NCBI GenBank assembly: GCA_031763025.1
Contig: JASSKH010000031.1
Location: 1,426,001-1,490,000 of the forward strand
Length of the DNA: 64,000 bases
Source of the DNA: Macrocystis pyrifera
Taxonomy: Eukaryota; Sar; Phaeophyceae; Laminariales; Laminariaceae
Reading direction: 5' to 3'
A program made the position numbers and the translations under genes. The first letter of the stretch is position 1. Every line of letters starts with the position of its first letter. The notes beneath the pieces are model-generated. The model was not told the DNA's origin and made no database searches. It saw only the letters and a program-made list of their open reading frames with translations. Positions 1 through 64,000 of this stretch are shown piece by piece.

Positions 1-439
1 CCGAACAAAATCCGAAGCCCCAAGAACGTGCAAACTCAAAAATCCACGCCAAACCCACCGGCATCGCAGAAGAGGGATCTGGGATCGCCATCAGACACGC
101 CCGGACCTCCGCCCTCGCTGTCCGATCCTCCTCAAGCCTAACCCTAGCCAGCGCCGACCTCAGAACCGCCACCCTTCCTTCCTCGGTCACGCTGTAGTCT
201 TCTGCCCCAGCTCCTGAACCCCCCCCCGGCATCACGCCAACACTTCCGACAGCAACTCCTCCTCCTCCTCCTCTCCCTCCGGAGGCGGCGGCGGCGGGAT
301 TTGCGGTGGATTTTTTTGCGGTGGAGTTCGCTGAAACGCCTCCGGAGGAGGCGTTGTTGGGGAGGGCCAGAGAGGAGAACCGAGGAGGGGATGGCGCGAA
401 AAGCGCCTCCCTCTGTCGCAGGAGAGCCGACGCCACCCC
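1..439 (-). CDS. COG7: COG7 exon 11, truncated by window edge
   Basis: Acceptor ttttgtcag|GGG. The open frame runs 146 codons to base 1 and starts GVASALLRQREALF, in phase with exon 10. A low-complexity Ala/Gly/Ser stretch separates it from EDYSVTEEGRVAVLRSAL and a helical C-terminal part. Competing frames here are Arg- or Pro-rich shadows. Confidence 0.82.
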
Positions 440-573
440 CTGACAAAACAAAAACCGAGAAAAAAAAACGGATGGAAAACATTATCACCGCGATACGGCC
501 TTATTTGTTGGAACAAAACAAGAGAACAAAACGGTCAACCTACCGGTTGTCCGGTGCTATTTATCCATCATCA

Positions 574-614
<41 letters not shown>

Positions 615-3323
615 ATTTGTTGCCTGCCTTAGTCATTTGACCATTGGCCACGCATCCATTCGGAGACGGAGCACGGGGCGGGGAGGTGTACTCAATAGGA
701 GAGATGTACTCGATCTCATGCATGGCCGTAGTCGTATGACCATAGACCCTCGCATCCCTACAATGCCGGGACGGAGCATGTCGGGTTTTCACCGACCCGG
801 CAGACATTGCTTGCACCAAGCGCGAAGCGCCGTGAGGTGTCCGGCGAGTCGCATGAAGGGTGAGCTGCATCCTACTAAGAACCGCTTGTGAGGCGGACTT
901 GCATATGGATGACAGCTTCAATGAGCTAGTTTAATTTCCGGTGTGGCCACTTCCAGAGACAGCAATGGGAGTACTATGTAACTGCCTTACCTTGAACACT
1001 ACGTGATACGATCAATTCCCTTGTGCAGAGTAAAGGTTCTTTACTTCGCACAAATGATCTAAGTAGACGACCAGCCATGGGCGACCTCCAAAAAAAAAAA
1101 AAAAAAAAAAAAACGGTACCCTGGATGTCTAGCTCACGTAGTGAGCGGCATGTTTTACAGTGTCGTTGCCAACCGACGCCAACCCAACCCATATATAATA
1201 TATATAATAGGGGGGGGGGATCGGGGGAAGAATGTAACGAAAGCGTTATTGTTGTGTCGAAAAGACGGGGAAGGGGGATTCGTTCTGTGGCAGGTGATGG
1301 GGGGGTGAGTGAGTGTGTGGGGGTGTATGTGCTCGATATCATGCATGGTCGTAGTCGTATGACCACAGACCCTCGCATCCCTACAATGTCGGGACGGAGC
1401 ACGTCGGGCTTTTTTCACCGACCAGGCAGACATTGCTTGCACCAAGCGCGAAGCGCCGTGAGGTGTTCGGCGAGTCGCATGAAGGGTGAGCTGCATCCTA
1501 CTAAAAACCGTTTGTGAGGCGGACTTGCATGTGGATGACTTGTTTTCTGGTGTGGCCACCGGCAGAGACAGCAATGGGGGTACTATGTAGTTGCCTCGTG
1601 GGTGCCTTGCCATAAACACTACGTGATGCAATCATTCCTCTTGTGCGGAGTAGAGATTATTCACCCGGTAAAATGGTCTACAACTCGATCGCTAGCTGTG
1701 ACCGACCGCCGAAAACAAAAAACGGCACCCTGATTGTCTAGCTCACGGAATGGGCAGCAACACAGTGTCACAATGTCTTTGCCAACCGACGCCAACTCAA
1801 CCCAGATATATAATATATAGTGGGGGGGGGAGGATCGGGGAAAAAAATATAACGAAGGCGCTATTGTTGTCACGAACCGACGGGAAGGAGGACTTTGTGC
1901 CCGGTCATGAGCGGGGGGGGCGGGCGGGGGGGAGTGAGTGTGGAGGGGGGGAATAGTGCACGGAAAGAGGAGGAGGGGATGGGAAGGAGGAGCGCAATGG
2001 TAAAGACACACGCACACACACAAAAACATGCACACAATACTTTATAAACCCTGCTACATGCACGTACGAGCATCATTTTTCAGTCAATACACCACAGCAG
2101 AGTGAACCCTCCTTTGCGGAGACAACAACACTGACTGCAGGGATTCATTCATTAAGGGCAGTGCACTACAGTAGAAAAAATGGCTAGCTTCACTCGGACG
2201 GGGTAGAGCGGGCCACCCTGCCGACGGCAGTCACGCTGGGCTTCAAAATCTAAGCTGGTGTTACGACCACGCAAATTGCACAAGAGTCTTCCTTCAGTCG
2301 TCGCTGAACGTACGAAAGTGCGGGTTGGAAAAAAAAAAACGATTCAAAAACATGTCCAGAAGCGGGAACGCTGAAGGAATAAATCCAACGCACGACAAAA
2401 AAAAAAACAAGGCATGTATACAGGGGGGGGAAAGGGAAGGGAAGGGAAGGGACCTGTGATCACGGCCTATTGCCCGGAAGGCCGCTGAAATTTATAACCT
2501 CATGCGAGGTGAGCTGGAAAAGGAAGTCAAAGGAACGGCCAAAATCAAACAGCCTCTCGAAAGATGAGCTCGAAAAGGAAGTGAAAAAAACAAACAAACA
2601 AACAAAAGGAACAAAACACAAACAACACAAAAAAAAAAGCATGATACGTACGCAGTTGTCGCTGTAAAAAAAGCTCTCGCGCGGCGGGATATTTTTGCAT
2701 TGTCGCCAACTCGAGTGCGTTCATAGTCGATCATGAGAATTTGGAGCATCGAGAATGTGAACCTCGGTCGGCGGCCGGTATTACGGGGGTCCATAGTTAA
2801 CAGGACCTATGTCAAACATAAAAACCTATATATTTAGGTACTTTTACTAACAATATTTGGTCCTGCTTACTATGGTCCCCCGTAATAGTAACATAACCTC
2901 GGTTGTAGAACCTGGCTTCAACCAGCTCGAGGGAGGGGGGGGGGGGGGGGGGGGGGGGGTACTTGTAGGCGCGGGGTAAAAAAAAAAAAAACTCGCATGC
3001 GCCTTTTTAGAACTGACTTTTACCGTTTTTGGGGACAAAAATTACTTGAGAAATTGAAGTGTCATATTGGTTTCTGTAGCACAGTGCAGTTCTAAAAGGG
3101 CTTGACAAACTAGTAGGCGGGCACCGTACGGGGAGGGGGGGGGGTTGCCTGCTATGTGACCCCGGATCTGAGCTGCGTACGAAAGGGGGGAAGGGACCCG
3201 GAGAAAGTGATAGTGCGAAAATAGTACGTATATCGTCCTACTGACTCTGGGACTATCACCCAGGGGGGTACTATCACCCAGGAGGGTGCTATCACCCAGG
3301 GAGTAGTGATATTATCACCCAGG

Positions 3324-3374
<51 letters not shown>

Positions 3375-4936
3375 ACTCATGCATGGTCGTAGTCGTATGA
3401 TCATAGACCCTCGCATCCCTACAATGCCGGGACGGAGCACGTAGGGTTTTCACCGGCCAGACAGACATTGCTTGCACCAAGTGCGAAGCGCCGTGAGGTG
3501 TTGGGCGAGTCGCATGAAGGGTGAGCTGCATCCGACTAAGAACCGCTTTAGAGGCGGATTTTCTATCACCCACGGGGGTACTGTCACCGAGGAGGGTGTA
3601 CGAACACTATCACCCAGGGGGGTGTTTATCACCCAGGGGGGTCGCCAACGTGTACGTTCTTCGCAAGGGCTTAACGTACCCCACACGAAGCGTACGAAAT
3701 ACGAGTTTTGGAAGCATCACACCGAACTTACAACGACGAGTTTCGAATTAACCCACGCAGCTCACAAAAGGTGCGTGTTTTCACGATATTTTCGATATTT
3801 CGTCCATCACGAGGTAAGTCGTAGGAGTCTGGCGTATCACTCTGGACGGACGGAAATATAAGGAGCGTTGGGGCATAAACATGAAGTCGAAACGGTACTT
3901 ACGTTTCCGTCCAGAGAGGAGCGCAAAAATAAAATAAAACAGGTAACATCACAGGATTGGTCCCTCTACTGTGCCGGTATCATTGGCACCAGCCAACCGG
4001 CACTATATTGTAGAGCCAACCGGCACTATATACTCCGCACACTGCCACACTGGTGAATTTCATCTGCGCCAAGCGGTCCCGCAGGCACTATAGCGGGCAA
4101 CCGGCACAATTCAATCGGCCCTATAGAGGGGTCACCACTGCCGTAATATACCCTGATATGGGACTGGATGGGACGGAAAATCAAGAATAAAAAAAGTACA
4201 CACCTCCTCGACGGTGGCGAAAAAACAAGTAATTACCCAAAAAACGGTACACCGTATGCCTACCTCTTCGACGGTGGCGAAGCAGCGCTGACATCGACCA
4301 GCGGCCCCAAGCAGCACAAGCGCTCCCTCCAAGCACTGCCAGTCGAAATCGATGCCCCCGTGAGGAGAAAAAGCATCGGCACCCTCACTGGAAACCCCTT
4401 CTGCACGCACCAGTTAGTGTGGGCAGGGAGGGCAAGGGCGAAAAAAAACCGGGTCCAACGAAAAACAAGGTTGCAGCGCGGCAACGAAATAAACACGACA
4501 ACAGAAAAAACAAAGAAAAAAAAAAAACAAGTTAACATCGAACGAATATCGCAAGATACCAACAACATACCTTTACCTGGCTATCAAGATGAGAAGAACT
4601 GTCTGTTCATTGAACAAGTATGGCACAGAGCGAAACAAGAAACGGTAAGGCGTTCAGAAACAAAACAACGGCTGACATTCTGCGAAGAACCGACGGCTGA
4701 CTATCGCAGAAGCTACGAACACATCTATTAATAGCATGACTGCTGTGTTAATGGAATATTACCTTGGCCATCACCACCACTGCTGCCGCCGGGAGAGGAA
4801 AGAGTGCGGCTGTCCCCCTCCGCCCCCCCCGGAACATCCCTCCCAGAAGAGCGGCGGCGGGACTGCTGGGCGGCGTCTCGAACACCCTGCGATGAAGGGC
4901 GAGGTTTTCGACACATGTCGATGGCGACGGAGAGAT

Positions 4937-4979
<43 letters not shown>

Positions 4980-7560
4980 ACTCATTATCATGCATGGCCG
5001 TAGTTGTATGACCATAGATCCTCGCATCCCTACAATGCCGGGACGGAGCACGTCGGGTTTTCACCGTCCAGGCAGACATTGCTTGCACCAAGCGCGAAGC
5101 GCCGTGAGGTGCTGGGCGAGTCGCATTAAGGGTGAGCTTCATCCTATAATACTAAGAACCGCTTTCGAGGCGGATTTTCGTGCGTACGGATGACAGCGTC
5201 AATTAATTTATTTAATTTCTGGTGTGGCCACTTCCAGGGTGGGGGGGGGGGGGGGCATGGGGCTGAGGAGATAGCAGAGGATACCGTGTGGTGCACATTT
5301 TTTGGTGGTGAAGCAAAGGAGAACAACAACCCGATAACATTGAACACAAACGAAGAACAAGAAAACAGAAGAGTAGCCATTTTTAACATGGTGGAAGCGG
5401 CTCCTCAAGAAGGACAGGCGAGGCGAGGCATGCCGGCGAAGCAGAGCTACTACTGCTGTTGCTGCTGCTCCTGCCGTAGCCCCCACGTACTACCACGACG
5501 TTGTACTACAGTCCTTTAACATTCAGCGGGAGAGCTATGTACTGCTGTAGCAATACAGTAGTGGTTTCACGCCATGCTGCAGTAGCTGTATGAGCCCTGC
5601 CGCCGTAGGACAGCTGCAATATTACGGGGGACCATAGTAAACAGGACTCAATATTGTTGGTAAAAATAGGTAAATATATAGGTTTCTGTGTGTACCTTGG
5701 GTCCTATTTACTACAGTCCCCCGTAGTAGCACGACCGTAGCCAACGGTGCACCAGTGACATGATACAATAATACCAGGCATGCTTTAAAAATCGCACGTG
5801 ACACGAGTATCGTTTTGGTGGCTGTACAATACCAGGGACGTAGGTCATGGAACTGGCTGTCATCCTTTAGGCCCCGACCGGAGGTTCTTTTGCCTCGTAT
5901 TCCTACCTACCTGTACGAGCGTCCTTGCGACTCACTTTTTTCGTGAACGCAATGAGCTATGTACCGCGAGAACGCAAAGAAAAAGCGATGACAACAACAG
6001 CAGTTACAACAGCAACCGTTTTTCCTTAGCGAACTGCGGCCTTAGCACTGCCGGGCCACCAGTTGGCCGTAGAGCTGCCGTCCTACAGTACAGCTGAGTA
6101 GAAAGTGTTGTTTTCTTAGCACTGCTTGGCTCGCCACTCTTGGCTTCCCACCACTTCTGTCTTCCTACAGCCTACCAGTCTGTCCCGATTCAGAAGGAAC
6201 CTGCCGTATTCAACATCAACATCAACATAGAACATCCCTTCTATTTTGGGCCAGAGCAACATACTATTATATTGCAGCCGTGGTACTTCAGCCAATCTAA
6301 AGCCACCAAACATGAGTCGTCATCTGCCCATCACATCGACACCGACACTAACCATCAACCCAAACCAGACAGCACCAACGCACACCAGCCCAGCAACGAA
6401 CACTAAACCATAGCAAGCACTGAACAAAACCGAGCACAAACAACACCACTCCAACATGACCCCCACCACTCATCACCCGAAGGCTGCACACGCTTTGGCC
6501 AGGCTCCGGCCCAGCTCCGACAACATGGTTGATTGAAACGCCGTAAAGAGCGTTGAGTTCCGCACATAGGCGCGATCGTTTTTCAGCGCTCGCTTTTTCC
6601 AGGAATTTTCCAGTACGGAAAGGTTGCCAATACCGAACAAGAACCGAACAAGGTGTTTTCGGAAAGATCTGGTCGAGATCCTTCCGAAAATAGAACATTC
6701 GGCCTTTATGCACCCTTACCGTCGTCAAGAAAAAAACGAGAGCCGAAGTCAACGCTCTTTACGGTACGCTATATAGAGTTTCAACCCCACCCTTAATATC
6801 CCGACCGCCTATTAATAGGAAAAATCTCACAGCTATTACGTAATGAGGAATTTGCGTGGAATATCAACCATTTTTGTCCCCGGAAAATGTCTCGGAACGA
6901 AGTTAAAATGTGGAGATAGTGTGGAATGTCAACCATTATCCAAAGGGAAATTTCTCGGAATGAATGATGAGGATTTCGTGTGGAATATCAACTATTATTT
7001 ATTGGGAAATTTCTCGGAATGAAAATACAATGAGGATATAGTGTGGACCGCTAGGTATCAACTATTTGTCGAAGCTGGGCCAAGTCGTACACACCCAACA
7101 CAAAACACCCCCCACACAAATCATTCACCTTGCGATAATCTAACAACCCTTTACTGGGTGTACCTTTCGGTAGCAACCTACATATAAAAAATATATACAT
7201 ACATCATACCTGAAGTATATATGATATACACATGCGTAAACTCAATATACTCCTGTATATCGTTGAATTTGGCACCAGGTGTTGAACATCTCATAAACTA
7301 TCGCTGTATATACCAGAGTATTACTCACAATATATACCAAAACCGTAAAATGCGTGTCACGATGCGTGTCACGTGGAACAAAACACACCTTGATGAAGGC
7401 AGAGAGAGAGAGTCCGACACTTCTTTCAGGAGATCCCTCGCCTGGTACCCCGCGGTCAGCTCTGTGCACCGACCCGCCGCCTGCCCAACCACCGAAAAAC
7501 CCTTTGTGGACTCGTCGGCTACCTGAACCATCCGAGAAGAGGGAGAGGAGGAGTAGAGTA

Positions 7561-7591
<31 letters not shown>

Positions 7592-10500
7592 GGGAGGGAG
7601 GGAGGGAAGGAGGGAAGGGAGAAGGAGGGAGGGAGGGAGGGAGGGAGGGAGGGAGGGAGGAGGGGGAGAGGAGGGAGGGAGGGGGGGAGAGAGGGGGGGA
7701 GGGAGAGGAGAGAGGGGGGGGGCACCGCTTAGGGGTCGGTTCGGGGGCTTCCAGGCAGAAGATACACAAGCAAAAAGCCCCAGACGTATCCGGTACCAGG
7801 TATCAAGAATCGAGCATGTATCCAACACCAAACAGTAAACATCACAATCGTAAAAAAGACAAAAATCAGTACTATACGTCCTGAATATTTATGTATTCAT
7901 ATGTATTCGGTACGGTACCGGTACCAAATACCAGTGCCAAATATCACGTCTTTTGAAAAGAAAAAGAAGAAAAGAATAATTACCACTTGAATCACAATAA
8001 TCCAAGTAGTTCAAAAAATCAATTTAACCCAATCCCCCACGCGAGTTAGATCATTTTTGTGCGAACCTTCCCTGCGCACAAGGGGGATGATCGCATCACG
8101 TAGTGTGTATACGGTAAGGCACCCACCCACGAGGCGGTTACATAGTAAACCCATAGCTGTCTCTGGAACTGGCCACGCCAGAAATTAAATCAATTCATTG
8201 ACGCTGTCATCTATATGCAAGAAAATCCGCCTCCTCTAAAGCGGTTCTCAGTAGGATGCAGCTCACCCTTCATGCGACTCGCCCAGCACCTCACGGCGCT
8301 TCGCGCTTGGTGCAAGCAATGTCTGCCTGGTCGGTGAAAACCCGACGTGCTCCGTCCCGGCAATGTAGGGATGCGAGGGTCTATGGTCATAAGACTACGG
8401 CCATGCATGATAATGAGTACCCCCCCTCCCCACTGCCCCTTGCTAACACAATGGCTCTCGCCCAAACCCCACAAGATATCGAATTTCGAATATCGAACAT
8501 CGAATATCGGATATCGAACATCGAATGTCGAATACCACACCGGAGGGCGGGGGGGACGGGAAGCACAACGTTGCCTTAAAGAGAAAGGTGTCGCCGCACC
8601 GCGCGTGAGCGTAGAGGTCAGCTTGAAGGCTTCCTGACAACAGATGCCGGCTACCGACACGACTTTCTCCGGACCAAAACGGACCGTTTCGTTATGAATC
8701 CCTCCGGGACCCCTTTGATAGCGACCAAAACAATGGTTGTCAAACTTTGATGCTATCAACGCCTACGAGCAGCGTGAACGCCCAGCCGTACGGCTATAGG
8801 CTATGCTGCGCCCGAGCCGTACATTGTAGTAAATCGGACACCGATTTGTGCCACCCCCCTATATAATCACGCAAAAATGGCCGTAACGTTGCTGTAAGAA
8901 TCGCCACATGATATCGCCAAATTCCCTATCTCAAGTATCAGGAGGGGGATGAAACGAATGTTATACACCTCGAATAGAATCATAGATCATCTACAGATCA
9001 TTATCACTTCATGATCTAGATGTGTCAGGGCAGATAGATCATCTCTGATCTGTATATCTGTATGATCTAGCTCATGTTGCCACGTGTGTGTGACAGGGCA
9101 GATATACTCCTGATATGTATGGTCTACCTCGTGTTGACAAGAGGGAGCCGTACTGCAATCCGCATGATCTACGAGTAAGACTTGCTTCCTGGGTTGGATC
9201 TGTACCGTACAGATCCTTCACAACATATCATAACGGCATGACAGGACCTAGATCTACTGTAGATACGTAGTTAGATAGATCATGATCTGTGCATCGTGAT
9301 CTGTTCGATGTGTGAAATACTCAAACTGTCCTCACATTTCCTGGACAAAATAAATACTTGGGGCTGGGCACCGGCTGGCTCAGTCAGTAGCGACGATACT
9401 GTCGTCAAAATCAATCAAATCAGTATACTGGATTGCAGCAGTGTACTGTCTCTCCTCACTCCTCTCTCCTCCCGAGACGCATTTAGCGGGTCTCCGTACT
9501 GTAATATGGCGTGTTTCTTGTAACGCACGTGATAGATACTCCTGCAGAATATACTGGCCAGGTCAAACCAGTAGATTACTACTGGCAGTATATTTACTAC
9601 TGTACTGGCAATACATACTGTGCCAGTGTACCCAAAGACTGGTACCAAAGGCATCACACAACACGCTTCACCTTCAGCATCACATGGTACGAAGTACTAC
9701 ATCTGTTAACATAGTGTACTGTGCCTGATGTGTTGTATGCGAAAACAGTGTCACTCCGCAACACCAGAACAACCGCGTACTCAACGTATTTTCTCCCCCC
9801 CCCCCCCCCCCCCCCCCCCCCGTGTGTTACAAAAAATTTTCCTGTTTGATTGATCACCGAGGGCGCAGTCGTACCTTTCGTCCATGGCCATCGACACGCC
9901 TGGGGTAACATAGTCCCTGGGAAATATTATAACACACCGAATACCGTAAGGAGTGAATGAAGACCGTTGACATCGCACAAGGGCGCTACCATCGTTTTTC
10001 AGCGTTCCGTTTTTCCAGAACGGGAAGGTTGCCATAAACCGAACAACAAAGGAGGCGTTTTCGGAAAGATCTGGTCGAGAGCCTTCCGAAAATATGACGT
10101 TCGACTCTTAGCACCGCCATCATTCATTTAACGAGAAAAATTTCAATACCGCTCAAAAGCGACTGCACTCCAGTGCGAAAGCATCGGTCTTTACGGTATA
10201 CCAACACCAACACCAACACCTCCAACGCAATCAGCCCACCAACACCACGACCACTACCACTACCAACAAGAACAACAGCTATGGTCGTAGTCCGTTTCTT
10301 ATCAGGTGCATAAATAGCAATCACAACCCACAAAAAAATAACTTGCTGTGGGGAAAAAAATGACCAAACTTCCGTTTTTTTTTTTTTTTTTTTCCTAACG
10401 ATAAGTATGCTTGGGTCGGGTTTCCTAGTTGGGTTACTCTGTAGGTTGTTAGGAAACGGAGCAACTTCTGACTCGGCTAGGGCCTTCGGATTCAACTGCT

Positions 10501-12523
10501 CAGCCAATCAGCTCCTCATTTTTTTTCGGTTTCAAACAATTTTATAACCCAACTAAATTGGATCATCGGGAATACATTCAAGAACAGGAACAAGAACGGG
10601 AACAAGAACGAGAACAGGAGCAGGAACAAACACACAAACAACAACAACGCAGTCGGAAAAAAATCATCACCTCTTCCATCCTGCGGGTGAACATCATCGC
10701 CGCCGCCTCGCCCCCTTCTCCCTGTCCAGTCGGAATGCCTTCCAGGGTTTGCAGCAGCGGCTGCAGTTCCAGCGACAGGTGACGCCGCTCATGGAGCCCG
10801 AAACTGCCACAAGGAATGGAATCATCACGACACAGCCAGCGCAATACAGTCAGCACAATAGAACCTACCGCAATATGTTCAGCACAAAGAGCCAATAGCA
10901 TAGAGCCAGCACACAGAGCCAATAGCATAGAGCCAGCACAAAGAGCCAATAGCATAGAGCCAGCACAATAGAGCCCGCGCAATCGAGCCAGCGCAACGGG
11001 GGGGCGGGGGGGGGGGGGGGGGAAGCCACACACGTGAAAATACAGCGCATCCCATCGCATCGAATCGGATGGGGTCGGATCGCAGCGATTCGGAGGTCGG
11101 ACTGCGCAGTGTTTCGAAGAGACGAATTGCGGGAATGTTTCCACACCTCGAGCAGATCATGATCTATCTGATCTGCCTACATACAGAACATTCAGCCCCT
11201 CACCTACCTGCCGTCATGACGTGCTGTGAAGGATCTATCTACCTGCAAATATAGGGCAGATCCAACCCAGAAAACATGCATGTGCTGCTGTATATATAGG
11301 TCATGAAGACTATCACGGGCCTCACCCGGCGACATGAGCTAGAATCATACAAGATCGGGAATTGACCTATCTATCTGCCTCGAAATGCCTGCTGTAAAAT
11401 CATGAAGCGGGAATGATCTGTAGATGATCCGTCCGAGGTGTGGACGTGTTCCTGAGTTGAGGCCAGAGTAATTCGGAATGGGATCAGAGTTTTTGGGTGG
11501 ACGCTGCCGACGGCTAATTATACCTAAGAGGGGCGGGCGGGATTACACTGCCACGCGGGAACAGAGTGCCTAGTTTTTGGTCGTGCAAATTTTATCCGAG
11601 CCCTAGGAGTACTAGAAACGTCCTATCGCAGCACTAGAAATATCTGCTGTCGAATCGGACCGCACCTAATCTAAGCACGTCTCATCTTAGCGTGTCCAAA
11701 CACAGGCGAATCGTGGATGCGCACACGCCACCACATGTAGCAGTAGTACGCCCAAACACGCATGCACATAGAATACGATACATGAAACACACGTACGCAC
11801 GTACACACGCGCAGTAAGAACATAACCCAAACGCACTCGAACAAGCAACCCGAACACACACCCAAGAACCCTCAAGCACCCCCATCCCTACCCCCGCCCG
11901 TTCTATCAACTAGCCCTTTCCCAACATTCACCCACCTCTATCATTACCCCCACTTCCACTCTCCATCACCACCTTTGCCCCAAACTACACCCCACCCCCA
12001 CCCCTCCTCTTGTCTCCACCCTCAACCCCCACTTTTACCTCCGCCATTATTCCCACTCCCAATCCCACGCCCAACTCCACTCCTATCCCCATCTCCACCC
12101 CGCTCCCATTCCCACCACCACCCCTATCCTCATGCCCCCTCAACCCCCATCCCCAACCCACCCCAACCCCCACCCACACCCACATCTACCCTAACCTCCA
12201 AACCTACACACCTAGACCCCTACACCAGCCGCCAATCCCACCGCAACCATGCCTACCCTAAAAACCACCTTGAAAAACACCGGTACACGTTTCGTTCGCA
12301 GGTTAACGGAATACCGAAATTTCGAACGACCAACACCATCCCGGACTATAGTGTTTGTTGGCAAAGACAGGAACGAGGCGTTTACACAGTATAGCATGTG
12401 TAGACGCTTCGAAAGCTTGACCCCACTCCCACCCCGACCCCAACCTCCAACCCCACCTCTACCCCCCACACTTGCACCAACCCCACCGCCCGCACCTTCG
12501 TCTCGACCGCAACCCCGACCTCG

Positions 12524-12555
<32 letters not shown>

Positions 12556-15157
12556 TTCTATCCCCCCCCCCCCCACCCCCCCCCCCCCCCCCCCCCCCAC
12601 CCCCCCCCCCCCCCCCCCCCCATCTATCCTCACCCCGCCCAAAAAAAAAAAACATCGTCCACTATCCCCAAGCCTCGCTCCCTCACCTGTCCTGAATGGG
12701 CCGAAACGCCGCCGCAGACGATAGCAAAACCGCCATAAGGTCTCGCTCGCTCGCACCCCTCGCCAGCTCCAGCGCCTGACCGACGAATCTCAGCACTTCC
12801 GTCAGCAAACCGACGGCATCCCTCCAAGGAGCGGCTTCCAGGTGTTTCTACAAGGCGGTGGTGGCGGTGGCGGAGGGGGGGGGGGCAGTGGGGAGGGGGT
12901 GTATTCGATATCATGCATGGCCGTAGTCGTATGACCATAGACCCTCGCATCTCTACAACGCAGGGGCGGAGCACATCGGGTTCTTATCGACTGCGCAGAC
13001 AGTGCTTGCACCAAGCGCGAAGTGCCGTGGGGTGTTCCGCGAGTCACATGTAGGGTGAGCGGTATCCTACTAAGAACCGCTTGTGAGGCGGCCTTTCTTG
13101 CATGTCGATGACAGCTTCCAATAAATAGAGGGGAGCGGGGGGGGGGGGGGGAGGGAGGGTTTGGGGGGGGGGGGGCGTACTAATTTGTTGCCTGCCTTAG
13201 TCATTTGACCATTGACCACGCATCCCTTTCGAGACGGAGCAGCTTCGGGGGGGGGGGGGGGGGTAATATGATGCTGTGCCAGGGCGAATTAAACTTTTTA
13301 CTATGAATGTTAATAGTGCAATACATAATTATATTACCCTGATTCAACCTACGTGGTTTATCCGAAAAAAAAAAAAAAATGAAAAAAATGGAGTGCATGC
13401 AGTTAAATTTTGAAGGTCTTGATTTCTTCTCTTACATACCCCAAAAAATGATCAAAATCTAAAACCAGGCGGAACACTGGTGGGGGAGTAGTAACAGGGG
13501 CCATGCCTTTGAACCGTTTTTACTCTGGCATCAAAAGCTTATCATCTGATGTCAAGTAGGCTGGACGCCAAAGCACACTGCCATAATAAGCCTGCAAGGA
13601 GCCGATAAAAAATCACACCGCAACACGTATCGTCGAATACATACCCTTGCATGAAAGGAGCCAGTCACAAATCACACCGCAACCTGCCGTCGAATACATC
13701 TTCTCACACGAAAGGAGCCAGCCGCAAACTACATCTCAATATATCGCCGAATACATCTTACATGAAAGGAGGAGCCAATCACAAATCACACCGCATTGTT
13801 CAGCCAATTACCAACCACAAAGCAACACCGCAATGTACAGCCACTGTACAAAGCACACCGCAGTGTGCAGCCAATCACCAGTCACACTGCGACGCATGCC
13901 ACCCCTTTTCACCTGAAAGGAGCCCAGGAGCGGCTGAAAAGCCACGACCACCAGCTGACAGAGCACCGCGGGAGAATTGTCGGAGCCGAACAGGTCCGAA
14001 GTCCTCTTTCGCTCATCCATCATTGAGCCCTAGGACAGCGCCGAAGAACGAACACGACAAGCAACGGAGAATTGGAACATTGACGCCCGCAACGATAGGG
14101 CACTACATAGCACCGGGTTGAGGAGAACCGACCCGCGACAAGACCCATACCCCACGGGTCAGTCGGAATCCGGCGGGTCGGGTCGGGTCGGGTCGGGTCG
14201 GGTCGGGTCGGGAGTAAGCGATTTTTTACTGAAAAAAAAAAAAAATTGCAAGCCCGATACCCGATCCCATGGTGGCTAGGTATCTAACGTACAGTTTGTA
14301 TACAAATATGTAATCAAAATGATAGTTATATTTCGGGACAGAGGGGTATTCTAAAGTAGTAGCGGTCCCTCTATAGTGCCGGTTGCCCGCTGTAATGCCT
14401 GTGAAAACGCTTGGCACAAACAGATGGGATTAACTATTAACCAGCGTCGTGTTCGGAGTAGTACGTTGGTGCCGCCTGCCGCCATAGTGCCAGCCGGCAT
14501 TGTTGGCCGGCGCATACACACCGACCGGCACTAACGAGAGGCCATTTTCTGTACCGCTGTGAAATACACGTCGGATCTGGAGGAAATTGCGTAGCTCGTC
14601 GCATGAGAAAGCTCCGTCATTAGCCAGAAGCGTCTGGGCTGTACTAAAGTCAAGTGAAACCCCTAACCCCTACGGCAGCACGCCTCCTTGAGGACCTCTG
14701 TATAAATAACCTCCGAGGAAAGTTATACGCGCCACCCGTGCGACAATGATGACGATGACGATGATGACGATGACAATGATGACGATGAGGAGGAGGACGA
14801 GGAGGAGGAGGAGGAGGAGGAGGAGGAGGAGGAGGAGGATGACGATGTTCTCACATTATTACTAGCCCATGTCCCTGAAATCTAGCCCCGTGGTCATGAA
14901 ACACGGAACAATAGAGTAGGCTCGGTGCAACAAGAAAAGAAAATGGAAGCAACCCTTCGGACTGTAACAAAAGTTTGGGCTCTAAAGCGCATCCCCAATA
15001 CCTGTAGAGCATAAGAGGAGGTACGGGGTCGGGGCCTAGGGAGTAGGGAAACCCTTTACACGTAAAGCCTCCTATGGCTATATGGGTGATCGGTGCTTGG
15101 CGAAACTCCCTACATATGGAGGTTAAGATGAGGTGGTGGTTGGAGATTCGTCCTGAT

Positions 15158-15193
<36 letters not shown>

Positions 15194-16439
15194 ACAGCTC
15201 CGTCTCGAAAGGGATGCGTGGTCAATGGTCAAATGACTAAGGCAAGCAACAAATGAGTACGCCCCCCCCCCCCCCCATACAGTACGCTAATCGCGTCCTA
15301 CGATAGAGGGGTAGTGTAGCATATCGCATCGGAAGTTTCGATAAGTTTCGAAATATCGAACTTTCGATACATCGTAATAGACATCGATTTTTTTTTTTTT
15401 TGCCCTACATCCCCCGACATCGCCGGGTTTTTCAAGCAGATATTGAACCAAAGCATTCAACGAAATCCAAAAGTTGAGATCGTATCGGTTACCTTTTTGT
15501 TCGTCGGTATCGTGCCGATCTCAACCATCGTTCGATCTCCAACACTGCTCTACCCACTTCTGAAAAAACATTTTTGATGCGCGGCAGAACTCATTCGTGG
15601 CGTACCCCATACGTGGCGCAACCAAGACGCCGCGTGACAACCCAGGCGCGCACCTGCAAGTACTCGAGGAAAGAGGGAAGCCACCTGGCCAGCCCGTTCC
15701 CCGTCGCCCCTCCGGTCGAAACGCCTCCACCGCGAGCGGGGGAAGGGGAGGGGGGGAAGACGAAGACGCGGAGGCGAACCAGCGTTTGTGGGCGGCGGCG
15801 GCCTTGGTCTTGCAGTAGTCGCTCCTGAACACGTCGGTTCGGCCTAGCTGTCGGTACATCAGGGCGTACTCGGCGAGCGGCCCCATGCGGTCTTTCTTCA
15901 GGACCTGCGTTCGATGGAGAATATGAGCGATACTATAGAGTTAGTAGAGATAAAACGGCATGAATATTGGTTCTTAAGAAGGGAAGAAGAATGTCAAGGA
16001 ACCCAACGACACCGCCCGTTTCAAAACCAAGCATCACCCGTAAGAGATATGCTTTGAAAGCGGTGAGCTCGCACAGGGGTACGATCGTTTTTTAGCTCTC
16101 GGTTTTTTCTAAACCGGGAAGGTTGCCAATACCGAACAGTAAGGTGTTTTTCGAAAAGGTCTGGTCGAGAGAAAGCCTTCTAAAAATAGAACGCCCGACT
16201 TCAGCACCCTTACTGCCGTTGTCAAGAGAAAAACTATCACACCCCTGTGCGGACTCAATGCCCTCTACGTTTATCGCCCTCATGCTGTCCTTCTCCAGAA
16301 CCTGCGCGCGGTGAGCGGCGAGGCAGCGAAAACAAAACGTGCGACACGACCACAACACGAGTAAACAAAACGTCTATCGCAACCAACCACCCACGCACCG
16401 ACCCACCAACGCACATTCATAGACGCGGGGACATCACAC

Positions 16440-16480
<41 letters not shown>

Positions 16481-17009
16481 AACCCCCGGTTGGGTTGGCG
16501 TCGGTTGGCAACGACACTGTAAAACATGCCGCCCACGACGTGAGCTAGACATCCAGGGTACCGTTTATTATTATTATTTTTAATTTATTTTTGGCGGTCG
16601 CCCACAGCTGGACGTCTAGTTAGATCATTTGTGCGAAGTAAAGAACCTTTACTCTGCACAAGGGAATTAATTGATCGTATCACGTAGTGTTCAAGGTACG
16701 GCACCAAAGAGGCAGTTACATAGTACTCCCATTGCTGTCTCTGGAAGTGGCCACACCGAAAATTAAACTAACTCATTGACGCTGTCATCCATATGCAAGT
16801 CCGCCTCACAAGCGGTTCTCAGTAGGATGCAGCTCACCCTTCATGCGACTCGCCGGACACCTCACGGCGCTTCGCGCTTGGTGCAAGCAATGTCTGCCTG
16901 GTCGGTGAAAACCCGACATGCTCCGTCCCGGCATTGTAGGGATGCGAGGGTCTATGGTCATACGACTACGGCCATGCATGAGATCGAGCACATCTCTCCG
17001 ATCGAATAC

Positions 17010-17044
<35 letters not shown>

Positions 17045-20000
17045 TACCGACCCTTCAACCCCTGCGTCTTAGAGACAAGGAGAAATACAGTCTATAGACC
17101 CTCTCTCCCCCACCCCAAACGCCCATCCACCCATCCACCACCTGCGCATCGAATCGATAAGGGGACGTGACACAGACCCTCACTCCATACACAGATCCTC
17201 ATCCTCTACACCCACCCACCCACCCACCCTTCTACTCACATCATCGACGATCGATGGAAAACCTTCACTAAAGCAGACTTTGCGCCGGCCACTGACGTTG
17301 TGTTTCTTTCATTCTAGCCAAGGGGACACCACACAGACCCCGCCCTCGCCCACCCACCAACCGACCCACCGATCAGCCCATCCGCCCACCCACCGACCCA
17401 CCGACCAGGCCACCCACCTCCAGCAACTTGGGCTGCAGCAAATCCTCCAGCCTCTCCTGCAAGCCCGTCAGAGTCGCGGCACGGTCCTCTGCCTCCGGCA
17501 TGTCTTTCAGGACGGTCATGCTGCCGACCATCGCCTCCAGCCTCGCCGCCACGCCCTTCAAGTCGTCCTGTCCGAACCTTTCCGACCAAGACATGAAAAA
17601 GCGAAAAAGTGTTTTTTTTTTTTCAACTTTTGGTGCAATGGAAGGTTCAGACAAGACAACTTTTAGAAATATCATTCGTACACGGAGCTCTCTTCAAGGA
17701 CGATTCTTCGCTGAAGGTTTTCCAGGGGGAAAAAAAAAAATAGCGCAAGCTTCTTTTCGCGGAAGTTTCCCCATGAAGTATCTTCACCCAAGCTTCTTCG
17801 CGGAAGTTTCGTCACAGGCGTGTTTCGCCTACTGTCTTCAAGGAATTTTTATCGCGGCAGTGTAGGTTTCTCCACGCTAGTATCTTCCCAGAAATTTCTT
17901 CAGGGATGTTTCTCCACGAAAGTATCCCCACAGCGGGATAACTTTCTCCACGGAACTACCTCCACTGAATTTTATTCGCGAACTCTGTTCGTCACCGAAT
18001 GTTCTTCGAATTTTTCTTCGCAAAAGTTCTTCGTGAAAAGTAAATCACGGGTCGGAAAAGAAAGAAAGAGTAAGGCTGTTTCATTTGCGGTTCGATTTCG
18101 AGCTTCAAATTTTGATTTTTCGATCCCAACAGTGCAAGCATCTGTTTATGCAGTCCGAATATGCAAAATCTAACCGGAATGTATTCGATTTTGATAATCC
18201 GACGGCCCAAGTCGTCATATTTTGGCCCGAAATCCGACGACTTGGGTCATCAGATTTTCGAATAAAAAAACGGCATGATCTTTTAATTCAAACTATTGTC
18301 CACGACAGCAAGCAGCAGCAGAACGATCGATGATTGGATGGTGATACAGCTGTATAGCGACGTTGCTTCGCACCCTACGCGCGGGCGGTGCGTCTCTCTG
18401 TAGCCAGACTACATGTCGGCTGGCGCTGGGTCGGGCCCAGAGACCAAGAGAAGCGTACTCGGCGGGCACCTCTCCGTGGATACGTATTCGTAGACTACAG
18501 CAGAAGCAGCACTCTATCACCTTTCGAAACACCGGTACAAAATACCAACACAGGTTGTCTCTCGCGCACTCGGCACGTCTCTTCGTCGCCAGACCAAAGG
18601 CAGTCAGCGTTGGCTGGGACGCTTGGGTCCTACGTGCAGTGCAGCACACCCAGCGCGTCTGTTCGCGACGCCAGACCACAACAACAGCAGTTGGTCTCGG
18701 CGTTTGCTCGAATCTCTTCGCGCACAATAAATCCGATCTTTCCGCATAGGAAGACTGTTTCGGTCCGCGAACTTCAGAGCTGAAAAAGCGTTCGGGTCAA
18801 AATCTGAAGCTCCAAATCTGAACCGCATAGGAAACAGCCAAACAACAAAAGAGTGATGCAGCAGCCCAAAAAAGTCTATATGTATTATTTATCGCTGCGT
18901 ACGATAGGGGTGCACCTAAATTTTGTTCTGAGGGACTCTCCCTTCAGGATTTATATATGCGTCGGGTATATATCACCGGAAAAAAAAATAGCCGCGTCAA
19001 GAAGACTATATACGCGCTCGATCCCATGAGCGATATAGCCCATGGCCTACGATGTATGTTATCGAAAAACATTGGGGGGAAAGAAAAAGAAGGTAAGGTA
19101 TGCCTCCTTATTTGGTAGTTCTCCGGTGCCCTTGAAGAGCCCCATCAGCCAGAAATATGTGGGCCCAAAAAAAGGTACAAGGTACAGTACCCTTATGCAG
19201 TAGGAGCACGCGCCCATCAGTTTTTCACTTTCCGGCTAAACCCGCAGGAGGCTTTATTTGCCCTTGGAGGCCTTCTCCGACGAAGAGCGGTCACAGGTGT
19301 CGTCCATTCCCCCCCCCCCCGGTATATAACTTGATTACAGTCTAGGCCCGCCAGCAAGAAACACCCAGTCTGGGCAAGCCTTGGAATCTACACCGATTTT
19401 TGAAAAACCTTGAGCATATAGGCTACTATGTAGGATTTTGGTGTATCGTTCGCCGCTGAAGCACGGTTTCTACATCCGATGTTCTCCAGTGTCCCCCAAA
19501 AATTGAGCTTCGTGTTCTCATTCTTTTATCATGAAATTTGTTGTTCGTTGGCTTGTACTGCTGTACGGGGCTCCGATCTTATCGCGCAGAGGGCTTCAGC
19601 ATTCCCACTGCTCGGCAATTGGCATCCTGTGCACGGCTCGGATGCACCGATGCACTAGCGGTACAGCACACTCATTCATGAAGAGTTGACACCTGGTATG
19701 AATAGTATTTTACTATCACGGGGGACCATAGTAAATAGGACACAATAGTGTTATTAAAAATAGGTAAAATATATAGATTTTTATGTGTATCATAGGTCCC
19801 ATTAACTATGGACCCCCGTAATAGTAATAAACAACAAAAGGCTGGCTCAAGGCTGGGTTTCTTGTTTGGGAAAAGGGTGCACGCATTCTACGCTAACTTC
19901 AGTAAAACGACTCCCGATTTTTTTTTTCCTGGCAACTTAAGCCTGCCTTTCTTAGTGCTCGTTTTCTTAGTATTCTACCCAAGTACCAGTCCTGTACTGC

Positions 20001-23000
20001 ATGTCGACCATTTAGTAAAAGTTGGTCCAAGCCGTACCGCATCACCCGGGTGATAATATCACACAGCCCCTAATACGGGGGACCATATTAAACAGGACCT
20101 ACGGTACGCACAAAAATCTATATATTTCCCTATTTTTACGAACAATATTTGGTCCTATTTACTATGGTCCCCCGTAATAGGAAGATTTTTTTTAGAGCAG
20201 ATTCTTCTCCGAAACCATGTCTTAAGGGGGGAGCATCCAACAACAAAAAATAAAAGCGGCTTGGGGAAGATTTCGCGGTGGAATAATTGCCATATCGACG
20301 CGTCGCTCGTTTTTTGCACTCTCCGCGTTGTCGAGAAATTCCTCTTTTGAAATGCGTCCGAGGGGGGGGTGTTATCTTAATCACCCTAGTGTGATGATAT
20401 TAACACATTAACCGGTTTTTGTCGAAGCTGTGGCAGGTCGCGTGCACGGCTCTAGCGTATAGAGCTTGGCCCCAGCCTCGAGGTGTACACCTTGGACAGA
20501 TCATCTGACAAATCATTCCCACTTCATGATCGTCTAGATATTTCAGGGCAGATAGGTCATCCCTGATCTGTATGCTCTGTATGATCTAGCTCATGTTGCC
20601 GGGGGGGAGCCGTGTAATCTGCATGATCTACCACACGTTTCCTGGGTTGGAGCTGTACTACCGGTACGCAGATCTTGCACATCATCTCACGATGGCAGGT
20701 GAGGAACTAGATGATCTGCTGTAGATAGATCAGATATATCATCATCTGTCCCAAGGTGTGCAACTGTGTCAACGGCCTCTCAAGCAAGTCCTTCTGTCTA
20801 GCCCCACCTAGCGTTGACCTCGCGGACGAGCGCGTTCCATGACGCAGCCTCCGTGAGCGTGTGCAGGCAGTCTCCCATGTGTGTCTTCACCAGGTCCAGC
20901 CGAGCCAGGGTTTCCACGTGGGCATTCGCTCCGTGGTCGATCTCCTCCAGCTTCCGGCAAAACACAGCGAGATAGAAGGTACCAGGTACGCATTAGGAGG
21001 CGAGGACAGGAGAACCAGTGCACGCAATACGGCAGCTCTCTTTTCTTCTTTTCAGTCTGTTCCTTACATTTTTGTTGGAGCCTTTTCTTCCGCGCTGTTT
21101 GAACCTGTCTTCGCTACGTACCACTGATCATGGTAGACGATAGCGACGAGTTTGTACGGTGGGAAAAGAATGACATCAACGACAACAATAGTAACAGCAA
21201 AACCAAAATCGCTTCCACTACCACCACCAATACCACCATCACCATCACTACAAACGCCTACCGCAAAACCACCTCCACCACCACCACCACCACCACCACC
21301 ACCACCACCCGCACCACCACAACCGCCACAACTACTGACACCAACACCCCCCCTCCCCCATCAACACCACCGCTGTCCCCCCCCCGCCTCCTCTCCTCCC
21401 ATTCCCCACAACCCGCCCAACCTCCGACATACCTGACCAGAAAGGTTGCTGAGCTCGGCGTGGAGCGTCTTGATAGACGCCTCGACCCTGTCCACCTCCG
21501 TCACCACGCGTGGCACGGACACCATGATCTCAACCATGCTCTTCTCCAGCCCCGCGTTGATGCTAGTCGACACCGCCTGCAGCTTCGTCGCGACTGTAGA
21601 CAGGTGCGTATCTAGGCCGCTGGAAAAATAATGAGGCCACAACGGGGGGGGGGCAGGGAGCGCGGTGAGGGAGGAGGTTAGGTTGCTGCTGTTGGAATAT
21701 CGCGGCAGTGGCAGCGGCGGGGGGGGGGGGGGGGAGAGGGGGAAATATGCCTAACTGCTGCACTGCATTATCGAAAACTCGTGGGGGAAGGGGCGGGGGG
21801 GGGCTTGTCCAGGGCACTGGGGGGGTGTTAGGCTGATGCTGCTGAAATATCGTGGGGGCAGGGGTAGCGGCGGTGGTTGTGCGGGGTGGGGGGGGTACTT
21901 ATTTGTTGCCTGCCTTAGTCATTTGACCATTGACCACGCATCCCTTTCGAGACGGAGCACCGTTAATACTCCTAATAGAGACACCTCCAATAATTGGGCG
22001 CTCATTACGTTGTTTCCATATATTACACAGAAACTTTTTGTTAATGTTATCCACTTCCTGTCTGGCCGCCTGCGGCCACCATCTATCTCCTGGGATAGCG
22101 ATCGTTTTCTCGTTGATATCTAGTGTATCACACTCCTCCATGTCGCATGCGTCTATTTCCTTCATCTCTTCTTCTAACACATCCCATCCCTCCTTGTATA
22201 TTTCACATTCTCCTATGTGAGTTCTACTCTCCATTGCTTTGCCGCACGGGCACATCTGTGCATCTACTTCCTCCTCCTCCCGGCTACTGGTAAACCTCTT
22301 TCTTCTTTCTGGTGGGTCCAGGTCACCTACACGAAAGCGCAGTTACAGCTTTATCGCGAAGTCCACTGGGCCGTGCACATACGTTTTCATTCCTATTCCT
22401 TCCCTCAACCCCCTGTATATCTCCAAGTGTTTTTCCGAGTCCACCTTGTTTCTTAGCGCTGGCCTTTCCCTTCTTTCTATCATTTCTTCTACTTCTGCCT
22501 TGTACAGCCCAAACTTCCCGGCGGACATCACCTCTTCTTGGTTCCCCCCTATATCCTTCCATACTTCTCAACTAGCTTGCTGCTGACATATCGAGGTGGT
22601 AGCGGGGAGGAAGGGGATACGTACTGAGGTTTGCCTCTAAAACATCGTGGCAGTAGAGGGGGGGGGGGGGGGAAGTTTGGTCTGTAGTCTATGCTATGCA
22701 TGGCCGTAGTCGTACGCCCGTAGACCCTCGAATCCCTGCAATGCCGGGACGGAGCACGCCGTGTTTTCATCGACCAGGCAGATATTTCTTGTGGACCCAG
22801 CGCGGAGCGCCGTGAGGTGTCCGGCGAGCCGCACGAAGGGCGAGCTGCATCTAGCTAAGAACCGCTTGTGAGGCGGATTTCGGTGCCTTGTGCGTCCTTT
22901 CTTGCGTATAGTAGATGTCAGCGTCGAATTATTTGTAGATGGGGGTATCGAGGTTGCTTCTAAAATATCGCCGCGGTAGAAGGGGAGGGGGGCGTATCGA

Positions 23001-25777
23001 GGGTGTTCCGAAGATATCGCGGGGGTAGTGGGAGGGGGGTTGCATGTTCAGGCTGCTACTCATACTGCTGACCCATTTTGGAACAACATGTCCCAGCGGC
23101 GGGCAAGGGGGAAACACGAGTGCAGCAGCCCATGACCAACCGCAACACCGAGGAAACTAGTGCTCTGTGCCTCAAGTGCTCTCCATGACGGCATCAACAT
23201 ATCAGACCGGCAAAGGTCGTCACAGCAGTACGGAGGGTATCACCAGCACCAGGACGTTTGGGCATGGCATGGTGTGCGTATTGCCGTGCGGGACCGGGCA
23301 TAGCGTACTCTGAGGGTACGGTAGCACGGCTGCACTTCGAGGTACAGTACGATTAGTACTTTGCTGTCGAGTGTTACGGGCTTACCGGCAGTACCAGTAC
23401 CACTGCTGCGACGATGTTCGCAACGCCATCATACGCGTACCAACGTACCACACCACCGAGAGATCGTCGATTCCCACTTGATGGTCTGCTGTACCAGCTA
23501 GGTATTTTAGGGCAGACATACAGCAGTATTCCTGATTTTGTACCCGGACGTTTTGGCTCACGTTGCCGGGTGGGAGCCATATATATGTCGCACCTCGGAC
23601 AGATCAGACAGATCATGATCTATCTATATATCTATATATCTATCTACTGTAGATCATCTACTATGGGGGACCATATTACGGGGGTACATAGTTAATAGGA
23701 CCTGTGGTATACATAAAAACCTAAACATTTACCTATTTTTACAAACAATATTTGGTCCTATTTACTATGGTCCCCCGAAATAGTAAATAGGACCGAACAT
23801 TGTTATGAAAAATAGGGACATGTATAGGTTTTAGTTTGCACCGTAGGTTCTATTTACTATGGTCCCCGGAATAGTTCCTCACCTGCCTTTGTGAGAGGTT
23901 TTGCAGGATCTGCATTCATAGTATACATCCGACCAGGAAGCATGCGCTACGAGTAGATCATGCGGATCATCCGGGTCACCCCCGGGGACACGGCATGGGG
24001 CCGAATCATACAAGATCGGGAATATATCTACCTGCCTTGACAGATCCTGTAGATAGATCGTCAAGTATAAAAACGATGATCTGTCCGAGTTGTGATACAT
24101 TCTGCGTGATCTACTTGACCCTTTTAGGACTGCAGTCTCATTGGGGTAGTTTTTGGGAGAAACCACTCAAATTCCAAGTACCTAGTCCCCAAAACGGGAC
24201 TGCCATACTAAATTGTCAAGGATTATGTTTCCTGGGTTGGATCTGTACTACTACCCCTCTTGGGACTAATAAGACTGTTTCCTATGCGGTTCGATTTCGA
24301 GCTTCAGATTTGTATTTTTCGATCTAAAACATGGTGAATGACTCTGCTTATGCCGTCCAAATACGCAAAAAAACCGACCGGAATTTTTTCGATTTGAGAA
24401 TCCAATGACCCAAGTCGTCGGATTTTGGGCATGCTCTCTAAATTCAAGATGTTATCCACGACAGCAAACAGCAGCAGAACGATCGATGAGTTGGAGGGTG
24501 ACACAGCTACAGGTGTATAGCGACGTTGCTTCGCGCCCGACGCGCGGGCGGCGGGCGGTGCGTCCCTCGGTGGCCAGACTACAGTCGGCTGTCGCGGGCT
24601 CGGACCTAGAGACCAAGAGAAGCGTACTCGGCACGCACCTCCTCGTGGATACGTACTCGTAGACTACACTGCTGTACAGCAGCAGCAGTCAAGTCACAAA
24701 ATGAAACACAAAACACCAAGACAGGTTGACTCTAGTACACTCGCCACGTCTTTTCGCCGCCAGAGCAGAGGCAGTCAGCCTTGGCTCGGACGCTTGGGTC
24801 CTACGCGCAGCGCAGCGTACCCAGCGCGTCTCTTCCCGGCGCCAAACCGCAATAACAACAGCAGTTGGTCTCGTTTGCTCGAACCTCTGCAAGCACAACA
24901 AATCTGATTTTTCCGCATCTAGGAAGACTGCTGTTTCGATTTGCCAAGTTCTCATCTGAAAATTCGATCGGGTCAAAATTTGAAGCTCGAATATCGAACC
25001 ACATAGGAAACGGTCTCTATGGGAAAAATTTGCGATAAAAAAAAAGAGTTCAGCAACGTGATACAAAATTGGTGCCCGAGTTTCAATGCAGGGAGTGGTA
25101 CGGCGCGGGCGCAACATGACCCTACCCGAACTAGGTACTGCTGGGCACTAATGCTTGCTTGTACGGTTGATATTCATATTATTAATATTAATAACACCTG
25201 GAGTTATGACCCTATCTCGGCGTCTCAAGGGGGATTGACATACATACTGCTGTGGTTGCTGCACATCACCTCAGAACGGCAGGTTAGCAACTACAGCAGT
25301 ACTTAGAAGCTAGTCTACTACAAGTTTGAGAATAGATCGTGATCTTTCCGACGTGTGCAACCTACGAAACCCTCAACCTGCATTGCCGTGGTGAAGTGAT
25401 AGACGGACGCGCCAACACTTCAATACGGCAACGCAAGCAACGCTGCCCCTAGCACACAACCTTCATCTCTTGCCTGAGAAAGGCACCCACTGGTAACGAA
25501 ACAACACACGGAACAAGAACACAACACGTCGCATCTCATCATTTCATATAATTTCAGCAGTATTATTATCTTGTAAAACGACGTTGATCTCCTGCACGCA
25601 AGCATATGTCTCACCTGTGAGAGGTGGAGGAAGACAGACAGGGCAAATCCCGGCCGTTACTCCGTTCCCAAGAGCCCCTCCGCTGTCCTTCGCCAGCTCC
25701 AAGTGGCTTGCAACGGTAGCGTTGATCCATCCTTTCACGTCGAAGTCGTCGCTTGCGAACTCCGCATATTCGTCCAT
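1..25777 (-). CDS. COG7: COG7, conserved oligomeric Golgi complex subunit 7 (spliced, 3' end off window)
   Basis: Subunit of the COG tethering complex, which acts at the cytosolic face of the Golgi in retrograde vesicle docking. Eleven exons were recognised: 25777-25615, 21619-21433, 20950-20808, 17577-17418, 15905-15654, 14029-13913, 12847-12687, 10803-10671, 7522-7389, 4387-4264 and 439-1. From memory of plant and human COG7, collinear matches run through the N-terminal DDFDVKGWIN motif, the coiled-coil region, the helical middle and the segment near DFDWQCLEGAL. About 670 residues are covered, against 770-840 in the family. Phases agree at every junction except exon 1/2 (a small exon is probably missing) and exon 4/5 (microexon or base error). 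Introns are 1-4 kb and filled with repeats. The identification is strong; exact exon ends are inferred from GT/AG and phase. Confidence 0.9.
612..668 (-). mobile_element. LINE 3' end fragment with poly(C) tail
   Basis: The minus strand gives the terminal coding residues NGQMTKAGNK and stop of the LINE at 21893-22575, then a C tract (read here as 37 G at 574-610). The fragment joins a SINE-like copy at about 690. Confidence 0.7.
690..1210 (-). mobile_element. Poly(C)-tailed SINE-like element, copy 1 (near full length)
   Basis: About 520 bp. On the element strand it starts with GGGTTGGGTTGGCGTCGG near 1200, carries an A/T-rich patch, a central core (tcgcgcttggtgcaagcaat) and the tail block ggtctatggtcatacgacta. 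No convincing pol III A or B box is seen. Confidence 0.8.
1318..1825 (-). mobile_element. Poly(C)-tailed SINE-like element, copy 2
   Basis: Near full length, in the same orientation as copy 1 and directly head-to-tail with it. Its G-rich end (1300-1318) abuts the A/T-rich head of copy 1, and its own head is followed by an A/T patch and a G tract at 1822. Confidence 0.8.
2779..2889. mobile_element. Palindromic MITE family C, copy 1
   Basis: About 110 bp with terminal inverted repeats built on ctattacgggggaccatagt and an A/T-rich middle. The family is non-autonomous; no transposase is in the window. Confidence 0.85.
3003..3110. repeat. Dispersed repeat family F
   Basis: About 100 bp unit recognised by tttggggacaaa, acttggaattag and gcagttctaaaaggg. 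Further units are at 24117-24235, 33488-33596, 35508-35600, 38968-39060, 39115-39215, 46084-46185 and 60347-60545. Confidence 0.55.
3240..3325. repeat. Minisatellite ctatcacccaggggggtgt, left half
   Basis: Degenerate ~18-20 bp units. The array resumes at 3563-3642 after the SINE-like copy at 3374-3562, so the element inserted into it. Confidence 0.7.
3374..3562 (-). mobile_element. Poly(C)-tailed SINE-like element, copy 3 (truncated)
   Basis: Tail half only. It is preceded by 49 G (3325-3373), which is its poly(C) tail on the element strand. It interrupts a ctatcaccc minisatellite. Confidence 0.8.
3563..3642. repeat. Minisatellite ctatcacccaggggggtgt, right half
   Basis: Continuation of the array at 3240-3325 on the far side of the inserted element. 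Confidence 0.65.
3839..3917. mobile_element. Short palindromic element family E, copy 1
   Basis: About 80 bp, with inverted ends cactctggacggaaatataa and acgtttccgtccagag. Copies 2 and 3 are at 28193-28265 and 46302-46382. Confidence 0.7.
4264..4387 (-). CDS. COG7: COG7 exon 10 (two possible 5' splice sites)
   Basis: Acceptor gtttccag|T, donor GTCGAAGAG|gtaggc. It contains GGIDFDWQCLEGALVLLGAA, matching the EEWxxxQGALxIL region of plant COG7. A second donor, GTCGAGGAG|gtgtgt at 4204, lies exactly 60 bases downstream inside a direct repeat of the exon end and keeps the frame open, so a 20-residue extension is possible. Confidence 0.9.
4938..5240 (-). mobile_element. Poly(C)-tailed SINE-like element, copy 4
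   Basis: Includes 41 G at 4938-4978 (tail), then tactcattatcatgcatggcc and the core. The head half is missing after about 5240. Confidence 0.82.
5620..5729. mobile_element. Palindromic MITE family C, copy 2
   Basis: Inverted ends attacgggggaccatagtaa and ttactacagtcccccgtagt around an A/T-rich middle. Confidence 0.85.
6538..6766. mobile_element. MITE-like family K, copy 1
   Basis: About 225 bp. The ends are inverted (gccgtaaagagcgttgag and gtcaacgctctttacggt). The middle carries ttttcggaaagatctggtcg. Copies 2 and 3 are at 9944-10200 and 16040-16262. Confidence 0.7.
7389..7522 (-). CDS. COG7: COG7 exon 9
   Basis: Acceptor ggttcag|GTA, donor TCAAG|gtgtgt. It encodes VADESTKGFSVVGQAAGRCT ... 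YQARDLLKEVSDSL, equivalent to the family's AAVxRCxxFTxG segment. Phase 2 at its end fits exon 10. Confidence 0.9.
7540..7725. repeat. G/A-rich simple repeat with a 30-base G tract
   Basis: A G tract at 7561-7590 is followed by (GGGA)n and related G-rich units. It lies in COG7 intron 8, just upstream of exon 9 in the gene's direction. The long Pro- or Gly-rich frames here are artefacts. Confidence 0.9.
8040..8428 (+). mobile_element. Poly(C)-tailed SINE-like element, copy 5
   Basis: Plus orientation, from tagatcatttttgtgcgaac to ccatgcatgataatgagtac followed by C7. The far 5' head is missing. Confidence 0.82.
8964..9313. mobile_element. MITE-like family D, copy 1
   Basis: About 350 bp, with inverted ends based on cacacctcggacagatcat. 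The body is rich in gatcatgatct motifs and has a gggttggatctgtac segment. No coding capacity. Confidence 0.7.
9398..9660 (+). repeat. Dispersed repeat family I, copy 1
   Basis: About 260 bp, including ctctctcctcccgagacgca and gtaatatggcgtgtttcttg. Copy 2 is at 45418-45700 (plus) and an inverted copy at 29240-29575. Confidence 0.7.
9944..10200. mobile_element. MITE-like family K, copy 2
   Basis: Begins near taccgtaaggag and ends ggtctttacggta, with the same ttttcggaaagatctggtcg core as copy 1. Confidence 0.65.
10558..10660. repeat. Purine-rich (gaacag/gaacaag)n tract
   Basis: Imperfect 6-base units in COG7 intron 8, immediately after the exon 8 donor. Confidence 0.75.
10671..10803 (-). CDS. 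COG7: COG7 exon 8
   Basis: Acceptor tgtggcag|T, donor GAAGAG|gtgatg. It reads FGLHERRHLSLELQPLLQTL ... TRRMEE; the family has YGxMER here and RRMEE at the exon end. The first base completes the split Ser codon from exon 7. Confidence 0.9.
10880..10990. repeat. 27-bp tandem repeat
   Basis: About four units of gcacaaagagccaatagcat plus agagcca, with a diverging tail. In COG7 intron 7. Confidence 0.85.
11142..11443. mobile_element. MITE-like family D, copy 2
   Basis: Starts cacacctcgagcagatcatg and ends atccgtccgaggtgtgg, about 300 bp, with inverted ends. Confidence 0.75.
11880..12245. repeat. C-rich (ccccaac/cccac)n low-complexity tract
   Basis: Strongly C-biased on the plus strand. It yields long Pro/Ser/Thr frames that are not genes. 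Confidence 0.85.
12420..12625. repeat. C-rich tract with homopolymer C runs
   Basis: (ccccaac)n followed by C runs at 12525-12555 and 12560-12620 separated by single bases. It lies just past COG7 exon 7. Confidence 0.85.
12687..12847 (-). CDS. COG7: COG7 exon 7
   Basis: Acceptor cttgtag|AAA, donor GGACAG|gtgagg. The peptide has KHLEAAPW, ELARGASERDLMAVLLSSAA and FRPIQD, matching the region before the YGxME motif. It follows exon 6 directly in phase 0 and ends in phase 2. Confidence 0.9.
12898..13122 (-). mobile_element. Poly(C)-tailed SINE-like element, copy 6 (truncated)
   Basis: Follows a G-rich tract (12870-12897). It has the core and tail but no head, and is diverged from the other copies. 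Confidence 0.75.
13180..13245 (-). mobile_element. LINE 3' end fragment
   Basis: Contains tttgttgcctgccttagtca and acgcatccctttcgagacgg, preceded by a G tract. Same sequence as the end of the 21893-22575 LINE. Confidence 0.75.
13913..14029 (-). CDS. COG7: COG7 exon 6
   Basis: Acceptor with a pyrimidine-rich tract, ctgtcctag|GGC, and donor TTTCAG|gtgaaa. It encodes 39 residues including SPAVLCQLVVVAFQPLLGSF, aligned with the family's LLVETMGVLGASF segment. Phase is 0 at both ends. Confidence 0.83.
14172..14213. repeat. (GGGTC)n microsatellite
   Basis: Eight perfect 5-base units in COG7 intron 5. Confidence 0.9.
14742..14848. repeat. (GATGAC)n(GAG)n microsatellite
   Basis: Compound trinucleotide tract within COG7 intron 5. 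Confidence 0.9.
15159..15262 (+). mobile_element. LINE 3' end fragment between two C tracts
   Basis: C35 (15159-15193), then acagctccgtctcgaaaggg through aagcaacaaatgagtacg and a second C tract. It encodes the last residues, SRKGCVVNGQMTKASNK and stop, of the LINE. Confidence 0.75.
15654..15905 (-). CDS. COG7: COG7 exon 5, with one-base frame change at a C run
   Basis: Acceptor cgaacgcag|G, donor TACTTGCAG|gtgcgc. The first part reads RMGPLAEYALMYRQLGR ... KAAAAHKRWFASAS, matching COG7. After a stretch containing a C7 run (about 15744-15750) this frame loses similarity, while the frame one base away reads LARWLPSFLEYLQ, which matches the conserved WLxSFxxxxLxYL segment and joins exon 6 in phase. 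A base error in the homopolymer, or a true frameshift, would explain this. Confidence 0.82.
16040..16262. mobile_element. MITE-like family K, copy 3
   Basis: Carries the gtctggtcgagagaaagcct core and the gcggactcaatgccctctac end. Located in COG7 intron 4. Confidence 0.6.
16442..17044 (+). mobile_element. Poly(C)-tailed SINE-like element, copy 7 (reference full-length copy)
   Basis: Complete copy between C38 (16442-16479) and C34 (17011-17044). The body, about 525 bp, opens gaacccccggttgggttggc and contains a T/A-rich stretch near 16565. It ends with the tail block gggtctatggtcatacgact and atgcatgagatcgag. It is the best copy for defining the element's limits. Confidence 0.85.
17418..17577 (-). 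CDS. COG7: COG7 exon 4
   Basis: Acceptor cggaaag|G, donor CTGGAG|gtgggt. It reads FGQDDLKGVAARLEAM ... LQERLEDLLQPKLLE, equivalent to the family's LEDRLEALxxPRL stretch. An ATG nearby at 17594 (MSWSERFGQ) is not the start, because it lies upstream of the acceptor inside the intron. Confidence 0.9.
18074..18839. mobile_element. Non-autonomous DNA element family J, copy 1
   Basis: About 766 bp. The termini are inverted for about 45 bp: ggctgtttcatttgcggttc at the left, aaccgcataggaaacagcc at the right. It carries an internal palindrome around 18200-18255. The open frames inside differ from those of copy 2. Confidence 0.85.
19712..19825. mobile_element. Palindromic MITE family C, copy 3
   Basis: Inverted ends ctatcacgggggaccatagt and ctatggacccccgtaatag. 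Confidence 0.85.
20071..20180. mobile_element. Palindromic MITE family C, copy 4
   Basis: Inverted ends taatacgggggaccatatta and ctatggtcccccgtaatag. Confidence 0.85.
20486..20763. mobile_element. MITE-like family D, copy 3
   Basis: Begins gtacaccttggacagatcat and ends atctgtcccaaggtgtgc, about 278 bp. It lies just downstream of COG7 exon 3. Confidence 0.78.
20808..20950 (-). CDS. COG7: COG7 exon 3
   Basis: Acceptor gccggaag|CTG, donor AACGCTAG|gtgggg. The peptide LEEIDHGANAHVETLARLDL...VKTHMG matches the family's LxxxDxVKxRM segment. Phase 2 at its end is completed by the first base of exon 4. Confidence 0.9.
21190..21420. repeat. (ACC)n-rich low-complexity tract
   Basis: Triplet repeat of acc with interruptions, ending close to the donor of COG7 exon 2. 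It produces Thr- or Pro-rich frames without meaning. Confidence 0.85.
21433..21619 (-). CDS. COG7: COG7 exon 2 (N-terminal coiled coil)
   Basis: Acceptor tttttccag|C, donor GGTCAG|gtatgt. It encodes 62 residues around THLSTVATKLQAVSTSINAG and VPRVVTEVDRVEASIKTL, aligned with the COG7 helix that contains VPRATRDVLRL in plants. It ends in phase 0, matching exon 3. Confidence 0.9.
21893..22575 (-). pseudogene. LINE (non-LTR retrotransposon) ORF2 C-terminal remnant with poly(C) tail
   Basis: One minus-strand frame reads from GGNQEEVMSAGKFGLYKAEV through DLDPPERRKRFTSSREEEEV to CPCGKAMESRTHIGEC and on to NGQMTKAGNK and stop. The CxCx8HxxxC pattern is the zinc-binding segment found after the reverse transcriptase in many non-LTR elements. 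An in-frame TAA near 22342 and 5' truncation near 22575 show it is dead. The stop is followed by an aagta spacer and a C tract (G on plus, before 21895). It lies in COG7 intron 1. Family assignment is from the domain pattern only. Confidence 0.8.
22684..22930 (-). mobile_element. Poly(C)-tailed SINE-like element, copy 8 (diverged)
   Basis: Core and tail present (atgcatggccgtagtcgtac, gggacggagcacgc), following a G14 tract near 22660. Confidence 0.78.
22931..23588. other. COG7 intron 1, no feature recognised
   Basis: Only short runs of G and dispersed tacc/ggta motifs. No gene or element supported. Confidence 0.4.
23589..24098. mobile_element. MITE-like family D, copy 4, split by family C insertion
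   Basis: The left end gcacctcggacagatcagac runs to about 23672 and the body resumes at 23876 (ttcctcacctgcctttgtga), ending near gatctgtccgagttgtg. The 23673-23875 block between them is two overlapping family C palindromes. Confidence 0.75.
23673..23875. mobile_element. Two overlapping family C palindromes
   Basis: A complete unit (23673-23783) whose right end serves as the left end of a second unit finishing at tatggtccccggaatag (23875). This suggests recombination between copies. Confidence 0.75.
24272..25017. mobile_element. Non-autonomous DNA element family J, copy 2
   Basis: About 746 bp. The left end agactgtttcctatgcggtt is inverted against aaccacataggaaacggtct at the right end. It is collinear with copy 1 over its full length. 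Confidence 0.85.
25258..25362. repeat. MITE-like family D, right-end fragment
   Basis: Contains tcagaacggcaggttagcaa and ends gtgatctttccgacgtgtgc. Confidence 0.5.
25615..25777 (-). CDS. COG7: COG7 exon 1 (start codon)
   Basis: The ATG at 25777 gives MDEYAEFASDDFDVKGWIN, matching the conserved N-terminus of COG7 closely, so it is preferred over the upstream in-frame alternative. The donor is CTCACAG|gtgaga, which leaves phase 1. Exon 2 as read needs phase 2, so a short exon between 25614 and 21620 is still to be found. Confidence 0.88.
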
Positions 25778-26118
25778 CGTTGCGATGCAATTTTGAGAGT
25801 CACAACGCCAAAAATAGTACGGCAAACCTATGCATGAGCTGTGCTGAACCCCCAGAGCACTCCAGCAAACCGGTGTGGGTTAGTGGTCGTCGCAGACGCT
25901 CGAGCGCGGCGCGGCAACTAAGTACCTGCTGCGCCGTTCCGGGATGCTAATGCGGTAAAGAGGCCCCTGTAACTACTAACGCCTTCCAAAGTAAATGAAA
26001 CCCTTTTTTGAAGCCCGACGCACGAAGCCATTCCCATTGCACGAAGCACGAAGCACCCTCTGTCTCTGGCTGAAGTTGAGAAACATTTAATTCTCTGCCA
26101 GGTTCATATCGCCACACG
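25778..26118. promoter_or_regulatory. Divergent promoter region, COG7 and the plus-strand gene
   Basis: The 341 bp between two opposed start codons must hold both 5' leaders and core promoters. No TATA box stands out. Function is inferred from position only. Confidence 0.45.
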
Positions 26119-29100
26119 ATGGGCTCTGGCAATGGCAACGACTTTCTCAACTTGGATTTCCCCATGTATGCTGCGGCCGGGGTGGGCTTGTTCGGCGTGT
26201 ACCGCGCCTTGGTGGTGAGCTCATCTTGTCCATCTTGTATCCCTAATGGTTGTTGCAGTTTGCATACCAGAACCAGATTCGCGAGCAAATTGGGCAGCTG
26301 TCGTTGATGAGCCAAAGGTATCACAAAACAACGTTGCGGAAATCGCTGCGTGCGCGTGTCGCCTGTTCTCCGTTTCAGAATGGAGTCGTGTAGATCGCTG
26401 TCGGGGCTTAGTTTTCCTCTGGAGCAAACATGAAAATGTCGCATCTCTGGATGATGGGTTTTGTACGTACCAGGTACCACCGTACCTGGTATATCGCATG
26501 GCTACTCGTATTAATAGCTCGTAGCTCGCACACCGCTTGCACAAGCAGTGCTAATGCTGCTTGTACGTACATGTGCTGCTTGGTTCGTGGTACCTGGTAG
26601 TTCTTAACCATGTACCTGGTGCTGTTATTAATAATAGTCTGTATTGTCCAGCTGTAGACTGTCGACGCTCATGAGCTCCACGGCATCGCTCGGCAATTTC
26701 GCGGCAATCAAAAATGTGGACACATATTGGCATCCCGACTGCGAAAGGTGGAAAAATGTGTGTGTTTTTGCAGCTTGTCTTCGTTCTTTGTACCCGTCGA
26801 CATCCAGCAGAACCAGTGTCCGTGCCGATTCACAACCAGTGTCCTACTGCTGCTGTAGAGACATACACTTTCTGTGGCGACAAAACTACGCCATAGGATA
26901 CTACTGCACATCGTTATGCAGTACCAGATAAGCAGAATACACAAGCAGTAGACAATACAAGGAAGGCCATATCATCATACCTGGTGCTGGATACAACGGG
27001 CACGAGATACACGTTCTATGAAAAAGATAAACAAAAAACAATAAGAAACAAAACGAGTCAGAAGAGAAGGAGGAGGAAGAAGAAAAGAAAGCTTTGTCGT
27101 GCCCACCCCCAGGGCATATGGCACACTGCTCTAAGGCCACGTCTTATTCCGTCGGATTTGCAGTCAGTTGAAGAACATCTTTCAGCACCTTCGCATGAGC
27201 TTTTGCCCTGGTGGAAATGTTGGAAATTGATTTTTCTCGCTTCAAGAATGTGTCGGATCTCTCTGCAAGATCTATCTGGGGGTGTTTGCCGCTTCTCCAG
27301 GCACCCATATTTGTGGGAACGGGGGAAACTCTTTGTATATGCTGTAGTTGAGAGGATATACCCGCGGCCATGTTCAGTCTGCACATTGATCTCATGTTGA
27401 TTGTGTGCGCCTTTTTCGTCCCGTGTCTTTTTGGGCGGCCGAATTTCGTTTTTTGTTATGGTTTTTCGGATCTTCCTGAGGCTCCAGCACCTTTGCGTGA
27501 CCACGAACTCCTTCATTTGAGAGTTAATGTGAGAACAACAACAGGAAATTGCCGTCCACACTTTTTCGATCCAACTCGGTCAAACACGATCCAAATGCCC
27601 GATTGGATCGAAAAAAAAAAAAGTATTTTCCGAGATGATCCCAGATCACGATCATATTCACCTCATTTGGATCGAAAAAGCTCCGACAGACAGTGGTTTC
27701 TTGCAACCGGGGCCCTCGAGAAGCGGGAAACACCCCCTGATAGATCTTGGAGAGAACTCCGACACATTCTGAAGCGAGAAATACTAATTTTCAACATTTC
27801 CGGGGCAAAAAGCTCATGCGAACGTGCTGAAAGGGACTTTTTCAACTGACTGCGAATCCGACGGCATAAGAATTGGCCTAAAGAACGAGCTACAGAAACA
27901 ATATCCCTACATATAAACAGAGCAAGACTAAAAACCAAGGGAAATAATAGGCAACCCGAAACACATCAAACCAAGTGGAAATCGGGGTTCGTGTTTTCTC
28001 CAAGCGGTGTGTGATAATAAGAGGAAACATCGCATGTCTGGATCATGGGCTATATTTGTTAAAGGATTTCGTCGAAGCTCATCCTTAAGGTGTGTGCTGT
28101 GTGTGATACTTCGATACAAGCCATTTATGAGGAAGACAAAATATTTATTGCGGTAGTAGTACCCTGCTGTGCTGACATCGCAGGGGCAAGAACCACTCTG
28201 GACGGAAATATAAGGACTTTTGGAATATAAATGTGAACACCAAACGGTCCCTACGTTTCCACACATAGCAGTATAATGTAAGCTCGCATACAGCAGTGCT
28301 ACTCGTAGCTGCTGAGCTGCTTGGTAGTAGTAATGCTCTTGCCAGGCTGCTCTGTAAAACAGCGGCCCTGGTTCGGGTTCTGTTGTGCTAGTTCATCTGG
28401 CTTTTGCGTTTTCTGGGTTCACGGGTTTTACTCAGCATACGATACGTATGACACATAAATACCTCCAGTAAACACTGCTGTACCTGGTAGGAGGTAAAAA
28501 GCTGAACCCGCCCCTTTACTTGAAAGATCGCCACAAAAGATCCACACTAATTTCAAGTATTATGATGCCACAAACGTATGACACTCGCAACGTGCAAGAC
28601 ACGGCAGCAGCAGTAGTTGCGTAGTGCTGCAGGCTCATTTTGTTCGGAACGCTGAGATCATGACCATGCTCGGGGGCGTGCGCTACACTTACCCCTATCG
28701 GTACAGAATATACCTGGGAGACTACTGCAGACTATGGCTCGAGGTTAGCGTCGCGACAAAGTTGAGGTTTAAGTATTCATCGTATAATACGTAGGTAGCG
28801 TGTGTCGTATTTTCTGTTGGCGGGCCCACACCCTTTCCTCGTATCATGCAGCCGTGCTTATGTGCTAGTAGCTACCTACTGATGTGCTGCTGTTGTGCTG
28901 CTCGAAGTTTCGGCCTTGCTCGGAGTACGTACTTACTCGTTCCTGTCGGCGGGCTCATCCTGCTTTATACAGTAGTGCTATTAACACGGACGCTTGGCAA
29001 GGCTAAGACACTGCGCCACAGACACGATCACGGCTGGACTTACAGCAGTCGCTGCACGACGTACGTGACTCATCCCCTGCCCCCCCCCCCCCCTCCTCCG

Positions 29101-29250
29101 TATACGCTTCCTTACGCTCGTTCTTGGTCTCCATTATTGCCGCAGAGTAAGTCCCGTGGCGAGGCGATGCAGCCGGCGTGGATGTCCTCCGGAACGTTCC
29201 CCGCGGCGTTCTTCACAGGCATCGGTACCATGGCTTGCCACGAGATGTGA
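26119..29250 (+). CDS. Small hydrophobic protein 1 (unrecognised, spliced, tentative)
   Basis: Exon 1 (26119-26214) starts MGSGNGNDFLNLDFP and enters a hydrophobic stretch, AAAGVGLFGVYRALV; donor GGTG|gtgagc. Exon 2 (26259-26317) follows a short 44 bp intron with acceptor tgttgcag and reads FAYQNQIREQIGQLSLMSQ; donor CAAAG|gtatca. A terminal exon (about 29146-29250) encodes EAMQPAWMSSGTFPAAFFTG and stops after CHEM. Joining exon 2 to the last exon needs acceptor gcagag|T or an unseen exon, so that link is weak. The product would be about 86 residues with one or two membrane segments. I do not recognise the family. The start lies 342 bp from that of COG7, on the other strand. Confidence 0.5.
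26750..26850. repeat. Dispersed repeat family O, copy 1
   Basis: Contains cgtcgacatccagcagaacc and agtgtccgtg. An inverted copy lies at about 32680-32765. Confidence 0.5.
27126..27888. mobile_element. Foldback element with ~165 bp inverted arms
   Basis: The left arm 27126-27306 (tccgtcggatttgcagtcag ... gatctatctgggggtgtttg) is inverted at 27705-27888 (aaacaccccctgatagatct ... actgcgaatccgacgg). The ~400 bp loop has gattggatcgaaaaa and its partial inverse but no conserved frame. Confidence 0.82.
28193..28265. mobile_element. Short palindromic element family E, copy 2
   Basis: cactctggacggaaatataa at the left; the right half is weaker (ccctacgtttcc). Confidence 0.65.
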
Positions 29251-29575
29251 GTTGGTTACGTATTTTATTATTCTGTGGAGCAGTCCGGCGGGCTTGATTG
29301 CAGTCTAAAGAGTAAATCATCATCCTACTGGCGGTTGCGCTGGGTGTCGAATCTCGGATGGCGTTATCTTTGTGCAAGGCGCTTTTGTGTAGGGCTAGTC
29401 GTTGGCACAGTATGTTCTGCCGCAGTATTCTACTGCCAATAACTTCTACCAGATATCTATGTACTGATGGAGCCTGCCAGTAGATGCTGCCGGTACATTT
29501 GATATAACTTACATCTAAGAAAACGCGCCGTATTATATTACGGAAACCCCTCAAAATGCGTTTCGGGAGGAGAGA
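29240..29575 (-). repeat. Dispersed repeat family I, inverted copy
   Basis: Reverse complement of the repeat at 9398-9660, seen in aaacgcgccgtattatatta and tgcgtttcgggaggagaga. It begins where the terminal exon of the 26119 gene ends. Confidence 0.65.
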
Positions 29576-30362
29576 AGAGAGATAGATAGAGAAAAGGGGA
29601 GTCTTGCGCTGTTTTGTGCTTTGTGTGCTGGTGAGAGCCTACTACACTCTGCCCCGAGGGTAGGAGCGACGGAGTATCATCAAGTATCAGAGTGGTTTAT
29701 GATTCGCCTGCAAGACGACCACTATACTGATTGCTGACGGTGTCAGTCTAATGTCCCCTGAATGAGGCTGCCAGTGCTCCGCCCTACTTTTGTGTGTATT
29801 CTTCTGTCGTTAAAAGTGCGAGAGCACGAATCGGAACAAAACGGTGAAAATCAACAAGCAAGTGGGAATGCTGAAAACCCTATGCACCCTAAAAAAGAAG
29901 AAAAGTACGGGGGGGGGGGGGGGGGGGGGCTACACATGTTACCACGCGTGTCCAGAGGCCGTCAAGGGTATAGCTTAACCTCTCCCGAGTTGATCTGTAA
30001 AGTAAAAGCAACCAGTTTGTTTTAGAAGTCCCAAGTGTAAGTGTGGCTAAACAAGTATGATTCGAATGATATTTTTTAGCGTTGTGTATTAGTTTTGTAG
30101 CACCAGCATGTGTTTCGCACACTTTTGACCAATGCTATTGTGCCAGGTGTATTGCCTTGCCGTTATACAGGGTGTAAGTATGGCAAGGAAAATTACCGGT
30201 CGTTTTTAGTGCTGTGTACCCCGGTAATATTGTAGTAGTGCCAGCATTAGCGAAAACGCCTACTGTATTACAAAGCTGTTCTAGTTTTCCGATGTGGGAA
30301 TTGCTCCCTTACGTTTTGCGGACGCGTAAGTCGACGCGATCATTTTTGTTTTTGTTTTTCAG

Positions 30363-30502
30363 AAGAGAGCTCCGAAGGAAGGGGGGAATTAGCGAAGTCA
30401 ACAAGTAAAGCAACTTGGGTTTTCGTAGCACAGAGCTCGGGCGTACCTGGTATGCGAGAAGAGAATGAAACGGAAGCTGGCCCGATCGTCGTGCAGAAGT
30501 GA
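30363..30502 (+). CDS. Possible terminal exon (unrecognised)
   Basis: After a strong pyrimidine tract and acceptor tttgtttttcag, one frame stays open for 46 codons (ESSEGRGELAKSTSK ... GPIVVQK) to a TGA. Charged composition unlike the repeats around it. No upstream exon identified; could be chance. Confidence 0.3.
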
Positions 30503-30519
30503 CACCATTAATAGTATAT

Positions 30520-30885
30520 CTACACCAAGAAATAACAGCCACACCAAAAACCAACACCAATTACAACGGCATCGGCAGCAACATCAACAAGAACAACAAT
30601 AAAAACAAAAACAAATCCATGACCGCCAACAACAATGACAGCAGCATCTACACCCGCACCAATACCAGCACCAATCCCATAAGCACTACCACAATCACTG
30701 CCTCCACCAACACAACGACCACGAATACCAACACCAACACCATTTCCAACACATACCAACACCAACACTACCGCCATCACCACCATCGCCCCCCCCCCAC
30801 CACTCCCCCACAACTCACTCCCACTGCCACCATCACCACCACTACCACCACCACCACCACCACTCCTCCCCCCCCCCCCCATACG
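30520..30885. repeat. (ACC)n/(AAC)n low-complexity tract
   Basis: Imperfect acc and aac triplets over about 360 bp, giving Thr/Asn-rich frames on plus and Gly/Val-rich frames on minus. Not coding. Confidence 0.85.
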
Positions 30886-31042
30886 ACTACGGCCATGCAA
30901 AATAATGGGTACACCCCCCACACACACACCTCCACCACCACCGTGTCACGCCCGCAACATTCTCCGGAACTACAGTAACCCAACCCCCCTGCATCGCCCG
31001 CAAACCCGACAAATTAATCGAAACGAAAACCACGACAGGCTG

Positions 31043-32530
31043 ATGGACATAATGGCCTTCCCGGGGGGCTGGACCGCATGGGCTCCGGCGGTGCTAACGG
31101 TGTGCGCTTGCTCTTGGGTCGCCTACCGCGGTCAGGTACGAAGTACCAGTGGGCAGTTCAAGATAGGTAAAATTACTTCCCTGGTACCAGGGAAGGTGAC
31201 GCCGGCTGCGGCAGAGAGGCAGCACTCTTGGCTGGCTACGTACATTCGTTCTGGCTGACCACCCGATATTTCTGGCTGACCACTCGGCAGCATGAGCTAG
31301 ATCATGCAGATCAGAAATTTATGTTCCCTGAAATGTCCAGATCATGAGCTGGGAATCGATTATCTGTCCGAATTGTGAAATGTAATTTACGTACGTATAC
31401 CAGTAGTATATGCGGGTGCCCGTAAGGTATGGTACTTCCAGTAGTTGGAAATTTCCGGAACGAGTGTAATTTTTTATGTGGTCGATTTTTGTCCTCCAGA
31501 ATTATTGCGTAGTTTTGCCGGTTTTTTCCGGACAACGTTCTTACACTCGTGCTGTAGGTTGGCCAAGAGTCGGAGTTCGGGGTAGGGTAAGGTATTGGTT
31601 TACTGCTTTTTTTGTCCTAAAACCCTTATCATAATATTGGAACTACACGCGAGCCACACACTATTTCATGTGTTCCATGTTGTATCAATGTTGTTTGTTA
31701 ATGTTTACATGCGATGCATAGGCGACTCACGTGTACGGTTGTGCTGAGGAAATCGCTGTCACCTGCGCGTTCGCTTTTCCTTTCCTCTCAGCGCGCTGCT
31801 TCCGGTGGCGATTTGGGCGCCTCCAGCATTATTCCAGCCATCGCGATCGTGTGTCTCGCTGTTTCCTGGCTGGTGGCGGATGAGGTTGAGCCGCCGCAGA
31901 CCTTGACCAAGGTGATCGTAGTGGTGGTGGTGATGGCCTTTGGTGCTGGTAGTGGTGTTGTTCTTAATAGCAGTGTTGGTAGGTGGTGTATTTGGTAGAA
32001 AGTAGTGTTGGTATATCGTGGTGTTGGTGTTGGCGGTATCGGCGTTTTAGGTGCTATTATTGCAGCTGGTGCTGTTGTTGTTTCTTGTGCTGCACGCCTC
32101 GGGCGATATGTCAGTGTCTTGTTGAGTGTCTGCTGTTGCGCTGGTGCTTGGGTTGCTTGCTGCTGTACCCGTGCTGCTGCTGCCGTGCTTCTTGGCACAG
32201 CGGCACTTGTGTGCGGGTAAATACCACACGCAGAGCTCTCCGCCGCACTGCACTGCACTGCACGGTACCTCACCCTACCCTGACCCTACCCTACCTTACC
32301 CTCTCCTACCCTACATTGTCCCTCCCTACTTTATTCTACCTTATACCCTATCTCGCCGTGCCTTACCTTACGTTACCTTGCCTTACCTTACCTCACCGCT
32401 CTCGCAGGCTCAAATGAAGAAAGCGGCAAAGGAAGCAGCCAAGAAAGCAGCCAAGGGCGTCGCGGCTGCTCCTGTCGCCAAGATGCTGTCCCTCGAGAAC
32501 GGCACAGACGTCGTCTCCGAGTACATGTGA
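31043..32530 (+). CDS. Small two-helix membrane protein 2 (unrecognised, three exons)
   Basis: Exons 31043-31135, 31792-31911 and 32408-32530, all joined in phase 0 with good sites (GGTCAG|gtacga, ctctcag|CGC, ACCAAG|gtgatc, ctcgcag|GCT). The start is MDIMAFPGGW. The 111-residue product has hydrophobic segments at about residues 9-27 (WAPAVLTVCACSWVAY) and 44-62 (SSIIPAIAIVCLAVSWLV), then a Lys/Ala-rich tail (KKAAKEAAKKAAKG) and a C-terminus ending SEYM. It looks like a small integral membrane protein with a basic cytosolic tail, an inference from composition. I know no family for it. It sits among similar small genes on the same strand. Confidence 0.72.
31285..31382. repeat. MITE-like family D, fragment
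   Basis: cggcagcatgagctagatca through gattatctgtccgaattgtg. Confidence 0.5.
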
Positions 32531-32825
32531 GCCACCGCCAATTTTTGGGGAGATGTTCCAGATTTGGCATGCACCAGCAGGCTTTCCCGCAGCCAGGCTC
32601 CTCCAAGCCCCGGGCGAGTTAGTGCCCGTTTTGGTCGCGGTCCCTCGATGCGTTGGTCTGGGGCGTGTTGTCGACTTCCCCTTCCTCCACTCTCACGGAC
32701 ACTGGGCTTGCTGGATGTCGACGAGTAGAAGAACGGTTAAATGTGAAGAACACACACACACTCTCTCTCGCTTCCTCGGAGTCGCGGCTACTTGATTTTC
32801 CGCTTTCGTCGGAGGGCTCGACGCA

Positions 32826-33102
32826 TAGGACAGAAAACATCACCGATTATCACTTTATGATCTAGATCATTCGAGGCTATATATATTCCCGATCTTGTAT
32901 TGTGTAGCCGTATCAGCTCAACTTGGACCCACTGGCATTCCGCATGATCCATGTCGCACGTGATTCCTGGGTTGGATCTGTGCTATGGACAGATCCTGCA
33001 CAGCCTCTGACAACGGCAGCTGAGGAACTACATAATCTACAGTAGACAGATAGATAGATAGATAGTTAGATAGATCGTGATCTGTCTATCCGAGCTGTGG
33101 TG
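32826..33102. mobile_element. MITE-like family D, copy 5
   Basis: About 277 bp ending gatctgtctatccgagctgtgg, with the gggttggatctgtgct core and a (gata)n stretch. Confidence 0.7.
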
Positions 33103-33224
33103 GGTTCTCTCATCGTCAATGCCAATACAGAGGTCGCCTTTTCTGGTGATGTCCGCCTTTTCTTGAGTATTTTTGTGCTTCTTTTTTTATCCGTCCCATT
33201 TATTGTGTTCGCCCTTCTTGCTTC

Positions 33225-33268
33225 TGCTTTCTCTCATAACTCAGATCCGGGGTCACCTGGTAGGCTCT

Positions 33269-33330
<62 letters not shown>

Positions 33331-33402
33331 TGCGAAACTTGCCTTCGTAATTTTATCACGAGGAGGGGTCCAGCGCTCTCTTCCCTCGCCGACTCGCGTC
33401 TA
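33225..33402. repeat. Dispersed repeat family L, copy 1, with 61-base C tract
   Basis: aactcagatccggggtcacc, then C61 (33270-33330), then tttatcacgagga and ctcgccgactcgcgtctaat. Other copies, without the tract, are at 37683-37815, 46510-46625 and 56718-56838. Confidence 0.7.
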
Positions 33403-33755
33403 ATTGGTATTAATAGTATACCAGCAAGATGTATCCCACCCTATTTTTTTTTTTTTGTCCTAGCAAATCGTGCGGCAAGTTCTGAGGGGTTTATAACCCG
33501 TTTAGAACTGCACTCCCGCTGTGGGGACGAAACACTTGGAATTAGAGTCACAGTCAGGGTACGTACACAGCAGTGCAGTACTAAAAAGGTCAGGGAATGG
33601 TACTATTTCCAGAAAGAAAAAAATGCGCGCCCGACATACGACGCAAGGACTTTAGGGCTCTGCTACAGCACGTTTTAAGGCCATGCTGAGGTAGAGAGGG
33701 CACACTCACACTGCAGAACTAATGGGTCCAAAAGTTTCGCACCTCGCGTTTCGCG

Positions 33756-34115
33756 CGTCGGACAGGTAATCGATTGTTCCCGCTCCCGTAATGTCGTTCC
33801 AGGGCAGATGGCTTCCTGATCTTCTATGATCTGCAGTGATAGCTCGTCTTGCCGCGTGGGGGGCCGTGCCGTGAAAATCTGCATGGTCCAGGACAAGAGA
33901 TCTCCTGGGTTGGGTCTGTATTTGTACAGGTCCTTGCAGAGCATGTCATGACGGCAGGCTAGGATCTGCCTGATCTCTCTGTGATATATCTATATATGAT
34001 CTGTCTGGTATATCTGATCTACATATCTATCTATCTATCCGATCTGTCTGATCTGTCTGATCTATCTATCTGATCCTATCTGATCTATGTGATATATCTG
34101 ATCTGTCCAACGTGT
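33756..34115. mobile_element. MITE-like family D, copy 6
   Basis: From gtcggacaggtaatcgattg to gatctgtccaacgtgtgg, with an expanded gatctatctatctgatct stretch. Confidence 0.7.
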
Positions 34116-34259
34116 GGCACATTGCGTTCCACCCCTGCCGTAGCCTTGCACAATTCCGGTCTGATCACTTCCTCCGTGGTGGTCGTTTTGGTGCTCTCGT
34201 CTCGCCTCCTTCTCCTGCCCCGTCACGCCACCGGCTCCCACGGCGTTTGGCCGGAACAG

Positions 34260-35457
34260 GCACGTGGCTCTGGCCGTGGCAGTGGTCTTGGTGCTCATCC
34301 TCAGCTTGGTCAACGGGCCTGGGGAGTGGCCACGGAACGTGAGCCTCTCATTGGCTGACATCCTTTTTATTTCTTGATTGATTTGGCTGATAGGTTAGTT
34401 GGTTGATTATGCCACCCATTCATTGGTTGACTGGTTGGTTCGTTCGTTAGTGGATAGGTTGATTGGTTGATAGTCGGTTCGTCATTGGTTGCTCGCGTAG
34501 TCGTTTGAGTGATTGATTGATGTTGATTGGTTTATTGATTGTTGGTTGATCCGGTTTTTCGCTATGATTTGACTGACTGTGGTTGCTTGGTTGTCTGATT
34601 CACCTGCGTACCCGGTAGCTGGGTTGCTGGGTTGCTTGGCTGGTTGTCCGAATCGTTTATTTTTGACGCAGTTAGTGTTTTTTTTTTTTCTCTCCTTGGT
34701 TGACTTGCTCGTATTGTTTTGCTCTATAGATTGATTGGTTGATTTCCTCTGGTTGGGTAGCTTGTTCTTACGTGGTTGTTTTGGTATTTTTGTTTTTGGA
34801 CTGACTTGCTTGCTTTCTCTACGTAGCTTTATTGATGATTGGCTCTCATTGGCTGACTCGCTATCTCTTTTGCTAGTGAGCTTGATTTCTTGATTTTTGT
34901 TTGGCTGAATTGCCGCTGTTTGCTAGCTAGCTTGTTGAAGATGGATGTGATTTTGATCGAGATGTTGGCTGGGTGTGATGTCCGAGCGCAAGGTGCTTCA
35001 AGGGAGTGTTGGGTTCTCCAGTATTTTCACTTCCAAACATGGCGGGGGGGTTGTTCCAGTGCTCGCCATGAAACGCAGCAGAAATGACCGGTTATTTATC
35101 CTGCTCCGGTTCACCCCCCACGGTGCTCCGTTAAAGAGATGCGTAGTCAATGGTCAAATGACTGAAGCAAGCAACAAACGCGTACGCCCCCCTCTCCCCT
35201 CCCCCTCCCTCCCTCCGCTGCCTCCGTCTCCCCCCCTCTTCGATCGATTGACATTGTGGCGGAAACACACGGTCCAGCTCGAGAAGGGAGCGTTCCCGGC
35301 GTGTTTCATGGTGGCATCTGGCGTTATCGCGTGGAACTCCTTCCTGCGTGAGGCCCGGTCTTTCGGGGAGGGGAGCGCGAACGACTTCGTCCCCGCCCTT
35401 GCTGCCATGGTCGTTGCGTGCATTGGGGCCTCCGCTGGTTCCAAGATGCAAGCTTAG
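34260..35457 (+). CDS. Small membrane protein 3 (unrecognised, 5' exon missing)
   Basis: Internal exon 34260-34338 after acceptor ggaacag: HVALAVAVVLVLILSLVNG ... EWPRN, clearly membrane-spanning; donor CGGAAC|gtgagc. Terminal exon 35278-35457 after acceptor ggtccag: LEKGAFPACFMVASGVIAWN, NDFVPALAAMVVACIGASAG, ending KMQA and TAG. Phase is 0 between them. Three hydrophobic helices are thus predicted over about 85 residues. The first exon, ending in phase 2, was not found upstream. The intron holds LINE debris (35121-35187) and a ttggttgatt simple repeat. Family unknown. Confidence 0.62.
34370..34930. repeat. (TTGGTTGATTGG)-like simple repeat
   Basis: Degenerate 4-base (ttga/ttgg) repetition over more than 500 bp. 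A complementary caatcaatcaactgat tract lies at 39595-39845. Confidence 0.8.
35121..35187 (+). mobile_element. LINE 3' end fragment
   Basis: ggtgctccgttaaagagatg and gtcaatggtcaaatgactga, followed by a C-rich tract. Same end as the LINE at 21893-22575. Confidence 0.7.
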
Positions 35458-35834
35458 GTCCATCTTCGCCCCCCACCCCCACACCCCCTGCATTCCATTT
35501 TGCGCCTTTGTTTGAAAACCCCTTTTTACCTTTGCAAAATATATCGTACTCTAATTCCAACTAGTTTGTCGTAGAAACGTGGGTGCATAAGGAGAGTTCA
35601 AGAGCTAGTTGTCGCCAGCAAAGTATGCGTGCAAGCAAAGCTGTGAGCTCAAGACAAAGCACCGTTGTTGTAGCTGCCGCCACTGTGCATCCCTGGAGCT
35701 AGCCACCAATACGCAAGCTTAGAACCACCCGCCAGCGAGATGAAAGCGTAGAGTTATTTCGGGGGACGACCACAGTATTCACAACCAAAATATGCCCTAA
35801 AAAAATGTAGGGGTATACTACGCCTGGTATGATT

Positions 35835-35880
35835 TCGGGTCTATCGTGGGTTCTGATTTACTATGGTCCCCTGTAATAGC
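35835..35880. repeat. Palindromic MITE family C, solo right end
   Basis: gatttactatggtcccctgt and aatag only; the left half is absent. Confidence 0.6.
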
Positions 35881-36024
35881 CGCCTGAACCATCTGCAAAC
35901 CTTACCCCATTCAAGTTCCAGGTATCATAGTGTGTTCCCGAAATGTGGTTGCAGGTTAGAGCTGAGCTGCCTTGTGGCGATGAAGCGCAACGTAGGGAGG
36001 TGGAGGGAGGGGGGGGGGTGTATT

Positions 36025-36245
36025 CATGTCATGCATGGCCGTAGTCGTACGACCGTAGACACTCGTATCCCTACAGCGCCGGGACGGAGCACGTTGGGTT
36101 GTCACCGACCAGGCAGACGTTGCTCGCAACCAGCGCGAAGCCCCGCGAGGTGTTCTGCGAGTCGCGTGGAGGGTGAGCTGCATCCTAGAAATAATCGCGT
36201 GTGAGACGGACTTTGTTGCATGTGGACGACACGCGTCGAATGGGA
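36025..36245 (-). mobile_element. Poly(C)-tailed SINE-like element, copy 9
   Basis: After G8, tattcatgtcatgcatggcc to aatgggatataagg. Diverged core. Confidence 0.75.
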
Positions 36246-36913
36246 TATAAGGAATAGCCGCGATACAAGCACCACTCCCCTCCCCCCCCCCCCGGGGTAT
36301 GTGTCCCCGCGGTCGAAGCGTGGCGGCGTTTTTTTACCTTTCTCCCCGGTGGTGGAAGCTTGGAGGCGTTTTTGCTTCGATGATACCTACCACTGTTTTT
36401 GGTCTCCGACTCTCCGGGGGGTACCCGCGTTGCAATCTCCGACCCCCTCCCCCGCGTTGCACTTTCCACTCGCCGCGTGCGCGGCAAGGGGGGGTGGGGG
36501 GGTCCCTATACTGTTGGATGCCGTATGGAAAGTTTTGATACATCGTATCGGACGTGTCGTGCCCTCCATCCCGTCGCTATTCTCATGTGTTTCATGCAGA
36601 TACTGGACGAAAGCTCCGGTGTATCAAAACATCGAAATCGTACGGCAGTATCGATGAGTTGTTGGCTTAGAGGTGTCGTGTCAAACTTGATTGTCGTTCG
36701 AGGTACAACACTATCTATGTCCCTGTCGTGAAGGCTTTTCTCTCCACGAGGTTCAAGCGAGGCAAAACTACTACGCTGGGCAAGAATAGCATACACACCT
36801 GTTTTCAACAACCGCATGACTTTCCCTCGTGACGATATCGGGCCGTGTTTGTATGCGACTCGATGGCGGGGTGTGCGCCCCCGTCGTAGAGGCGTGATCG
36901 GGCGTGATCGGGA

Positions 36914-37052
36914 GGGGGGGGGGGGGGGGGGGGGGGGGGTGTACTCATTATCATGCATGGCCGTAGTCGTATGACCACAGACCCTCGCATCCCTACAATG
37001 CCGGGACGGAGCACATCCGGCTTTCACCGACCAGGCAGACGTTGCTTTGGGA
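36914..37052 (-). mobile_element. Poly(C)-tailed SINE-like element, copy 10 (tail only)
   Basis: G26 (36914-36939), then gtactcattatcatgcatgg to ggcagacgttgcttt, where it breaks off. Confidence 0.78.
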
Positions 37053-37182
37053 GGACGGGGGGGCGGGGGGGGGGGGGCGTCCTCGTCTTGGAGGCATGGC
37101 GCCGTTTGGGCCTCGATGCCACTTACTGGTACCAGGTATATTCTGCCCCTGTATGCTTGCACGTTTTTGGTGTTCTCTCCAG

Positions 37183-37449
37183 GCGCAGATGGTGGTGGTG
37201 ATACTCACGCTCATACGGAATGATAGTATCCCCTCCTGCTTCGAACAGGTATATCTTCTGTACGTATAATAAAAGTCCTAATAAAATCCCCGTTTTTCTT
37301 TTTTTCTTTTTTTTTTTTTCATTTTCGTGGCCTGTAAGCTGCGACACGATGTTTTGCGCGAAACAAATCTGTAGCGGAGGGACCGGGGCGGCATGAGCGC
37401 TTCTGCCCTTTCCCGCGTTATGCCCAACGGAGACGCGGCGAAGTTATAA
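37183..37449 (+). CDS. Small membrane protein 4, last two exons (unrecognised)
   Basis: Exon 37183-37248 after acceptor gttctctccag: AQMVVVILTLIRNDSIPSCF and EQ, donor CGAACAG|gtatat. Exon 37375-37449 after acceptor aaatctgtag: RRDRGGMSASALSRVMPNGD, AAKL and TAA. Both junctions are phase 0, and the 126 bp intron has a long T tract. The upstream exon or exons were not found between 35458 and 37182. The short hydrophobic segment followed by a polar tail resembles the plan of the genes at 31043 and 34260. Family unknown. Confidence 0.55.
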
Positions 37450-37567
37450 TCCTTTTACGACGTGTTGTTTTCGTTCTCGCGTTTTTTTTTTTTTTTTTTT
37501 TTTTTCTCCATCCCATTTATTATTTTCTCCCCCTGTTCTGTTCTCTCTCCGTCCTGCTATTATTAGT

Positions 37568-37678
37568 ATTACTGGGGACCATAGTAATTAGGACCAAAAT
37601 ATTGTTAGCAAAAATAGGGAGATATATAGTTTTGTGTGTGTACCCGTAGGTCCTATTTACTATGGTCCTCCGTAATAC
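37568..37678. mobile_element. Palindromic MITE family C, copy 5
   Basis: ttactggggaccatagtaat to actatggtcctccgtaata, about 110 bp. Confidence 0.82.
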
Positions 37679-37682
37679 AGTA

Positions 37683-37815
37683 GTAACAACTCAGATCCGT
37701 GGTCACGAAGTACGCTCTTTTCCCACCTCCCCAGTACGGATCGTACCTTGCATTTTTATCGCGAGAGAGAAGACTCCGGCCCTTTCTTCCCTCGTCGTGT
37801 CGCATCGAATTCACG
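37683..37815. repeat. Dispersed repeat family L, copy 2
   Basis: acaactcagatccgtggtca, tttttatcgcgagagagaag and ttccctcgtcgtgtcgcatc. Confidence 0.6.
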
Positions 37816-38188
37816 TCGAGTCATATTATATCAGGCAAGTAACTGGTACCTGGTATCTGTTGACTCATTCGTATCAGGTATATATGTACCGTGTCTGCTA
37901 GGGTGGTTCACAATAAACAGGCCCTCACACCTACAGTAGGACCTATCGACCATTCCCCCACCTGAGACATTGATTGGACTCTTGCGTTGCTCCCCCCAAT
38001 CCAACATATTGGACTCTTGTGATGGGCTCTGTGGACTCTGGAGTGGAAGAATACCTCAGTGAAACGTAAACACCGCCTACGTTGGTTCTCCACTTCGCGG
38101 CTGTGGGTGTGGCGCGTAGACTGCCTGCGATTTTTCTTTACGTCGCGGCGCAGCCGTAGACATGTATACCCACCGCCTGCGATGGTTT

Positions 38189-38454
38189 CACAGCTCAGAC
38201 AGATCATGATCTGTCTGATCTATCTACTGCAGATCCTAGAGTTCCTCACCTGCCGTTGTGAAAGGCCGTGCAGGATCTATCTGCACAGCGCAGATCCCAG
38301 GAAACGTGCGCTATATCATGGAGAATGTACGGTCCCACCCGGCAACATGATGAGCTTTACTGCAGTAGACCATAAAAGGTCGGGAATATATAGATCTATC
38401 TGCCTTGCAAGGTCTAGGTAATCTAGTGGGAATCGATTTATTGTCCGAGGTGTG
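38189..38454. mobile_element. MITE-like family D, copy 7
   Basis: cacagctcagacagatcatg to ttattgtccgaggtgtgg, about 266 bp, clear inverted ends. Confidence 0.78.
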
Positions 38455-38466
38455 GATGTTTTTCAG

Positions 38467-38608
38467 CCTCGCGGCTCTCTTGCCGCCCGCCGCGTGCATA
38501 TGTACGCCATTGCTGCTACTGCTACCGTGCAATGTCAACCATGGTTTCTTTCCCGTCTACCCAGGGGTAGGCGACAAAAAGGAAAACGACACCCTCCTAG
38601 AAAGCTGA
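38467..38608 (+). CDS. Small membrane protein 5, terminal exon (unrecognised)
   Basis: Twelve bases past a family D element, acceptor gatgtttttcag opens a 47-codon frame: LAALLPPAACICTPLLLLLP, then GFFPVYPGVGDKKENDTLLE, S and TGA. One hydrophobic helix with Cys residues and a charged C-terminal tail. It starts in phase 2, so an upstream exon is needed; none was identified. Family unknown. Confidence 0.45.
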
Positions 38609-40666
38609 ACATGAACAACACACACCACCAGCGGGGTGGGATTTCAGTACGATTTTGTTTTTAGTTTTTTTTTTTAATTATTTTTACTTGGTGTTAGTAT
38701 CCCACCCTCTCTGCGGGTCAACAAAAAAAGTGGGGTGTCGCTTTCTCTTATTCGTGTACCCTGTCTCTCCCGGTAACGTTTCCCAGCCATCGTCCCTTCC
38801 TTGGTGCCTCAACACTTGACCATCACGTTTCCTTCTCGTTTGAACAATTCCAACCACGTTCGCTTCCTTACCGCCGCCTGCACTCCCTTTTCCTTCTACA
38901 TTTACTCGTCTTTTCGACACATCTATCTTTGAAGCCCCCACTTCCCCTCCCTTCATTTTCACTCTTGAGTTTGGAAACCCTTTTACTGCTGCAAAATATC
39001 GTTCTAAAGTGGTTCCAAATAGTTGATCCCCGAGGCTTGGGTGCAATTCTAGAGGGGTTCTTCTGTGTCCATCTTCGACCCCCCGCCCCCCCCCCCCCCC
39101 TTCAACTTCAACCTTTAGTTTGGAAACCTTTCTACTGCCGCAAACATATCCTTCTCTAATTCCAAGTAGTTTGTACCTGGAGCGTGGATGGATGCAGTTC
39201 TAAAGAGGTTACGTAGACTAAACATTATTTTTTTTTCTGCCTACACTTTAGCCCTCTTGAGGGGTCTCTCAGCACGAAGCATCACCGCAGGGCGACGACA
39301 GGACGAAAGGAAACCTGCAGTCGCGCCGCTCCCCCCCCCCCTAACTACTCGCCCCCCGGCCTGTGTTTCGATCCACAACAGTACGTAGCCGCCGGCTCAA
39401 CACGGAGCTCTAGGATAGGGTAGGGTGCGGTGTCAATAGGGTTGGAACGCTCAGGTGATGGTGGACACTAAGTACGTGAGGTCTCACGCCACTACTACAG
39501 CCACCAGCCATCTACACTACTACTAGAAGGTATAACATAAATAATATAACACCACAACAACGATCGGTATAAACAGTACCTGGTAATTCAGCAAGTCAGT
39601 GAACAGCAGCAGTACATCAATCAACTGATCGATCAACCGATCAAATCAACTGACCGATCGGCCAACCAATCAATCACCTGCCCGATCGATCAGTCAATCA
39701 ATCAACTGACCAATCAGTCAATCTATCAGCCAAGCAACTAATTAATGAACCAATCAAGGAACCAATCAATCAATCGGGCAACTAAGTAATCAATCGACCA
39801 ATCAACGAATCAATCTATCAGCCAATTAATTAACCAACAACTTAAACCGATCAACACTGAAATAAAAGAAGAAAAAATCACGTCGGCGGCTACTGTCACC
39901 TTTTCTATAAACAAAATAAACAACCGCCCCATCAAATAATTTGTACAACTCAACACACCTGGACCTAAACGCACAAGAAAAGAAAAAGAGAACTGTTGTT
40001 TCTCTTACGCGAGAGGGTTACGCGGGACCAGCCCCCGACATAAAAAAACGCCGTAAAAAAATGCGGGGCGCAGACTTCCACAGCATCTTAGAGAGTTTAC
40101 AGTATGTGGCGCAAAGCCGTATCTAGGACAACCAGCCCACGAGGGCCGACGGAACAAGCAGCGAACGCCGATTTCATGATTTCAAGATTCGAGACACTGC
40201 AATCGTCTACGCCGCGTCACTCCCGTAGAGAAAATCAAACGCAACAACACCGGTAAAACAAAAACACCACCAACAAAAAAAAAAGCGCCATCTCAAAACT
40301 CCAGCTCCAAAACCAATCATCTGTGAGGATAACTTCCAGCAGATGACACGTAAACAAAACAACAATGCCCTATCATCCCCTATCGCCACTACCGTCACTA
40401 CCGCCACCCGTCACCAACACCACCAACACCACCACCATCAATTTATTAACACCCCCACCCCCACCACCTACACGAACAACAGCGCTGCCACGATCACGCC
40501 ACACCTCGAGCGTTAATGCTTCTACCACCGCACAAGCGACTCCCTCCGATTTTCAAGTCCATCGTTCACGAAAAATTAGTGTGGTTCTGTGGCCCAACTC
40601 AAATTTCAAGTTTTTTGTCCCCGAAAAATGGAGTTTAATTCTGGAACAAGTTGAGGCGGGGGCACC
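38609..40666. other. Spacer between convergent genes
   Basis: Contains family F units (38968-39215), a caatcaat simple repeat (39595-39845) and short palindromes. No gene supported. Confidence 0.5.
39595..39845. repeat. (CAATCAAT)-like simple repe­at
   Basis: Degenerate caatcaatcaactgatcgat units, the complement of the tract at 34370-34930. Confidence 0.8.
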
Positions 40667-43600
40667 TCAGTTGGTCTCGCACACAACCACGACATCCTCG
40701 GCCTCAGCCCACCCTTGCAGCCTGGGGGAGTCCAGCAGCCACGGGGAAGGTGAAAACGACGACGGTAGCGATAACGGTGGAGAAAGCGCGGCACCGCCCC
40801 GACCCTCGCCGTCGCCAGCCCCGTCTGCAAGTGGCTTTTGAGAGACACCATCGCCACCGCCTCTACCGTCTCCGCTGCCCCGGTGGTTGTGGCTGTGTTG
40901 TTCGTGTTGATTGTAGGTGTGGTGGTAGTGGTGTTGTTGGGGGTTGCGGTTTCGGCGGTGACGGTGATTCGGAAAAGCGAGGTAGGGTGAGGCCGGCACG
41001 GCCTCCTTCGTGACGCCAAGGACGCCGTTCGAGAGGCTCAGGTCGTCGTCCAGCACCCAGCGACCGCCGCTAGCGTCCGCCCAGTAGAGACACAGCACGA
41101 TGCCGTCCGCCGCCGCCCCCGGCCCACCCAGTTGTTGCTGTTGGTCTCCCGACGTCGGGGGTGTCAGTGGGGCCGCATCGTCTGGCGTCCGCACCAACGG
41201 CGTCTCCAAAGAAGAGAAAACGCCTCCGGAGGCCTCGCCCCAAGCGGAAACAGAGTCCGTCCGACCGGCGGAAACCGAGTCGGTCCGATCAGGGGTGACC
41301 GAATCTATTCGATCGAGGATAACCGAACCTGTCCGACCGGGAGCTACCGCATCAGTCCAATCGGCGGAAACCGAATCAGTCCAATCGGCGGAAACAAAAT
41401 CTGTCCGATCGGGGACAGCTGCATCTATCCGACCGTAAGATACCGAATCAGTTCCACCGAGGGTAACCGAATCTGAAGGGTCGGACGTGCCCTGCCCTTC
41501 CCCGCCCTCGCATTCCTCGTCCTTGCCAAAAAGCGGCAGGATGGCGCGCTCCAGGAAATAAACAGGTGCTTCGATAAGCGGGGTCGCAGGCGGGTCGGTC
41601 CCCGGAGCAACACGTGCTTCGCGCACTAGCGTCAGCGTGTAGAGCCCCGCCCACGAGGCCTGGACATCGTTTCCCGAGAGAACCAGCCCGCTGCACGAAG
41701 GGGGTAGCGCGGGTCCGCGCTCCCGGTCGTTTACGGCGGGTGGAGGGCGGCGGTAGTCGGAGGTTTCACGCTGGGCTGCAGGTTTAGAGGTTGATCCCAG
41801 CTGTTCGCCGCCACCGCTTTTACTAGCCAGCGGTGTTTGTGCCCCGTGCTCGGTCTGTTGTACGCTTGGAGCACGTGAGGTATCTTCTGTGTGTCTTACG
41901 TGATTTGGCGCAACCGTCGACGGCGCCATCGTCGATGCAGCCGCCACCGATAAGGCCGGTACCGGCTGCGATGCCGCTACCGCTGCCGCGTTTGTATATT
42001 CGCTTGAAAGGGTCGGAGTGCCTCCTTGCGCCGGAAAAAACGGAAACATATCCGGCGTCACCCTCCCTCCCCCGGCCCCGCCCCTTCTCCCTCCTCGATT
42101 TTTTCGATGCTGCCGTGCCCGTGTCACACGGCCCATCCTCCCACCCCCCCCCCTCCGTGGCAGAAGTGACGCTGCTCGAGGCCATGGCCTTGCATGCGGT
42201 GGTCGCGGCTCTCTCGGACGCCGCGGCACGCCAGGCGTCCCGTCGGGCTTGCCGGTCATCTCCGTCCGAGAGAAACACAAGGCTGTTCTCTGCCGACCCC
42301 AGGGTCTTAGCGAACGCGTCGGGGTCGACGCCCACGACCAGCCTCTGCGTCGCCGGGGGCCTCACCCGCTGCCGCCACCGCCTCCACTTCAGGTCACCGA
42401 AATCGCGGTTCCACGCAAGATTCGCCACTCCAGCGGTCGGCTCGATTGCTCCGGGATATGTCTTTCCGCGGCGAGAGTTATCTGCGTCGGCACCCGGAGG
42501 CGATGCCCCCACCGACGCTCCCGTCGTCGCCGCTGTTGTCACCGTCGCCACGTCTCTTGCAGGGAAGAACGGGGAGAACCTTGTGGTGTCGGGTTGCCGA
42601 CCGTCGACATCGGTGGTTGCAGGCTTTGGACAGCCGGTCGTCGAAGACCCGGCTCTGCTGTGTGACGGGCTCGCGACCGCCTGCGCACCGCCAGGCGCCG
42701 CCGCGGTCGCAATATCTCGCGCGTCGCTTTCACCACTGCGTTCGTCCGCCGCCGCTGTCCAAGCGTGCGGCGCACTAGCCGCCGCCGTCTGCATCGTTCC
42801 TAGCTTGACCCTCTGGTTTTTCCCTCTCTTTTCCCGCCTCTCAACCATGGTGGGCTCATAGCCCGGACTTGGCCGCTGCCGCGCGTACTCTAGCGGCGCG
42901 GCCGAGGGGAATGCCGAGCGCTGCCGGGGCGGGGGAGGGGCCAGCAAGGCGCCAACGGCGAAGGCCGTCACGGCGACGGACGCGAGCAATGCGAACCCCG
43001 CGGCAGAAAGGACGCCGCTGCCGCTGCTGCCGCTGCCGTTGACGCCGCTGCTGCCGCCGCTTCTGCCGTCGCTGCCACTGCTGCCACCACTGCCGCCGTT
43101 GCCATTGCCGGCCGCCTTATCAAAGCGGTTTGTGTAGAACCCATCGCCGAGCCCGCTGCTGAAATCGACATTCTTACCGCGCCCCTTCCCACTCTTCGCC
43201 CACTCCGAGCTACCACCACTCGCGCCGTTTTCACGACGATCTTGGCCCATGAGTAAGTCTCGCGAGGCGTTAAGCGTCCGACACCTCGCAGTTCCGACGC
43301 CCTCTTCCGCGGATTCCCGGTTGAGGCGGCGCGGGGGGGGCAGGGTGGCGGTGGCGAATCGCTCCGACTCTGCCATTTGGCGGTCTTCATTCCAGTCTCT
43401 CGTCTCGCAGTCCACACCGAATAAGTCGGCGGCTTCTTCACTCCTTCGGCTGCGACTGTTGCTGCCGCCATCGTCGCCGCCCCCGTCACCGTGGCTGCGG
43501 TTACCCTGGCTGCGGATACCGCGGCTGCCGCTTCCACCACTACGGCCGCCATGCCACTCCTCCCGCCAGAACGCGCGCGGTTGCGGTGGAGAGTATGCTT

Positions 43601-44150
43601 CCCCCTCCCTCTCCCCCTTCTCCTCCTCGTCCCCCTCGTGATGGAACCGACCGGAGGGGGGGCTGGTGAGCCCCAGAGCCCCCCTCCCTGCGCTGCGGAC
43701 GTCGACGGGGCTGCCACCGCTGCCGCCGCTGCCGAGGTACGACAGCGAGCCCCCCCCCGCGCCAATCGTTGTCGCACGGCTCTGCGAGGAGCCAATCGTT
43801 GTCGCGCCGACATCCGGCCCTCCGAGCCAAGACAGCCCTTCCGCTGTTCTCGCTAGAAACGGCGGGGACTGCTGGGAGTGACCCCCTGGCCCCCGCCAGC
43901 TCTCAGATGACAGAGGCCCCGTGTGCTCGGAGAGGGGACCCGCGTGCGACATCTCGGGAGATGAGCTGGCTTGCAGACGAACGTTGTTGGCGGGGCTCAG
44001 GGGAGAAGGGCTTCGAGGGGAAGGCGCTGCCGCGGGGGAGAAGGGTGTGGTGCCCTTAGGAGCTACGGTAAGGGGTGGTGGCAGGTTGCCTCGAAGTAGG
44101 CGCCTCGGCGTCCTCCGGTGCAAGTCGCTTTTTGCGAGAGAGGAAAACAT
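40667..44150 (-). CDS. Long low-complexity membrane protein (unrecognised), frame change at a G run
   Basis: The ATG at 44150 starts MFSSLAKSDLHRRTPRRLLR; the frame stays open for 775 codons to 41823. Residues 379-404 form one membrane segment (SAAGFALLASVAVTAFAVGA). Before it lie Gly/Ser/Arg-rich stretches; after it, QRLVVGVDPDAFAKTLGSAE looks folded. Near a run of C at 42143-42152 the better frame shifts by one base and then runs to 40667, with SWAGLYTLTLVREARV ... EAPVYFLER, ten copies of an 8-residue repeat, then LYWADASGGRWVLDDDLSL. A homopolymer error or an intron would join the two parts into a protein of about 1,150 residues. The large frames on the opposite strand have no conserved features. 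Confidence 0.6.
41250..41475. repeat. 24-bp in-frame coding minisatellite
   Basis: Period 24 bp, about ten units. On the minus strand each gives an 8-residue unit such as TDSVSADW, TDAVAPGR or TDSVSAGR. It separates two halves of a possible domain (EAPVYFLER and LYWADASGGRWVLD). Confidence 0.85.
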
Positions 44151-44348
44151 CAAGGCAAGCGGGGGAGAGACGGGGAGAGAATCAGGGGAAGCAAGAGCGA
44201 GGTACTAAGACAATGGGGGACAAGGGAGGCACCAAGCGAGACGAGAACGACATAAGCAAGCACGGCAAAGGGAAACAAAGAAAACTCGTCGTGATCTCAA
44301 CACATACTGCGTCTGGCTGAGCATCAGCTACACATATATAGCGAGACA

Positions 44349-44458
44349 CTATTACGGGGAATCATATTATATAGGACCTACGGTACACACAAGAAACTAT
44401 ATATTTCGCTATTTTTACTAACAATACTTGGTCCTATTTACTATGGTCCCCCGTAATA
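44349..44458. mobile_element. Palindromic MITE family C, copy 6
   Basis: ctattacggggaatcatatt to ctatggtcccccgtaata, about 200 bp upstream of the start of the minus-strand gene. Confidence 0.85.
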
Positions 44459-44939
44459 AACGTACTGGGTACGAAAGAGCACATCACAACCCAACCAGCA
44501 AAGAGAAAAAATCATAAAAATTACCAAAGAAGAAAACAGGATTCTTAAAGAGAAACAAGGACTTTCGGACTGCGTACTCGTACGACAGTACACAGGACGC
44601 CCACCATTAGTTCGAAACATGTACGCTGGCTCTGGTTGGATTTTTTACCTGGGAAAGGGTGCATTATACAGTACCTTCAGGATAACGGCTCCAGAATTTT
44701 CTATTGTCTAATACTTTCCTAAATGTCAGCCTGGCCCTCTCAGTTATCATGCTCTTACAGCAGTAGTCCCTAGGTCCCCTGTACTGCGTCCCCACCGAGC
44801 CAAACGAGCTACGTAGGTGAACCAAGCGATAGAGCGCGAGGGGACGCGACTCGTTCTGGGATACACGCGTTGCTGTGGGGGTAGTTCGAAGCGCCGTGCT
44901 CGTAAGGTAGAGGGGGGTGTACTCGTAGAAAGGGGGAGG

Positions 44940-45335
44940 GGGGGGGGGGGGGTACTCATGCCATGCATGGCCATAGGTAGTCGTATGTCGATAGACCCTC
45001 GCATCCCTACATGCCGGGACGGAGCACGTTGGGTGTTTACCGACCAGGCAGACATTGCATGCACGAAGCACGAAGGGTCGTGAGTTGTTGGACGGGTCGA
45101 GCGAAGAGTGAGACTCATCCTACGTACTATTACGGGGGTCCATAGTTAATAGGACCTATGGTATACATAAAAACCTATATATTTACTTATATTTACTAAC
45201 AAATTTTGGTCCCGTTAACTATGGACCCCCGAAATAAAAAGAGCCACTTGTAATGCGGCCGTTCTTACATACGGATGGCAGCGTCGAATACATTGATTTG
45301 TTTTCTAGTGTGGCAACTTCCATGGTCACTAGATT
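44940..45335 (-). mobile_element. Poly(C)-tailed SINE-like element, copy 11, split by a family C MITE
   Basis: G tract and atgccatgcatggccatagg at the left, broken at 45126 by a 110 bp palindrome, then resuming aagagccacttgtaatgcgg and acggatggcagcgtcgaata. Confidence 0.78.
45127..45236. mobile_element. Palindromic MITE family C, copy 7 (inside SINE-like copy 11)
   Basis: ctattacgggggtccatagt to ctatggacccccgaaata. Its position inside copy 11 shows that it is younger than that copy. Confidence 0.85.
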
Positions 45336-45417
45336 TTACCGAGGGGCCCCCTCAACTGAGGCACCCAATAGACAATAGACGTACATGCATACAGCAGTAC
45401 AGCCAGGTAGAGCAGTA

Positions 45418-45700
45418 TTGCTAGGGCTAGGCACTGACTGACTCAGGCAGTAGCGGTTATACTGCCGTCAAAACCAATCAGTATACTGGATTGTAACGGT
45501 ATACTGTTTACCTCTCTACTCTCTCCTCCCGAAACGCATTTTGTGGGTCTCCGTACTATAATATGGCGTGTTTCTTGGGCGTACGTAAGATAAAACTAGT
45601 GGCGAATATACTGGCCAGGTCAATCAGTGGTTTACTACTGCCAGTGCATACCGTGCCAGTACCCAGCCCTGAGCACAGCAGTACTTTAAACCGGGTACCT
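45418..45700 (+). repeat. Dispersed repeat family I, copy 2
   Basis: Collinear with 9398-9660, including ctctcctcccgaaacgcatt and ataatatggcgtgtttcttg. Confidence 0.7.
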
Positions 45701-46301
45701 GGTACCAGGTATACTGCTGTACTGGCTGTATAGATGGGGTTGGCAGCGATCCTCGTGGCATCGATAAGTGCTGGCTGAGACGCCCGCGAAGATTGGTAGA
45801 CAAAAAACCCACTCGTGCAAGCGTCTGATCAAAGCTGGCCCTCGTTGCTGCGGCAGTTTGGCAGCCTTTGAGTCCTAATGCCACTGGCAAGCTGTTCCTA
45901 CCGTTATTAATGATACAATAGTGGGCGCCCATTGTGAAGAGCAAAAAAGGCTCAGATCGGCACGCACGATCAGAAAATCAAATTGGGTTGAAAACACGCA
46001 GATCAACAGTGGGGCCAATTCTGAATCCTATACAAAAGAGTTACTGCTGTAGACATGTAGATCAAGGTCGGAAAAAAAGACATTTAACCCCTTCAGTACC
46101 GCAGTCCCGAGTTGGGGACAAACCAGTCTAATTCCAAGTGATTTGCCCCCAAAACGGGACTGCGGTACTAAAAGGGTTAAGCCTGGACACCAAAATCTCA
46201 ACAACGGGCGCCCAATATGTACCTCGTGCCTGATGCTCTCATCGACGCACGCGTGTACGTGTTCAATACCCTGTACAGAGCAGTTGTACAAGTAATACGC
46301 A

Positions 46302-46382
46302 CCGCTATGTCCGGAAAAATAAGGACGGTTTTGTCATCAATATGAATGTCTGCACGGTCCTTACATTTCAGGACAGAGTGGT
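46302..46382. mobile_element. Short palindromic element family E, copy 3
   Basis: ccgctatgtccggaaaaata and ttacatttcaggacagagtg, about 80 bp. Confidence 0.6.
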
Positions 46383-46509
46383 ATATACCAGATACTACGG
46401 CCTCCGACGCTCGCAGCTGCAAGGTGATGGTTGTTGTTGTTGTCGTGATTTCTCTTCCCATTCTATACAGTGTCTTCGCATCTTCGCCCTTCCTTTTTCT
46501 CCCCCTCCT

Positions 46510-46625
46510 AGTCGTAACTCAGGGGCCACATAGCAGAGAGAGGCCCTCCTCTCCCCTCCCTACGGTCCGTGCCTTTATTTTTATCGCGAGAAATTATTCA
46601 GACCTCGTCGACTCGCGTCCAATTT
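46510..46625. repeat. Dispersed repeat family L, copy 3
   Basis: gtaactcaggggccacatag, tttttatcgcgagaaattat and cctcgtcgactcgcgtccaa. Confidence 0.6.
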
Positions 46626-46992
46626 TTGGGGTCATGCAAGGGTCATGTGGAGATGGTGGACAAACCAAGTAAGAAATCTAGAGCATTCGTACTCTATTAC
46701 GTAGCGACTATTTACGCCACGCCGAAGGGTAATCAGCGCAGAAGTTGGGCTAGGATACGGCCTGTAGGGGCTACATCATGCTTTACGATGCACCTGTGGC
46801 GTGGCAGCTGGCCCGGGAGAGGCAGCTGACGGGATAGATACAGCAGCAGCAGTAGATCAGGGGCAAGGGCATGTGCTCAAAGAAATGAACCGTTTCGGTT
46901 GACAAGAAAAGGTGCCCCAGGGCGGGTACAAGTACTCATTCGTCGTTTGTGTTGAGCTGAATCGATTTTCAAAAATATTCAATCCCCCTTAC

Positions 46993-47111
46993 CGCATAAC
47001 GCCGGCAATCCATTGCCTGTCTCGCTCCTGGTGGGCGTGCATTAGCTGCCAATCTCTCAGCTTCGAAGCACTGTCTGGTCTATCGACCTCGCAATCACCC
47101 TCGTCGTCCAT
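46993..47111 (-). CDS. First exon of an unrecognised gene
   Basis: ATG at 47111: MDDEGDCEVDRPDSASKLRD, then WQLMHAHQERDRQWIAGVM, donor ATGCG|gtaagg in phase 2. The acidic start, the length and the strong donor make it a credible exon 1. The next exon was not identified between 46992 and 44460. It diverges from the PHD-finger gene with 351 bp between the starts. Confidence 0.6.
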
Positions 47112-47462
47112 CCTAGTGACAACCTCTCCCTACTTGGAAGCAAGGGATGGTCAAACGTGACGTTGATTTTTTATTTTGTACTTTTGGGGCGTTCCACAAA
47201 ACATCCCTACGCGTGTTTTGTAGGGAGTCGGGTAGTTTAACTTTCAACATGCAGGCTCGTGCCACCCGCACCCACCTTGCACCTTGCCACATGTCCGACC
47301 GTTGAGCCCGAGAAACGAACTATACCCGCTGAAGCTATCGCGTAACTCACGCTGGCTACCTTGCGGGCGCGGTGGTTGCAAAACCAATCCGCGCCCACAG
47401 ACGCGCGGAAGTAAATAATTTCGAGAGGAAGCCGGCAATCCCTGAAGGCCCTTCTTCGACGT
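47112..47462. promoter_or_regulatory. Divergent promoter region of the PHD-finger gene and the minus-strand exon
   Basis: 351 bp between two opposed ATGs. No TATA box or repeat element is recognised in it. Role inferred from arrangement. Confidence 0.4.
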
Positions 47463-49838
47463 ATGGGTCCTACAGGGGAAGAAGGTATGGAGACGACCAA
47501 GACAGCAACGCCTATGCCACCGGCTGGACACGCGATTTCGGGGGAGATCCCCGATATCGTTTCGAAGACGGCGAGGCAAGTAGCCCGCGCCGCGGCCGTC
47601 CCCCACGAGACCAAGAGCGCCTCGGCGATGAATTCCCCCCCGTCTGTTTTCGTCCCAACAACGGACGCCGAGATGGCGGATATCTCTGGAACGAGTCAAT
47701 CTCCCCCCCTCTCCCCCTCCCCCTCCCTCTCCCCCTCCCCGGAGCAAAGCCAGGCTCCACGAGGTAGCAGAGAGAACGGTCGCCGCCCGCCCACTAGCGG
47801 TGGGAAGGGCCGCGCCGTGAAAGAGACCGATGCCCAAGTCAGCACTGTACAGCAGTGCGAGGGCTCGCCTGGCCTTCTTCCAGGCGTGTCCCCTGTCTCT
47901 CTCCCACACTCGGTTCAAGACGCCGCCCCCGTGCGAAAATCCTGACTTCATGTGCGGTGCCTGCGACACAGCCGGGACGGGCAGATCGACGGCCTGCTGT
48001 CGTTCGTGCAATCGAATTTATCACCTCCAATGCGCGGGGTACGACTCCAAGCTGCACCAAAACCCGCCACCCGACTGGGTGTGCGCAGACTGCCCCGACG
48101 GGGCCAGGGGCGCCGGAGACGAAGAAGTCCACACTTTCTTCAGGGGCAAGGGCGCAATTGTTCAAGGCGGCCGTACATGGTGCTCTCTCTGCCTTCTGAG
48201 CAAGGTGCCGGACATGGAGACCGGGACGAAGAGGGACCGTTGCCACAAGTGTGGCATGAAGGTCCACGGCGCCTGCCTAGACCAATACCCCCGTGCCACG
48301 GATGGTAGCTGGGACTGCCACGAGTGCCAGCGGAGGCGAGACGGGGTGGCTTTCGACGGGCCCGTCTGGGCGCGCCTGCGGAAGGCGGCGGCGGCGGAGA
48401 TGCGGGAAGGAGTGAAGACGGCGAGGTCGGCGAGGGCGGCGAAGGCCGCAGCGAAGGCGGTAGCGAAGGCAGCGGAAAGTTCCTCCCCAAGGGCTTGCCG
48501 TGCGCCGTCGAAGTATACTGGAGCTACCTCCACCTCCACCACACCTGCTACCGCTACCGCCGCCACGGGGAAGGTGGTGACTGGGAAGTCACGGCGGAGA
48601 CGAATCCAAATGATTGAGGAAAGCGACGACGAAGAAATGTCGGCGGAGGCGTTGTCGCCAGAGGCAACGAAGAATGAGAACGTGGGCGAGGGAATGGCGA
48701 GGTTTCCGGCGAGGCCGTTTGACCCAGCCCTGGGAGAGCGAGGAGGCCGCAAGATGGCGATCTCTTTTCTTCCACCGCCCCCTCCTATGCCCGCTTCCGT
48801 GGCTGGAAGGGTGTTGCTCATGGACGAAGACAGTGAATACGCTGTTAACAGCCATGACGGTGTCGACCAGGGCGATGTTGTGACGCCGCAGTCGAACTGC
48901 GCAGGAATATTCACCCCCGCCGTCGCCGCCGCCGACAAGGTTGGGGCTAGCCCTTCGGGTGGTAAGCCCTCCTCCTCGACCGACATGGTCCACTCGTGGA
49001 AAGCCGCCGCAGCTACCGACGCCGCCGACGCCACGGCGGCGGCGGCCGCTACTGCCGCGCCTGCATCCATCTCCGATGCGCTGTCGAGCCACAGCAAGCC
49101 CTTGTTGGCCGTAACCGGCGGCGGTGATGATGTCGATAGTGATATTGATGTTTGTGGTTCTGGCGTTGCCCGTGTAGGTGGTGATGGTGCTGCTGCTGCG
49201 GTTGCTGCGGATGCTGCTGGGGCTACGCTTGCTGGCGCTGCGGCTGTTTCTGCCGGTGCTGGTGGAGCTGCGGCTGCCGCTGCTGCTGCTGCTGCCGGTG
49301 GCGCTACCGTTGCTGGTGGTGCTGCTGCTGGTGCCGCGGCTGCGGATGGGTCAACGGTAACTGCGCCGGGTTTCGGTGTCGGAGCGACGGTGGCCCGAGA
49401 CGAAACAGACGCGGGAGCGGTAAACCGTGTGCAGCGGACGAAGGCCACAGTGAAGTCGTCGTCGTCGTCGTCGTCTGGGGGCGGAGGCAAGAAGAAGGGT
49501 TTACTAACGTGCCAGGCCTGCGAGAAAGCGGGTAAGGCAAGTACTGGGAAGACGTGTGGCCGCTGCCATAAGTGGTGGCACAGCACCGCTTTCTGCGCCG
49601 GAGCTAACGCTTGCCCTGGTTCCGGGGAATGGGTCGGCACCTGGAAGTGCCTAGGGTGTCTCGTTCAGTGGGAGGAAGAAATCAAGGATCGTGCGGCGAA
49701 GGTGGTGGTGGCGTGGCGCGCGAGCACGAGGAGAGGAGGGCGAGGAGCGCCGCTTCGCGCGAGGTGGCACGGTCGGCAGCGGCGGCGGAGAGCTTAGCCA
49801 ACCGGAGGCACGGGTTCGCGGTGGGGACTGTCGCCTTG
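47463..49838 (+). CDS. Protein with three PHD-like zinc fingers (chromatin-associated, putative)
   Basis: Exon 1 47463-47816 (MGPTGEEGMETTKTATPMPP, Ser/Pro-rich) probably splices at GCGCC|gtgaaa to acceptor cttccag|GCG at 47884, phase 0, 67 bp intron; a frame change at a C5 run is the alternative. Finger 1 (about 47952-48096): MCGAC, CCRSC, HLQC, WVCADC, a C4HC3 PHD pattern. Finger 2 (48178-48327): WCSLC, CHKC, VHGAC, WDCHEC. Then an Ala/Lys helix, basic KSRRRRIQM with EESDDEE, a poly-Ala/Gly stretch, and finger 3 (49511-49659): CQACEKAG, CGRC, WWHSTAFC, WKCLGC. PHD fingers usually read histone tails, so a nuclear role is inferred. The plain frame stops at 49797, but the neighbouring frame reads REHEERRARSAASREVARSA to a donor at 49838, suggesting a frame error and further exons. 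Confidence 0.78.
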
Positions 49839-50457
49839 GTGAGTTGGGCTTGAACGCGGCACCGGGCTACCGGGCGGGAGGGGGGGGAAGGGGGGGTGTA
49901 AGGGGATGTAAGGCTTTGCTCGCTTGCCCCTGTGGACAGGCGGTGTGTAGGATGTATTATGTCAGTACCAGGTATTTTGGATACGTATGTAACAGGTACG
50001 TGCATGTTTTGGTCGCGTGCACGCAAACCGTAAGGCACATACACCGGTTATACAAACTCAATCCAAACCTCCGGTGTGCACCCAGAAGGACAAAACTCGC
50101 ACACGCCAACACTCCTAAAACCTAGACCCATACAGGTGAGTTCTGTTTGTAGAACCCTAACCCTCTGTGATGCGTACGTGATCATTTCACCATAAAACAA
50201 GACTTGTCCCGAAAAATCGGCCAGGCCAAGAAATGTGCCAATATTCCAATCACTTTTGTTGCTGTTGTTGAAGACAAGATCGTTTCAACGATGAACCCCT
50301 ACCTGGCACGTAACGAAAACGGTGTACTGGTAAATGTACTTTTGCTTCTTATTCGTTTTACATTGAAAACAAGATCCCCTTCCAAAAGCAAACAATCTGT
50401 TCCCGAGCAATGGATCGTTCCATCGTTTTGTCCGTTCTTCTCGTTTCCGATGCTTGA

Positions 50458-50723
50458 CAGCTCGGACTAATCATGATTTTGTGCTGTAGGTCATTTTGTT
50501 CCTCACCTGTCGTTGTGAGCTGTTGCGCATGTTCTGCATAGTAGTACAGATCCAACCCAGGAAGCATGTGCTACTGCTGTATAAGATGCAGACTGTTCGT
50601 GTCCCACCGGGCAACATGGGCTGCACTTCGTGGTAGATTGGACAAGATCGGGAACATATCCGCCATGAAATAGGTACTGTAGGTCATGAGGTGAGAATGA
50701 TCTGTCCGAGGTGGTGGGCACTT
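50458..50723. mobile_element. MITE-like family D, copy 8
   Basis: cagctcggactaatcatgat to aatgatctgtccgaggtggt. Confidence 0.65.
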
Positions 50724-50782
50724 CATACTACGAGGTAGATAATCATTTTGGCCGCTAACCCCAACCACTCTGTCCGAAAATG

Positions 50783-51640
50783 TAAGGCCGGATCTTATTA
50801 TGCAAAAAAAAATTTGTGATTGAAAACGGAAGGAAGTCGGATTTTTCATCGGCGACAAATCCCATCACATCGTTATTCGATGTGCCATCTTATTTTGTTT
50901 TTTTTTATGGGGGATGTAAAAAAACAGATACAACTGAGAGTTTGATTTCAACGACACGAACGAGTCATTCACTCCGGGTTGGGCGATCAATCTCCACCAC
51001 CAGCTCCTCGAAGGAAGGAACAGAATGTGGAACCTCCTGCGGAGATGCGTAAGGGGTTTGCTAGTCGCTGAACCAGCAAGGAGCTCTCGCTCCCACGGAG
51101 CATGAGCTGCTTGCGGCGGTCGTAGTCAGAAAAAAAAACCCGTTAGATTGTATTGATACTGCTGTAGTCTCATGCTATTCGTCTCCAAAGTTGTTTAGCC
51201 TAGAGCTGCAGCTGCAGTTGGGCGGCCCCAAGGCACGCGATGGTGGCCAAGGTACTGATGCCCTCCCTCTCCGTGGTTGCCGATGCACGAGTGCTGGAGC
51301 CCAGCTATGTACAAGCGTAACCAAGCATGTAGCGTCGTGACCCGTCATGAGCCCAATCTATAACCTATACAAAATTGTACAATGCCTCCGAGGTCTTTTC
51401 ACACAAACAATTTTTATCACTTTCTGGGTTGGTCAGAAAAGGCCGCCAAAAAAAAAAAAATCATTTGATCGCATTTAATGAGTGTTAAAATATCGGAGGA
51501 TTTTTTTCCCACCAAACAGGCCCCATAAGACGCGATTTTGATAATGTCTGATCAGAAATGAGACCAGACGCCCCGAAGCCTCCGTAAACAGTTCATATAA
51601 TCATCTAAAAAAAAAAACAACATAAGATCCGGCCTAAGTA
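50783..51640. mobile_element. Inverted-end element family M
   Basis: gtaaggccggatcttatta at the left is inverted as cataagatccggcctaagt at the right, spanning about 858 bp. No long open frame. Only one copy in the window. Confidence 0.65.
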
Positions 51641-51999
51641 AGGACTGCTGTGTTATTCATACGAGTACCCGAAGGTTCCTTATATTTAGTGAAATAGTGA
51701 TACCAGGTACTCTGCATGCCACGCTTTGCGACCTCTTACAGGAATCACTCGTATTCACGTGCACCGCCCGGCTACTTGTATGTATACGTATATATACAAG
51801 GTTCCACTTCGGGATGTAGGTAGCGTAAAATCCTGGGTGCTCGCAAGGCGAAAAGGGAGTCACAGTTAACACACGTATGCTCGTAGCTGTTGTTAGCGGA
51901 AGCATGAGCCATGGCTTAGCATAATGCTCGAAGGGAAGTAATATTAGCAGTAGTCGGCAGGACCTGAGTACTACTCTTTTTGTGGTGAATGTTACACTA

Positions 52000-52500
52000 T
52001 TACATGCTCGCGGTACGACATGGGTTGACTACAGTACTGACTATACACCACTACCACTACTACGCAGATGTAGTACAGGTAGAAGCAGCATGCACCTACA
52101 AAATGCCTGGTACACTACTACGACGACTACTGACTATACTGTTAATACTGCTATATACTATTGCTAGAGCATGACCAATCGCTCATACACTACAGACATC
52201 TTCATAGTAAACAGAGAGGTCACGTAACCACGCGGCACCATGGGTTGGGGCATGACTACTGCTGTACTGTTATACTCTACACCACTGGCAGTAATACGTA
52301 GATGCAGTACAGGTAGAAGCAGCACGAATAAATACTACTGTATACACTGCTACCTACTACGAGTACTATTGCTGCTACTATAGTACTAACTTTCATAAAA
52401 CGGCAACGTAGCATGCAAGCAGTACCATGGGTTGGGGGCGTGACTACTATACTGTTACTCTTAATATACACCACGACCACTACGACGCAGATTGATGTAC
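52000..52500. repeat. Degenerate ~230 bp tandem repeat
   Basis: Units recognised by catgggttg, tacaccac and cgcagatgtagtacaggtag recur three times. In gene-free DNA. Confidence 0.65.
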
Positions 52501-52744
52501 TGCTGTAGTAAGGCTGAGTCTTCTGGGAGCCGAAACCGGAAAACAAAACAGGGTTTGTACAGAGATCCAGGATGCATTTCGTGACAGATCCGACTCATCA
52601 AATCTTATCGATGGCCCAAAAACAGAAATATCTGAAATATTTTCTGTGTTTCGATCGGAAAAGGCCTGCCCAGACAGAAGCAGACACCAGTTTTGGCCGG
52701 TCCCAGAGCTGGCCGAAACTGAGATTTTGAACCCCACACAAGAG

Positions 52745-52950
52745 GCATAACGTGACGGGCCTACTACTTGTACATATCATCGCTACTACTGCCGTACTGT
52801 CTCGGGATCTCTGACACGGTATCCCGGCATATAGCGGTAGCTAACTTAAAGCATAACGTGGCGGGTCTAGTACTTGTGCATATCATCGCTACTACTGCTG
52901 TATTCTCTCGGTATCTCTGACACGGTATCCCGGCATATAGCGGTAGCTAG
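52745..52950. repeat. 106-bp tandem duplication
   Basis: Two units starting gcataacgtg and ending atagcggtagcta, about 92% alike by eye. Confidence 0.9.
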
Positions 52951-53634
52951 AGACCCCAAGCTCCGGTGATGGCAAACAACGGCCGATGTACAGCAGAGGG
53001 GGCTTAAAAAAGTGTTCGAGGGTGGCGGGCTATGTCACCTACTCGGCTCGGCGGGGCGGAAAACAATCCCTTGTTTTTTTAGAGCCAACTCGGCGACGTT
53101 AAATGCCCCGAGCCCCGCAACAGTGCTCGGCCGGTATCCAGACATGCGTCGTAATGTACCCACGGCCCGCTTGCTTGCCCCGCAGCCGAAAGTGCGAGAA
53201 AGAACCCTCGGCCGCCGGCGAGCAGCATGCCAAAAAAAAAAAAAAAGTGCGTCTTATACATACACATATTTCCGTCTCATCTATACCTGGTACCAGTTAC
53301 CGGGTGTTGTCTTACTTTGTTTACTTTTTTACCCTTCTTCTCCAGCTTGCCCCCAATCATACCTGATATCAGGCTCATGTAGCGGGCACCTCTTCTCCAG
53401 CTTGCCCCGGATCGTACCTGATATATGGCTCATGTAGCAGGCACCGTCTCCCCTCCTCACTCATGATGCATGTCTTCTTCTTTGTCGCGGGAAAAGTTGA
53501 GCATTGCCTTCCCACGTCGGCTCGCGTCGAATCATGCTCACGCATCGAATCATGCTTTAACACACTTATTTTAAGGCGCCTTCTGCAGTCAATTTTCGCA
53601 CAACAACAAAAAACACCTTGGGGGGGGGTGTACT

Positions 53635-53898
53635 GGATAGGAGAGATGTACTCGATCTCATGCATGGCCGTAGTCGTATGACCATAGACCCTCGCATCCC
53701 TACAATGCCGGACCGGAGCATGTCGGGTTTTCACTGACCAGGCAGACATTGCTTGCACCAAGCGCGAAGCGCCGTGAGGTGTCCGGCGAGTCGCATGAAG
53801 GGTGAGCTGCATCCTACTAAGAACCGCTTGTGAGGCGGACTTGCATATGGATGACAGCCTCAATGAGCTAGTTTAATTTCCGGTGTGGCCACTTCCAC
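53635..53898 (-). mobile_element. Poly(C)-tailed SINE-like element, copy 12
   Basis: Close to copy 1 in sequence, including gatgtactcgatctcatgca. The tail is a short G8 tract; the head is replaced by a tRNA-like sequence after 53900. Confidence 0.82.
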
Positions 53899-53902
53899 AC
53901 CT

Positions 53903-53985
53903 TGAGGGGGGGGGGGCTCGAACTCGCGATATCGGCCTTAGTATTTGCGAGGTTTTAACCAAGGAGGGGGTTAAAGCGTGAATGT
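53903..53985 (-). tRNA. Degenerate tRNA-like sequence
   Basis: The minus strand contains a D-arm-like ggttaaaacc, a loop region ctcgcaaatactaagg, a B-box-like cgcgagttcgagcc and a closing tcaagg pairing with ccttgg. The acceptor stem is broken by a C run, and the base after position 32 is not T, so it is not a working tRNA. It abuts SINE-like copy 12. Confidence 0.35.
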
Positions 53986-54283
53986 GGTTCTTTTTTGTTG
54001 TAGCAGTTTTATTGAAACGAACCGGTGTCTGCATATGTAGACAAGGCGAAATCACCTACTGCTGCTGGGTGTCGTTAACCTCCTCCTCCGCCTCCTCTCG
54101 ATGTTTCTGCCGTCCCTTGTCCTCCCGTGTGCACGTCTTTGTGCTCTTGTTTTTTTGCGTGCTTTTTGTGTGTGTGTGTTGTGCGTTCATGATACGTGCG
54201 TGCGTGCCCGTACGTGTCCGTGATTTGTTTACGTATGTCCCTCTGTGCGTTTGTGTTGTTTGTGTGTTTGTTTATTGCGCCAG

Positions 54284-54418
54284 CCACCGGTCGGGTTTCC
54301 CCCCGCGGGCATCCTTCCGTTTTTGAACCTGGAAGCCATTCAAGACACGGGCTACCGCCTTGCCATGATTTCCAGGGATGACTGCAGCTTTATGGGACCA
54401 GTCTGCGTGAGCGCCAAG
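54284..54418 (+). CDS. Internal exon of an unrecognised gene
   Basis: Acceptor attgcgccag|CCA and donor GCCAAG|gtaagg frame 45 codons in phase 0: PPVGFPPAGILPFLNLEAIQ, DTGYRLAMISRDDCSFMGPV and CVSAK. The short Cys-containing segment could belong to a secreted or lumenal domain, which is a guess. Candidate next exons in phase are at 56945 and 57424. Two C tracts lie in the following intron (54436-54490). Confidence 0.6.
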
Positions 54419-55296
54419 GTAAGGGGCGTTTGCACCCCCCCCCTCCCCCCCCCCCCCCTCATTACACCCCCCCCCCCCCCCCCCCCCCCCCTTTTGTTTT
54501 GTAGAGCTGCCAGCGGGCTGGACTTGCCGGCTACCGGTTACCAGGTATATAGTATTAGTTTATTAGTTGGGTAGCACAACGCAATCAGCCCTGCATACAG
54601 CAGCGAAGCACGTACGTGCCGTTCAGAGCGCGACAACGCAAGGAAGCAGGCAGAATGGGCGAAAGCCAGCATGTCATCGAGAATCTACTGCTCGTTTTTT
54701 TTTTGTTTGTTTCGCGGGTATTTTTTCAACGTGCACATGGGAGGTACTACAATGCTGTAGGTTCGTACACGTTTAGTTCTGCGGCTGCTCCTTGCTCAAA
54801 TCACAAAAAAATACACGCACACAGCTCCTACGTACGTGGAGCTACCGTGTTGTCATCGATAATCTACTGCAGGCACAGCCCAGCGCAGCGCAAGCAAGCA
54901 AACAGAGTTAGCGAGAGCCACATCATGTCGTCCAGCATACCTGGTTTATGTCTACCCCTCGCGCGGTGTTTTCAAAACGAGCGAAGAAATTGAAATCTGC
55001 CTGGCCACAAAAAAACATACCACCACTTTCAAGGTTATGCACGAAGGGTTTGCCTTTTTTCCAATCTCAGCAGTAAGATACAACACTACAGCGCCCTTTC
55101 ACTCCATCCTTTCTCTTTCGTACATGCATGCGGTGTCCGGGTTGGCCTCCTTGAGCGTGGAGCTTCTGGCGCTTGCAAGTCGTCAGTTTTCACCTTAGTA
55201 TCGACCTCTGCCCGCTTCATTCACACGCGGTGCTTTGTTCTGTTCTTCTGTTCTGTGTGAGCGAGCGTAGCAAGCGCAAGCCGCCCGCGGAGCGAA

Positions 55297-55502
55297 GCGC
55301 CTTGTGCCCCCTGCTACGCAGAATTTTCTTCCTGCGACCGTTCCATTGCTGTTGCTGTTGTCTTCGTATTACACCATCGTTTCTACTCAACCACATCAGC
55401 GCCTTGTGCCCCCTACTACGCAGAATTTTCTTCCTGTGACCGTTCCATTGTTGTTGCTGCTGTCTTCGTATTACACCATCGTTTCTACTCAACCACATCA
55501 GT
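55297..55502. repeat. 103-bp tandem duplication
   Basis: Two units of gcgccttgtgccccctncta ... actcaaccacatcag, nearly identical. Confidence 0.9.
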
Positions 55503-56717
55503 ACACCCAGTCTCCGTCCTGATTCTTCATCCTCGAGAGATACCTGGTACAAATTATGTGGTCGTAAGACTGCTGTGAGACAGAGAAAATACGAAAATGA
55601 TCGCGCAATTGGAGGAAATGCCACCAAATGGAATGCCAACGTACCGGGTACGAGAACACAACCAATAACCAATACGCCAACGAAGAATATAGAGTATTCT
55701 GCCCTTTTCAAAGAAGAATAACCACCCACCCCCGAACGTGTACGACCTTTCCGTTACCGGGATTTTTTTAGAATTACGTTGTATCGGGGGGATGGGTGAA
55801 CAAATGAAATAGAGCTTGAGGATGGGTGTGCGCGCGTGTGCATGTTCAAGATACTCTGTGAACAAGAGATATGTTGTGTTTTCAATGATGAAACCCCCCA
55901 AATATTGGCTGGAACAGCCAATGAACGGCGGCTTCTGTGAGAAGAGTTGTGAACAGTTCTACCACGACCTTAACGCATAATAGTCGACGTGGTGCTACGC
56001 GTACATCACCCCGACTTGTGGACCGACCAGACTCTGCCGGCACGGCACCGCCATGGCAGCCGCGCAAGACATGTACAACCCGTACTACGCGCAAAGATAG
56101 GCTTCGGCGAAATCCTCGATGTCACGAAGTTGTCGTTAATGTTAGTTTTATTGGAAGACATGCACTACTGCTATACGTACGCGGACTTATAACCCAGTGT
56201 GATCGCCACCGAAGTTTCAGGGCTTGTTCCTAGACTCTTTTGTGTCCAAAAAAAGCTTGCCTCGTTGGGCTTGGGTGCGATTTTCGAATATACCTTCCCT
56301 GGTCCGACCTGGGCCGGGCAGCCGGCTGGGTGCTGAAAGGGTGTTCATGGTGCGGTTGCTGTTCGGGCAACGAGTGTGAGTTGGACAGCTTTTCCTGTAT
56401 CTTGTAAGGCATGGAGCAACTCTACTTGTTGATTTTTAGACAGCAGCAGCAGGGTGGATTGTGATTCGGCCAATCGTCGTGTGAATGTTGTTTTGCCTAC
56501 TGAAGGTACATAGCGACGGAACAGCACACGGCGGTGGGTAAGACAAGTAGCCTCCCGGCCGAACGACGTCTCCCACCACTACCGACGTTCAGGGCACACC
56601 TCTGCAAGCACAGTCCAAACGAATTATCGGCAGTAAACACACCGCTCAATGTGTGTGAGCTTTTTTTTTTCCCATCCCTTTTATTTTTATCCGTCGATCT
56701 CTCCCCTTGCCGCAACT

Positions 56718-56838
56718 CAGACCCCGGGTCACAAAACAGGCTCTTCTTCCCCCTCGCCAGAACGGCACGCGCCTTGTTACATTTTTATCGCGAGAAGAGT
56801 GCACTATTCTCTTTCCTCGTCGACTCGCGTCGAATTGT
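56718..56838. repeat. Dispersed repeat family L, copy 4
   Basis: gcaactcagaccccgggtca, catttttatcgcgagaagag and ctcgtcgactcgcgtcgaat. Confidence 0.6.
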
Positions 56839-56944
56839 GTAGGTTTGCAGGAATCCGGTGTGTTTCCCTACTCGTGAGAAGGACCGATTATTAGCTGCCA
56901 AAGGACAATTTCGCCCAATATTGTCTGTTTTTTTTTGTTTCAAG

Positions 56945-57055
56945 GTGTCTGCAGCATACACCCCTTTAGCCCCACCTCACGACAAGTATGTTGTCAGGGG
57001 TACGACAAAAATTGGAACCTACCTTACCATTGACGCGTCCAAAGAGCTATTATGA
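56945..57055 (+). CDS. Possible terminal exon of the same unrecognised gene
   Basis: After the tract ctgtttttttttgtttcaag, frame 0 reads VSAAYTPLAPPHDKYVVRGT, TKIGTYLTIDASKELL and TGA. It could follow the 54284 exon in phase. The last 26 bases belong to the first unit of a tandem repeat, so the stop may be repeat-derived; a donor at HD|K (gacaa|gtatgt) is the alternative. Confidence 0.4.
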   Translation: MSAAYTPLAPPHDKYVVRGTTKIGTYLTIDASKELL

Positions 57056-57312
57056 GTAGACCGCGTTTTGGTTTTACGCCTTGACTGACCGCCCTTAGAC
57101 ACTAAAAACAGTATAATATCCCCCTCGTGTACTCCAAGGTAACTGTTACTAGGAGGCCACGGGTTAACCCCTTGACTGACCGCCTTTATACACTAAAAAA
57201 AGCGTTAAAAGGGCTTGACGCGCCCGAAGATGCTATTGACAGGAGGCCGTGGTTTGCCCCCTAGACTGACGGCCCTCAGTACTCTAAAAACAGTATAATG
57301 AGACCTTGACGT
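57030..57312. repeat. ~91-bp tandem repeat
   Basis: Three degenerate units sharing ttgactgaccgccc, cactaaaaa and gaggccncgg. The first unit overlaps the end of the preceding exon. Confidence 0.8.
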
Positions 57313-57423
57313 GCGAAAGACCGGTCTACCTGCATCTTTACCTGCCGATGCTGACAACGCTCACCCGCCCTTACGCGATGCCTCGTTTTCCCGTCCCTTT
57401 TTTTTTTTCCTTCATTTTTTCAG

Positions 57424-57489
57424 CTGGACATCTGTTGGAAGTACCAGATTTTCGCCGTAATCGAGGGTGTTTTCGACCCTCAAGTCGAG
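57424..57489 (+). CDS. Internal exon, unrecognised gene R
   Basis: A textbook acceptor (a long T tract, then ttttttcag|CTG) and donor GTCGAG|gtgagt frame 22 codons: LDICWKYQIFAVIEGVFDPQ and VE. Phase 0 at both ends, so it could also follow the exon at 54284. Confidence 0.68.
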
Positions 57490-57588
57490 GTGAGTTTACC
57501 TCTGAATAGAACTACTGATGACTCTCCCGGGTGGCTATCTCCACCGCACCTGCTCCGCTCGGGGGTCAGGTTGGGTCAACGTGTCCAA

Positions 57589-57676
57589 CTGGGCTAAATT
57601 GACACACGACACGAAATTGGGAACGTGGAAGTGTGGTGAGCTTAAGCTTTATTTTTACCAATCCGCCGGAGGATTA
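57589..57676. repeat. Repeat family G, inverted at 59320-59402
   Basis: gacacacgacacgaaattgg and aatccgccggaggatt here; the reverse complement lies 1.7 kb downstream. Confidence 0.75.
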
Positions 57677-57689
57677 AAAATTTTTAATG

Positions 57690-57955
57690 TAAGTATCAAC
57701 TCGTTTGGGCTGGTCGGTCGGTATAACTCGCCCCGTTACTTGCCCGGTGGCTGCCTCTTTTTTCTTCAGCTTTCAGGAGCTTTTTTCTTTTCATGTGTTT
57801 CGTTCTTGCCCGGTGGCTACGTAAATACGAGTAGCTGGTGCGAGGAACGAACGCCTGCTAGCTGTGTACTCCCTTTTTAGCTTGGGACACCCCCGGGGTC
57901 TCACGTCCACAATCCCGAAGGGGAACCTTGTATACGATATACCCTGGTGTATACT
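57690..57955 (+). repeat. Repeat family G2, copy 1
   Basis: aactcgtttgggctggtcgg, gcgaggaacgaacgcctgct and aatcccgaaggggaaccttg; collinear with 61565-61780. Confidence 0.75.
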
Positions 57956-58144
57956 TGTACTTGTACTGGCATATACTGGTGTATGTTATTGATGTCTATA
58001 GGGTACAGTAGTACTGATGATATATGCATGCTTCACGATGTAGAACGGCGGTTCACACCGTGAAAAGCCCTGCTCCCTTGTTGTTGGCCGCCTCCTTAGC
58101 TGTCTCTGTTTCATTTACCTTGTTCGTGTTCGGTTGTCGTGCAG

Positions 58145-58387
58145 GGTCTGTTGGATTTCCTCGGGAACAGGAAGGGCTTGGCGTGTAAAATATCTGGCAA
58201 GGCTTCTTTGGGAGAAGCAAGTAGCACGATGGGTGACTATCGTGCGAAGCTTGCGGATAGGGTGGACGCCCCCCACAAGGATAGCCCAGGAACGTTTTTC
58301 CTGGACACTGCTAGCGGCCAGACCGAGGTTCGTGCCGCCGTCTTGCCCTCCCATGGAGGTCTGCTTATTGTTGACCGCTTGGCCTAA
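58145..58387 (+). CDS. Terminal exon, unrecognised gene R
   Basis: Acceptor ttgtcgtgcag|GGT, then 80 codons and TAA: GLLDFLGNRKGLACKISGKA, SLGEASSTMGDYRAKLADRV, DAPHKDSPGTFFLDTASGQT, EVRAAVLPSHGGLLIVDRLA. In phase with the 57424 exon. Balanced composition with no repeats; it looks like the C-terminal part of a folded soluble domain. I do not recognise it. Confidence 0.68.
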   Translation, partial: GLLDFLGNRKGLACKISGKASLGEASSTMGDYRAKLADRVDAPHKDSPGTFFLDTASGQTEVRAAVLPSHGGLLIVDRLA

Positions 58388-59319
58388 GAAGGAATCGGCG
58401 ATACTCGTAGATCTGATCTGTCCAGGAGTTTCAGTAGGGGCGCGTTTTTTTTTTTTTTTGTATGTTTTTTTTCAGCAAGAAAACTGGTTTTGAACGTTCG
58501 TAGTTTACATGGGTTCATCATCGACCAACCAATCAAAACGTAGCGAAGTGTCCAGAGCACATCACCAAATAAGCTGCTGTACAGACTACCAACCACCACG
58601 CAGTGCATGCATGCATTGTACGCGCGTACAAACTGACTGCAGTATCGGTATGTCTCATACGTTGCATGTGGGACATGTCCTGCTGGACGGCAGGTCTGGG
58701 TATGTACCAGGTATATGTTTTTGTACTCGAACTCGTTTATACGAACTGCTTACTCCCGGCTTTCGAAGCTGCGCTCGAGGCTTTCGCGGCCACCACGAGT
58801 CACTACGCTTGCGGGTTACAAGGCTCCCGCGCCGAGGGCCAGGCCCGCTGGTGGTGTTGTTGCCAAACGCTTGCGTGCCTCGTATTTGTGTCGGTGTGTT
58901 GGGGGATGACCCTAGAAGATTCCTCGGTAGGTATGTACAAAGCAGTGTTTTCTGCCGAATTTATACCATCGTGAAGAAAGCTACCAGGTAGTTCGCTTGC
59001 CCCCCGGCTCTATAATAGGCATTGCGCAGACCCCCCGAGGACAACGCGAGTCGCAGCGTCCTCGTGCCATACGCGCCAGAGCGTTTTGCCACGCGAGAGA
59101 GAGTGTCCGTGGGACAGGCGCGCTGGTCTTGTTGCCAAACGTTTGCATGCCTCGTACCCTGGCTTTGTTTTGCTGTTTGGATTGTTTTGTATGTTTTTTT
59201 TTTTTTTTTTCATCACCACTTTTACGCTCCAGCTTCAGTCGTACTAGGTAGGACGTTTTACCCGCAGCGATCATTTGGACAAGCCGTAGTCACAGTTTAT
59301 ATTTATTTTATTTTTTTAT

Positions 59320-59402
59320 ATCCTCCGGCGGATTGGTAAAAATAAAGCTTGAGCTCAGCACACTTCCACGTTCAAAATTCGTGTCGTGTGTCAATTTAAC
59401 CC
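59320..59402 (-). repeat. Repeat family G, inverted copy
   Basis: Reverse complement of 57589-57676. Confidence 0.75.
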
Positions 59403-59589
59403 ATAGTTCCCGTTGCAACATCAGAATAGTCTGCTGTTGCCCCAGGTGTCGTCCCTTCTCCCCCCCGGTACGCGCCTTCTTTTTTATCGCGCATAGGGTT
59501 CATTCAGCATTCCCACTGCTCGTTGGTTTTCATCTAATGTTGCCAACTTACCGCTCACGAGCTTTGCGCCAATACACCAGAAAAACCTT

Positions 59590-59672
59590 ACTATACATGT
59601 GCTCGGTGAGATTCGAACCCACGAAATTGATCTCGGTAGGCATGCGGACCACCTACCAAGCCGCCGGGGACA
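59590..59672 (-). tRNA. tRNA-like sequence (probably not functional)
   Basis: The minus strand has a clear T arm, gtgggttcgaatctcac, with a 5-bp stem and a perfect B box. The D-arm part (ggcggcttggtaggtggtcc) is only partly consistent and the acceptor stem pairs at 5 of 7 positions. The anticodon cannot be assigned. Confidence 0.35.
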
Positions 59673-60080
59673 TGATAGATGCCGACCGTGTCATTACGAA
59701 TGGTTCGATTCGTTTCCGGGAGCGTTGTAACTAAATGATGAACTTTCGTCCATGTCACACCCAAGTATTGGACAGTGATGGGCTAAGTTTTGCCTATTAG
59801 CGAAAGCGTAGTGCGAGTCTCCCAAACTCAATAAAATAAAGTGGGACTTGCTTTTACGTAGGTGTCACGCAACCCACAGAGAATGCTGGGGAGTTTTTTT
59901 TTTGCGCAATAGGTTCCATGGTTTCGATATTCGCCATGACATAGTGACATTGTGAGGAAACAACCCTCAACAAAGGCAGGGCTTGGACAGTTTCACCTCT
60001 TGAGTGTTTCCAATCTTAAGTATAGAACTCACGAGCATTTAGACCTGTTGCATCTGCTGGAGACATCTCCACACTCCCAG

Positions 60081-63000
60081 GAACGGCTTCATCGGCGATC
60101 TCCCGCCCAACGCGCTTTGGGAGTTACCCATTTTGAACACTGGAACCAAGTCATTTTACGGTGCGTGGAGGCGTCGACTTTTGGCCGGGATGCTTTTGGT
60201 TTTGCTGGGTTGTTGTCACTTATTATCGTGGCCGATACGTGTACGTACATTTGTGTACCTGTGTGTGGCATGATAAGCCGGCCGTCCGTGGTGGTTGTGG
60301 TGACGGTGGGATCTTCCCCCAGGCACTTGATCCCCTTACGAGTACAACCCCTTTTCGCTGCTGCAAAATACAGATCCTAGACTAATTCCAAGTAGTTTGT
60401 CCGCCAAAAGGGGTTGCGGTACTACTGCCGTAAGAAAAAGGGTTTGTCAACCAACCCCTCTGTGTGAATAGGACTGCAGTCCCGTTGTGCGGACAAAGCA
60501 CTTGGAGTTGGAGTTGCATTCAGGTTTCTGTGCAGCGCGCACCGCACCGCTCTTGATAGTACGGGGGACCATAGTAAATAGGACCAAACATTGTTCGTAA
60601 AAAGAGGGAAATATGTAGTTTTTGTGTGTACCGCGGGTCCTATTTGCTATGGTCCCCCGAAATAAGAGGGTTTGATGGCTAATGACCCATCCTTTTGGTA
60701 CGCAGGCGAAGCAAAACCAATACCAACAACTGCGTACGTGAAAAAGAGAAAGCGGCACAACACACCCCCAGAGGTCGGAATGGAAAAAAAAAAAAAAACG
60801 TTGCAACCGTTGTCATCACATGGAGCAAGGAAAGGTCATTTTTTTTTTCTTTCATTTTTTCATTTTTTTCATTTTTTTTGGACGTGGTTAAAATAGTCGT
60901 AACCCCCTCCTGTCTGGCGGGTTTTTTTTTTTTTGTGACGGTTCACTTTTTTTTTTTCCGGGCGCCCTTGACTGATCCTCTGGGGTATCTGTGGTGTAGT
61001 CGTAACCCCCTCCTGTCTAGCGTTTTTTTTTTTTGTGACGTTTCACTTCTTTTTTTTTCCGGGCGCCCTTGACTGATCCTCCGGGGTATCTGTGGTGGTG
61101 GTGATGGTGGTCATAATCCTCCCGCAGGTGTTGAACTGGCTTCCGACTGATCCTCTGATGAAGGGGCTGATCCCCGATTGCCCCCGCGGAGGCTTGTCGC
61201 AGCACCTCTTGGGCGAGCCTTGCAAGTTCGGACCGTTCACGTTTGGGGGCGGACGGAACTACCCCCTCGGTTCGATGGATGCGGGGAACGTTGGGCGGTG
61301 CAGCCAGCGCCAATTCTTGCAGGGAAAGAGCCGAGACCGCATCGGTGGGAGTACCACCCACATGGACGGTGAGAGAGGTTGGGGGGGGGGGAGGGAGTTG
61401 GATTACCGCTTCCTTATTACTTTTATTTTCCATTTGTCTTTTCCTTTTTTTTTTCCTTCTTCTTACTATTAATAAGAGTGTAGACTACAAGGTGCAGGTA
61501 TAGAACTGCAGTAACTATAAACTCGTTTGGGCTAATAGTCGGGGTGTCTACATACAGAACTGCAGTAGCTATGAGCTCGTTCGGGCTGGTCGGTGTTCCT
61601 TGCCCGGTGCTTTGTTTTTTCTCAAAACTTTCAACAGCTTTTCATGTTCTTCGTTCCCACCCGGTGTCGTAGCTGGTACGAGGAACGAACGCCTGCTGGC
61701 TGTGTACTCCCTTTTCACCTTGCGACACCCCCGAGACTTCAAGCCAACCATAATCCCGAAGGGGAACCTTGTAATACATACGTACTCGTTTTTAGTCGGG
61801 TATTGCGTATCATATCTCATCTCATATCATATCATACCATATGTACACCCCGCGATGCTCTCCTGGCGTTGTATGGTTTGCAAGTGGAACGGGATGAGAT
61901 GCCACACCCCGTAGTGCAGTTCCCGTGCGTACTGGTGCCGCGGTACACGCATTTGTTTGGTACTGCTACATATTGATATCGTATTTGTTTTTATCCCGTC
62001 GGGGTGGTTTATAGCCTGCTTTGCGACTTGATTTCCGAGAACTGAGTTTATACGAGAAGATCATCAGCACTGTTATATACTGGTAGCTGATTAAGAGGTT
62101 GGGAGTTAATACGCACAGTACACAAAATCACTTAATAAGCCCCTCCTGTCAAGAAAAAAAAGGACTGCTGTTCGTGCAAAAATAGGGTTTCCAGTTTTGT
62201 ATACGTAATGCCGCAGTACTATTTCTGGTACGATAGTGACGTTCCATGACTCCCCGAAAGCCGTATGATGACACGCTATGTTTTTTTTAAATCTGGCGGA
62301 AGGTTGCTCGCGGGCGCGCTTCATCACGAAATCCACGTCATGGTCAGGAAAACGCGCATACGAGTTTTCCTGTCTGTGAGGCGTTTTTGATGATGAGTGC
62401 GTGGGAGCGAAAATGCGCCTGTGACGACTATATAGCCCCTCATATGGGCTGTCGCACAGCTGGCCGATGCCAGGTATTTAGGGAGGGAACCCAAGGCTTA
62501 GCATTCAATGCCATTTTCGGTAGGGAGTCATGGGTAGAAGCTTTTTCTGTATACCAGGTATGAGGTAGTTTTCGTGAGGAATCATTCGTGCAATGGATTA
62601 TCCGCCAGATACGAAAATATATCCTGCCATACCTGGTGCAAGCTTTCTTGAAGTAAATTGCAGGGAGCCACGAACGAGCAGATTTAGCAATAGAGTCATG
62701 CATTTTTCGATAGGGAGTCAAGAAATGGCGTAAATAAAAATGTACGAGAAATAGGGTTGCTTGCAGCTGTAAAAAAACAAGAAACATACGCGTACTTCTG
62801 ATTTTTTTTTTTTTTTTTCTTCTAATCGAAAGACCGTCCGAAAGGTGTCGCTCCGGACTTTTTGTTGTTGCGTTTTTGTTGAATATTGGCGTGTAGACCT
62901 TTTCCGAAGGTCGTCAGAGTAAAGTACCAGTACCAGTCCTCATTGGTTCAGCCAACGACTGGCCAGATTGGTCGGAGGATCCAGTCCCCATACCTATGTC

Positions 63001-64000
63001 GTTGATATTGTAGTAGCACGCAAAAACCTCAGCAATGTTCAGGCTCGGAAACTCCGAAGGTTGATTCTTCTCAACCCTTGGTCCACCGATTGCTGTGTGA
63101 GCCAATACTGTAGTTATATTTTCGTTTCGCCCCTTCAGAACCCTATGCTTACGTTTGTTTCCGTGAACATGGTGCGCCCCTGCGGTTTATTGGTGCACAG
63201 CAGTCAGTGACATTATTACGTGTTGATATTTTCGCCGAGTGGTATCGTTGCGCGGCTGTTTATGGTTAGTTGAGGTGCCTTATTTTTTTGTGTGCTTGCG
63301 TTTTTTGGTGTTATTTACAATATATACATATACATGTACTTCGAAGTACATATATATATGGTTCACAGTTAACACCAAAGTTTCCAAACATGAGTTTTGA
63401 GGAAATTTTCGATGCTCCCATTTTTTTGGCTCTTTTCTTGTAATAATATGAACCCCTTTGGGTGTTGAAGACAGCGACCAAAACGAACTTAACTTTGATG
63501 GCAAATATGTCAGGAGACAGCACTTTCACCCCTTGACAGACAGCGAGTTTGCCATGACATGCCTTGGCTGACACCAAACTGCTACCTGATAGGTCTTCGT
63601 GTGGAATACTCGGCCCTACGCCCTTGACAGCGCACATTTTGCGTGGCTTGTCATGTCTCATGACATCTTTGTTTGGTGGTGTCGGCGGTCTACGAGCCGC
63701 CTGAGCTCCCTGCAGTACGAGTAGGACCATGTCACGCCTGCGCCGTACAACTCCTTGTATTGTAGTTCGGACACTCCTGTCTACTATCCCCCAATCACGC
63801 AGTGGCCGTTTGTGTAACCGTCACTTATTGTCGTCAATGTGCCCCTCTGAAGGCCCGAGAGGGTTAGTAACATGGTGCCCCAATGTCTCGTCACTTGTTG
63901 CAGGTATGGGCTCGTTTACGGCCATAGGTGGGTTGAAGGCCGGCGAGAAGCAGGTCACGGCCTTCGAGACCGAAGATTGTGCGACGGCATTGGCGATCGC
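60081..64000 (+). CDS. Unrecognised spliced gene S, right end off window
   Basis: Four exons agree in phase: 60081-60160 (acceptor cactcccag, NGFIGDLPPNALWELPILNT, GTKSFY, phase 1 out), 60706-60737 (32-base microexon, GEAKPIPTTAY), 61128-61368 (VLNWLPTDPLMKGLIPDCPR, KFGPFTFGGGRNYPLGSMDA, QGKSRDRIGGSTTHMD, phase 1 out) and 63904-64000 (GMGSFTAIGGLKAGEKQVTA, FETEDCATALAI, open at the edge). The protein is soluble-looking, Gly/Pro-rich, with scattered Cys. The 5' start, upstream of 60081 in phase 2, was not found. I do not recognise the family. The agreement of three splice junctions is the main support. Confidence 0.68.
60556..60664. mobile_element. Palindromic MITE family C, copy 8
   Basis: gatagtacgggggaccatag to tgctatggtcccccgaaata, in an intron of gene S. 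Confidence 0.82.
60706..60737 (+). CDS. 32-base microexon of gene S
   Basis: Acceptor ttggtacgcag|GC and donor GCGTAC|gtgaaa. It takes phase 1 in and gives phase 0 out, which is what joining the flanking exons needs. Confidence 0.6.
60895..61096. repeat. 103-bp tandem duplication next to a splice acceptor
   Basis: Two units of agtcgtaaccccctcctgtc ... ttgactgatcctcnggggta, each with two T tracts, ending about 30 bases before the exon at 61128. Confidence 0.85.
61369..63903. other. Last intron of gene S
   Basis: Contains repeat G2 copy 2 (61565-61780) and an A/T palindrome near 63320-63358 (acatgtacttcgaagtacat). Otherwise nothing recognised. Confidence 0.5.
61565..61780 (+). repeat. Repeat family G2, copy 2
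   Basis: gagctcgttcgggctggtcg, acgaggaacgaacgcctgct and aatcccgaaggggaaccttg, as at 57690-57955. Confidence 0.75.

Follow-up and report, generated by a model that had tools for sequence, protein, structure and literature searches.

What do the runs of C that border two repeat families in this kelp genome represent: tails that the elements carry with them, or sites into which the elements insert? The question arises from a stretch of 64,000 nt (the window; G000:C213:1426001-1490000) that contains remnants of a LINE and copies of a short dispersed element, and for which a sequence-only reading had proposed that both families share a 3' end, that they are followed by poly(C) rather than poly(A), and that a non-templated or C-tract-primed step might be part of their mobilisation. 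We followed the two families through the window and through one genome of 537,376,219 bases in 223 contigs.

The reference short element, SINE-like and with a tail that we call type A, occupies 16480..17010 (+), its 5' end having been compared across copies. Directly 5' of it lies a C38 tract (16442..16479, +), in our reading one side of a duplicated C-tract target, and a C34 tract follows it (17011..17044, +); the span 16442-17044 originally assigned to the element was right in location and took in both tracts. The element is ~0.55 kb long and runs from a TA-rich start via GGTTGGGTTGGCG to its 3' block (16918..17010, +). Homology with the 3' end of the LINE covers 16918-16991, and the type A tail extends ~20 nt further, ending GAATACA. 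The LINE is represented by a 5'-truncated remnant that retains the C-terminal coding part (about 21895..22574, -) and ends ...GGGATGCGTGGTCAATGGTCAAATGACTAAGGCAGGCAACAAATAAGTA, followed by a C8 run (21888..21895, -). The shared block is ~75 nt long and collinear, with the layout GTGCTCCGTC...GGGATGCG...ATGGTCA...GACTA...GAGTAC; its local alignment score of 74, where 200 dinucleotide shuffles reached no more than 46, marks the sole significant homology found between the two families and bears out the proposal of a common 3' end with its blocks in the same order. The ending atgagtac proposed for both is found in most of 57 tails, but the two copies named for it read ATAAGTAC and GAATACA. There are two types of short-element tail: type A contains ATCGAGTACA twice with TCTCTCCT between (window 16985-17010 and the type A copies), and type B ends in ATAATGAGTAC. 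RNAalifold folds the shared block with a terminal stem GTGCTC/GAGTAC, nearly all pairs being invariant; with a double change in just 1 of 15 predicted pairs, a conserved RNA structure is a suggestion only and was not retained.

Because the 3' end is shared, the short element is likely to depend on the LINE reverse transcriptase, having, as its sequence suggests, borrowed the last ~75 nt of the LINE; the 3' homology, together with an insertion habit common to both families (see below), supports this part of the sequence-only reading. Whether it should be called a SINE depends on how strictly the word is used. ARAGORN found no tRNA gene in the window, and Rfam gave no family for 16400-17100, the sole match up to E 1 being a chance one (E 0.29); the element is therefore no SINE in the strict sense, which calls for a Pol III head from tRNA, 5S or 7SL RNA, and is one in the loose sense of having a 3' end in common with a LINE of the same genome. 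A loose first look returned 3755 short-element candidates genome-wide, 40 of which were scored; this figure and the other first-look counts (16,921, 632 and 1351) come from differing types of search and were taken neither for copy numbers nor for evidence of a gradient of truncation. In a set of viral contigs, pattern scans gave 0 matches and a related-locus search found no relative; in a set of genome contigs there were 6 pattern matches, none of them a relative by tblastn.

The autonomous partner is a LINE by its reverse transcriptase, its apurinic-type endonuclease, and its 5' truncation with target-site duplications. In the window remnant, frame 3 translates into the LINE C-terminus with a C-x-C...H...C motif, which by eye lies close to the C-terminus, and stops appear further upstream. 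Other LINE copies supplied the reverse transcriptase domain (PF00078, E 1.2e-30), which in the PDB retrieved R2 and L1 chains among 10 matches (best E 1.5e-19), and the copy L077 supplied the endonuclease (PF03372, E 1.3e-11), for which a PDB search by sequence gave zero matches. The longest copy used measures ~5.26 kb (L075, 2063-7318); its 5' end is based on few copies and its frame is broken, and the domain searches took open pieces only. Nearly all copies are 5'-truncated, 57 of 58 beginning within the reference, a set in which at least one entry, from L077, arose when the aligner split a copy with an internal deletion. We observed that the stop codon of the LINE, a TGA in AACAAATGAGTACG, lies inside the shared block and ~5 nt from the C-tract (L061, 5178-5187); with the stop so close to the tract, the 3' block recognised in the RNA would be coding sequence, and the 3' UTR would be nearly nil. 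We also considered whether the last 66 nt evolve more slowly: two LINE copies agree there at 64/66 positions and in other windows at 57-62 of 63-66, a difference too weak to be accepted. The name RTE-X may be applied to this LINE by analogy with the elements of PMC12477816.

To describe the flanks we used sampled loci, dropping 8 of 77 (L001, L031, L065, L066, L068 and L073 as overlapping; L022 and L028 as near-duplicates of L021) and 31 of 181 copies whose 3' end was not reached or which stood at a sequence edge, so that 150 copies were usable. The near-identical flanks around one short-element copy in L021, L022 and L028, on the small contigs C84, C55 and C77, are probably assembly or segmental duplicates. 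The sampled loci were picked partly by similarity and their copies are not independent events; genome-wide pattern counts are free of this bias and see exact-match copies only. The genome-wide counts of 5' flanks were taken on the reverse strand with each site counted once, the forward gapped counts taking every start in a run.

Behind the elements, a C-run of at least 7 lies within 40 nt in 121 of the 150 sampled copies, and a G-run in 0/150; genome-wide, on both strands, 2719 of 4017 exact LINE ends GCAACAAATGAGTACG pass directly into CCCCCC. The window copies have a run of at least 7 in 13 of 17 cases with a range of 4-49, which makes the earlier statement of 7-50 C in nearly every copy slightly strong. 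C-tracts stand in front of the copies as well, a feature that the sequence-only reading did not mention. In the 40 nt that lead up to the 5' breakpoint, a run of at least 5 C is present in 123/150 copies and such a run of G in 4/150, compared with a C-run in 6.0% of 5000 window 40-mers taken as control; a T-run of at least 5 is found there in 7/150. The right end of the C-run is 0-9 nt from the breakpoint in 104/150 copies (G-run, 0/150). Front C-runs are found likewise in incidental copies, which were not the reason for fetching their locus (61/76; G-run, 2), in window copies (12/17; G-run, 1), in copies without a neighbouring copy within 100 nt (84/106), and in LINE copies that start inside the LINE (44/57; G-run, 1); C-runs at such internal starts mean that the 5' C-tract there is not part of the element. 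Genome-wide, C6 stands within 30 nt upstream of 939 of 1153 short-element 5' ends and G6 upstream of 2/1153, and C6 stands within 10 nt upstream of 370 of 2171 LINE 3' blocks, which are then ~66-nt copies, and G6 upstream of 1/2171 (all on the reverse strand). Most copies sit at one kind of sequence, as is characteristic of target-specific non-LTR elements; 27/150 sampled copies have no C-run of 5 in front, and 214/1153 short-element 5' ends no C6 within 30 nt. C microhomology at the 5' junctions is suggestive only (20/37 against 35% expected, and at least 2 C in 9/37 against 9.3%), BLAST end extension affecting these figures. Among the C/G runs of at least 12 in the window, 15 of 33 touch a copy of either family in the right orientation. 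Long C-tracts at 12525-12621, 33270-33330, 9795-9821 and 54445-54491 touch no recognised copy in that orientation; they are possibly empty targets or belong to other families.

If the tract in front is a target, target-site duplications should tell. We took the letters that follow the 3' C-run and sought them directly behind the C-run in the 5' flank, with loci L078-L085 added for this test and 151 of 158 copies usable. Duplications that begin within the C-tract and extend beyond it score at least 8 in 12/151 copies, where mismatched pairs lead one to expect 1.15 and the maximum in 5000 permutations was 6; an earlier version of the test gave 9/143 against 0.87 expected, and a variant with C-runs cut at 40 nt gave 10 matches of at least 8 letters against 5.85 expected under an inflated null. 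One clear case, L038, reads C7GTACCAGGT in front and C19GTACCAGGT behind (letters GTACCAGGT). Others, with the C's in front and behind, are L036 (C24/C22, TGTCGCCGC), L012 (C15/C9, ACCAAAA), L083 (C57/C8, TACACACA) and L064 (C3/C40, TGGTAAT), and by eye we add L003 (TATGGTCATACGACT), L075 (GGAC), L002 (~57 letters with one mismatch) and, in the window, a truncated short element at 53629..53897 (-) with C11TCAAGGTG as 5' flank and C9AAGGTG as 3' flank, where the duplication AAGGTGT adjoins the C-tract. The remaining 139/151 copies have no non-C duplication at a score of at least 8, and we assume that all-C duplications fit many of them. The expectation that duplications flank the element together with its C-tract is therefore borne out among the readable cases, none of which excludes the tract, but most copies are without a readable duplication.

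The same cases bear on whether C's have been added. With readable duplications, the 3' C-run is longer than the 5' one in 4/5 LINE copies and shorter in 5/7 short copies, which implies that C's are added only in some; some LINE copies, such as L064 with 3 C in front and 40 behind, are far richer in C behind. Added C's are thus real in some copies and unneeded in others, and a short tail or slippage may supply them at some LINE 3' junctions. At the other end, filler of more than 1 base separates the duplication from the short element in 3/7 listed copies and is C-rich in two (L009, L016), with zero such filler in the five readable LINE copies; C's between the duplicated letters and the 5' end are also visible by eye in L002 and L003. 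Filler containing C may stem from a leader of C's in the RNA or from addition at the RNA 5' end, and part of the C's at the 5' side of the short element could then come from RNA.

Because C-tracts flank most copies with C on the sense strand, because the duplications start in the tract, and because the LINE copies are 5'-truncated, we hold it to be highly probable that the LINE and its short partner insert at pre-existing C-tracts by target-primed reverse transcription in which a nicked G-run provides the primer. What has been taken for a 3' poly(C) tail would then largely be the downstream copy of the target tract, with extra C's in some copies. In such a scheme the LINE protein would nick the G strand within the G-run or at its edge, the G-rich 3' OH would pair with the element RNA at its C-rich end and so serve as primer, and the shared 3' block would be where cDNA synthesis begins; the other strand would be cut from a few to ~15 nt past the tract, and extra 3' C's, where present, might derive from the RNA end or from slippage. 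One C-tract would become two with each insertion, so that old copies would themselves become targets and, as the chains described below suggest, head-to-tail chains would grow. Of the two forms of the poly(C) idea in the sequence-only reading, the C-tract-primed step therefore gains support, since C-tracts precede the copies and the duplications begin in them, and a purely non-templated tail is unsupported as the main explanation because it leaves the C-tracts in front of 5'-truncated copies unexplained.

The reverse assignment, in which the RNA ends in poly(C), whether templated by read-through or untemplated, insertion is otherwise unselective, and the front C-tracts are the tails of earlier copies, would account for the longer 3' C-run of 4/5 readable LINE copies and agrees with the frequency of head-to-tail neighbours. 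We nevertheless consider it unlikely, and reject it as sole and main cause, in view of the front C-run in the 84/106 copies that have no neighbour within 100 nt, even if older, unrecognised copies could explain some of these; the shorter 3' run in 5/7 readable short copies and the ratio of 370 to 1 between C6 and G6 before the ~66-nt LINE copies speak against it as well. It is very unlikely that the front C-tract is instead the element's own 5' end, a transcribed C leader rather than a target. The C's in the filler that precedes the 5' end of L009, L016, L002 and L003 would suit such a leader in the short element, but the C-runs before 44/57 LINE copies stand at varied internal starts where a leader is impossible and contradict it for the LINE, and in L012, L083, L036 and L038 duplicated non-C letters come between the C-run and the element; a leader as sole cause was accordingly rejected as the main explanation.

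Events after insertion might also be invoked. Homopolymers are unstable, and the near-identical small contigs of L021, L022 and L028 might seem to favour an origin of chains and flanking tracts in ectopic recombination between C-tracts, slippage or assembly joins; this would leave unexplained the C-runs at arbitrary internal truncation points, the duplications that reach beyond the C-run, and the strand bias, and we rank it as the least probable of the alternatives. Mobilisation of chains as units, with RNA reading through a C-tract into the next element so that a pair is copied together, is quite improbable, somewhat less so than a C leader: head-to-tail chains do mix LINE and short copies, and a ~70-nt flank is repeated in the window (1210-1278 and 1824-1892), but the pairs differ in members and breakpoints among the 40 of 42 rows compared.

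We return to insertion at pre-existing C-tracts and to the chains that it would produce. When a copy has a neighbour no more than 100 nt upstream, the two nearly always point the same way (41 pairs; opposite orientation in 1 pair), as expected if new copies land in C-tracts beside old ones. One chain of the window consists of a LINE mini copy (611..674, -; C37 behind), a nearly full-length short element as its upstream neighbour (687..1209, -), and a third member, again a short element, 117 nt from the second (1327..1819, -). The ~70 nt of 5' flank before these two short elements are 81% identical, and represent either a tandem duplication or a target-site duplication that is long and old. Elsewhere, a mini copy with C17 in front and C13 behind (13177..13241, -) has a truncated short element downstream (12900..13118, -; C15 in front). 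Truncated short elements with C's on both sides lie at 4981..5237 (-; type B tail, C15 in front and C41 behind) and 36944..37047 (-; C13 and C26). Runs behind were noted for those at 3377..3564 (-; C49) and 8044..8417 (+; type B, C7), and three others have a run behind and no C-run of 5 in front: 22683..22880 (-; C15), 36019..36231 (-; C10) and the internally interrupted 44962..45322 (-; C15).

Truncation is not uniform. In 11 of 57 internal-start LINE copies the start falls within the same 9 nt, where the shared block begins, and this clustering yields the mini copies of ~66 nt that consist of the shared 3' block only. The window contains four of them, the two others being at 15197..15260 (+; C35 in front, C15 behind) and 35120..35185 (+; C6 on either side), and there are many genome-wide (370/2171 on one strand); copies well under 60 nt fall below the search threshold, so that the limit of detection could account for part of the ~66-nt peak. 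Short elements show preferred stops too, 3 of them at the homologous place (position 455) and 5 at 430-432. Taking these features together, we entertain, with belief evenly divided, the broader notion of a target-breeding system: the LINE and its partner would prime from G-runs, each insertion would duplicate and often lengthen the C-tract and so provide new landing sites and polarised head-to-tail chains, and the same 3' RNA block, overlapping the LINE stop codon and leaving ~5 nt of 3' UTR, would both recruit the enzyme and cause the frequent stops that give ~66-nt mini copies.

In L1, the strand of a homopolymer serves as primer beside a homopolymer end of the RNA. On our reading the kelp elements resemble L1 in this use of primer strand and RNA end and in that the tract merges with the start of the duplication, the mammalian L1 target being given as TT|AAAA in the available part of PMC13295347. 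They differ in the proposed G-run primer and the C tract instead of a T-run and poly(A), and in that the short partner has the LINE 3' end, which L1 partners are without. Closer in taxonomy is Ectocarpus, also a brown alga, where the part of PMC12477816 at hand describes RTEX-N1_Ec32, a ~600-bp non-autonomous element of more than 6000 copies and unknown 5' origin, whose 3' end matches the autonomous LINEs RTEX-1/RTEX-2_Ec32. A LINE/short-element pair with a common 3' end is thus already known from Ectocarpus; the likeness is one of description, and that part of the account mentions no C-tracts or target preference.

Common 3' ends are also described for RTE-clade pairs of reptiles and plants, such as Bov-B with Sauria SINEs, and plant RTE, in the available portion of PMC13295347, where the insertion signature has a T stretch ~10 nt before the duplication and the duplication starts with a letter that matches the 3'-end repeat. 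The kelp pair is alike in its common LINE/SINE 3' end, in this match of repeat and first duplicated letter, and in having a target homopolymer in the insertion signature. Unlike that T stretch, the kelp C-tract abuts the duplication or sits inside it, and the upstream T-run itself is seen in only the 7/150 copies noted above. As for repeated targets, the accessible section of PMC4640811 places target-specific non-LTR elements mostly in early-branched, Tx1 and R1 groups, and gives as microsatellite-specific elements Togen at (TG)n and some HERO families, along with members of the Tx1 and R1 clades. These share with the kelp elements a strong preference for one repeated target, with simple repeats among the targets, but the section names no C homopolymer and assigns target-specific families with an apurinic-type endonuclease to Tx1 and R1. 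Our literature search, in which terms like poly(C) are unsearchable and subscription papers under-covered, found no report of C-tract targeting by such elements; this targeting is apparently new, and the sharing of 3' ends between LINE and short element is known.

If correct, our reading adds a case of strict target choice in LINEs with an apurinic-type endonuclease, otherwise placed in the Tx1 and R1 clades in the parts of PMC13295347 and PMC4640811 available. A homopolymer target used on a fixed strand would provide a simple system in which to test how insertion sites are set by primer-RNA pairing and by the choice of the endonuclease. It would also offer a possible origin for many C-tracts of the kelp genome (15/33 of the longer window runs), explain the polarised repeat chains, and caution against taking such C-tracts for tails. 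Apart from the repeats, the window has at 47821-49797 (+) a 658-residue open frame with cysteine-rich stretches, which we take to resemble PHD-type zinc fingers as a candidate motif.
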